Below are positions 1-30,926 of a stretch of DNA of 30,926 nucleotides, piece by piece. Below the pieces are notes generated by a model. It ran no database searches, was not told the origin of the DNA, and saw only the letters and a program-made list of their open reading frames with translations. Position numbers and translations under genes: made by a program. The DNA comes from a virus: IMG/VR virus record IMGVR_UViG_3300020475_000637, positions 1 to 30,926 of that record, one strand, 5' to 3'. How positions within the stretch are numbered: position 1 is the first letter of the stretch; each line of letters opens with the position of its first letter.

Positions 1-2088
1 AGCCTGAGCAGTTAGGCTTACCTCAAGTGGGCCTTTATCATTAGGAAATGGTATATCAACAGCAGTTGTAATATAATCATTAAACTTAAACACAATCTTA
101 TCATTATCTGATTTAGAAAACTCTATTTCAAGTAATAAATCATTACTTGATGTATCTGTATTCTCTGTTTGTTTTCTTAACTCATCCCAAATTGTTCTAT
201 CTGTAATCATTAAGTTAAGTTGAACTTCATATGTTCTTTGTCCTGCAGTATGAGCAGTAGTAATTGTCCTGTCATAATTCCCTACATACTTATGTGGGGT
301 TAATGTATTTGCTATAGTAATACTACCACTCTTGATTCTAGCAAGAGTTTGACCATACATTTTGATTGTACCATCAGAATACATGTATGGTACATTATCA
401 TTTACATCTGATGGATAATTGAACAATGAAGTTGTGGTTCTAACTTGTCTCTTTGGTTTATAGTTATCAGAAACATCATGTGCTTTTCTTGCCTGAGCAG
501 ATACAGATGCCTTTACTTCCATTCCTTCTTCAAAGTTTAAGGTTAGAGTATTTACTTGACAGCCTGTATAAACCTTAGATATTACTTTTTGTTGGCTGCT
601 ATCTTGGAAATAATCAGCATCTGTAATATTGCCTTTTTCATTTGTTACTTCTAAAGCAAAAGAAGGTAAATCACCAGAATTATTTTCTGTAATTGTATAT
701 GTGATTGGGCCTGTTACTTGTTTATAATCTGCTAAACCACCTGCTCCTTTAACTGCTGTAAATGTAGCATTTGTTACAGTTCCTGTTATATTAGCAATAG
801 TAATTGTTCCTGTATAACCACTTCCACCTGCTGTTACTGTTACTGCATCTATTTCTCCACCTTCAACTAATTGAACAACCGTTAATGGCGGTGTTCCTGT
901 TTGTGTAACTGCACCAACTGCACCACCACTAGTTGATTCAACCGTAATTTCATCACCTGAAGCAGTTGCAGTTAATCCTGCTTGTGCATTAATAACAGCA
1001 GCAAGTTTTGTAGCAACTGTTTCTGCTCCATCACCGCTATTTATTGTAGTGACTTCAACAATGTTAGTATTTCCTGTTATACCATGAGAAGGAACAGAAG
1101 CACCTGCATTATCTATATCAAACCAAAATACATTTTTTAATGTTGTTGCTGCTGCAGATTCTATTTTAATCCATTTAGCATCATAATTAATTCCAGTTTC
1201 AGCAGTAGTAGTAATTTCATGTTTATCTTTAGTTAAGGTATAACTTGCCGCAGCCCCACTACCACCGCCACCAGACAATGATAATACTTGACTTGCAGCA
1301 AAAGGAATACCTGCACCATCATTTGTAACTGTAACTGAAACTAATTGGTTGCTATCTGTTACAGTAGAAATAAATGGAGGATAAATTTTTGTATCTTCTA
1401 CACGATAGATTTTACTACCGCTAGATGCAATAGCAAAAGAATTACCGTTATGTCCTGAATCAATAGAAGATAAATTATCTGTTCCTAAACTACCCGCAGC
1501 ATAACTCATTTTTCCTAATGCGTAATAAAGCCAAGAACCATTATTTAGAGATACATCAATAGATGCTTCTCCTACATCTTCTGTTCCATGAAATTGAAAA
1601 CCAAAGTTTCTTGTTCCACCTAATGCTAAATTTAATTGCTTTAACTGAGGTGTAACTGTTGGTGCAGTAAATGTTTCCACTAACCCTAGCCAATTATCTG
1701 ATAAAAGACATTGTTTTCCATTTATAGGTGTTGCGTGAATAGGCGCACCAAATGCTAAAATTGTTATTTTATATTTATCGCCTGAAACTGCTGATAAAGC
1801 CTGTGAAAAGGTAATAGAGTTGGAATCGTTACTTTCAATTAATAATGTTTGGCTTGAATTTTGGTCTGCATTGCTAGAATTATATTTATCTAATTTAGCC
1901 ATGCAACCTCTATAAATATTAGTCTCTAAATTAGGACTATTATTTGCCAATTCAATCGTTTTTTCTCCATTTGATGTTGCACATAATTTATGTGTATTAT
2001 CACCAAAATGCTCAGACAATTTTAAATCCATTTCTGGAATTAATGTTACTGACGCTCCGCTTCCTGTATATATCTCATTACTTACCAT
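1..2088 (-). CDS. Tail tube protein with large inserted domains (3' end outside window)
   Basis: The frame is open for 696 codons from ATG at 2088 to the left edge with no stop, so the C-terminus is missing. The last part (about residues 560-696) has the look of a siphovirus tail tube protein: a repeated beta-strand core with the stretches GSITIANTLTPHKYVGNYDR and TYEVQLNLMITDRTIWDEL, and an ending about a clean additional tail. A tube N-terminal half is likely at residues 1-235. Between them, about residues 240-450 form a Gly/Thr/Ala-rich insertion. Residues 300-400 resemble the beta modules often grafted on phage tail proteins (FWFDIDNAGA, then TVATKLAAVINAQAG), and residues 420-427 carry the GSGYT signature of such modules. 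The protein would form the tail channel, with insertions facing outward. It is the last gene of the connector-tail run. The tail tube call is good but not certain; a tail sheath or fibre protein is less likely. Confidence 0.7.
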   Translation of the reverse strand, partial: MVSNEIYTGSGASVTLIPEMDLKLSEHFGDNTHKLCATSNGEKTIELANNSPNLETNIYRGCMAKLDKYNSSNADQNSSQTLLIESNDSNSITFSQALSAVSGDKYKITILAFGAPIHATPINGKQCLLSDNWLGLVETFTAPTVTPQLKQLNLALGGTRNFGFQFHGTEDVGEASIDVSLNNGSWLYYALGKMSYAAGSLGTDNLSSIDSGHNGNSFAIASSGSKIYRVEDTKIYPPFISTVTDSNQLVSVTVTNDGAGIPFAASQVLSLSGGGGSGAAASYTLTKDKHEITTTAETGINYDAKWIKIESAAATTLKNVFWFDIDNAGASVPSHGITGNTNIVEVTTINSGDGAETVATKLAAVINAQAGLTATASGDEITVESTSGGAVGAVTQTGTPPLTVVQLVEGGEIDAVTVTAGGSGYTGTITIANITGTVTNATFTAVKGAGGLADYKQVTGPITYTITENNSGDLPSFALEVTNEKGNITDADYFQDSSQQKVISKVYTGCQVNTLTLNFEEGMEVKASVSAQARKAHDVSDNYKPKRQVRTTTSLFNYPSDVNDNVPYMYSDGTIKMYGQTLARIKSGSITIANTLTPHKYVGNYDRTITTAHTAGQRTYEVQLNLMITDRTIWDELRKQTENTDTSSNDLLLEIEFSKSDNDKIVFKFNDYITTAVDIPFPNDKGPLEVSLTAQA

Positions 2089-2109
2089 TTTTTTTCACCA
2101 ACTTACAAA

Positions 2110-2616
2110 CTATGTGGTTCTTCCGAACCTTTTCATGGTAACACCCATTTTATAACCTAATAAACGCTTACCTCTATCATTAGCCTCATTTCTGGATGTA
2201 ATCTCAATTGTTTCTGCTGTATATGTATTACCACTAACAGTTACTTTGGGTCTTAACCCGTTCTTCTCTATGATGCTACGCACTATCTGATATAAACTTT
2301 GTAGTCTATCCCTTGAATATGTTAGGACAGTCCAATCTTTTTGATGCAAAACTCTCAAATGCACCGTAAAACTATACTCTTCGTTTCTAACTCCCCAATC
2401 AATAGTAGGATGGCTTATAGTGGCACTATCCTCATAAACAATAATTATTGCCTTTTCATCGGCATCTACTCTTCTTCCTTTTTGTGGTTCTATTGACCTA
2501 ACATCAATAAAATTAACAGAAGTAGATGCAGGTTTATGTCCGGTTAAACCCGCAGACAGATTAGAAGTCCAATTGTCTTCTAATAACTTTAAAACAAATG
2601 TAACTTCATCCACCAT
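2110..2616 (-). CDS. Probable tail completion / tail terminator protein
   Basis: This protein of about 168 aa has the size and pattern of the siphovirus tail terminator or neck family. It starts with an N-terminal helix (VDEVTFVLKLLEDNW), then beta strands including AIIIVYEDSA and YSFTVHLRVLHQKDW, a helix (YSRDRLQSLYQIVRSII) and a basic C-terminus. This alternation is typical of proteins that cap the tail and join it to the head. Its position between a connector and the tail tube fits. I chose the ATG at 2616 (residues MVDEV), which overlaps the previous stop by 11 bases; an upstream ATG at 2643 would add nine residues deep inside the neighbouring gene. The assignment rests on fold-like pattern and gene order, not on a recognised motif. 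Confidence 0.55.
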   Translation of the reverse strand: MVDEVTFVLKLLEDNWTSNLSAGLTGHKPASTSVNFIDVRSIEPQKGRRVDADEKAIIIVYEDSATISHPTIDWGVRNEEYSFTVHLRVLHQKDWTVLTYSRDRLQSLYQIVRSIIEKNGLRPKVTVSGNTYTAETIEITSRNEANDRGKRLLGYKMGVTMKRFGRTT

Positions 2617-2821
2617 ATAACATACCCATTGTTTCTTTAACATTTTTTAATATATCATTTCCTAAATTTTCTGGTAAATCTTGAAGAATAAATTGATAAG
2701 TAAGTGCATCTGATGTAGGAATACCTAATGCTTCTTCGATTTTTTGTCTTTCTTCCCATTTTTGTGCTATTTCTCTAAATACAGGAGAAAGTCTCTTAAG
2801 TGCTTCTATTTTATTACGCAT
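2606..2821 (-). CDS. Small helical protein in the head-tail connector region
   Basis: This 71-aa protein is not recognised. It is predicted to be mostly helical, with a charged N-terminal helix (MRNKIEALKRLSPVFREIA) and a second segment rich in Glu and Leu. It sits between the adaptor and the tail-completion-like gene and overlaps both by a few bases, which implies translational coupling. The ATG at 2821 follows GATTGATTAAT, the same spacing used by neighbouring genes, so I prefer it to a start three codons upstream (2830). Small helical proteins at this site in other tailed viruses may be head-tail stoppers or tail chaperones, but nothing specific shows this here. Confidence 0.6.
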   Translation of the reverse strand: MRNKIEALKRLSPVFREIAQKWEERQKIEEALGIPTSDALTYQFILQDLPENLGNDILKNVKETMGMLYGG

Positions 2822-2822
2822 A

Positions 2823-3914
2823 TTAATCAATCAAATAAACTAAGTTTTTCTTTCCATCTAGTATTTCTTTTGCTTCTGCAACTAAAATTTCATGTTTCTT
2901 ATTAATATCAATGTTGCCTGTTTCTGCAATTAATATAGTATTATCATCCGTTAAGAGTATTTCAGCAGCAACTAATTTTGTTGTCGCTTCGTGAATGGCC
3001 GCAGGTATTCTTGAACTTCCTCTAATATAAGTTATTCTAACAGAATGTTGGGTTAAATAAGGATAATTAGTTCTGAAAAATAACTTACCTTCATCTCGTA
3101 TTGTCCAAAATTCTTCATTTCTTCCGCCTGTTTCATTATCAATAAAGGAAAAAGTTTGACTTGTTCCATCAATTGTTTCAACTAAACTACAAATTGTTCC
3201 TGCATCAGATGGTAATTTAGAAGAAATATAGACCGATTTACCATCTTCTGTTGGACAAGCATAGAAAAAATCAGAGATATTTCCTGAACCTGTTGAAGCA
3301 GATGTTGTTTTTGCAGATGTTTGTTGTGTAAAATCAGCAGTAGCATGAGGAAATCTTTCATTAATAGCAGCACATATTTCTAACACCGTTGTTTTCTGCC
3401 CAAATTGGTCATAAAAACCATTAGCAGTGTTTTCTGTTAAAGTAAAAGAAACAGTAACAGGGCTACCAATATCAAATCTTAGAGTATATGTTGCAGTTTG
3501 TGCAGTTGTAGGTGGTGTATAGGTACAAGATGCAGAAGCCATGTCTACATATTTATCTCCTTGCCAAACTTCTAATCTTAAAATTTTCTTAACCTTTTCA
3601 CTATTCATTTGAATAAAACCAACATAATCCTTATACGGGATTACAGGATATTGGCTTTGAATAAATGGGTCAAAATTATGAACTTCTTTTTCAATGATTT
3701 CAGGTCTATGTGATACCTTTATGCTATCATCTATTTTACCTTCCACTCTTTTTATAATTTTACCAATTGCTGATATATCAGGAGTAGTAGAATTAGAAAA
3801 TGCTCCACATTGTAATAAATCAGATATATCAGTATGCGTAGTATAATACCCTATTCCATTAGAATAGTTTGCTGCACTTCCCACTACATAATCACTTCTA
3901 GATAATTTCGCCAC
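2823..3914 (-). CDS. Head-tail connector (adaptor) protein with inserted domain
   Basis: The C-terminal 60 residues read like a head-tail adaptor of the HK97 gp6 type: IHEATTKLVAAEILLTDD followed by a long helix ending in AKEILDGKK. The N-terminal part contains helices and a strand-rich section (VKKILRLEVWQGDKYVDMAS). Adaptors are normally about 100-170 aa; this one is 363 aa. The excess lies at about residues 130-290, a Thr/Ser-rich beta domain (YTLRFDIGSPVTVSFTLTE, then TTVLEICAAINERFP) resembling the modules in the tail tube protein. Translation starts at GTG (3914) behind a GGAGGG site eight bases upstream, and the gene overlaps the 616-aa gene before it. The protein would sit under the portal ring with the insertion projecting outward. 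Confidence 0.65.
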   Translation of the reverse strand: MAKLSRSDYVVGSAANYSNGIGYYTTHTDISDLLQCGAFSNSTTPDISAIGKIIKRVEGKIDDSIKVSHRPEIIEKEVHNFDPFIQSQYPVIPYKDYVGFIQMNSEKVKKILRLEVWQGDKYVDMASASCTYTPPTTAQTATYTLRFDIGSPVTVSFTLTENTANGFYDQFGQKTTVLEICAAINERFPHATADFTQQTSAKTTSASTGSGNISDFFYACPTEDGKSVYISSKLPSDAGTICSLVETIDGTSQTFSFIDNETGGRNEEFWTIRDEGKLFFRTNYPYLTQHSVRITYIRGSSRIPAAIHEATTKLVAAEILLTDDNTILIAETGNIDINKKHEILVAEAKEILDGKKNLVYLID

Positions 3915-5748
3915 CTAATTTTCCCTCCAGTTTGTTTGTTTGTCTCATAATATAATAAATAAAAGCGTTTAAATCAGCACTATAATTAGTAGCAGGTAAA
4001 CCAGCACCAACCACTCCTTGTGCTTTTTCTCTTGCTATCGTAGTTCCGCCTTTATCTTTTGAATCTTGAACTTGAACTACCCCTTGTTTACTAGGCAGTT
4101 TTAATCCTAACTTTTCATTTTGAAGTTTACTGGGCCTACTTTCAAAGGATGGTCTAATTTCTCTTAATGGATTAGCATCATATTTTTTACTTTCAAATTC
4201 ATAATCATCGAATCTAACAACATCTAAATAAGCATCATCTAATTCTTTTTTATCTTCTTCGGTAAGTTTTTTAGTGCTATATTTTTGTCTGCTTTTTTCT
4301 GCAATATAGAAAGACATTATAATAGTGCTATCACTAGGAATAAGTAGTTTTTTAAATACGTCATTAAGTTCTCTATGATATTTTAGCGCATCAAAATTTA
4401 ATTTAACATCATCAGGAGTTTTCCAACTTTCATCAATGAAAAACTGTCTTTCAGAATAAGCCGTTCCAGAAGGTGCGCTTATTATTCTAGTTTGTTCAAT
4501 TTTAGCATCGCTTCTTTCTTTTGCTCTTGTTTTTGCAGAAGATTTTCTTTGGAATAATAGTTCTATTTCATTATAATAATCTGGTGGAGATTTGTCTTTA
4601 TTTTCTGGTAATTTTCTTTTAAAGTCAATATTTAATTTAACGAAATTAAGCAAGCCCTTATCTACAGGAAAAGAAGTAAATCTTTTTCCGTTTTTAAAAT
4701 CAACATAAGTTTTGTTTGATATCAAACCTTTTTTCATAAGGTTTTCAAACTTTTTCATTTCAACTTCAAAATCGCCTTCTTTAATTGCATTTTTTCTTTG
4801 TTCATCTGTATATCTAAGTCCATCTTCATCCGAATCAAATGTGCCTTCTCTTAATATATCATTAAATTCATATATAGCATTTATATTGTCTTCTATCATA
4901 TCAGATTTAATTTCATTATCTGGATGAAATTTAAATTTATTAAATGCTTTCATCAATGAATTGTAACTTTTTCGTAATATATAAGAAATTCCCTGTTCTT
5001 CAGCAATAGTTTCAAACACTTTACCCATGTTTATTGTTAAAGTATAAACAGAAACATCTAATTTTAATCTAGTTTTTCTATCAGGTAATTTAACACTCAT
5101 TTCATATGGTTGATTATCTTTTTCAAAAGAAATAACTCCTTGTATATCTTCTAAATTTTCTATATCTTCGCCCTGTTCATACTTACTGCTTTTATGTCCT
5201 CTATCTACAAAATATTGTAAAGCAGGATAATAAGGCAAATCTCTTCTTATTGCTTGATTTATCTTAGCAGAAACTTCTCCTTTTACATTAAAACTTAATG
5301 CTCTTTGCCTACCACTAAGATTACTAAAATCTGATACTGAAGTTTCTAAGCCTTCTTTTTGTGTCGCTCTTATATTTGCTGATATCCACTTTTTATTTTC
5401 GCTACCAACATAAGGTTTTAATTTTAAAATTAAAGTCTCTAAAGTTAATTCTTTCATATATTTTTTAGCAGAAGATAAATGTCTATCATACTCTTCTTTA
5501 TTAAAATCAAATTCTGAATCATCATTAGCAATTCTTTCCATCAAACCAGAATCTAAATAATTACCAAAAGAATCCTCTATTTTAGAATAAACCCCAGACG
5601 ATACAGGCGAAGCAATATACTTCAAACAATACACCACTAGAGGGTGCTTATCGTCTGCTGGTAAATCAGCATCATCAAGTTTTATGGCTTCTCCTATTCC
5701 ATAATCTCTTCTATTAAGAGTAATATTAGAAGGGATTGAAATAGCCAT
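3898..5748 (-). CDS. Large unrecognised structural-region protein (616 aa)
   Basis: I do not recognise this protein. It is rich in Lys, Glu and Asp, with long predicted helices and short beta segments, and has no signal peptide or membrane segment. Notable parts are a charged central region (about residues 280-350), a segment beginning FDDYEFESKKYDANPLREIR, and a C-terminus with ADLNAFIYYIMRQTNKL. It lies between the Met/Gln-rich 243-aa gene and the head-tail adaptor, with a small overlap at its 3' end. This suggests a virion or assembly role in the neck region, perhaps a minor capsid or portal-associated protein. The ATG at 5748 has a weak GAGTGAG site upstream. Confidence 0.75.
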   Translation of the reverse strand: MAISIPSNITLNRRDYGIGEAIKLDDADLPADDKHPLVVYCLKYIASPVSSGVYSKIEDSFGNYLDSGLMERIANDDSEFDFNKEEYDRHLSSAKKYMKELTLETLILKLKPYVGSENKKWISANIRATQKEGLETSVSDFSNLSGRQRALSFNVKGEVSAKINQAIRRDLPYYPALQYFVDRGHKSSKYEQGEDIENLEDIQGVISFEKDNQPYEMSVKLPDRKTRLKLDVSVYTLTINMGKVFETIAEEQGISYILRKSYNSLMKAFNKFKFHPDNEIKSDMIEDNINAIYEFNDILREGTFDSDEDGLRYTDEQRKNAIKEGDFEVEMKKFENLMKKGLISNKTYVDFKNGKRFTSFPVDKGLLNFVKLNIDFKRKLPENKDKSPPDYYNEIELLFQRKSSAKTRAKERSDAKIEQTRIISAPSGTAYSERQFFIDESWKTPDDVKLNFDALKYHRELNDVFKKLLIPSDSTIIMSFYIAEKSRQKYSTKKLTEEDKKELDDAYLDVVRFDDYEFESKKYDANPLREIRPSFESRPSKLQNEKLGLKLPSKQGVVQVQDSKDKGGTTIAREKAQGVVGAGLPATNYSADLNAFIYYIMRQTNKLEGKLGGEII

Positions 5749-5757
5749 TTAACTCAC

Positions 5758-6489
5758 TCATGCTAACCAAGCCGCCCATGCAGCGCCTTTCTGTATAAGG
5801 TTAGTTAAACCAACACCTGAACCTGGTGGTGTATATGTCGGCTGTCCTGTTTGTGGGTCTATCCAATATGGATTGTTCATACTATCATAACCTGAAGGTG
5901 GAACAGGATAACCAGAAGGATTATTAAAAGCCTGTTGTTGTTGCATCATCATATTATTTGCTTGAACCATAGGATTACCTCCACTAATCTGTGAAGGGTT
6001 TAATCCTCCAGGATTTGCTTGACCCCCCATCATTGGATTCATTTGTCCTTGAGGCATTCCTTGAGGCATTGCTTGTGTTTGCGGCATTTGAGATTGGAAA
6101 CCTTGTGTTTCTAAATACTGTTGTTTAGCCATCTTTCTTTGCATTATAACTTCTGTATTTACACAAGCCGCTAACATTTGTTGTATATCTAATTGAATGT
6201 TTTCTGTAGTAATTTGTTCATATTCTCTTAAACAATCTGAATGAACTACTAATTCACCACTGCTACCCTGACTGAATCTTAATTTTGATAACATCTGGCT
6301 TACAACTCTTTCTGTTACATCTTCCATCATTTTTTCTAATGCTACGAAAAAGTGTTGTCCATGATATTCAAAAAATTCTTCAACATGATTTGTTTGTAAT
6401 GTTAATAAATTATTTGTTACTTTAAAATTAGATTGCTGATGAGCATCTAATTGCTTCGCTAAATCTTTGTTACTTGTTCCCCAAGCCAT
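5758..6489 (-). CDS. Met/Gln/Pro-rich protein with amphipathic C-terminal helix
   Basis: This protein is not recognised by family. Residues 1-125 are helical and include a phase with many hydrophobic and acidic residues (FEYHGQHFFVALEKMMEDV). Residues 130-200 are a low-complexity linker rich in Met, Gln, Pro and Gly, with repeats such as QGMPQGQMNPMMGG and a run of four Gln. Residues 205-225 are Pro/Tyr-rich (YWIDPQTGQPTYTPPG). The last 17 residues (GLTNLIQKGAAWAAWLA) form a potential amphipathic, Trp-containing helix that could contact a membrane or another protein. It follows the zinc protein by one base. SD GAGGTAG precedes the ATG. The flexible linker suggests a virion protein that bridges two partners. 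Confidence 0.7.
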   Translation of the reverse strand: MAWGTSNKDLAKQLDAHQQSNFKVTNNLLTLQTNHVEEFFEYHGQHFFVALEKMMEDVTERVVSQMLSKLRFSQGSSGELVVHSDCLREYEQITTENIQLDIQQMLAACVNTEVIMQRKMAKQQYLETQGFQSQMPQTQAMPQGMPQGQMNPMMGGQANPGGLNPSQISGGNPMVQANNMMMQQQQAFNNPSGYPVPPSGYDSMNNPYWIDPQTGQPTYTPPGSGVGLTNLIQKGAAWAAWLA

Positions 6490-6490
6490 A

Positions 6491-7165
6491 TTATTCTACC
6501 TCTATTTCTTTAATTTGTTGTGCGACCACTTGTGTTCCTTTTGTCATTAACTCTAATACTCTATTATTAATCGCATGACTTTCCATTGTTAATCTAAATA
6601 ATTCATCTTCGGATGATTCAACAGCCATTGAAGGTGGTCTTATTGTCCAACCCGCCGCCGACAATGTTTCAATATCGGCTTTCCTTAATGAAGTTAGCGG
6701 AGAAGATTCTAAAATTTTAGGCAACTTAGGCTTAGGAACATAAGCACTAAAGGAAAGGCCATGTTCTTCTGCTAATATTTGTTGTTCTAACATCTCGTAT
6801 TGTTTATGAATTGCTGCATGTTTCTCACAATAAGTTCCTCTCATTGGATAACCTTTTCTAACTTTATGTAAAGGTATTGTTGGCCTTGTAGGGTCTGAAT
6901 AATCCCATACTTTATGAGTTCCACAAGTAACACATCTATCTTTAGTATTAAATTTAAAACCAAGAGGGAACTTTAAAAAACTCTTTTTCTCAGGAGAAAG
7001 CACTTTAATTAATTCTTTCAGTTGTTTTTTTGGTTTCGTACTTTTATATTCGTATGTTATAATAGAACCTGGCGCTCTTGCATACTTTAATGGGGGTAAA
7101 AAAGAGTTAGCAACACTAGCATTTGTTGCTCCAATTAAATTATTTGGTTGATATTGTAAACTCAT
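6491..7165 (-). CDS. Treble-clef-like zinc protein (224 aa)
   Basis: The protein has one clear candidate zinc site: Cys78 and Cys81 (CVTCG) and, 32 residues later, Cys113 and His116 (GTYCEKH). The spacing suits a treble-clef-like site with an insertion. The N-terminus is polar (SLQYQPNN), and the C-terminal third is helical with alternating Glu and Leu. The function is unknown; zinc sites recur in many proteins of this window. The start at 7165 is decided by GGAGGAAG four bases upstream (core GGAGG nine bases from ATG). An ATG 18 bases earlier lies inside that ribosome binding site and lacks one. The start overlaps the stop of a 23-aa micro-gene. A role in neck or capsid assembly is inferred only from position. 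Confidence 0.75.
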   Translation of the reverse strand: MSLQYQPNNLIGATNASVANSFLPPLKYARAPGSIITYEYKSTKPKKQLKELIKVLSPEKKSFLKFPLGFKFNTKDRCVTCGTHKVWDYSDPTRPTIPLHKVRKGYPMRGTYCEKHAAIHKQYEMLEQQILAEEHGLSFSAYVPKPKLPKILESSPLTSLRKADIETLSAAGWTIRPPSMAVESSEDELFRLTMESHAINNRVLELMTKGTQVVAQQIKEIEVE

Positions 7166-7233
7166 ATATCTTCCTCCATACACTTACAGTTTGTTATCTC
7201 ACAAACTATTCCTAATGAACAATTTTCTGTCAT
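7162..7233 (-). CDS. 23-aa cysteine-rich micro-gene
   Basis: Reading from ATG at 7233 gives a 23-residue peptide, beginning MTENCSLGIVCEI, with four Cys at positions 5, 11, 16 and 18. A strong AGGAGA site lies seven bases upstream, right behind the stop of the GTPase gene. Its TGA stop overlaps the ATG of the zinc protein (ATGA arrangement), as expected of a translated, coupled gene rather than a chance frame. Four Cys in 23 residues would suit one metal ion. It could also act as a leader peptide that couples translation of the next gene. The ribosome binding site and the stop-start overlap are the support; length is the weakness. Confidence 0.5.
   Translation of the reverse strand: MTENCSLGIVCEITNCKCMEEDI
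7170..7177 (-). promoter_or_regulatory. Ribosome binding site deciding the start at 7165
   Basis: GGAGGAAG on the minus strand precedes ATATATGAG. It places the start of the 224-aa zinc protein at 7165 and lies within the 3' end of the 23-aa micro-gene. Confidence 0.7.
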
Positions 7234-7244
7234 ATTTTTTTCTC

Positions 7245-7913
7245 CTAATAATCTTCTATCATTGTTGTGACGCCTCTATAAACCATTTCTGAATCTGATT
7301 TTGCACTAACTATGTATTTATGTGTAGGTATTCCTTTATCGTTTAATGTTTGTAGTCCGTCTTCAAATGCCCCAAATATTGGATGTTTATTAATGCTTTC
7401 ATAAGGATATTTATCTTTCCACAAATCAAATTTATTCGCCCATATACCTATTCCTTTTGGATAATCGTTTCTATGTTTTTTTTGTCTTTTATTAATCATA
7501 TCCCAATAAGGCGAAACTATTGTATCCACTAAAAACTTCCAACATAATTGTTGTTCTATATCTATATGTTTTGCTAAATGTCTATCATCAATCATAAAAA
7601 TAATATATTCCACTTTTCTATTTTTCATGTCTTGTAGCCATTCTCCCCAATAAAGCGATTCTCCTCCTACATCAGCCGTTTTTATTGTATGTGAATCTCC
7701 ATCAATTTTAATTGTTTTTCTTGTTGCTTTACTTCGACCAACAGTTCTTTTTTTAATTTCTGGAACATCTCCTCTTGTTCTTAATTGATGGTGTAATGTT
7801 GTTTTTCCTACTTGTGTTGCTCCATATATACCAAAAGGATGAGGATTTAATTTTGTCCATAATAAACCTAATTGTTCCATAACAACAATAACAAAACCAG
7901 TCATTAAGGACAT
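7245..7913 (-). CDS. Arf/Ras-like small GTPase
   Basis: All five G motifs of a small GTPase are present in order: G1 P-loop GATQVGKTT (residues 31-39), a G2 Thr near 57, G3 DVGGE (81-85), G4 NKFD (160-163) and G5 SAK (203-205). DVGGE followed by a Trp-containing segment is closest to the DVGGQ signature of Arf-family proteins, with Glu in place of the catalytic Gln, which in that family would be expected to slow hydrolysis. Residues 5-20 form a hydrophobic helix (TGFVIVVMEQLGLLW) that could be a membrane anchor, as in Arf. The gene follows two genes for small membrane proteins, so it may act at a membrane with them. The SD AGGGGTGA precedes the ATG. A small GTPase in a capsid/tail operon is unusual; its role (assembly, entry or host membrane manipulation) is unknown. 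Confidence 0.8.
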   Translation of the reverse strand: MSLMTGFVIVVMEQLGLLWTKLNPHPFGIYGATQVGKTTLHHQLRTRGDVPEIKKRTVGRSKATRKTIKIDGDSHTIKTADVGGESLYWGEWLQDMKNRKVEYIIFMIDDRHLAKHIDIEQQLCWKFLVDTIVSPYWDMINKRQKKHRNDYPKGIGIWANKFDLWKDKYPYESINKHPIFGAFEDGLQTLNDKGIPTHKYIVSAKSDSEMVYRGVTTMIEDY

Positions 7914-7923
7914 TAAATCACCC

Positions 7924-8145
7924 CTAAAAACTGTAAATCAACTGCCAAAAACCCTCCCAGGAAGACATAACAAGATTCACATTAAACAATGCTAAGGTCT
8001 GACCTACTAAAAAAGAAACTATAGTAGAGACAGTTCCCCAAATTAAAAATCTTGCTCTTAAAAACCAAATATCAGCAGAATGTGCTCTTTGTAGGTCATA
8101 AGCAATATTTTGTTCATTGAATCCCATTGTTAGTGCTTCTAGCAT
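7924..8145 (-). CDS. Small single-pass membrane protein (73 aa)
   Basis: One membrane segment is visible at about residues 33-55 (FLIWGTVSTIVSFLVGQTLA). It is preceded by basic residues (RARF), which predicts the N-terminus on the cytoplasmic side. The N-terminal 30 residues are polar and helical, and the C-terminus is aromatic (SSWEGFWQLIYSF), suggestive of an interfacial helix. AGAGGAG precedes the ATG. It lies between a two-pass membrane protein and the GTPase with short gaps, so the three may work together. A holin-like role cannot be excluded, but there is no endolysin next to it. Otherwise unrecognised. Confidence 0.75.
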   Translation of the reverse strand: MLEALTMGFNEQNIAYDLQRAHSADIWFLRARFLIWGTVSTIVSFLVGQTLALFNVNLVMSSWEGFWQLIYSF

Positions 8146-8156
8146 AAAACTCCTCT

Positions 8157-8567
8157 TTATTGCATCTTAGGAAACTCAAAGAAAGAAGTTTCCAAAGTAG
8201 GTTCTTGAGGAGCAGGGCTTAAAAACGCATTGTTTGTAGGCATTCCTCCCCATTGTTGATTATATTGAGCAAGGCTTTGTCTAATCCTTTCTCTTTGTTT
8301 TTCATCTTTTTGTCTTTTTGCCCAATAACCAGAAATTCGTCTATCAAGTAGCGTCATTTCTATATAGTCATTTAAGGCTAAGTCAAATACTGCTTTCATC
8401 ACTAATATCCCACCAATAGTCATCAATGAGAAGACTACTGCGTGAGAATAGTGATTAAAAGCCAATAAATGACCAAACTCAGCGTAAAAGAAAACATTTA
8501 CGCCACATATTGCTCCAACGAACAATATTGTCATTACTAATTTTGTGTCTTTTTCTAAGGCTGGCAT
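8157..8567 (-). CDS. Two-pass membrane protein with charged cytoplasmic tail (136 aa)
   Basis: Two hydrophobic segments are visible, at about residues 10-29 (LVMTILFVGAICGVNVFFYA) and 42-63 (HAVVFSLMTIGGILVMKAVF). They are followed by a Lys/Arg/Glu-rich helix (YWAKRQKDEKQRERIRQSLA) and a Pro/Gly-rich C-terminus. By the positive-inside rule, the C-terminal tail is cytoplasmic. The layout resembles small viral membrane proteins such as holins, but it is equally compatible with a membrane partner for the nearby GTPase. Spacing to the next gene is 11 bases. The family is not recognised. Confidence 0.75.
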   Translation of the reverse strand: MPALEKDTKLVMTILFVGAICGVNVFFYAEFGHLLAFNHYSHAVVFSLMTIGGILVMKAVFDLALNDYIEMTLLDRRISGYWAKRQKDEKQRERIRQSLAQYNQQWGGMPTNNAFLSPAPQEPTLETSFFEFPKMQ

Positions 8568-8575
8568 TATTTCAC

Positions 8576-8923
8576 CTAATTATATTGAGCAGAAACTGAT
8601 ACATTTACTTTAGTTCCTGCCCCACTAACTAGAACATATAATCCCTCATTTACAACAGAACCGTGAAAATCAAAATCTAAGTTTTCTCTAACTGCACCAA
8701 TATGAACTCTATGAATTAATTTACCATTATAGGCTGATGCTCCTGCACCATCATAGAAATCAATAGTCATAGCAGTTGTTTGATTATTACTTATTTTTAA
8801 TGATTGAACTTTTTGTCTTCCTGTAAATAATTGTTTTGCTTGCCTTCCTGCTGTACCATCTATTGTTCCATCTGATACTGCTGAAGAAAAAGCGTGTGTT
8901 TTCGTACATACACTACCACTCAT
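8576..8923 (-). CDS. Small beta-rich structural protein (115 aa)
   Basis: The predicted product is nearly all beta: strands around VQSLKISNNQTTAMTIDFYD, HRVHIGAVRENLDFDFHG and a final LYVLVSGAGTKVNVSVSAQ. This pattern fits a jelly-roll-like or Ig-like virion protein such as a second capsid decoration protein or a small spike. The start at 8923 (MSGSVCTK) is chosen because AGGAGGA lies eight bases upstream; an ATG-like start at 8986 would put 21 extra residues inside the upstream gene. It is the second gene after the capsid hairpin. The function is inferred from fold pattern and position only. Confidence 0.7.
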   Translation of the reverse strand: MSGSVCTKTHAFSSAVSDGTIDGTAGRQAKQLFTGRQKVQSLKISNNQTTAMTIDFYDGAGASAYNGKLIHRVHIGAVRENLDFDFHGSVVNEGLYVLVSGAGTKVNVSVSAQYN

Positions 8924-8931
8924 ATATCCGT

Positions 8932-8938
8932 TCCTCCT
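8932..8938 (-). promoter_or_regulatory. Ribosome binding site deciding the start at 8923
   Basis: AGGAGGA on the minus strand, eight bases before ATG. It supports the shorter form of the beta-rich protein and lies within the end of the preceding gene. Confidence 0.65.
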
Positions 8939-8963
8939 ATATCGTTCAGAACCGTTGAGTATA

Positions 8964-9365
8964 TCAACGTTCCGTAGCAGAATCAATTTTCTTCGGTATT
9001 ACTGCTACTTTTTGCGGTTTTTCTTCCTTTTTAGTAGGCTTAACCGTTGTTGTTTTCTTAACAGGTTTTTCTACTTTAGGGGTTTTGGGCTTGAAAACAG
9101 TAGTTTTTGGTTTTGGATACATCTTATCTAAAACCTCATCTAATGTCTTACAATTAAACTCATCAATGAGCCTCTTTTCTTGCCCCCTACTACAATTTTC
9201 TAATGCTTTTTTGTCTGAATTTTCAAATAGTATTTTGAAATCATCATCACCTAAATATGTTAAAGCGTGAATTGGATTAATGTCTATAGTTTCTTCTTTA
9301 CTAATAGACATTCTTTTAATTAATGAGCGTCTTCGCTCAGTTCCTAAATATGTTAATTTTGCCAT
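8964..9365 (-). CDS. Basic protein with Lys/Pro/Thr-rich tail (133 aa)
   Basis: Residues 1-88 look folded, with two repeats of the local pattern YLG (TYLGTERRR near the start and ALTYLGDDDFKILFE at about 34-48) and two Cys about 13 residues apart. From residue 85 on, the protein is an unstructured Lys/Pro/Thr/Val tail with repeats such as KPKTPKVEKPVKK, ending in SATER. Such tails bind nucleic acid or tether virion proteins. The ATG follows a textbook AGGTGATTAA. It is the first gene after the capsid genes and the hairpin. Family and function are unknown. Confidence 0.7.
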   Translation of the reverse strand: MAKLTYLGTERRRSLIKRMSISKEETIDINPIHALTYLGDDDFKILFENSDKKALENCSRGQEKRLIDEFNCKTLDEVLDKMYPKPKTTVFKPKTPKVEKPVKKTTTVKPTKKEEKPQKVAVIPKKIDSATER

Positions 9366-9382
9366 TTAATCACCTAATGGGT

Positions 9383-9422
9383 GTGAGTTTTGCCCCCTTA
9401 TTTCTAAAGAGGCAAAACCCAC
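9383..9422 (-). ncRNA. 18-bp RNA hairpin with GAAA tetraloop after the capsid genes
   Basis: On the minus strand, bases 9422-9405 pair with bases 9400-9383 around a GAAA loop. The arm GTGGGTTTTGCCTCTTTA faces TAAGGGGGCAAAACTCAC with G-U pairs but no mismatch. It lies in the 73-base gap between the decoration-like gene and the 133-aa gene. No U-run follows, so it does not look like a simple bacterial intrinsic terminator. It could be an RNA processing or stabilising element that sets capsid mRNA levels, or an attenuator. Confidence 0.65.
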
Positions 9423-9428
9423 GTTATT

Positions 9429-9445
9429 TCTCTGGGAATCAGAGA
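9429..9445 (-). promoter_or_regulatory. Small hairpin at the stop of the decoration-like gene
   Basis: A perfect six-base inverted repeat (TCTCTG and CAGAGA) with a five-base loop overlaps the TGA stop of the decoration-like gene. It is weak alone, but it stands next to the much stronger 9383-9422 hairpin, so the two may form one 3' structure. Confidence 0.35.
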
Positions 9446-9786
9446 ACTCCGTAAACACGGACTCTTACTGTTGTGTCGGTAATGTTTCCGGTTGCTGCTG
9501 CGTTTGTTCCATCCATTGCTGTAAAAAGCAATGCAAAACTTGTTCCGCTTTCATAAGCACCCGTAGCAGATATCTCTACATCAACATCGTAGGTTGCAGG
9601 TAGGCTGTTACCAGTTAATAAAACTGCATTAACCCTGCTTAAGCCTAGTGAAGAAGCCGCTACAACTTCTCCACCGCTTGTTGCAGTAGTCACTACAATA
9701 TAGGCATCAACGAAATATTCGTCACCATGCACTCTAGGAGTGGTCATGCCCTTATGGTCAGCCAACAATGTTACTGTATTTGCCAT
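9439..9786 (-). CDS. Probable capsid decoration protein (115 aa)
   Basis: A small Thr/Val/Ala-rich, all-beta protein encoded right after the major capsid protein. Strands are visible at EYFVDAYIVVTTAT, YDVDVEISATGAYES and the end VRVRVYGVL. Size, composition and place match decoration (cement) proteins that bind the outside of HK97-type capsids. The ATG follows GAGGTGATTAAGG. It shares with the capsid gene a slightly higher GC content and less AT-biased codons, as expected of highly expressed genes. A small minor capsid or fibre protein is the alternative. Confidence 0.65.
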   Translation of the reverse strand: MANTVTLLADHKGMTTPRVHGDEYFVDAYIVVTTATSGGEVVAASSLGLSRVNAVLLTGNSLPATYDVDVEISATGAYESGTSFALLFTAMDGTNAAATGNITDTTVRVRVYGVL

Positions 9787-9797
9787 CCTTAATCACC

Positions 9798-11201
9798 TCA
9801 TGCACTGGTTATGTTGGTAATTTTACCTTGTCCCTTAAAGAAGGAACAACCAGTTTCAGCAATGGTTCTATACATTGCTTGATTACCTAGAGTTCCAACA
9901 CCAAATGGGTTTCCGTTGTCTATTCCATCCTCAAAGTATTGGGTTGGCTTTAGAACAGATAACCATAGATGGTCAGTATCTAGAACTAGCATATCACTAA
10001 GTTTGTTTGAGCCGTTTCCGGTCTTTGGCATGTCCTTACATGGAATGAGAGGAATGTCGTAGTATGTTGCTACTCGGAAACCAACTTCTGTTCCCTTTAC
10101 TCCTCTAACTCCGCCATGAGTAGGTATAATTTCCTTTCTGTCCATGAACCTCTCTTGGCTTTGTAATAAGTCTCCTAAGTGTTGAATGGTATCATATCCA
10201 GTTAAAATAACCTTTGGACTTCCACCGTTCTCTCTTAGTTGCCTTAACATACTGTTTAAGATAGTTAATGTTAATGGTCGTGCATCTCCTGATGCGTAAC
10301 CTGCTCCAAAATCTATCTGTGCATCCATAAAGGATGTATTGTATGCGTTTGATACTAATTGCCTGTCTGAATTACCGTATAGTGTTACAAACTGTGCAAT
10401 TAGTCCACCTGTTGTTGATGCTGAATCATCAGTCATAGATGCATCCACCATTGCTTCTAATTCCTGAGAAGAAGAAACAACCTTCATTAACGAAGTATAG
10501 TTTTTATCCATGTTTACTAATGTTCCACCATCAGAGTTGTTTTCTGTCTGGTCATAGGCTTCAAGAGGCATAAGAAGCATCTTGTTTTGGGTCTCAGCAT
10601 GATGCTTACCCATGTCTTCACGGATTAAAGCCCGTAAATCGCCTACACCATCATCAATCTTCGCCATTTCTAAAGCCAATTCAGAGAACTCAAACATATG
10701 AGCCACTGTTTTTGGGCTTGTATATAGCGTGGTGTAAGAAGGTGCTTGTGCTACCAAATCAGTTCCTAATTTAGCATTTTCTGCAACTCCACCAATCTTA
10801 TCGCTTCTAGGAGCAGAACCTCCTTCAGCAGCCGTTGAAGAACCTGCACCACCTAATGTTACTGCAAATTGGCTACCAGAACCGCCTGCTGGTCTATCAG
10901 TCATAACTCTCCAACCACTTGAAGTATAGGGTCTTTTAGCCAACATAGCCAATGCGTTAACCTCTTGGTTTAGCATAGACCAGACCTTTTTACCATATAC
11001 TAAGTTGTATAGGCTTGTTAATCCTGAAGCAGCAGTAGTACCTGTTCCTAAGTTAGAACCAGCACTTGCTCCATCGTGATGCCCATGCAAACCTGCAACA
11101 ACACCAGCCGATTTTAATAATGCGTTTCCGCCCAATCCGCCCTTAACACCGTAAGTAGCGGCCTCTAAATCTTTCATGGTTTTAATATAATTACTCGCCA
11201 T
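9798..11201 (-). CDS. HK97-fold major capsid protein
   Basis: This 467-aa protein sits directly after the protease-scaffold gene, the canonical place of the major capsid protein. The N-terminus is Gly/Ala/His-rich and flexible. Then come an E-loop-like region with strands (SGWRVMTDRPAGGSGSQFAV), the spine helix (FSELALEMAKIDDGVGDLRALIRED) and P/A-domain features such as SPKVILTGYDTIQHLGDLLQ and FRVATYYDIPLIPCKDMP. The C-terminus (MYRTIAETGCSFFKGQGKI) is typical of A-domain/P-domain closing strands in archaeal and phage capsid proteins. It would form the icosahedral shell. The ATG follows GAGGAGTGAG. The gene is less AT-rich than its neighbours, consistent with high expression. Whether the N-terminus is removed by the protease cannot be read from the sequence. 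Confidence 0.9.
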   Translation of the reverse strand: MASNYIKTMKDLEAATYGVKGGLGGNALLKSAGVVAGLHGHHDGASAGSNLGTGTTAASGLTSLYNLVYGKKVWSMLNQEVNALAMLAKRPYTSSGWRVMTDRPAGGSGSQFAVTLGGAGSSTAAEGGSAPRSDKIGGVAENAKLGTDLVAQAPSYTTLYTSPKTVAHMFEFSELALEMAKIDDGVGDLRALIREDMGKHHAETQNKMLLMPLEAYDQTENNSDGGTLVNMDKNYTSLMKVVSSSQELEAMVDASMTDDSASTTGGLIAQFVTLYGNSDRQLVSNAYNTSFMDAQIDFGAGYASGDARPLTLTILNSMLRQLRENGGSPKVILTGYDTIQHLGDLLQSQERFMDRKEIIPTHGGVRGVKGTEVGFRVATYYDIPLIPCKDMPKTGNGSNKLSDMLVLDTDHLWLSVLKPTQYFEDGIDNGNPFGVGTLGNQAMYRTIAETGCSFFKGQGKITNITSA

Positions 11202-11206
11202 TTATC

Positions 11207-12448
11207 TCACTCCTCAAATTGAGCCATGTAATTGTGGATATCTCCCCACGACATACTTTCTACATCAACTGATGGAATTTCAACGCTTTGTGCCTTAATA
11301 ATCTCATCATTCTTTGCTTCTAGGCTCTTTCTAAGAGTAGAAAATTCCTCTCTTAGAGATTCAACCTCATTCTTTGCATCATACTCATTACGAGCAATAT
11401 CTGCCTTTCGTACTTGGGACTCATTAGCGAAGCGTGACTCAAACTGCTTCTTTAACGAATCGTATGCTAACTTTTCAAGTTGTTCTGCCTTGAAAGCAGC
11501 ATACGCCTTTTCTACGTTTTCTGTTGTTAGGTCTAATGTGGAAAACTCCTCATTAGCCCACTCTTTGTATAATGGGCCAACCTGTGGTGCTTGAGGGAGT
11601 TTCTTTCCTTGAGACTCCTCACCCATTAATCCAGCCTCAACATACCCTTCTGGGCCTGTTCTGCCTTTCTTTTCGGAATCGTGGGTTTCACCCATTTTTT
11701 CCTTATCCCCATAATCACCTTTTTCCTCTTCGGAATCAGATAACTCCATTTCTTCGTCAGAATCAGCCATTTCCATGTCCTTATCATAGTCCATATACTC
11801 AGCCTTTTCCTCCTCTTCGGGGTTTTCTTTCTTTAACGCATTAACTTGTTTCATCAACTCGTTAATCTCGTTTAACGTTGCATCCAATCTTTCACTCATC
11901 GTATCACGCTCCTCCTTTAAAATATCAAACTTTGCTTCTGGATTTATTCCTTTCTCGCATATTGTTACCTCGTGGAGTTCTAATTTGTCAATTTCATTAT
12001 ATTTACCTAATTCTTCATTAGATTTTTTTCTTTTACTTAAGGCTTGACCACCTATACTAAATGAACGTAATGTTCCTTTTCTAATACCTCTTGATATTTC
12101 TTTTGCTTTTTCTATATCGTCTCTTAATTTAATAACAACATAAAAGCCTACATCATCTACTTCTGTTTTATGAACTAATCCATTTTTATCTCTGTAAGAT
12201 TCTATTACTTCTCCTACTTGTACGTTTGAATGATTAGACATTACATTTCTATACTTTTTTGATTCCATGTATTTTTGCACTGCTTCTTCTAATGCTGACA
12301 ATGTTATTAAATCATTTTGTTTATCTACAACTTCTATAGAGGCATACCCACCAATAACTAAATCATCTGATTTTAATATATTAAACTCGCCATTTGTATC
12401 TGACTTAAGGAGCAGGTCGCCCTTCATATTCTTTCTTTCTTCTTTCAC
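11207..12448 (-). CDS. Prohead protease fused to scaffolding domain
   Basis: Residues 25-180 match the HK97-type (U35/S78) prohead protease: IGGYASIEVVDKQNDLITL, a candidate catalytic His in SNHSNVQVGE (His73), and a candidate catalytic Ser in LRSFSIGG (Ser131) followed by LHEVTICEKGINPEA. The rest (180-413) is a long helical, very acidic segment with a Met/Asp/Glu tract (about 215-245) and a final coiled coil (VESLREEFSTLRKSLEAKNDE), as expected of a scaffold. One polypeptide thus templates capsid assembly and then digests the scaffold, as in many tailed viruses. Translation likely begins at GTG (12448) behind GAGGT; an ATG seven codons later is possible but has a poorer site. Confidence 0.88.
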   Translation of the reverse strand: MKEERKNMKGDLLLKSDTNGEFNILKSDDLVIGGYASIEVVDKQNDLITLSALEEAVQKYMESKKYRNVMSNHSNVQVGEVIESYRDKNGLVHKTEVDDVGFYVVIKLRDDIEKAKEISRGIRKGTLRSFSIGGQALSKRKKSNEELGKYNEIDKLELHEVTICEKGINPEAKFDILKEERDTMSERLDATLNEINELMKQVNALKKENPEEEEKAEYMDYDKDMEMADSDEEMELSDSEEEKGDYGDKEKMGETHDSEKKGRTGPEGYVEAGLMGEESQGKKLPQAPQVGPLYKEWANEEFSTLDLTTENVEKAYAAFKAEQLEKLAYDSLKKQFESRFANESQVRKADIARNEYDAKNEVESLREEFSTLRKSLEAKNDEIIKAQSVEIPSVDVESMSWGDIHNYMAQFEE

Positions 12449-12466
12449 TATATCAACCTCACGCTA

Positions 12467-14968
12467 TTACTCTATTTGCATGGTTAATTTTTTAAACCTA
12501 TCTTGGGATATATCCCATAAATCTTCATTTTCTTTCTTATCTAACATTTCTTGCTTATAACCTGTCCATACTACCCATGTATCTTCACCATCTACAGGAA
12601 CAACTCTAAAATGCAATCGGGTATCAAAACGGTCTCCATTTATCCTATATTCGTGATAACCATGCCTTTGGACACCTAACTCTATTTTACCCTTATCTAA
12701 TAATTCTTCTCTATCAATGTTATTAGTAATTTCTGCAGGGAATTTACCTGCTTTACCAAACAAATTAAATATATCTTCGGTATCTTCAATATCTATTGTC
12801 CATGCCATTGTTTTATCTTTATAGTCAATAACTAAGTTAATATTTTTATCCTTTCTTAAATATAACATATATTTACCCGTGTCTTCTTCTTTTGTTTTCT
12901 TTGATATATGTAAATTATTATATGTAAATTTACCAACACCTATAGGTTTAAATTCATCATGGTCATCCATCCAACCTTTTAATTTGTCTACTTTATCTTC
13001 AAATAATATTTTACTATTTTCTGGTTTTTCTTTTTTAAAGAATTCAAGAATGTCTTTTAATTCAACACCTTGTTCATTTGGGTCTTTTCGTTGTAAGAAA
13101 TGTTTTATTAATCCTCTTGCCTCAGATGATTTAGTTTTATTGATTTCCATTAATTGGTCTTTCCAAGAATCTATATCTACTAAAGCATTCTTTTCCATTA
13201 AAGAATCTCCTTCAAACCCATAGATAGTAAACCCTTCATAATTACCTTTTAATATTATATCTGCTTTACCATGAATACCATCTGTTATAGTATATTTTAA
13301 TAATGCTTCTTGAACATCATAAGCAAGAGATTTTTTACTATCTTTTGCTAACAGTTCTAATGTTATTAATTTTTCAGGGGCTTCCACTTCTGGTATTTCA
13401 ATAACCTTAGCCGAAAAGAGACTATATCCTTTTCCTTTCTTTTTAACTTCATCCACCTTTACTCTAACTATTGAGCCTACATCAACACTTTCTTTAGTAT
13501 TGAGTGCTTTACCCACAGGAAGATATGTTTTGCCTTCTATTTCAACTGAATCATGTTCTCTAGTTTCTTCTCCAGTTAATGGCCCTATTCCAACAGTATA
13601 TGAATATAAATTAGATTTAGTTTTCTTCTTTTCTAAAACAATAACATCCAAATCAACAAACTTTTTCCATTTAATCCACTTAGGGTTTTTCTTAGAACCA
13701 ATGTAATAAGTAGATTCCATATCTTTAATCACAACACCTTCTGATGTTCTTGATTTCATTATTTCTTCTGCGTATTTACTAACTTCTTGAATTGAATCTG
13801 CAATCTTAGAATTCTTTTTATTTGGGAATCCTAAAATATCTGCTGAATGTTGGCTGAACTGATAAAACAATATATTTATTCTTTCTTTTAAAGGGTAATC
13901 ATGAATGTTTTTATCCTCATGGAACATAATATCAAAAACTCTTGCTTTAAGAGTTGCATTATTATATTTATTCTTAAATAAATGAGCAATAGTATCTGCT
14001 CTATGTAATGGCTCATCATCATCATATAATATTAATTCAGCATCCAATATCATATCACCATAATGTTTTGCCCTGAGTTTATCTACAATATCTTTACATT
14101 TTTCTGTAATGTCTTTTTTATTGTAAGTGAATATTTTTATTTTCTTATCCATTTTATGTATTTGTATTCTAATACCATCATATTTTTCTTGAACTAACCA
14201 TTCTCCACTAAATCCTTTTAGTTCTTTGATATCATTAACTTCAAATATTCTATACATTGGTTTATTAGGCACTATAAAATCTATTTCTGCTTTTTCTTCT
14301 TCACTTTTTTTTAATTCTAATTGTATTAATTCATTCCAATTTTCTTCTGAGTTATTTACCATGTATACCTTTTTCAATAATTCTAAAGCAGGTTTGAATT
14401 TAGGTCTAATTCTTTTTGAATCAATATCATCTCCATAATGTTCTATGATATACAATGGTATATCACTAACTGCTAAGTCTAATCCCATTACGCCTACTGT
14501 TACTCTATCAGGAGGCAAATCATGTTTTGCCCATGCTTCATCTGATATTGTTCCATTATGCGCTCTTAATGCATAATGAATAAACTTAGCATAAAGATGT
14601 TGTTCGCTCTGTAAATTAGGAATAACATCTTCTCCCATTTGTTTAGCAAATGGGTCATTAAGTTCTTCTGAATTAAATCTTAGGTTTTTTATTTGTTTAA
14701 ATAAATCTCTAGCATTAACGCTTGTTACATCAGTAACCTTTTCATCAAACACTAATTTTTCATCTAAATATTTTTTCATTTCTGTAGAAAATTCATTTAA
14801 TCCATCAAAATCTTCTCTTATTTTTTTAATTGTTTTCTTCCAATTATTACCATAAGTTTTAGAGTCTTCTCTTGCAGATAAATAATTATATCTAGCATCT
14901 TCATAAAAGTCTAGCACTCGCTTTGCAAGCGAATCTTTCTTCTTATCAAAGACACCAGATATAGGCAT
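12467..14968 (-). CDS. Large ATP-dependent DNA ligase with extra N- and C-terminal domains
   Basis: The centre is an ATP-dependent DNA ligase: motif I EKYDGIR with nucleotide-linked Lys262, DAELILYD (309-316), motif III ARVFDIMFH (342-350), motif IV SEGVVIKD (409-416) and motif V KWIKWKKF (430-437). An OB-fold follows to about 525. Residues 1-230 are a separate, mainly helical domain. Residues 540-833 are additional; the end (about 765-805, with TRLHFRVVPVDG and WVVWTGYKQ) faintly recalls the phosphoesterase-like domain of LigD, which I cannot confirm. At 833 aa it is much longer than usual viral ligases (300-600 aa). It joins 3'-OH to 5'-phosphate in nicked DNA. The gene lies between coiled-coil proteins and the protease-scaffold, not in a replication module, so the enzyme may act during packaging or travel in the virion. 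GAGGGATAAAT precedes the ATG. Confidence 0.85.
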   Translation of the reverse strand: MPISGVFDKKKDSLAKRVLDFYEDARYNYLSAREDSKTYGNNWKKTIKKIREDFDGLNEFSTEMKKYLDEKLVFDEKVTDVTSVNARDLFKQIKNLRFNSEELNDPFAKQMGEDVIPNLQSEQHLYAKFIHYALRAHNGTISDEAWAKHDLPPDRVTVGVMGLDLAVSDIPLYIIEHYGDDIDSKRIRPKFKPALELLKKVYMVNNSEENWNELIQLELKKSEEEKAEIDFIVPNKPMYRIFEVNDIKELKGFSGEWLVQEKYDGIRIQIHKMDKKIKIFTYNKKDITEKCKDIVDKLRAKHYGDMILDAELILYDDDEPLHRADTIAHLFKNKYNNATLKARVFDIMFHEDKNIHDYPLKERINILFYQFSQHSADILGFPNKKNSKIADSIQEVSKYAEEIMKSRTSEGVVIKDMESTYYIGSKKNPKWIKWKKFVDLDVIVLEKKKTKSNLYSYTVGIGPLTGEETREHDSVEIEGKTYLPVGKALNTKESVDVGSIVRVKVDEVKKKGKGYSLFSAKVIEIPEVEAPEKLITLELLAKDSKKSLAYDVQEALLKYTITDGIHGKADIILKGNYEGFTIYGFEGDSLMEKNALVDIDSWKDQLMEINKTKSSEARGLIKHFLQRKDPNEQGVELKDILEFFKKEKPENSKILFEDKVDKLKGWMDDHDEFKPIGVGKFTYNNLHISKKTKEEDTGKYMLYLRKDKNINLVIDYKDKTMAWTIDIEDTEDIFNLFGKAGKFPAEITNNIDREELLDKGKIELGVQRHGYHEYRINGDRFDTRLHFRVVPVDGEDTWVVWTGYKQEMLDKKENEDLWDISQDRFKKLTMQIE

Positions 14969-14970
14969 AT

Positions 14971-15186
14971 TTATCCCTCAATCTCATCTCTAATCTTAGT
15001 CTTTTCTTCATCGCTACCTTTAGCATCAGGAACTTTAGTGGCTTTAGGTTTACTTAATTTAACTTCTTCACCAGTATATTCATCTTCATAAAAGTCGTCT
15101 TTATTACCTATAAGTTCAACGGCTTTTTCTGTTGCTTTCTTTAGCAATTCTGCTATCTTTTCTTCTTTTGTTACTTTTTCCGGCAT
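14971..15186 (-). CDS. Small highly charged protein (71 aa)
   Basis: An unrecognised protein rich in Lys, Glu and Asp, predicted to have an N-terminal helix (KEEKIAELLKKATEKAVELI) and a disordered C-terminus. It overlaps the stop of the 82-aa gene by one base and ends two bases before the ligase start, so it is coupled to both. No metal site or membrane segment is seen. It may be an assembly accessory or a partner of the ligase; this is only position-based. Confidence 0.6.
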   Translation of the reverse strand: MPEKVTKEEKIAELLKKATEKAVELIGNKDDFYEDEYTGEEVKLSKPKATKVPDAKGSDEEKTKIRDEIEG

Positions 15187-15434
15187 TAATAACCACCACT
15201 TTCTATTTTTGATACCATATCGCTAATTTCGCTCCATTCCATCTTAGCAATCTTATCTACATCAGTATCACTAGATGCAGAAATTATTGGAGTAGGTGTT
15301 GTTGCGACAACATATCCTGACTTCATCAGCAAATTATTATCATCAAATACTGCTGTCTCCAATCTATTTACTTTTTCTACTAATGCTTTTAATAACATTA
15401 ACATTTCTTCTCTTTCATTACTTTCTTTATTCAT
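15186..15434 (-). CDS. Small coiled-coil protein (82 aa)
   Basis: Residues 1-30 form a clear heptad-like coiled coil (MLMLLKALVEKVNRLETAVF). They are followed by a Thr/Pro/Ser-rich linker and a second short helix ending ISDMVSKIESGGY. GGAGAGGAAAAAG precedes the ATG, and the gene overlaps the end of the 553-aa coiled-coil gene by eight bases. The family is unknown. A small oligomerising factor in capsid assembly would fit. Confidence 0.6.
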   Translation of the reverse strand: MNKESNEREEMLMLLKALVEKVNRLETAVFDDNNLLMKSGYVVATTPTPIISASSDTDVDKIAKMEWSEISDMVSKIESGGY

Positions 15435-17088
15435 CTTTTTCCTCTCCTAAATCTCCTTGACTCTTAGGATAAACCATTCCTCTAAGTTGCCTATACAATA
15501 ATTCATAATCTTTTCTTAATTCTGAAGCCCTTGCAACCAAATCTAAATTTCTTTCTTCAATACTATCTAACTTTTTCATAGTTTTTTTATCTGACTTATT
15601 ACCATCTAAATCTTGTAATTCAGATAATAATCCACCTAACTTAGTAAAGTCTTGGCCCATATATTCGGAAGGTTGTGCAGTTTGTAAAACTTTCTTAATT
15701 TTCTTCTTCTTTTTAGGATTAGCCTTATCTAACATTGGGCTTTCTGCTTTTAATATTTGGTTATCTAACATTTTATTTAAATCTTCTTTAATTTCATTTA
15801 ATATTTCATTTCTAAATGTTTCAAAATTATCTATGTTATTTGCAATAGTATCATATTCTTCTTGTAGTGTTTCTATTTTTTCTTTTAATTCGCTATCTAA
15901 AAATACAAACCCATCTTCTGGGTTTTTTTTATTTGCTAATGATTCTATTTTTTCACCTGCTCTTTTTAATTCTTCAACTTGCAGTTTATATTTTAATAAT
16001 TTTTCGACTTCCTTTTTAGTTTGTTTCTGTTCTAATTCTTCCACATCTATATTGCCTGTTTCAGATAATTGTTTCCATTGTTCTAAAAATCTATCTTGTA
16101 ATGCTTTATTACCCCAAACTTCTTCAAGTAAATCTTCACCGCCTTCAGTTAAACCATCTGTGGCAGCATAAAATTTGTCTTTTACAGTATCCCATTTGTT
16201 AACCTTTCTTACTAATTTTCTTCTAATTCTGCTCATTTGTTTTAATGAACTTCTAGCATATTTATAATTGCTAGATAAAACACTAGCAGCACTAATATCT
16301 TCTTTTTTACCAGACTGTAGCCTTTTAATTTCTGATAATAAATCACTTCTTTTTGGTGAAGAATAACCAGAAAGTTCCTCAACTAAAGAAATTAATTTAT
16401 CCAATAAATCTTCATTTTGTTCAAACATTCTCTTAACATCTGCATTTAAACTAATAGTATATGTGTAAATTCCTCTATCATCTACAGAAGTTTTATCTTT
16501 AATATCTTGTAATTGAACTAAAAATCTTAAAGAAATTAACCCTTCATCATGCATTTTATTTTGCAAAGAATCACTAATATCTTGGCCTGCTCTAAGTTCT
16601 CTTAACACATCCATAATAACATTTTGTGTTTCACCTTTTATTTTTCCAGGCGCATTTCTAGGTTTTTTACTACTGGTATCAAATTGTGTTATTAAATGAA
16701 AAAATAATTCCTTTGATTTATCTTTAGGTTCTATTTGCAAAAACACTCTTTGTATTTCTCTAAGCGCACCAACAATTAAACCATTAATAGTTGCAGTATC
16801 TTCACTTCCTATTATTTCAATAGTATCAGTAGTAGCACTAAATTTATCAGTTGTCATGCTCTTTGCATATATTTTATCAAATATAGGCAGTTTTAAAGGT
16901 TTATTATTATTATCATATTGAGCAATGTTACTGTTTTCTTTTGCTTTATTGACAATATCCATTATTTCTTTTGTGCTAAAATCTGTTGCTGGTGCAAACT
17001 CATCAGAATTTAATTTTTCTTCAAACAATTGTAAAATGCTTTCGCCTTTCTTTTGTTTGCGAATTAAAAATCCATCTAAGAAATCCAT
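15427..17088 (-). CDS. Large coiled-coil protein in head module (553 aa)
   Basis: I do not recognise a family. Residues 90-245 appear globular (IIGSEDTATINGLIVGALRE, then GIYTYTISLNADVKRMFEQN). Residues 245-553 are mainly long helices with coiled-coil character (EELEQKQTKKEVEKLLKYKL, KEKIETLQEEYDTIANNIDN) and a Lys-rich patch (PKKKKKIKKV). It lacks a signal peptide and membrane segments. A textbook AGGTGATTAG precedes the ATG. It lies between the portal-side genes and the ligase/protease, where other viruses may have scaffold or internal core proteins. A core or scaffold role is plausible but unproven. Confidence 0.75.
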   Translation of the reverse strand: MDFLDGFLIRKQKKGESILQLFEEKLNSDEFAPATDFSTKEIMDIVNKAKENSNIAQYDNNNKPLKLPIFDKIYAKSMTTDKFSATTDTIEIIGSEDTATINGLIVGALREIQRVFLQIEPKDKSKELFFHLITQFDTSSKKPRNAPGKIKGETQNVIMDVLRELRAGQDISDSLQNKMHDEGLISLRFLVQLQDIKDKTSVDDRGIYTYTISLNADVKRMFEQNEDLLDKLISLVEELSGYSSPKRSDLLSEIKRLQSGKKEDISAASVLSSNYKYARSSLKQMSRIRRKLVRKVNKWDTVKDKFYAATDGLTEGGEDLLEEVWGNKALQDRFLEQWKQLSETGNIDVEELEQKQTKKEVEKLLKYKLQVEELKRAGEKIESLANKKNPEDGFVFLDSELKEKIETLQEEYDTIANNIDNFETFRNEILNEIKEDLNKMLDNQILKAESPMLDKANPKKKKKIKKVLQTAQPSEYMGQDFTKLGGLLSELQDLDGNKSDKKTMKKLDSIEERNLDLVARASELRKDYELLYRQLRGMVYPKSQGDLGEEKDE

Positions 17089-17096
17089 CTAATCAC

Positions 17097-17315
17097 CTAA
17101 TATGGTAAACTGTCTTGTAATTTTTTACTAACCTTTTTTGTAGGTTTTCCAATATAATCTGGAACATCACTACTTGATGGTCTGTCTATTTTCTTTGCTT
17201 CTGGGTCAACACCAATAAAATCGTATTTATTGCTTGTTGTTACAGGATTACTATTCCTCATCTCATTTCTTTTCTTTTTTAGTTCTTTCTCTAACTGTCT
17301 TATTTCATCTGTCAT
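17097..17315 (-). CDS. Small charged protein (72 aa)
   Basis: It has an N-terminal charged helix (IRQLEKELKKKRNEMRNS), then a linker and a basic C-terminus (GKPTKKVSKKLQDSLPY). SD GGAGG precedes the ATG. It starts two bases after the 233-aa gene's stop and ends nine bases before the 553-aa gene. Not recognised. The pattern of a short helix plus disordered tail resembles small scaffold-interacting peptides. Confidence 0.6.
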   Translation of the reverse strand: MTDEIRQLEKELKKKRNEMRNSNPVTTSNKYDFIGVDPEAKKIDRPSSSDVPDYIGKPTKKVSKKLQDSLPY

Positions 17316-17317
17316 TA

Positions 17318-18019
17318 TTAATTCCTCCTTCTTTCTTGGCTATACCAAAAATTCTTGGACATTTTAAGGTGATTATCTAATTGGGTATATTTTTGTTGTA
17401 AACAAGCATCATAAAAACCATACCTCTTACCATGTAGTTCTTGTTGAACTTGATGCCGTTCCCAATAAGAAGTTCTTGTATTTAATTCTCCTTCTAGGTC
17501 TTCTTTGGTATTATATTTTTTATTACGACTACCATGACGACCAAGACGACCATGATGTTTTTTATCATTTTCTCTATATAAAAGGTCTCTAAGTGCTATA
17601 TGTCTATCATCCATAAACTTAATTGTAAATGTATCTTCATTATTACTAGCAAAAAAGAAACCAGGAATAATTTCATTAGTATTTGAAATTTTAAAGTCAG
17701 GAAAATCATGATATATTTCGTCAAATCGAAAACACCGACTAAAATCTATTATCATATTAGAAAATCGCCTTATATGTTCATGAGAAAATAGTTCATCTAT
17801 AGTAGCATAATATTTATCAAAATTTTCAGTTCTTGTCATATCATAATAAGGGGTAAGTTTATACAACGAATCATTTTTGCTCGATGTATAACTTCCATCA
17901 AATTTAATTTCAGTATTATCAGGAGGATTACCAAAGTATCTTTTTAAGAAAGCATACACTTTAGTTAAATGTTTTCCTTGCTTACCAGAATCGGCTTTAA
18001 TTATTTCAAACCAATTCAT
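17318..18019 (-). CDS. Tagged protein (N-terminal MNWFEIIK) of unknown function, 233 aa
   Basis: The first eight residues are MNWFEIIK, one of the repeated N-terminal tags of this window. The body is unrecognised: aromatic-rich strands and helices (FKISNTNEIIPGFFFAS), a basic His/Arg/Gly segment (KKHHGRLGRHGSRNKKYN, about 160-177), and a Gln/Tyr-rich C-terminal helix ending SKNFWYSQERRRN. There are only two Cys and no clear metal site. It directly follows the portal gene with a four-base overlap and has a GGAGAG site. If the tag targets proteins into proheads, this would be a candidate internal protein near the portal; the basic patch suits nucleic-acid contact. Confidence 0.75.
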   Translation of the reverse strand: MNWFEIIKADSGKQGKHLTKVYAFLKRYFGNPPDNTEIKFDGSYTSSKNDSLYKLTPYYDMTRTENFDKYYATIDELFSHEHIRRFSNMIIDFSRCFRFDEIYHDFPDFKISNTNEIIPGFFFASNNEDTFTIKFMDDRHIALRDLLYRENDKKHHGRLGRHGSRNKKYNTKEDLEGELNTRTSYWERHQVQQELHGKRYGFYDACLQQKYTQLDNHLKMSKNFWYSQERRRN

Positions 18020-19680
18020 GGGACTCTCCTCTCTGTTCGTGAATCTACGTTTTGATTACCTGCTTCTCTAGGTAAACCACTAAATCTTTTATCTGGGCCT
18101 GTTTCCATAGAAGGCTTATTTCTTGTTTTAGGCGGTTCAGATTTTACTTTTTCTGGTTGGCCTGCTTCCGCCATAGAAGGTTTAGTACCTGCTTCCATCA
18201 TTTGTCCTAATTGTGATTGGTCTATGTTTGTACCTGCATATCTATCTGGAGTAAACTCTTCACCTTTACCTTGTCCTTTGCCTTGTAGTTCTTTAGGCTT
18301 TTCTTTTTTGTAGGTAAACCTTCCTTTATCATCCATTTCAATTTCAAATCCTAAATTCTTAATAGAACCTGCTATATTAACTTCTATCTCTCTCTTTCTT
18401 AGTTTAGCAATTTCATCTTCTTCTTCTGATGGTGGAAGTTTTAGAATCCAATCAGTTATTCCAAACTCTTTAATAATAAAAGGGAACACATAATTATTCC
18501 AAATAGTTTGAGCCATTTCTACTGCACGATTAGTAACAAGTATTTGCATACCTTCATTGTTTAATCCACCACTAGCAGAATTGTCTGACATAAATACTTT
18601 ACTTACTCCATAGAATCCTGAAATTCTATCTCTTAAATCATCCTTTACTGCTACATAGTCCATTTCCTTTAGACTGTCCATAAACTTAATCCATTCAATA
18701 GAACCTTTACCGTTTTCTGCTTCTATTCCCATTACAGGAATGAAATGAGGGTCTTGTTCCATCTTTTCTTTGACACCACGCCAAAATGATTTCATAGAAT
18801 CAATATTTCTAGTTTGAACTGCTAATAAACCTCTTGGCATTCTACTCTTTGAGTAAGATGAATTAACATAGTTTTCCATAGCCAATAATGTAGTTATATG
18901 ATTCCATAAAGTTAAGACAGGAGATAAACCATAAAGCCTACTAGGATTATATTTACTAAAGTGTAATACTTCTCCTTTAATATAATACTGTTCTTCTCCA
19001 TTACATCTATTAACATAATAAACAGGGTGCATAGGAGAACCACATTGTTCACAAGAACCTACAGGGTCTTCTGATAATTGGTCTCTATGATTTAAACAAG
19101 TAAATCCTTGTGTTCCCTTTTCTCCATTTTCATCTGTATAAATAGACATTGTTACAGGGTCGCCCCTATACATATCTTTTATTTTATGTAGTTTAATTTC
19201 GCCATCAGAAGTTAAAAAATATTCTTTCTTTAATATAATATATGCATCATCCATTATATTCAAATCATCTTCTAGTTCTTTTAATACATCTATAAACATT
19301 TGGTCAGAATCATTAACATAACCCTCTAAAAAGTCTTGTGCATATTGTAGTTGTTCTCTCTTAGGTTTTACCAGTTTAACTGATTTACATTGAGTGCATT
19401 GAGTTACAGGTTCTTTATGTTCATAACCGCAATCTTGGCACTTATAAGCAAATGATTCTTCCCATATATATCCTCTTCTAAATATCTCATTCTTTAATTG
19501 AGTAGTGCAAGTTCTAACAATAACAGATTGTTGAGCAACATGATACAACACAGGGGATGTAATCATGTAGTCTGTTGCCTTTTCCTGTATTCCAGGATTA
19601 AACACCTTTGTATCTTTAGGTGTTGGTGTTGCTCTTCTAAATAAATTAGAAATAGCAAATCTTCTCTTTTCTTCTACCAT
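18016..19680 (-). CDS. Portal protein with two inserted zinc ribbons
   Basis: A portal protein of about 554 aa, consistent in size and domain pattern: an N-terminal arm, the wing, then the stem/clip region with LHFSKYNPSRLYGLSPVLTL, a motif typical of phage portals, followed by a long helix (LLAMENYVNSSYSKSRMPRG) and VSKVFMSDNSASGG. It forms the 12-fold ring through which DNA enters and leaves. Two zinc-binding sites are inserted in the wing: Cys81, 84, 95 and 98 (CQDCG, CTQC) and Cys195, His198, Cys210 and Cys213 (CEQCG). The C-terminus (about 465-554) is a disordered Pro/Gly/Gln/Glu tail. ATG at 19680 is chosen because GGTGATT lies just upstream; GTG at 19692 overlaps the previous gene. Confidence 0.88.
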   Translation of the reverse strand: MVEEKRRFAISNLFRRATPTPKDTKVFNPGIQEKATDYMITSPVLYHVAQQSVIVRTCTTQLKNEIFRRGYIWEESFAYKCQDCGYEHKEPVTQCTQCKSVKLVKPKREQLQYAQDFLEGYVNDSDQMFIDVLKELEDDLNIMDDAYIILKKEYFLTSDGEIKLHKIKDMYRGDPVTMSIYTDENGEKGTQGFTCLNHRDQLSEDPVGSCEQCGSPMHPVYYVNRCNGEEQYYIKGEVLHFSKYNPSRLYGLSPVLTLWNHITTLLAMENYVNSSYSKSRMPRGLLAVQTRNIDSMKSFWRGVKEKMEQDPHFIPVMGIEAENGKGSIEWIKFMDSLKEMDYVAVKDDLRDRISGFYGVSKVFMSDNSASGGLNNEGMQILVTNRAVEMAQTIWNNYVFPFIIKEFGITDWILKLPPSEEEDEIAKLRKREIEVNIAGSIKNLGFEIEMDDKGRFTYKKEKPKELQGKGQGKGEEFTPDRYAGTNIDQSQLGQMMEAGTKPSMAEAGQPEKVKSEPPKTRNKPSMETGPDKRFSGLPREAGNQNVDSRTERRVP

Positions 19681-19685
19681 AATAA

Positions 19686-19949
19686 TCACCAATCACGACA
19701 AGCCATACATCTTGCTGAATAGTCGCTTCCTTTACATGAAGAACAGTTATGTCTTGCTCTAAATGATTTTCTTCTTTTACCCTTTCTTTTACCAGAAACA
19801 GTAACTCCTTTTTGACCCCAATGAACTCGCTTATATCCACCACTACCATTAGGAACACATTTCATCCATTTCTTACCTTTACGAGTGGAAGATGTTTTTT
19901 TGGTTGCTCTTGTGCAACGGCCTTCTTTGATTATTTCAAACCAAGTCAT
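19686..19949 (-). CDS. Tagged basic zinc-knuckle-like protein (87 aa)
   Basis: It begins with the tag MTWFEIIK. The body is strongly basic (GKRKGKRRKSFRARHNC, about 52-68) and ends in a Cys-rich motif: CSSC, then C and CRDW. The SFRARHNC signature followed by spaced Cys and a final Trp is shared by small structural proteins of many marine tailed phages, in my recollection, where its role is not well described. Four to six Cys/His ligands would bind zinc. It lies just before the portal, seven bases after the 42-aa gene, with GTGAT as ribosome binding site. A nucleic-acid-binding, virion-associated protein is a fair inference. Confidence 0.75.
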   Translation of the reverse strand: MTWFEIIKEGRCTRATKKTSSTRKGKKWMKCVPNGSGGYKRVHWGQKGVTVSGKRKGKRRKSFRARHNCSSCKGSDYSARCMACRDW

Positions 19950-19953
19950 TATA

Positions 19954-20082
19954 TCACTTCTTTATTGGTACACAATTAGGAACTTGTTTTCCATTCTTAT
20001 CTTTCATACCTATTTGTTCATAACCATCCCAACAAGGATTCTTCTTAACAATATTAAACCATATATTATTCGACATAGACAT
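19954..20082 (-). CDS. 42-aa tagged micro-gene with the GMK...VPNCVP module
   Basis: ATG at 20082 (alternatively 20076) gives 42 residues. After MSMSNN comes the tag NIWFNIVKK, followed by PCWDGYEQIGMKDKNGKQ and VPNCVPIKK. The C-W-x-G-Y-x-x-x-G-M-K ... V-P-N-C-V-P module is one I know from tailed phages, often as a small domain within a larger protein. Here it stands alone on the tag. GGTGTATTT precedes the start, and TGA leads into the next tagged gene. Two Cys may bind metal or form a bond. A tiny gene but well supported by motif and context. Confidence 0.65.
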   Translation of the reverse strand: MSMSNNIWFNIVKKNPCWDGYEQIGMKDKNGKQVPNCVPIKK

Positions 20083-20114
20083 AAATACACCATTCTAAAT
20101 AAGTTTCTGCAGTT

Positions 20115-21440
20115 CTAAAAATCCATCTTTGAATTCTCTTCAAGTTTTGTAATACCATCAATATCTATATCCCATGCTTTCCAATCAAATCTTGTATTAT
20201 CACTATGATTATAATATTTCATTAATTTAAATAATTCTGTTTTTCTTAAAGAGAACCAATCTTCTTTTTTATTTTCTTTTTTAATCTTAAGTAATTCTAA
20301 TAACACTCTAGCATTATTCTTTTTTAATTTAAAGTGTGGTAAACATTTTGTTAATAATTTTTTTATTTCTCCACCCGAATAAAAATTAAGTCTATTAATT
20401 AATCTTGTATCTTGAGGGGATTTTTGGTCTAAGTGCAACCTACCAATACCTAACGACTTGTGCATCTCTTTCATAAATGCTTTGCCCCTATCTCCTGTCG
20501 CAACAAGCCCTACTCTTGGGTTATGGTTTTTATCCATTGTTATGTAGCCATCAGAATCAATAAAGGCTGCTGTATATGCCCAGATGTTTTTCTTAATATC
20601 ATCATTGATTTTATAATATGCTCCATCAACGCTTGTAATATTTTCTTCCTTTGCTATCTTAGCAATAATTTGAGGAGATGTTTTATCATATAAATTTCTA
20701 GGTAAAGAATCATGAAGTTGTCTAGCAGAAATACCAGGATTATTACAAACAGAATCTAATATAGATTTTTTAATTGTTTCTTTTGGTGAGTAACTATGTG
20801 GCGTTTCTTTCATTACAGAAGTAAACTGTTTCTTTAACTTACTCATGTTTTTACTAAGTTTTGAATATTCGCTATTATAAGGGATATCTTTAATTTCTAA
20901 TCTGGCTTCCCAATATTTACATAAAATATCTATAACTTGCCTTTTTTGTTTTTCAGAAGTAATAGAATTTAATTTAATTAATTTATCTTCATTATAGTTC
21001 ATTTCTTTCAAAGGTATCTTATATTTTTTAACCCAATAAATACTATCAACACAATTATCTAAATAATTACTGTATTCTTTAATTAAAGTATCAATAGACT
21101 CAGTAAACGTAATTTTATTTTCTCCCTTTAATGTTCTTCTAAATCCTCTCATGTCTTTAATAAGGTCGGGAATAGATTTACCTTCAATTTCATATTTTTT
21201 TGGATATTCAAATAGATTTTTCTTTGCTTCTGATAAACTAATTTCTGTTTCTTTGGCATATTTCTTTGCAATATCATCATGACTTCTAATTGGCTGATTT
21301 TGCAACCAATTATGAGAAGCAAGTTTTATTTCCTCTTTAATTCTATTAGCATCTCTCTCAAGTTGTTCCATTTCACTTTCTTTATCTGCTGCTTCTTGTG
21401 CATTATCTGCTAAGGCTTGTAATCTTTCTGATTTAGTTAT
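20115..21440 (-). CDS. LAGLIDADG homing-endonuclease-like protein
   Basis: About 440 aa. The C-terminal part has the LAGLIDADG pattern: AAFIDSDGYITMDKN (motif Asp near residue 298 of the longest form), a core strand (PRVGLVATGD) and a second stretch of the same fold (IGRLHLDQKSPQDTRLINR, then a helix). Only one clear motif is seen, so the enzyme may act as a dimer. Residues 224-282 look like a winged helix (NPGISARQLHDSLPRNLYDK), and the first 220 residues are helical. It is a free-standing gene: the terminase before it ends normally. Homing enzymes cleave DNA at a target and promote their own spread. The ribosome binding site AGGTGATTAAT points to AUA at 21440 as start; GTG at 21449 lies within that site. 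Confidence 0.75.
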   Translation of the reverse strand: MTKSERLQALADNAQEAADKESEMEQLERDANRIKEEIKLASHNWLQNQPIRSHDDIAKKYAKETEISLSEAKKNLFEYPKKYEIEGKSIPDLIKDMRGFRRTLKGENKITFTESIDTLIKEYSNYLDNCVDSIYWVKKYKIPLKEMNYNEDKLIKLNSITSEKQKRQVIDILCKYWEARLEIKDIPYNSEYSKLSKNMSKLKKQFTSVMKETPHSYSPKETIKKSILDSVCNNPGISARQLHDSLPRNLYDKTSPQIIAKIAKEENITSVDGAYYKINDDIKKNIWAYTAAFIDSDGYITMDKNHNPRVGLVATGDRGKAFMKEMHKSLGIGRLHLDQKSPQDTRLINRLNFYSGGEIKKLLTKCLPHFKLKKNNARVLLELLKIKKENKKEDWFSLRKTELFKLMKYYNHSDNTRFDWKAWDIDIDGITKLEENSKMDF

Positions 21441-21443
21441 ATT

Positions 21444-21451
21444 AATCACCT
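21444..21451 (-). promoter_or_regulatory. Strong ribosome binding site preceding an AUA codon
   Basis: AGGTGATT is followed after AAT by ATA ACT AAA, in the frame of the homing-endonuclease-like gene. At the equivalent spacing, neighbouring genes have ATG. The only conventional upstream option is GTG, which is part of this site itself. Confidence 0.45.
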
Positions 21452-21454
21452 GTC

Positions 21455-22858
21455 TTAAAAGTTTAGTCCTATAAGCCCTGCTTTTTGGCCTATTATGGGT
21501 GTCTGTGGAGCATCAAAAATATCCATGTCGTCAAGGAGTATAAACTGTTCAGAAGCCCCCTGTGTGGCGGCATTTGCTAACGCCAAGCCCATAACTAAGT
21601 CGTCATGCGCCCCTACTCCTTCAAACTTTCCTGAATCTGTAATGGAAAACATGGATAATTCTTCTATTAGAGTATTAGTCACTTTTCTGCTATTATTATC
21701 TCCATACGGAAGATGAATTTTTCCATTTTCAAAGTTCATTTGGAGATTTAAAATGATTTCTTGCTTTTTTCTTCTTGTCGTATCAAAGTCTTTTACATTC
21801 AAATCAGAAACGTTCCTTAATTCTTGAGTAAACGCCTTTGCGAAGGTATTTGTTTCATATAATATTGCTTCCGGTTCAAATATTTTACCAACAATCCTTA
21901 ATTTATCAATATTTTCTCTAAATTGAACATTTTTTGACCTATCTACATGAACTATTGTTTTATTCATATGGTCATCTACTTCTAAGACCATAATTACGTT
22001 ATAATCTCCATCGGTTGATATAGCAGGGTCAACCCCAACATAATATTTGTAGCCTTTATCTTTTCTATGTCCTAGTTTTAAAATGTATTCTTTATTTTTT
22101 GCCTTTTCTAAATGGTCTGGCCCAAATAATGCTGTTCCTGTTGAAACTGGAATACATAAATACTCTCTTGTAAACTTTAAAGAACCTATTTCTGCTTTTC
22201 TTTGCATTAAAGAATCAAAATCCCATCTTTCTGGCCATAAAGGTTCTTCTAAAGCATTTAAACATGGATACTTTCTAACAGTATAAGCAGGATTTTCTTC
22301 TAATTGTGAGAAAATATCAGTATATGTAAAAGGAGTCCCAATCATTCTTAAATTAGCAGTATGGTGTAACGTTGGAATCATATCTCCAAAAAACCAATCT
22401 GTTACTCTATTAATACCTGCTAGACTAAACTCTTTTAAAGGGTCATCAATAATAATCTCTTGAGGGTGAAGTCCTCTAATCTGAGAACCTACTGACCTTT
22501 CAAGTATAGAGTTTCCATTAGTTAATGTAATGTTACCAATAGCCCATCCTCTTGATGGTTTAAATCTTTTTAATGCAGGAATATTAAAATATCTATCTAT
22601 TTCTCTCATATGCACTAATGTCTGCTTTTGATTGGATGAAATATATAGCATTTGATATGGCGGTTCTTGAAATATTAAATTCCATACAACCCATGAATGC
22701 ATAAAGACTGATTTTCCGTGGTCTCGACTACAAACAATAACAGTTCTATCTGTTTTTTCCATTGTTTCTAACCATTCTTCCATGTAAGAAGGATACATCA
22801 TACCTAAAACATTTTGAAAGAAATAAGGAAATGAATGTTTAGATAACTCCATATCCAT
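21455..22858 (-). CDS. terL: Terminase large subunit
   Basis: This is the packaging motor and nuclease. ATPase motifs: Walker A CSRDHGKS (residues 43-50), Walker B IIIDD (135-139) and a coupling motif GTP(F/T) at 174-178. The RNase H-like nuclease has D277 in YYVGVDPAIST, E335 in AILYETN and D419/D420 in GAHDDLVMG. All key acidic residues are present, so it should be active. It binds the portal and the small subunit, hydrolyses ATP to pump DNA and cuts concatemers. The first ATG is at 22858, but the frame is open upstream, and a GGAGGAG site points to an AUA at 22891, giving 11 more residues (IEIENLDFTHR). Length of 467-478 aa is normal. Confidence 0.92.
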   Translation of the reverse strand: MDMELSKHSFPYFFQNVLGMMYPSYMEEWLETMEKTDRTVIVCSRDHGKSVFMHSWVVWNLIFQEPPYQMLYISSNQKQTLVHMREIDRYFNIPALKRFKPSRGWAIGNITLTNGNSILERSVGSQIRGLHPQEIIIDDPLKEFSLAGINRVTDWFFGDMIPTLHHTANLRMIGTPFTYTDIFSQLEENPAYTVRKYPCLNALEEPLWPERWDFDSLMQRKAEIGSLKFTREYLCIPVSTGTALFGPDHLEKAKNKEYILKLGHRKDKGYKYYVGVDPAISTDGDYNVIMVLEVDDHMNKTIVHVDRSKNVQFRENIDKLRIVGKIFEPEAILYETNTFAKAFTQELRNVSDLNVKDFDTTRRKKQEIILNLQMNFENGKIHLPYGDNNSRKVTNTLIEELSMFSITDSGKFEGVGAHDDLVMGLALANAATQGASEQFILLDDMDIFDAPQTPIIGQKAGLIGLNF

Positions 22859-22888
22859 TCTATGAGTAAAATCTAAATTTTCTATTTC

Positions 22889-22903
22889 TATATTATCTCC
22901 TCC
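22889..22903 (-). promoter_or_regulatory. Ribosome binding site of the terminase with AUA in start position
   Basis: GGAGGAG (22903-22897) is followed after ATAAT by ATA at 22891, then in-frame codons to the first ATG 33 bases on. That ATG has no site of its own. Translation may start at AUA, or an ATG was lost by a mutation or sequencing error. Confidence 0.45.
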
Positions 22904-23489
22904 AAACTCTAGTTCCCATAGATTGAGATGATTTCCATCCTAATGATGTTAATGCTCTACCAACAACAGGTTTCATTTTTGACGGGACTAATTTATATCT
23001 CATGTGCATAGCAATAAAACTTGTACCATAATCATTTTCTATTAATTTATTTTTATATATATCTTTAATTTTGTTATGTAATTCTAGATTATTAGTAACT
23101 AAATTTTCTCCACTAGTTACTTCATTAATGGCTTCTTTAAATAAAGGTAGGACTATTTTCTTTGATTTTCTTATATCTTCTGATGCAAGTTTATCTTGAA
23201 AATTAGATTCAAAGTTTTGACCCATTGATGCTTGAGGAATAGGATTAATTAATGATTCTTGTTCGCATCTTTCATAATTAATTATTATTTTCTCAAATAT
23301 TTTTTCTTCGTCTTTTCCAGACATTTCCATTTGTAGGTCTTCTATCATACCAATTAGTTCATCTGATGGTGAGTTTTTTATTTCACGCAATAATTCATCA
23401 TTAGCACCTAACTTTTCCATTACTTCATAAAATAATTGCTTTGCCTCTCGGAGACAAGGACTTGATTTAACTAAATCGAACCATTCCAT
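22893..23489 (-). CDS. Tagged protein upstream of terminase; candidate small terminase subunit
   Basis: It begins MEWFDLVKSSPCLREAKQ, carrying the shared N-terminal tag. The rest is mostly helical, with a charged helix (DELIGMIEDLQMEMSGKDEE) and a basic, helix-turn-like C-terminal part (MHMRYKLVPSKMKPVVGRAL) ending WKSSQSMGTRVWRR. The gene directly precedes the large terminase, the usual place of the small subunit, which binds the packaging site. But no clear helix-turn-helix DNA-binding domain is seen at the N-terminus, so the small terminase call is tentative. A candidate TATA-like element (23537-23545) lies upstream. I prefer ATG at 23489 to 23498 because of GATGATTAAT. Confidence 0.7.
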   Translation of the reverse strand: MEWFDLVKSSPCLREAKQLFYEVMEKLGANDELLREIKNSPSDELIGMIEDLQMEMSGKDEEKIFEKIIINYERCEQESLINPIPQASMGQNFESNFQDKLASEDIRKSKKIVLPLFKEAINEVTSGENLVTNNLELHNKIKDIYKNKLIENDYGTSFIAMHMRYKLVPSKMKPVVGRALTSLGWKSSQSMGTRVWRR

Positions 23490-23536
23490 ATTAATCATCT
23501 CTTTATGGTCTAAATTTGCCTAAACACCACAGCCCA

Positions 23537-23545
23537 TATATAAAA
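23537..23545 (-). promoter_or_regulatory. Candidate archaeal-type TATA element
   Basis: TTTTATATA on the minus strand lies in a 68-base gap between the 87-aa gene and the tagged gene before the terminase, preceded by a purine-rich GGGA. If used as an archaeal TATA box, transcription would start near 23515. The surrounding DNA is AT-rich, so the match could be chance. Confidence 0.3.
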
Positions 23546-23557
23546 TCCCAAATTATT

Positions 23558-23821
23558 CTAATCATCCTTACTCAATATATTCCTAGCAGTTTGAGAACAG
23601 AATCTTATTTTTTGAGTTGATTCTAATTCCCAAAATGAATTTCTATCTAATCTAAACTTATCTTCAATATGACAACATAATTCATATCTACTCATCTTTG
23701 CAAAATCATCATCTATTTTTAATCCAAGAACAGGGCCAGTAGGATGGACTAACTTCTTATCTAACCAAACATAGGTATTACCCATGAAGGCGATTAACTT
23801 TCTAATTAGCCACTGCTTCAC
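23558..23821 (-). CDS. Small protein of unknown function (87 aa)
   Basis: A small basic protein with an N-terminal hydrophobic helix (QWLIRKLIAFMGNTYVWLDK) and a helical C-terminal half with three Cys (SRYELCCHIEDKF, RFCSQTARNILSKDD). The N-terminal helix might be membrane-associated, but it is short and interrupted by charged residues. GTG at 23821 overlaps the end of the 64-aa tagged gene; ATG at 23785 is possible but has no visible site. It does not have the N-terminal tag. Family not recognised. Confidence 0.55.
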   Translation of the reverse strand: MKQWLIRKLIAFMGNTYVWLDKKLVHPTGPVLGLKIDDDFAKMSRYELCCHIEDKFRLDRNSFWELESTQKIRFCSQTARNILSKDD

Positions 23822-23996
23822 GCAAATCCCTCACTAAATCTTTTGCTAATTGCCTTGTGATACTAGACATAGGAAACTTCTTAATATCTTGCTTTATTTT
23901 TTCTTCGCTATATCTTGGTTTTTGTAATATTTTCTTTACTTTATCATCAATAGCATCATCAACATTATCTTTTTTTGTTAAATTAAACCAACTCAT
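23802..23996 (-). CDS. Tagged small helical protein (64 aa)
   Basis: It starts MSWFNLTKKDN, with the shared tag. The body is helical and charged (DDAIDDKVKKILQ, then RQLAKDLVRDLREAVAN). No Cys. It begins immediately after the stop of the 58-aa zinc gene, so translation is probably coupled. If the tag is a targeting signal, this protein would be among the simplest cargoes. Function unknown. Confidence 0.65.
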   Translation of the reverse strand: MSWFNLTKKDNVDDAIDDKVKKILQKPRYSEEKIKQDIKKFPMSSITRQLAKDLVRDLREAVAN

Positions 23997-24173
23997 TTAT
24001 TCCGCCCCCTTACAAGTAATTGTTTCTGTATGTTCTAAGCAATATGTTTTTTTACATTTTTTACAAGTCATATGCACTGGTCGCCAACAAATATCACATT
24101 CATTTTTTTTAGGCTCTCCCTTTGTATGGCTATTATAATTTAATCTTCTACCTATGACTTCTCGCCATTTCAT
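23997..24173 (-). CDS. Zinc-ribbon protein with a variant tag (58 aa)
   Basis: A frame from ATG at 24173 encodes 58 residues. The start is MKWREVIGRR, a variant of the tag with Arg instead of Phe and no final Lys. The rest carries a zinc ribbon-like set: CDIC, then CKKC, then C and H, and a final Cys (C26, C29, C37, C40, C45, H48, C54). More than four ligands means perhaps two sites. Its ATG overlaps the stop of the previous gene (ATGA), and the next tagged gene begins directly after its TAA. The coupling and Cys spacing make it real despite its length. Confidence 0.65.
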   Translation of the reverse strand: MKWREVIGRRLNYNSHTKGEPKKNECDICWRPVHMTCKKCKKTYCLEHTETITCKGAE

Positions 24174-24658
24174 GCATAGTCCTCACCAAAATCAGAACTA
24201 AATCTGTCCGTTTCTTCTGTGGCTAACATTTCTTCAATATCAAAATCAAGCCCCATATTATCTAATCTTTGAAAGAAAGCAAAATTTGCATACTTCATAA
24301 GAAAATTATAAGATTGAATTTTTATTCCTTCCATATTAATTTCTTCTCTAATGTATTCATCTGTTATACCCATATTCTTACGATACTCAGAAAAATCTCT
24401 ATGTGTAAATATCATTCCTGTTATTTTATCTAATAACTCATCCATTTTACTTGATGTTACATCCATAAAAGACTGATAAAATCTATTTAATAAAGGCTCT
24501 GAATCTTCAGTTTCTAATATGTCAATTAATAATTCGCTAGTCTGTCTATCATTTACAGCAGAATCTATCATTTGCTCTCCTTCATTTCTAATAAAAGTCT
24601 TAATTACAACTTCAGCCAAAGCCTTTTTATAATCTATATTTTCATTCTTCTTCAACAT
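24170..24658 (-). CDS. Helical protein of unknown function (163 aa)
   Basis: An acidic, mainly helical protein: KALAEVVIKTFIRNEGEQMI, a Met-rich middle (SSKMDELLDKITGMIFTHRD) and an acidic end (DIEEMLATEETDRFSSDFGE). No metal or nucleotide motif is visible. ATG at 24658 follows GGTGTTAAAT, the spelling used elsewhere here, so I prefer it to TTG at 24682, which lies deep in the micro-gene upstream. It is followed by the zinc-ribbon gene with a four-base overlap. No family assigned. Confidence 0.65.
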   Translation of the reverse strand: MLKKNENIDYKKALAEVVIKTFIRNEGEQMIDSAVNDRQTSELLIDILETEDSEPLLNRFYQSFMDVTSSKMDELLDKITGMIFTHRDFSEYRKNMGITDEYIREEINMEGIKIQSYNFLMKYANFAFFQRLDNMGLDFDIEEMLATEETDRFSSDFGEDYA

Positions 24659-24725
24659 ATTTAACACCAAGCATTTTTTCAAATTCTTTTAATTGTATTT
24701 CCCAATATTCACAAACTACGCACAC
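24642..24725 (-). CDS. 27-aa micro-gene with CxxC motif
   Basis: GTG at 24725, four bases behind GGTGA, opens 27 codons beginning CVVCEYWEIQLKEFEKML and ending VEEE. It has a CxxC pair and an acidic amphipathic helix. It begins five bases after the 830-aa gene and its stop overlaps the next gene's start region. The GTG start and length leave doubt; a chance frame is possible, but otherwise the 71-base gap is unexplained in this tightly packed operon. Confidence 0.35.
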   Translation of the reverse strand: MCVVCEYWEIQLKEFEKMLGVKYVEEE

Positions 24726-24729
24726 AGGC

Positions 24730-27222
24730 TCACCGATATAAACTCTTCACATGATATATAACTTCTGAGTTTGTTCCTAACCTTTTTGCTAATGATTCAA
24801 ACGAATCAATTTCTTCAACCATTTTAATTATATCATTACTATTTAAATCAATATTATATTTATTCTTCATTAAGTCAATTGTATCAGACATATTTTCAAA
24901 TCTATCTAATTCACAATTATTATAGTATATTGGCTTACCTAACATCTTTCTTATTTCATCATGGGCAGTTAAAATCATCTCATGTTGGGAAGCCAACTTT
25001 TTATCCCTTTGATTTTCATATGCCTTTTGAAAGTTCTTCATTGCTTCCCTACTATATCTATTTGTTTTAAACTCTTCTTTAAATTCATAAAGTAACCATA
25101 AAACTTGATAATAAGAAGTTTTATTTTTCTTTCTATCATAAGGTATATTCTTTATTGGTCTACCTAAAAGTTCTATATCTGAAATATCAAAAGAAGTGTC
25201 TTTTTCTGCTAATCCCCTAAACTGATTAGCAAACCATCTTAAATCATTTTCTTCATTTGAAGGAGCAATGTCCTGTAAAACTTTAAGAACTTTATTTGCT
25301 CTCCTTTCTAGTATATCACTATCTCTTTTTGTCATTTGTGTATATTCAAGATAAGAAGTTAAAGAATTTATTTGAGCAGGAGTAATCATGCCTACAGACC
25401 AATCTCTATATATAGCAAAAGAAAGTTTTCCTAAACTTTCTGGCCCATGATTAATGATAGGGCCTAAAAAGTTTTTATCTAAAAAGATAGGCACTTTTTT
25501 GTAAGGTATCATTAACTCTCTAATAGGATTACCATAGTATTCATCTGCTATTTCTATAAGTTTCATAATATCCTCTGCAAACTTTCCAAATTCTGCTTTA
25601 TCTCTCTTATCTCCAATTCTACCCGTTTCTCTACCAGCAAATAGATTAAACTGTCTATACATTTCATCTCTCTTTGCTTTTTCTTTCTCTCCTCTTGGAA
25701 TAATCCTTTTTCCTTTTTCTTCTGTAGCGCCTGGGGCAAAATCATCAGGAGTAGTTAAACTAGGCAAACTTGAAGGAACTGTAGGAACTTCTAATAATCT
25801 AGCAATAACAGAAATTAATTTTTCATGTAATTCTTTTATTTCATCATAGTCCAAATCTACTCCTGCACTTAATAATATATTAGAGGCATCTGCACTAAGA
25901 GGAACATAAAAATCATTTCTTTCATCCATTTCATCAAATGCTTGGTCTTTATAATCTTCATGAGAATCTAACACACTTTGATAAACAGATTTTAATGAAG
26001 TTCCTTCATTCGCACTATCTAAAATTGATTGTAATTCATCTTTTATATATTCCCATGAAGATATTGAATATCTTTTTGTTATTATTCCAGATTCTGCAGC
26101 AATCATAAACATTGGGTCAACCTTATCAATTAAGGTAATTGCATCCATATCCACTACATTATCTGGGTCTTCTTCTTCTTCTAAGTCCATGCCTTCATCT
26201 AACATTTCTTGTCTAGATTCAGGACTTTCATAATTGAATTCTTTATCATATAAAGTTTGAATTTTTTTTGTTTGAGTTTTATCTAATATTTTACTAATTT
26301 CTTGTAGTAGTAAATTATTTGCTTCTTTATAAGCAGCCGTTGCAGAAACGTTATCCGTTTGGTATTTTAATCTATCAGTCTTAATAATATAATTGTTATT
26401 ATCATCCATCTTTTTATAGATATCAAATAAATCCTTTAATTCCTCATCTAATTCCCCTACGAATTCAAGTGATGGATTTGGCTGTGAGTTAGGTGTTAAA
26501 TTATCTAATAAATCATCATCAATTCTATCCCAAGAATCTAATAAATTTTTAATTATTTTTTTCATTTCATTATATTTAGGATATAGTTTTTCATAATATT
26601 CATAAAGTTCTTCCCTTTCTTCTTTCTTTGAAGGGTCTATTCTTGAAATACTAGTTAATGGTTTTGATAATCTTGAGTATTTAGTAGGAGTATATGTTGA
26701 AATTGCACCCAAGATAGAAGTTAAACCTTTTTCATATTTAGGTAAGTTTTTTATAAAAACCTTAATTTGTTCAGAGATACTTTCTTTTTCTAAATCTGTA
26801 AATGAGGAAAGAGTTATTTCTGTTTCAGATAAAGATTCTTCTAATTGTCTTAAGTTTATATTTTTATTTTGTAATTTAACTCTTGGTGCTATATTTTTTT
26901 GTGAATCTCCTATTAAGACTTGTCTTATTAGATTGATATAAATATCATCCTTTTTAGTTTTCTTAGCCGCATCAACATATCTTTTATTATATGCAGAAGT
27001 AAAGCCTTTACTATCTAACATTTGGCTAATATCATTAGCCAATTCTTCTGGATTAACAGTATCATCATTAAATTGTTCAACATGCTCAGAAATTACATGA
27101 CTATCAGAAAATACTAAACTATCAATTTCATCTAATATTTCATCTAATAATGATTCAGAATATTTTGTTTCTAGTTCATCATATTCTAAACGAATATAAT
27201 CTTGCAATACTTTAATGTTCAT
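24730..27222 (-). CDS. Large unrecognised helical protein (830 aa)
   Basis: No known family was recognised. The protein is acidic and largely helical, with long charged stretches such as EELYEYYEKLYPKYNEMKKI (about 213-232), an Asp/Glu-rich segment (DLEEEEDPDNVVDMDAI), a Pro-rich linker near 490 (VPTVPSSLPSLTTPDDFAPG) and a more compact C-terminal region (WFANQFRGLAEKDTSFDISD). No signal peptide, membrane helix or enzyme motif is seen. It lacks the N-terminal tag but follows a tagged 644-aa gene with no gap. GGAGAGTAATTAG precedes the ATG. Its length and place before the terminase suggest an internal or assembly protein; this is inference. Confidence 0.8.
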   Translation of the reverse strand: MNIKVLQDYIRLEYDELETKYSESLLDEILDEIDSLVFSDSHVISEHVEQFNDDTVNPEELANDISQMLDSKGFTSAYNKRYVDAAKKTKKDDIYINLIRQVLIGDSQKNIAPRVKLQNKNINLRQLEESLSETEITLSSFTDLEKESISEQIKVFIKNLPKYEKGLTSILGAISTYTPTKYSRLSKPLTSISRIDPSKKEEREELYEYYEKLYPKYNEMKKIIKNLLDSWDRIDDDLLDNLTPNSQPNPSLEFVGELDEELKDLFDIYKKMDDNNNYIIKTDRLKYQTDNVSATAAYKEANNLLLQEISKILDKTQTKKIQTLYDKEFNYESPESRQEMLDEGMDLEEEEDPDNVVDMDAITLIDKVDPMFMIAAESGIITKRYSISSWEYIKDELQSILDSANEGTSLKSVYQSVLDSHEDYKDQAFDEMDERNDFYVPLSADASNILLSAGVDLDYDEIKELHEKLISVIARLLEVPTVPSSLPSLTTPDDFAPGATEEKGKRIIPRGEKEKAKRDEMYRQFNLFAGRETGRIGDKRDKAEFGKFAEDIMKLIEIADEYYGNPIRELMIPYKKVPIFLDKNFLGPIINHGPESLGKLSFAIYRDWSVGMITPAQINSLTSYLEYTQMTKRDSDILERRANKVLKVLQDIAPSNEENDLRWFANQFRGLAEKDTSFDISDIELLGRPIKNIPYDRKKNKTSYYQVLWLLYEFKEEFKTNRYSREAMKNFQKAYENQRDKKLASQHEMILTAHDEIRKMLGKPIYYNNCELDRFENMSDTIDLMKNKYNIDLNSNDIIKMVEEIDSFESLAKRLGTNSEVIYHVKSLYR

Positions 27223-29157
27223 CTAATTACTCTCCTTAATTACATTATTATCAAGCAAAACAGTAAAAATATTTCTTACTCCTTTTGTTCTGCCCCTGCC
27301 TCTTCCCAAAGTTAATCCCTTTTGATATTTCTCCTTATTCTCTAAAATATCATCCACCTTTTTCTTAACCTGTTGCATAAATGCTTCTTTAATTTGTGGA
27401 AATTTTTCTTGTGCTTCTTTTATTAATTCATCAACACTAATATTTCCTTGCCTAAAAGACATGGCTGTTTTTCTAAAACCTGTTCTTCCATAATATAAAT
27501 CTAAGAGATAAAGAAAATGTAACATTTCAGATGGTGTATATGCTCCACTTTTACTTGAAACAAAATCTGTATTATAATCACTTAAAGTCGTCTTTAAATC
27601 TTCTTCAACACTCTCAGTTTCTCCTACTTTATATCTCATCAACAGTTTAATAATTTCTGTATATGCAGATTGTCTCATAACCTTAGAATCAGTTTGCCTA
27701 TTTAAAACAAAAGCATTTTGTGAAGGCTTAAACAATATATCAGATACTCTATTAATACCACCATAAAGAGAAAGTTTAGCATTTATATCTTTGTTGAATT
27801 TTTTATTTAGTTCTCTTTTTATTTGATTAGGATTTCTTGGTAAATTTTTAATGAAATCAACTTCTTCTTGGGTAAAGGCACTTCCTGCTGTTTTTGTTTT
27901 AGTAGAAATATATTGATTAACTAAAGTCTGTTGTTCATTAGTCAAGCCATTAATAAATCTTTTAATATTTTTAGGAGAATCTTTTTCTGTTTCTGCTTTC
28001 CATTTGCTTCTAATTTGTAAAAGTAATTGGTCATCTACATTTGCAATTTTATCAGAAGAAGAAAGTAATTCTCTAACTTTTAAAGAAATATATTTTTCAT
28101 TTGTTTGGTCTTCTGCTTGAGTAGTTAATTGTGAAAGGTCAAATGTTGGTCTAGTAAAAATAGTTCTCAATGAAACAGAAAAAATAGGAGGGTCGCCAAA
28201 TATATGATTTCTGGCTTTTCTTGTTGTTGCTGATTTAACAACTGGTTCAGGAATAAACTTTACTTTCGCTCTTATACTCCTAGAAGTCATAAATCTAAGA
28301 TAACCCAAAACTTGTTCATCTCCAGTTACATTGTTTTGATATTTCTTTTTTTCTTCTTCTTCAATTGTAGTTTTAACTTCTTTAGTAGTAGAATCCACAC
28401 CAAATATTTCTAACAGTGGAGATAATTCATAATTGCCTTTTTTAGTAAACAATAAAACATCTTCACCACTTGTAGTAGAATCAATTCTCTTAAAGTCTTT
28501 GGCTTTAATTAAACCTAAAATATCCATGATTTCCAAAGTTTGTTTGTGTGGTGTTTTATCTTCTAATTTAACTTCTACTTTAGAATCAGATTCTAAAATT
28601 TCTACTGGATAATCACTCAATCTATTCTTTAATGTTTCAAGTTTAGATTCTGCTTCGGTATCCATTTGAGATATTTCTGCTACAAGTTCTAATTTAGAAT
28701 TATTTGTGTAAAACAAATCTTCATCGTCTTCTTCAATAAACTCTCTGATTTTACTTTCATTATCTTTAAGTAATGAAGGTTTTTCACCTGCACTTTTTCC
28801 TCTCTTTTTTAAACTGCCTTTACCAACAAATTTTACTAATCCTTCTTTATCTTGTTCTTTTAGAATCTTATCTAATTTTTTAGATAAGGTGGTTTGTGCC
28901 TTTTTATTTTCCCCCGTTATTTCTTCTTTAATTTGTTCAAGTAAAATTTCTGCATTCCTAGATACAGTTTCTACATCAAAACCTGGAGAAACACCCCTGC
29001 CCTCTTTTAGTTCTTCAAGTTTATTCTTAACTCTAATTATATTTTTTTTATCATCGTCTTTTGCTAAAGACAATAAACGCTCTCGCCCTTCGTCAAGTAT
29101 CAACAACCCATCTATTGTATCGGGGTCGGGTAATGCTTTAACGAGTTCAAACCACAT
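27223..29157 (-). CDS. Tagged large unrecognised protein (644 aa)
   Basis: It starts MWFELVKALPDPDTID: the shared tag without the usual second residue. Residues 40-140 are charged helices (KNIIRVKNKLEELKEG), 180-290 has many Lys/Glu-rich segments, and the middle includes repeated basic/beta parts (MTSRSIRAKVKFIPEPVVKS). The C-terminal 180 residues look globular (GGINRVSDILFKPSQNAFVL, LHFLYLLDLYYGRTGFRK), ending in a basic GRGRGRTKG run followed by VRNIFTVLLDNN. No enzyme motif is recognised. TGAGGTTATTAG precedes the ATG. Together with the 830-aa protein it occupies 4.4 kb, a large investment that argues for a virion or early-infection protein. Confidence 0.8.
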   Translation of the reverse strand: MWFELVKALPDPDTIDGLLILDEGRERLLSLAKDDDKKNIIRVKNKLEELKEGRGVSPGFDVETVSRNAEILLEQIKEEITGENKKAQTTLSKKLDKILKEQDKEGLVKFVGKGSLKKRGKSAGEKPSLLKDNESKIREFIEEDDEDLFYTNNSKLELVAEISQMDTEAESKLETLKNRLSDYPVEILESDSKVEVKLEDKTPHKQTLEIMDILGLIKAKDFKRIDSTTSGEDVLLFTKKGNYELSPLLEIFGVDSTTKEVKTTIEEEEKKKYQNNVTGDEQVLGYLRFMTSRSIRAKVKFIPEPVVKSATTRKARNHIFGDPPIFSVSLRTIFTRPTFDLSQLTTQAEDQTNEKYISLKVRELLSSSDKIANVDDQLLLQIRSKWKAETEKDSPKNIKRFINGLTNEQQTLVNQYISTKTKTAGSAFTQEEVDFIKNLPRNPNQIKRELNKKFNKDINAKLSLYGGINRVSDILFKPSQNAFVLNRQTDSKVMRQSAYTEIIKLLMRYKVGETESVEEDLKTTLSDYNTDFVSSKSGAYTPSEMLHFLYLLDLYYGRTGFRKTAMSFRQGNISVDELIKEAQEKFPQIKEAFMQQVKKKVDDILENKEKYQKGLTLGRGRGRTKGVRNIFTVLLDNNVIKESN

Positions 29158-29166
29158 CTAATAACC

Positions 29167-30159
29167 TCAAACACCAAAGTCTGGGTCATCTGATTGTAAG
29201 TCGCTTGATTCAAAAGAATCAAATGGTTCATCAGGATTAGACCTAACTTCATTTCTAAATTCATTATCAAAATAATCGTGTTTCATTTCAAATCTGTTAG
29301 ATACTGCTTTACCTTTTGCAGTAGGAACAGGTAATCTATTCAATCCTTTCGTTTGGCTTCTCCTTCTTTCTAAGAGTCCTTTATCTACAAGTTCATTAAC
29401 ATATTTATTATCATCAACATCTCTTCCCCAAGTTCCTAATCCTAATGATTCTATTTCTTTGACTCTTTCTTGATGCTGTCCTTTTCTGCCTCTTTGACCA
29501 AAAGGAACAATTTGTGTTAATACAAGCAATATTGCTGCAGCACCATTTGTTAAATCGTAATCATCAGCCATAGCGCCTGTAGTCATTGTTTGAGGGCCAC
29601 TCAATGCTTTCCAATATTCTCCACCAAAACCAACAAAGCCATCAATTATTGCTCTATACTTAGTTTTCAATGTTCCTTCGGAATACATAATATTAATTCC
29701 TATTTCATCTTCTTGTAATTCAAAAGATTTTGTTCCGCTTGCTACTTCTCTTAACTTTGGAGAAGCCTCCATTCCTTGTGGTGTTGTTAAAGCGCCCATA
29801 ATCCACGGATTGATAGGCTTTCCTTCTTTATCTAATATAGTAACAAGCATTTGAGTTGCTTTTCTTCCGCCAATGGTAGGCTTCCAATTAAATACTTTTA
29901 TATCATCTCCTGTGTTTCCTAATTCTTCATAAACAGGATAAATTCTTATTTCCGTATTTCTAGGAAATAAATCTATTCCTTCTTGTTGTTTAATATTAAC
30001 AAGAGGGTTATTTTGTTTAGATAACATAGCAACCAATCCAGGAATATCATCTAATTGAGCCATCAAATATCTTCTATCTGTTTCTGTATATGGCGGCGGT
30101 GCCTTCCATATCACAGATTCATCTTCTATCGCTCTTTTAATTATATCAAACCAGTTCAT
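29167..30159 (-). CDS. Tagged protein with winged-helix-like C-terminal part (330 aa)
   Basis: The N-terminus is MNWFDIIKRAIEDE, one of the clearest tags. Residues 80-200 appear to be a globular alpha/beta domain (TQMLVTILDKEGKPINPWIM; TKYRAIIDGFVGFGGEYW). Residues 250-290 look like a winged helix (NKYVNELVDKGLLERRRSQ, then PVPTAKGKAVSNR), and the last 40 are acidic and disordered. A DNA-binding protein carried in the virion would fit, but no family is recognised. Its ATG overlaps the stop of the 92-aa gene; there are two in-frame ATGs (30162 and 30159), and the second gives the best match to the tag. Confidence 0.75.
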   Translation of the reverse strand: MNWFDIIKRAIEDESVIWKAPPPYTETDRRYLMAQLDDIPGLVAMLSKQNNPLVNIKQQEGIDLFPRNTEIRIYPVYEELGNTGDDIKVFNWKPTIGGRKATQMLVTILDKEGKPINPWIMGALTTPQGMEASPKLREVASGTKSFELQEDEIGINIMYSEGTLKTKYRAIIDGFVGFGGEYWKALSGPQTMTTGAMADDYDLTNGAAAILLVLTQIVPFGQRGRKGQHQERVKEIESLGLGTWGRDVDDNKYVNELVDKGLLERRRSQTKGLNRLPVPTAKGKAVSNRFEMKHDYFDNEFRNEVRSNPDEPFDSFESSDLQSDDPDFGV

Positions 30160-30437
30160 CATAAATACTCTCCTTTTTCACAATCCCATCTTTCAAAGCC
30201 ATGATTACCTGCAAAACGGTCTATAAAATCGTTTAAATGGAATCCACATACCTGAGAATCAGTTTTAGGATTTTTGAATGTTGCTTTATTTTGACAGGCA
30301 TTATCTGCTTGGCATTGACAGTCGTTATCATCTCCATCATCATCACCAAACCCCATGAATAAATCTTCATCAATATCTAAATCGGGTTCTACTTCAGCCC
30401 TAGCCATTATTTTAATTAATCCAAACCAACTATTCAT
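30159..30437 (-). CDS. Tagged acidic Cys-rich protein (92 aa)
   Basis: It starts MNSWFGLIKIM, a tag with one extra residue. Residues 18-39 are a very acidic stretch (DLDIDEDLF, GDDDGDDND). A Cys/His-rich motif follows: CQC, C (48), C64-x-x-H67 and C86. This recalls short zinc motifs ending in VCGFH in phage proteins. The ATG at 30437 follows GAGAGGTTTAATT; a start five codons upstream has no better site. It overlaps the 57-aa gene upstream and the 330-aa gene downstream by a few bases. Confidence 0.7.
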   Translation of the reverse strand: MNSWFGLIKIMARAEVEPDLDIDEDLFMGFGDDDGDDNDCQCQADNACQNKATFKNPKTDSQVCGFHLNDFIDRFAGNHGFERWDCEKGEYL

Positions 30438-30603
30438 AATTAAACCTCTCATTTAGATATTCTTTTCTTTTTGAACAACCACAGTCTTTACCTGTTTTTT
30501 TAGATACATAATTTACGGCTTTTTTAATTCCTGTTTTAGTAGTTATTCTTTCTACTGTATCTCCCAAACCTTTATCTTCTTTTAATAAATCTTTCCAATT
30601 CAT
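30430..30603 (-). CDS. Tagged 57-aa protein with TGIKKAV...DCGC module
   Basis: From ATG at 30603, the product begins MNWKDLLKEDKG (tag variant with Lys for Phe), then GLGDTVERITTKTGIKKAV and DCGCSKRKEYLNERF. The second part is a small module I recognise from many tailed phages: G-x-G-D-T ... T-G-I-K-x-x-V ... C-G-C-x-x-R-x-x-x-L-N-x-x-F. Its function there is not established to my knowledge. The SD AGGAGAAAG lies in the upstream gene, and the ATG overlaps that gene's stop. Confidence 0.7.
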   Translation of the reverse strand: MNWKDLLKEDKGLGDTVERITTKTGIKKAVNYVSKKTGKDCGCSKRKEYLNERFNYE

Positions 30604-30764
30604 TGTAACTTTCTCCTATCTTCATCAGACATTTCTGTATAGGTTTCTATAACTTCTTCGTCATCTTTCCTATTACAACTAATGCAATCTTTACCATTCC
30701 AACCTTTAGGATTACCACACCATGAACAATGTTTTCTTGCTTTAATTATGGTTTCCCAACTCAT
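30600..30764 (-). CDS. Tagged 54-aa zinc-ribbon protein
   Basis: ATG at 30764 gives 54 residues: MSWETIIKARKH (tag), then a zinc-ribbon-like Cys set CSWCG and CISC (C13, C16, C27, C30), then an acidic C-terminal helix. Four Cys with 2 and 2 spacing fit one zinc ion. It follows the partial gene at the right edge with a one-base gap and overlaps the next ATG by four bases (ATGA). No clear SD is seen for it; coupling to the upstream gene may help. Confidence 0.7.
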   Translation of the reverse strand: MSWETIIKARKHCSWCGNPKGWNGKDCISCNRKDDEEVIETYTEMSDEDRRKLQ

Positions 30765-30765
30765 C

Positions 30766-30926
30766 TTACTCAATCCTTGTTGTTTCTTTACTTAAATATC
30801 GAAGTGCTTTTTCACTTAATTCATGAAAATGATATAACTTTTTACTTTTTCCTTCAACATGTTTACTTCCATTCATTAAAGTTCCATCAGGATGTTTGTG
30901 AGTTTCCCCAACATATTGTTTTCCGT
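30766..30926 (-). CDS. Partial gene (5' end outside window) with THKHPDGTLMNG module
   Basis: The last 53 codons of a gene enter from the right edge. They read GKQYVGETHKHPDGTLMNG, then SKHVEG and KKLYHFHELSEKALRYL, ending TRIE. The pattern of a strand, then T-H-x-x-P-D-G-x-x-M, then a second His and L-Y-H-F is a small module found in phage and plasmid proteins, in my recollection often near a C-terminus. Four His could bind metal. Whether it has the N-terminal tag cannot be seen here. Confidence 0.7.
   Translation of the reverse strand, partial: GKQYVGETHKHPDGTLMNGSKHVEGKSKKLYHFHELSEKALRYLSKETTRIE

Follow-up and report, generated by a model that had tools for sequence, protein, structure and literature searches.

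A short terminal peptide that probably serves as an address label for loading proteins into the forming heads of magrovirus-like viruses

Known head-targeting signals and the virus group

Encapsulin cargo-loading peptides are typically C-terminal, serve one or few cargos per shell and involve no cleavage by a protease. In herpesviruses, the protease is fused to a coiled-coil scaffold with a C-terminal shell-docking segment, which is repeated on a second scaffold protein, with a cut site in between; this docking segment is not known to act as a general cargo label. In the sequence of the HK97 capsid protein, the known mature form starts within FNK|SLGS (K103|S104). The internal proteins IPI-III of phage T4 carry a capsid-targeting sequence (CTS), in which targeting depends on residues 4 and 7 and processing on residues 8 and 10 (PMC9026906). 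In phage P1, an N-terminal signal of DarB, with more than 9 but no more than 30 residues, directs this accessory protein, or a reporter, into the phage head, and no common consensus has been reported for the Dar proteins (PMC9024508).

The window analysed here, a fragment of 30,926 nucleotides from a tailed virus (IMGVR_UViG_3300020475_000637, positions 1 to 30,926), encodes proteins with a terminal tag that invites comparison with these systems. All features described below lie on its minus strand. Like the CTS of T4, the tag is a short (~10 residues) N-terminal peptide followed by divergent mature regions, and the putative order is the same, with targeting residues first and processing residues last. 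However, the sequence differs (M-[ST]-W-x-D-I-L-K), the protease is of Pfam family S78 rather than the gp21 family, and the candidate cut follows Lys, whereas T4 and giant phages cut after Glu. In contrast to the CTS, the motif is found at the C-terminal end too, in the protease-scaffold and in a cargo-like family, and there are up to 23 tagged genes per genome. Because the protease is a Peptidase_S78 and the candidate sites end in Lys, we regard the tag as CTS-like in its inferred working, but not as a member of the CTS family.

Like the DarB signal, the tag is N-terminal and would direct accessory proteins to the head, but the window group has one consensus for hundreds of unrelated proteins. 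The fusion of protease and scaffold, and the docking tail found also on a second protein, are as in herpesviruses, with a different protease family and a different motif. With HK97 the group shares the S78 protease, the HK97-type capsid protein and a candidate cut between K and S, although the propeptide has about 30 residues instead of 103, and separate scaffold proteins carry the docking motif. As in encapsulins, a short linear peptide would load cargo into an HK97-fold shell, but here with N-terminal tags, many cargos and proposed cleavage. No published description of the motif was found in the literature searched, including a magrovirus paper (Philosof et al. 2017 lay outside the search).

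The portal protein (18016-19692) and the protease of the group are related to their counterparts in the haloarchaeal virus HVTV-1. PolB, RFC-like and ligase genes are present in the replication module of the group, in which contigs of relatives reach 96 kb. A tailed virus, with structural genes like those of haloviruses and with PolB, clamp loader and ligase in its replication module, fits the description of magroviruses, which are viruses of Marine Group II / Poseidoniales archaea. Judged by these genes, the window virus is a relative of HVTV-1 with magrovirus-like gene content; a named magrovirus record had no match in the phage collection searched. On the strength of this gene content, and without a demonstrated host, we provisionally assign the tag-bearing viruses to an abundant group of ocean archaea. 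The head genes are those of an HK97-type module, with S78 protease, HK97-like capsid protein, portal and TerL all in one cluster. The major capsid protein (9798-11201) matches phrog_24667 (E = 1e-20), and the portal and the terminase large subunit (21455-22858), both identified by sequence matches, are untagged.

N-terminal tags on unrelated late proteins

The original prediction listed eleven tagged N-termini in the window, and all of them are present at the positions given, on the minus strand. Ten fit the motif well. They are MNWFEIIK (17996-18019) on a protein of 233 residues with a body of unknown fold (gene 17318-18019); MTWFEIIK (19926-19949) on a basic body with a sub-threshold match to DUF5754 (gene 19686-19949), for which phage homologues were sought and none found; NIWFNIVK, in the tag MSMSNNIWFNIVK (20044-20082) of a 42-residue protein (gene 19954-20082); MEWFDLVK, read as MINMEWFDLVK (23466-23498; gene 22893-23498), with tagged relatives in L002, L005 and L015; MSWFNLTK (23973-23996; gene 23802-23996); MWFELVK (29137-29157) on the 644-residue product of gene 27223-29157, which has nine tagged family members; MNWFDIIK, read as MMNWFDIIK (30136-30162; gene 29167-30162); MNSWFGLIK (30411-30437; gene 30159-30452, true start probably 30437); MNWKDLLK (30580-30603; gene 30430-30603), with tagged relatives in G002, G008 and G053; and MSWETIIK (30741-30764; gene 30600-30773, true start probably 30764), of which the relative G008_110 begins MSWEIIIK. 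The eleventh, MKWREVIG (24150-24173; gene 23997-24173), is weak and lacks the final K; its relative G008_122 begins MRWTDVIN.

In the family of gene 17318-18019 (15 members), M1, W3 and K8 never vary, and the linker that follows the K differs in length between members. In the AlphaFold model of this protein the tag residues 1-12 have a pLDDT of about 40 and lie apart from the body. The model as a whole is mediocre (pLDDT 69), without a significant PDB match, and its fold gave no lead to a cargo function.

A loose form of the tag is found on 9 of the 36 window proteins (start codons as used), whereas 2,000 shuffles gave 0.12 on average and never more than 2. In our main comparison sample, 12 large relatives with 1,602 proteins, M-x-W-x-x-[IVL]-[ILV]-K stands at 145 protein starts, but at only 1 of 7,350 internal Met residues, and the shuffle mean is about 0.3. 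Altogether 816 distinct tagged proteins were found, in up to 369 body clusters, so that here, as with the CTS of T4, a short N-terminal peptide is common to sequence-unrelated proteins. The consensus over the 369 clusters is M-[STN]-W-[EKQF]-[DN]-I-[LI]-K. The K is present at 95%, and also in 140 of 150 cases when the pattern leaves that position free. Conservation ends abruptly behind it: the K has an information content of 3.3 bits, and the residue that follows has 0.3 bits.

Tagged genes of the 12 genomes are confined to the structural strand (182/811, against 0/791 on the replication strand; Fisher p = 2e-59). Equal frequency of such N-termini in unrelated genomes would have refuted the original prediction, but cellular genomes have such starts at background level only: the same DNA pattern is located at an ORF start in 18 of 118 matches in cellular genomes, as opposed to 159 of 169 in viral contigs. 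Nine contigs with multiple tags and no portal were considered as a separate virus group. Four matched capsid or terminase, and the remaining five, which have 20-82 genes in common with the 12 relatives, appear to be pieces of the same virus group.

The tagged proteins are mostly accessory, with homologues in 1.2 of the 11 other genomes on average, compared to 5.1 for untagged late proteins. Their bodies are mostly soluble (transmembrane segments in 0.5%, versus about 9% of other proteins) and include HExxH metalloprotease-like, PAP2 phosphatase, GNAT and Qnr-like pentapeptide proteins; among 95 cargo representatives, PADLOC, PHROGs and NCBIfam gave isolated matches only. Proteins of Pelagibacter, Puniceispirillum and Methylophilales phages share 63-81% identity with one tagged body. 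These homologues are untagged, and the objection that the bodies might possess the sequence natively does not apply to this body. The largest tagged cluster (112 members, ~113 residues) is near-universal, adjoins the gene of the small protein gp15186 described below, and could be an assembly factor.

C-terminal copies and candidate cleavage sites

The core of the tag, M-x-W-x-[DE]-[IV], recurs as a conserved C-terminal end in the prohead protease-scaffold and in a small predicted coiled-coil protein, gp15186. The protease (11207-12448; Pfam Peptidase_S78, E = 8e-10) continues into an acidic linker and a coiled-coil scaffold region, and ends with the putative docking motif MSWGDIHNYMAQFEE (11210-11254), which 62 of 64 distinct relatives retain; W394 is invariant in alignment A4. 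A model of this protein, of low confidence (pTM 0.21) and used for helix positions only, has a coiled-coil helix at residues 302-380, followed by a short helix at 394-404. The 82-residue gp15186 (gene 15186-15434) ends with MEWSEISDMVSKIESGGY (15189-15242), with a W or F variant of the motif in 72/72 relatives. Among the proteins of the 12 genomes M.W.[DE][IV] occurs 104 times. The extreme N-terminus accounts for 80 of these occurrences and the extreme C-terminus for 22, with 2 found elsewhere, and the 22 C-terminal occurrences are confined to the protease-scaffold and gp15186 families. The statement that the tag is absent from genes left of 17.3 kb thus holds for N-termini only, since both these proteins bear C-terminal copies, conserved across relatives.

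A further late family (50 members) has the signal at the C-terminus in 37 members, 33 of which have K or R immediately before the W. One member, G069_105, carries the signal only at the N-terminus, and about 8 of the 50 seem to lack it at either end. The signal has moved between the two ends of one late protein family.

Between signal and body there is usually a K or R, in a setting that resembles the invariant [IL]-[LM]-K|[SA] sites of the capsid and scaffold proteins. In the major capsid protein the candidate cleavage site is K30 (11112-11114) in LLK|SAG, where a cut would remove a 30-residue N-terminal propeptide; [LIM]LK[SAQG] is found in 50/50 distinct relatives. In the protease-scaffold, K378 (11294-11296; numbered from the Met at 12427) is an invariant column of 33 sequences, set in a variable linker, and is a candidate site for self-cleavage between coiled coil and docking motif. 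In gp15186, the candidate is K38 (15321-15323) in N[LI]LMK[SA]G, present in 71/72 relatives. The end of the tag combines a near-constant K, a sharp end of conservation and likeness to these sites, without cleavage data.

Proposed loading into the prohead and alternative readings

The same tag is carried by dozens of unrelated proteins and its motif closes the scaffold-protease; therefore the tag is probably an address label for loading proteins into the forming virus head, a conclusion for which there are no bench data. We hypothesize that it acts as a short linear docking peptide, which would draw late proteins into the procapsid (prohead). Because the core peptide also ends the inner head-assembly proteins, the tagged proteins most likely dock where the scaffold does, at a site that is probably on the inside of the capsid shell, although both shell binding and the receptor are inferred. 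After shell closure, the S78 protease would cut at the Lys separating signal and body, namely at the [IL]-[LIV]-K that closes N-terminal tags and at the K/R just before the W in C-terminal copies. The bodies, thus freed inside the head, may later enter the next host cell together with the ejected DNA. We consider recruitment into the prohead by the tag, followed by its removal by the S78 protease, a likely account, and a capsid-targeting signal analogous but unrelated to that of T4, as originally predicted, is consistent with all evidence gathered, with packaging and cleavage remaining inferences.

With less assurance, we lean towards a universal two-way label: one peptide, at either end of a protein, would dock scaffold, protease and dozens of exchangeable cargos at one prohead site, and the Lys between label and body would let the protease release all of them.

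The docking-cargo reading is limited by the absence of any virion proteome, binding or cleavage data for these uncultured viruses, and several observations count against it. The shared core has only about six residues, after which C-terminal copies have H/N instead of L/I. The initiator Met, which could be removed from N-terminal tags (Ser or Thr at position 2 normally permits its removal by methionine aminopeptidase), is conserved in the C-terminal copies. Furthermore, some tagged proteins are not accessory, such as the near-universal 112-member cluster, the signal seems to be missing from both ends of about 8 of the 50 members of the C-terminal-signal family, and the tag is absent from other conserved late proteins whose role is unknown.

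The best-surviving alternative, which we nevertheless regard as unlikely, is a docking motif among assembly factors, with tagged proteins joining the scaffold or morphogenetic complex and leaving or being degraded before DNA packaging, without delivery. It would account for the motif on the protease-scaffold and gp15186, and for near-universal tagged families encoded beside scaffold genes. However, most tagged proteins are hypervariable and missing from most relatives, unlike assembly factors, and enzyme-like bodies (metalloprotease, phosphatase, acetyltransferase) suit delivery.

The two alternatives raised in the original prediction are both disfavoured. A short amphipathic helix that brings late proteins to the host membrane is compatible with the spacing of W, I and L, but seems very improbable: eight residues with D/N/E on the polar side are short for a membrane anchor, conservation stops exactly at one Lys, the tagged bodies are nearly free of transmembrane segments, early-strand proteins all lack the tag, and the scaffold-protease ends with the same motif. 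We give as little credence to the idea that late proteins dock on a host factor or elsewhere in the virion, for example at the portal or tail, instead of the capsid interior. The binding partner is unidentified and many tagged genes lie on either side of the portal and terminase genes, but tags are absent from the replication strand and the tail genes have no motif. Moreover, among the conserved structural-module proteins only the protease-scaffold and its small coiled-coil neighbour have a near-constant terminal motif, and both would act inside the prohead, judging by their family and coiled-coil form. An origin by chance or from base composition, through an effect of ribosome binding or of the start codon, or by inheritance of one N-terminus among paralogues can be set aside despite the AT-rich genomes and some tandem paralogues among the tagged genes, as the shuffles, the internal-Met control and the cellular-genome control rule out chance and composition, the up to 369 body clusters rule out restriction to a single virus or to tandem paralogues, and C-termini, where start effects cannot act, also bear the peptide.

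If the tag is a head-loading label, a sequence scan alone would list the predicted internal proteome of abundant ocean viruses without an isolate, and hundreds of 'hypothetical' genes would become a testable class of injected proteins. It would mean that archaeal viruses arrived at a capsid-targeting sequence independently. It would also suggest a route from scaffold docking motif to general cargo label, and provide a short peptide with which foreign proteins could be loaded into HK97-type shells. If the label works at both ends, the virion would be a modular protein-delivery vehicle, for which horizontally acquired genes are drafted via an eight-codon tag.

A Phe variant of the N-terminus is found in gene 15427-17088 (553 residues), which begins MDFLDGFLIRK (17056-17088) and has relatives beginning MSFMDILK or MSFMDVLK. 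The C-terminal part of its product is a separate tagged protein in relatives, and the sequence QILK at the internal fusion junction (15748-15759) is possibly a relic of the tag, given its likeness to MTWENILRKAHSPILDKANP and similar N-termini of the unfused proteins.

The tag in the window and in related viruses

The original prediction placed a portable N-terminal tag on about eleven unrelated proteins of the window, and translation of the window recovered all eleven N-termini on the minus strand, ten of them good and one, MKWREVIG, weak. A loose tag pattern is matched by 9 of the 36 window proteins, whereas 2,000 shuffles gave 0.12 matches on average and never more than 2 (start codons as called; gene starts are automatic calls). 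Searches of the bodies, the parts that follow the tag, revealed no Pfam or PHROG family common to them. In an AlphaFold model of the window member of one tagged family, residues 1-12 lie apart from the body, with a pLDDT of about 40.

In 12 large relatives (68-96.5 kb), where genes were called by a simple caller blind to the tag, M.W..[IVL][ILV]K is present at the N-terminus of 145 of 1,602 proteins, but at only 1 of 7,350 internal methionines, and shuffling of residues 2-12 gives a mean of 0.3. Each genome has 6 to 23 tagged genes. When every locus is counted, 816 different proteins carry the tag, and BLAST sorts their bodies into 369 clusters; this number is a ceiling for independent families, since remote homologues may have been placed in separate clusters. 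The tag reads M-[STN]-W-[EKQF]-[DN]-I-[LI]-K by consensus. Its Lys is found in 95% of cluster representatives, and a pattern that leaves this position free still gives Lys in 140 of 150. Per-column information drops from 3.3 bits at the Lys to 0.3 one residue later and to about 0.1 after that; the linker that follows the Lys varies from 1 to about 30 residues within the family of the modeled window member.

At three loci (L091, G004:496-4419; L177; L180), as many as seven tagged paralogues lie in tandem. These paralogues have a second conserved N-terminal segment, SRQKLR.D..PLPDDDDEDC, repeated internally in long members, followed by hypervariable bodies. In another relative, a DUF5754-like body follows a different tagged N-terminal domain in a single fused protein (G031_041, 30799-31620), showing tag plus domain shuffling.

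On the structural strand of the 12 relatives, 182 of 811 genes are tagged; on the replication strand, none of 791 is (Fisher p = 2e-59). Tagged genes are mostly accessory, and have homologues in a mean of 1.2 of 11 other genomes, versus 5.1 for untagged late proteins. Crudely predicted transmembrane segments are rare in tagged proteins (0.5% versus about 9%). Most of 95 tagged representatives lack a known domain; the domains recognized are a Qnr-like pentapeptide protein, GNAT, PAP2 and a putative metallopeptidase. Several more proteins with HExxH, and a PAP2 family whose PSGH motif is intact, were recognized by motif inspection; Pfam confirmed one of them. Some near-universal tagged families may be assembly factors rather than delivered cargo. 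In the unrelated Actinomycetia phage DSL-LC01 (L377), a protein with the annotation high potential iron-sulfur protein is related to a tagged cysteine-rich family and is encoded directly before the capsid maturation protease, as if head-associated there too.

The tagged protein beginning MTWEEVLKKKKKKSTVNQAGNYTKP has matches in phages of Pelagibacter, Puniceispirillum, Roseobacter and Methylophilales. Four of these homologues (63-81% identity), whose genes were read, are untagged, starting with MSTKKKSTVNKAGNYTKP, MATPKKKSTVNKAGNYTKP or differently. Bodies whose homologues naturally begin with the tag sequence would have refuted the original prediction; for this family that case is therefore not met.

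Nor, among the matches listed, are tag-like starts as common in cellular genomes. With one degenerate DNA pattern, 159 of 169 viral matches listed were at ORF starts, 142 with a ribosome-binding motif, compared with 18 and 5 of 118 cellular matches listed. The portal is encoded by 41 of 50 tag-bearing viral contigs. Of the nine that lack it, three have a gene for the capsid protein and another has one for the terminase, and the last five have 20-82 genes in common with the 12 relatives. Nothing among the matches listed from the viral and cellular collections points to the tag beyond this virus group, and the open-access papers searched contained no earlier report of it.

The peptide at C-termini

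M.W.[DE][IV] occurs 104 times in the 12 genomes: 80 copies are N-terminal, 22 at the extreme C-terminus and 2 elsewhere; the core common to N-terminal tags and C-terminal copies is short. The extreme C-terminal copies belong to only two families, the prohead protease-scaffold (11207-12448, minus strand), which ends in MSWGDIHNYMAQFEE, and gp15186 (15186-15434, minus strand), a small predicted coiled-coil protein ending in KMDWSEIHKMVEK. Counted over every locus, 62 of 64 protease-scaffolds and all 72 gp15186 homologues retain the motif, 4 of the former with Leu or Ile for Met and 10 of the latter as variants; in protease-scaffolds with the Met, it lies 10-17 residues from the end. At low confidence, the protease-scaffold is modeled with an acidic stretch that is disordered, one long helix (302-380) and a short terminal helix (394-404) that begins at the motif Trp.

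In a late family of 320-480 residues the signal switches ends. It is C-terminal in 37 of 50 distinct members, and in several more as variants, with endings such as VKKSWTEIIGTTY, AKSWLELLKDF and VRSWADILKVT. One member (G069_105) has it at the N-terminus only (MNWASLLLKAPP), three at both ends and about eight seemingly at neither. Lys or Arg stands within three residues before the Trp in 33 of the 37 C-terminal copies, and Lys follows the motif in N-terminal tags; thus, in either orientation a basic residue lies between signal and body.

Possible processing and comparison with known systems

An [IL]-[LM]-K-[SAGQ] site is found after about 30 residues in 50 of 50 capsid proteins (window 9798-11201, minus strand), and between coiled coil and C-terminal motif in 71 of 72 gp15186 homologues; K378 is invariant in the protease linker. 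The HK97 capsid protein reads FNK|SLGS, and Ser104 is known as the first residue of its mature form. Together, the conserved Lys sites and the HK97 sequence support, but do not prove, that the S78 protease cuts after Lys. In the simplest model, the peptide would bind, inside the growing prohead, the site at which the scaffold docks, and would then be removed by cleavage at the Lys. The receptor is inferred, as are packaging and ejection. Where Ser or Thr comes second, the initiator Met may be lost. The layout of protease, coiled-coil scaffold and C-terminal dock is like that of herpesviruses.

As a targeting signal, the tag would work like the T4 capsid-targeting sequence, to which the original prediction likened it, and in which residues 4 and 7 are for targeting and 8 and 10 for processing (PMC9026906), and like the P1 DarB signal (PMC9024508). 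However, it stands outside the T4 system, from which it differs in peptide, in protease family and in candidate cut residue. In HVTV-1 (L133), genes 113, 115 and 116, near portal and protease, have a common repeated segment, V[YK][IV].SP.EAPE...GG.[WY][YF], possibly another shared label.

Identity of the virus group

The window comes from IMG/VR, as a linear fragment. Profiles identified its S78 prohead protease, HK97-type capsid protein, portal (18016-19692) and terminase (21455-22858, both minus strand); of these, the portal and protease are closest to those of the haloarchaeal tailed viruses HVTV-1, HCTV-5 and HCTV-1. A portal scan yielded 74 related viral contigs of up to 96 kb. The replication module of the relatives, on the opposite strand, encodes PolB, an RFC-like clamp loader and DNA ligase, the gene content described for magroviruses, viruses of Marine Group II archaea (PMC10160649). 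We call the group magrovirus-like by gene content alone, without comparison with a named magrovirus sequence.

An untagged ATP-dependent DNA ligase-like protein (12467-14968; 833 residues; Pfam DNA_ligase_A_M) adjoins the protease in the head operon; relatives also have such a gene there and a second, standard ligase in the replication module. The conserved 444-residue gene between terminase and portal (20115-21449) has a LAGLIDADG-type look (AAFIDSDGYI...), with no significant Pfam match. Single in-frame stops (TAG, TGA or TAA) interrupt otherwise intact protease (G009, G011) and portal (G047, G062, G064, G066) genes of relatives; whether they reflect sequencing error, decay or recoding is not resolved. 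In one contig of 184,733 bases (G046), a complete portal gene occurs twice on one strand, with a spacing of about 91 kb, which suggests two genomes joined in assembly.
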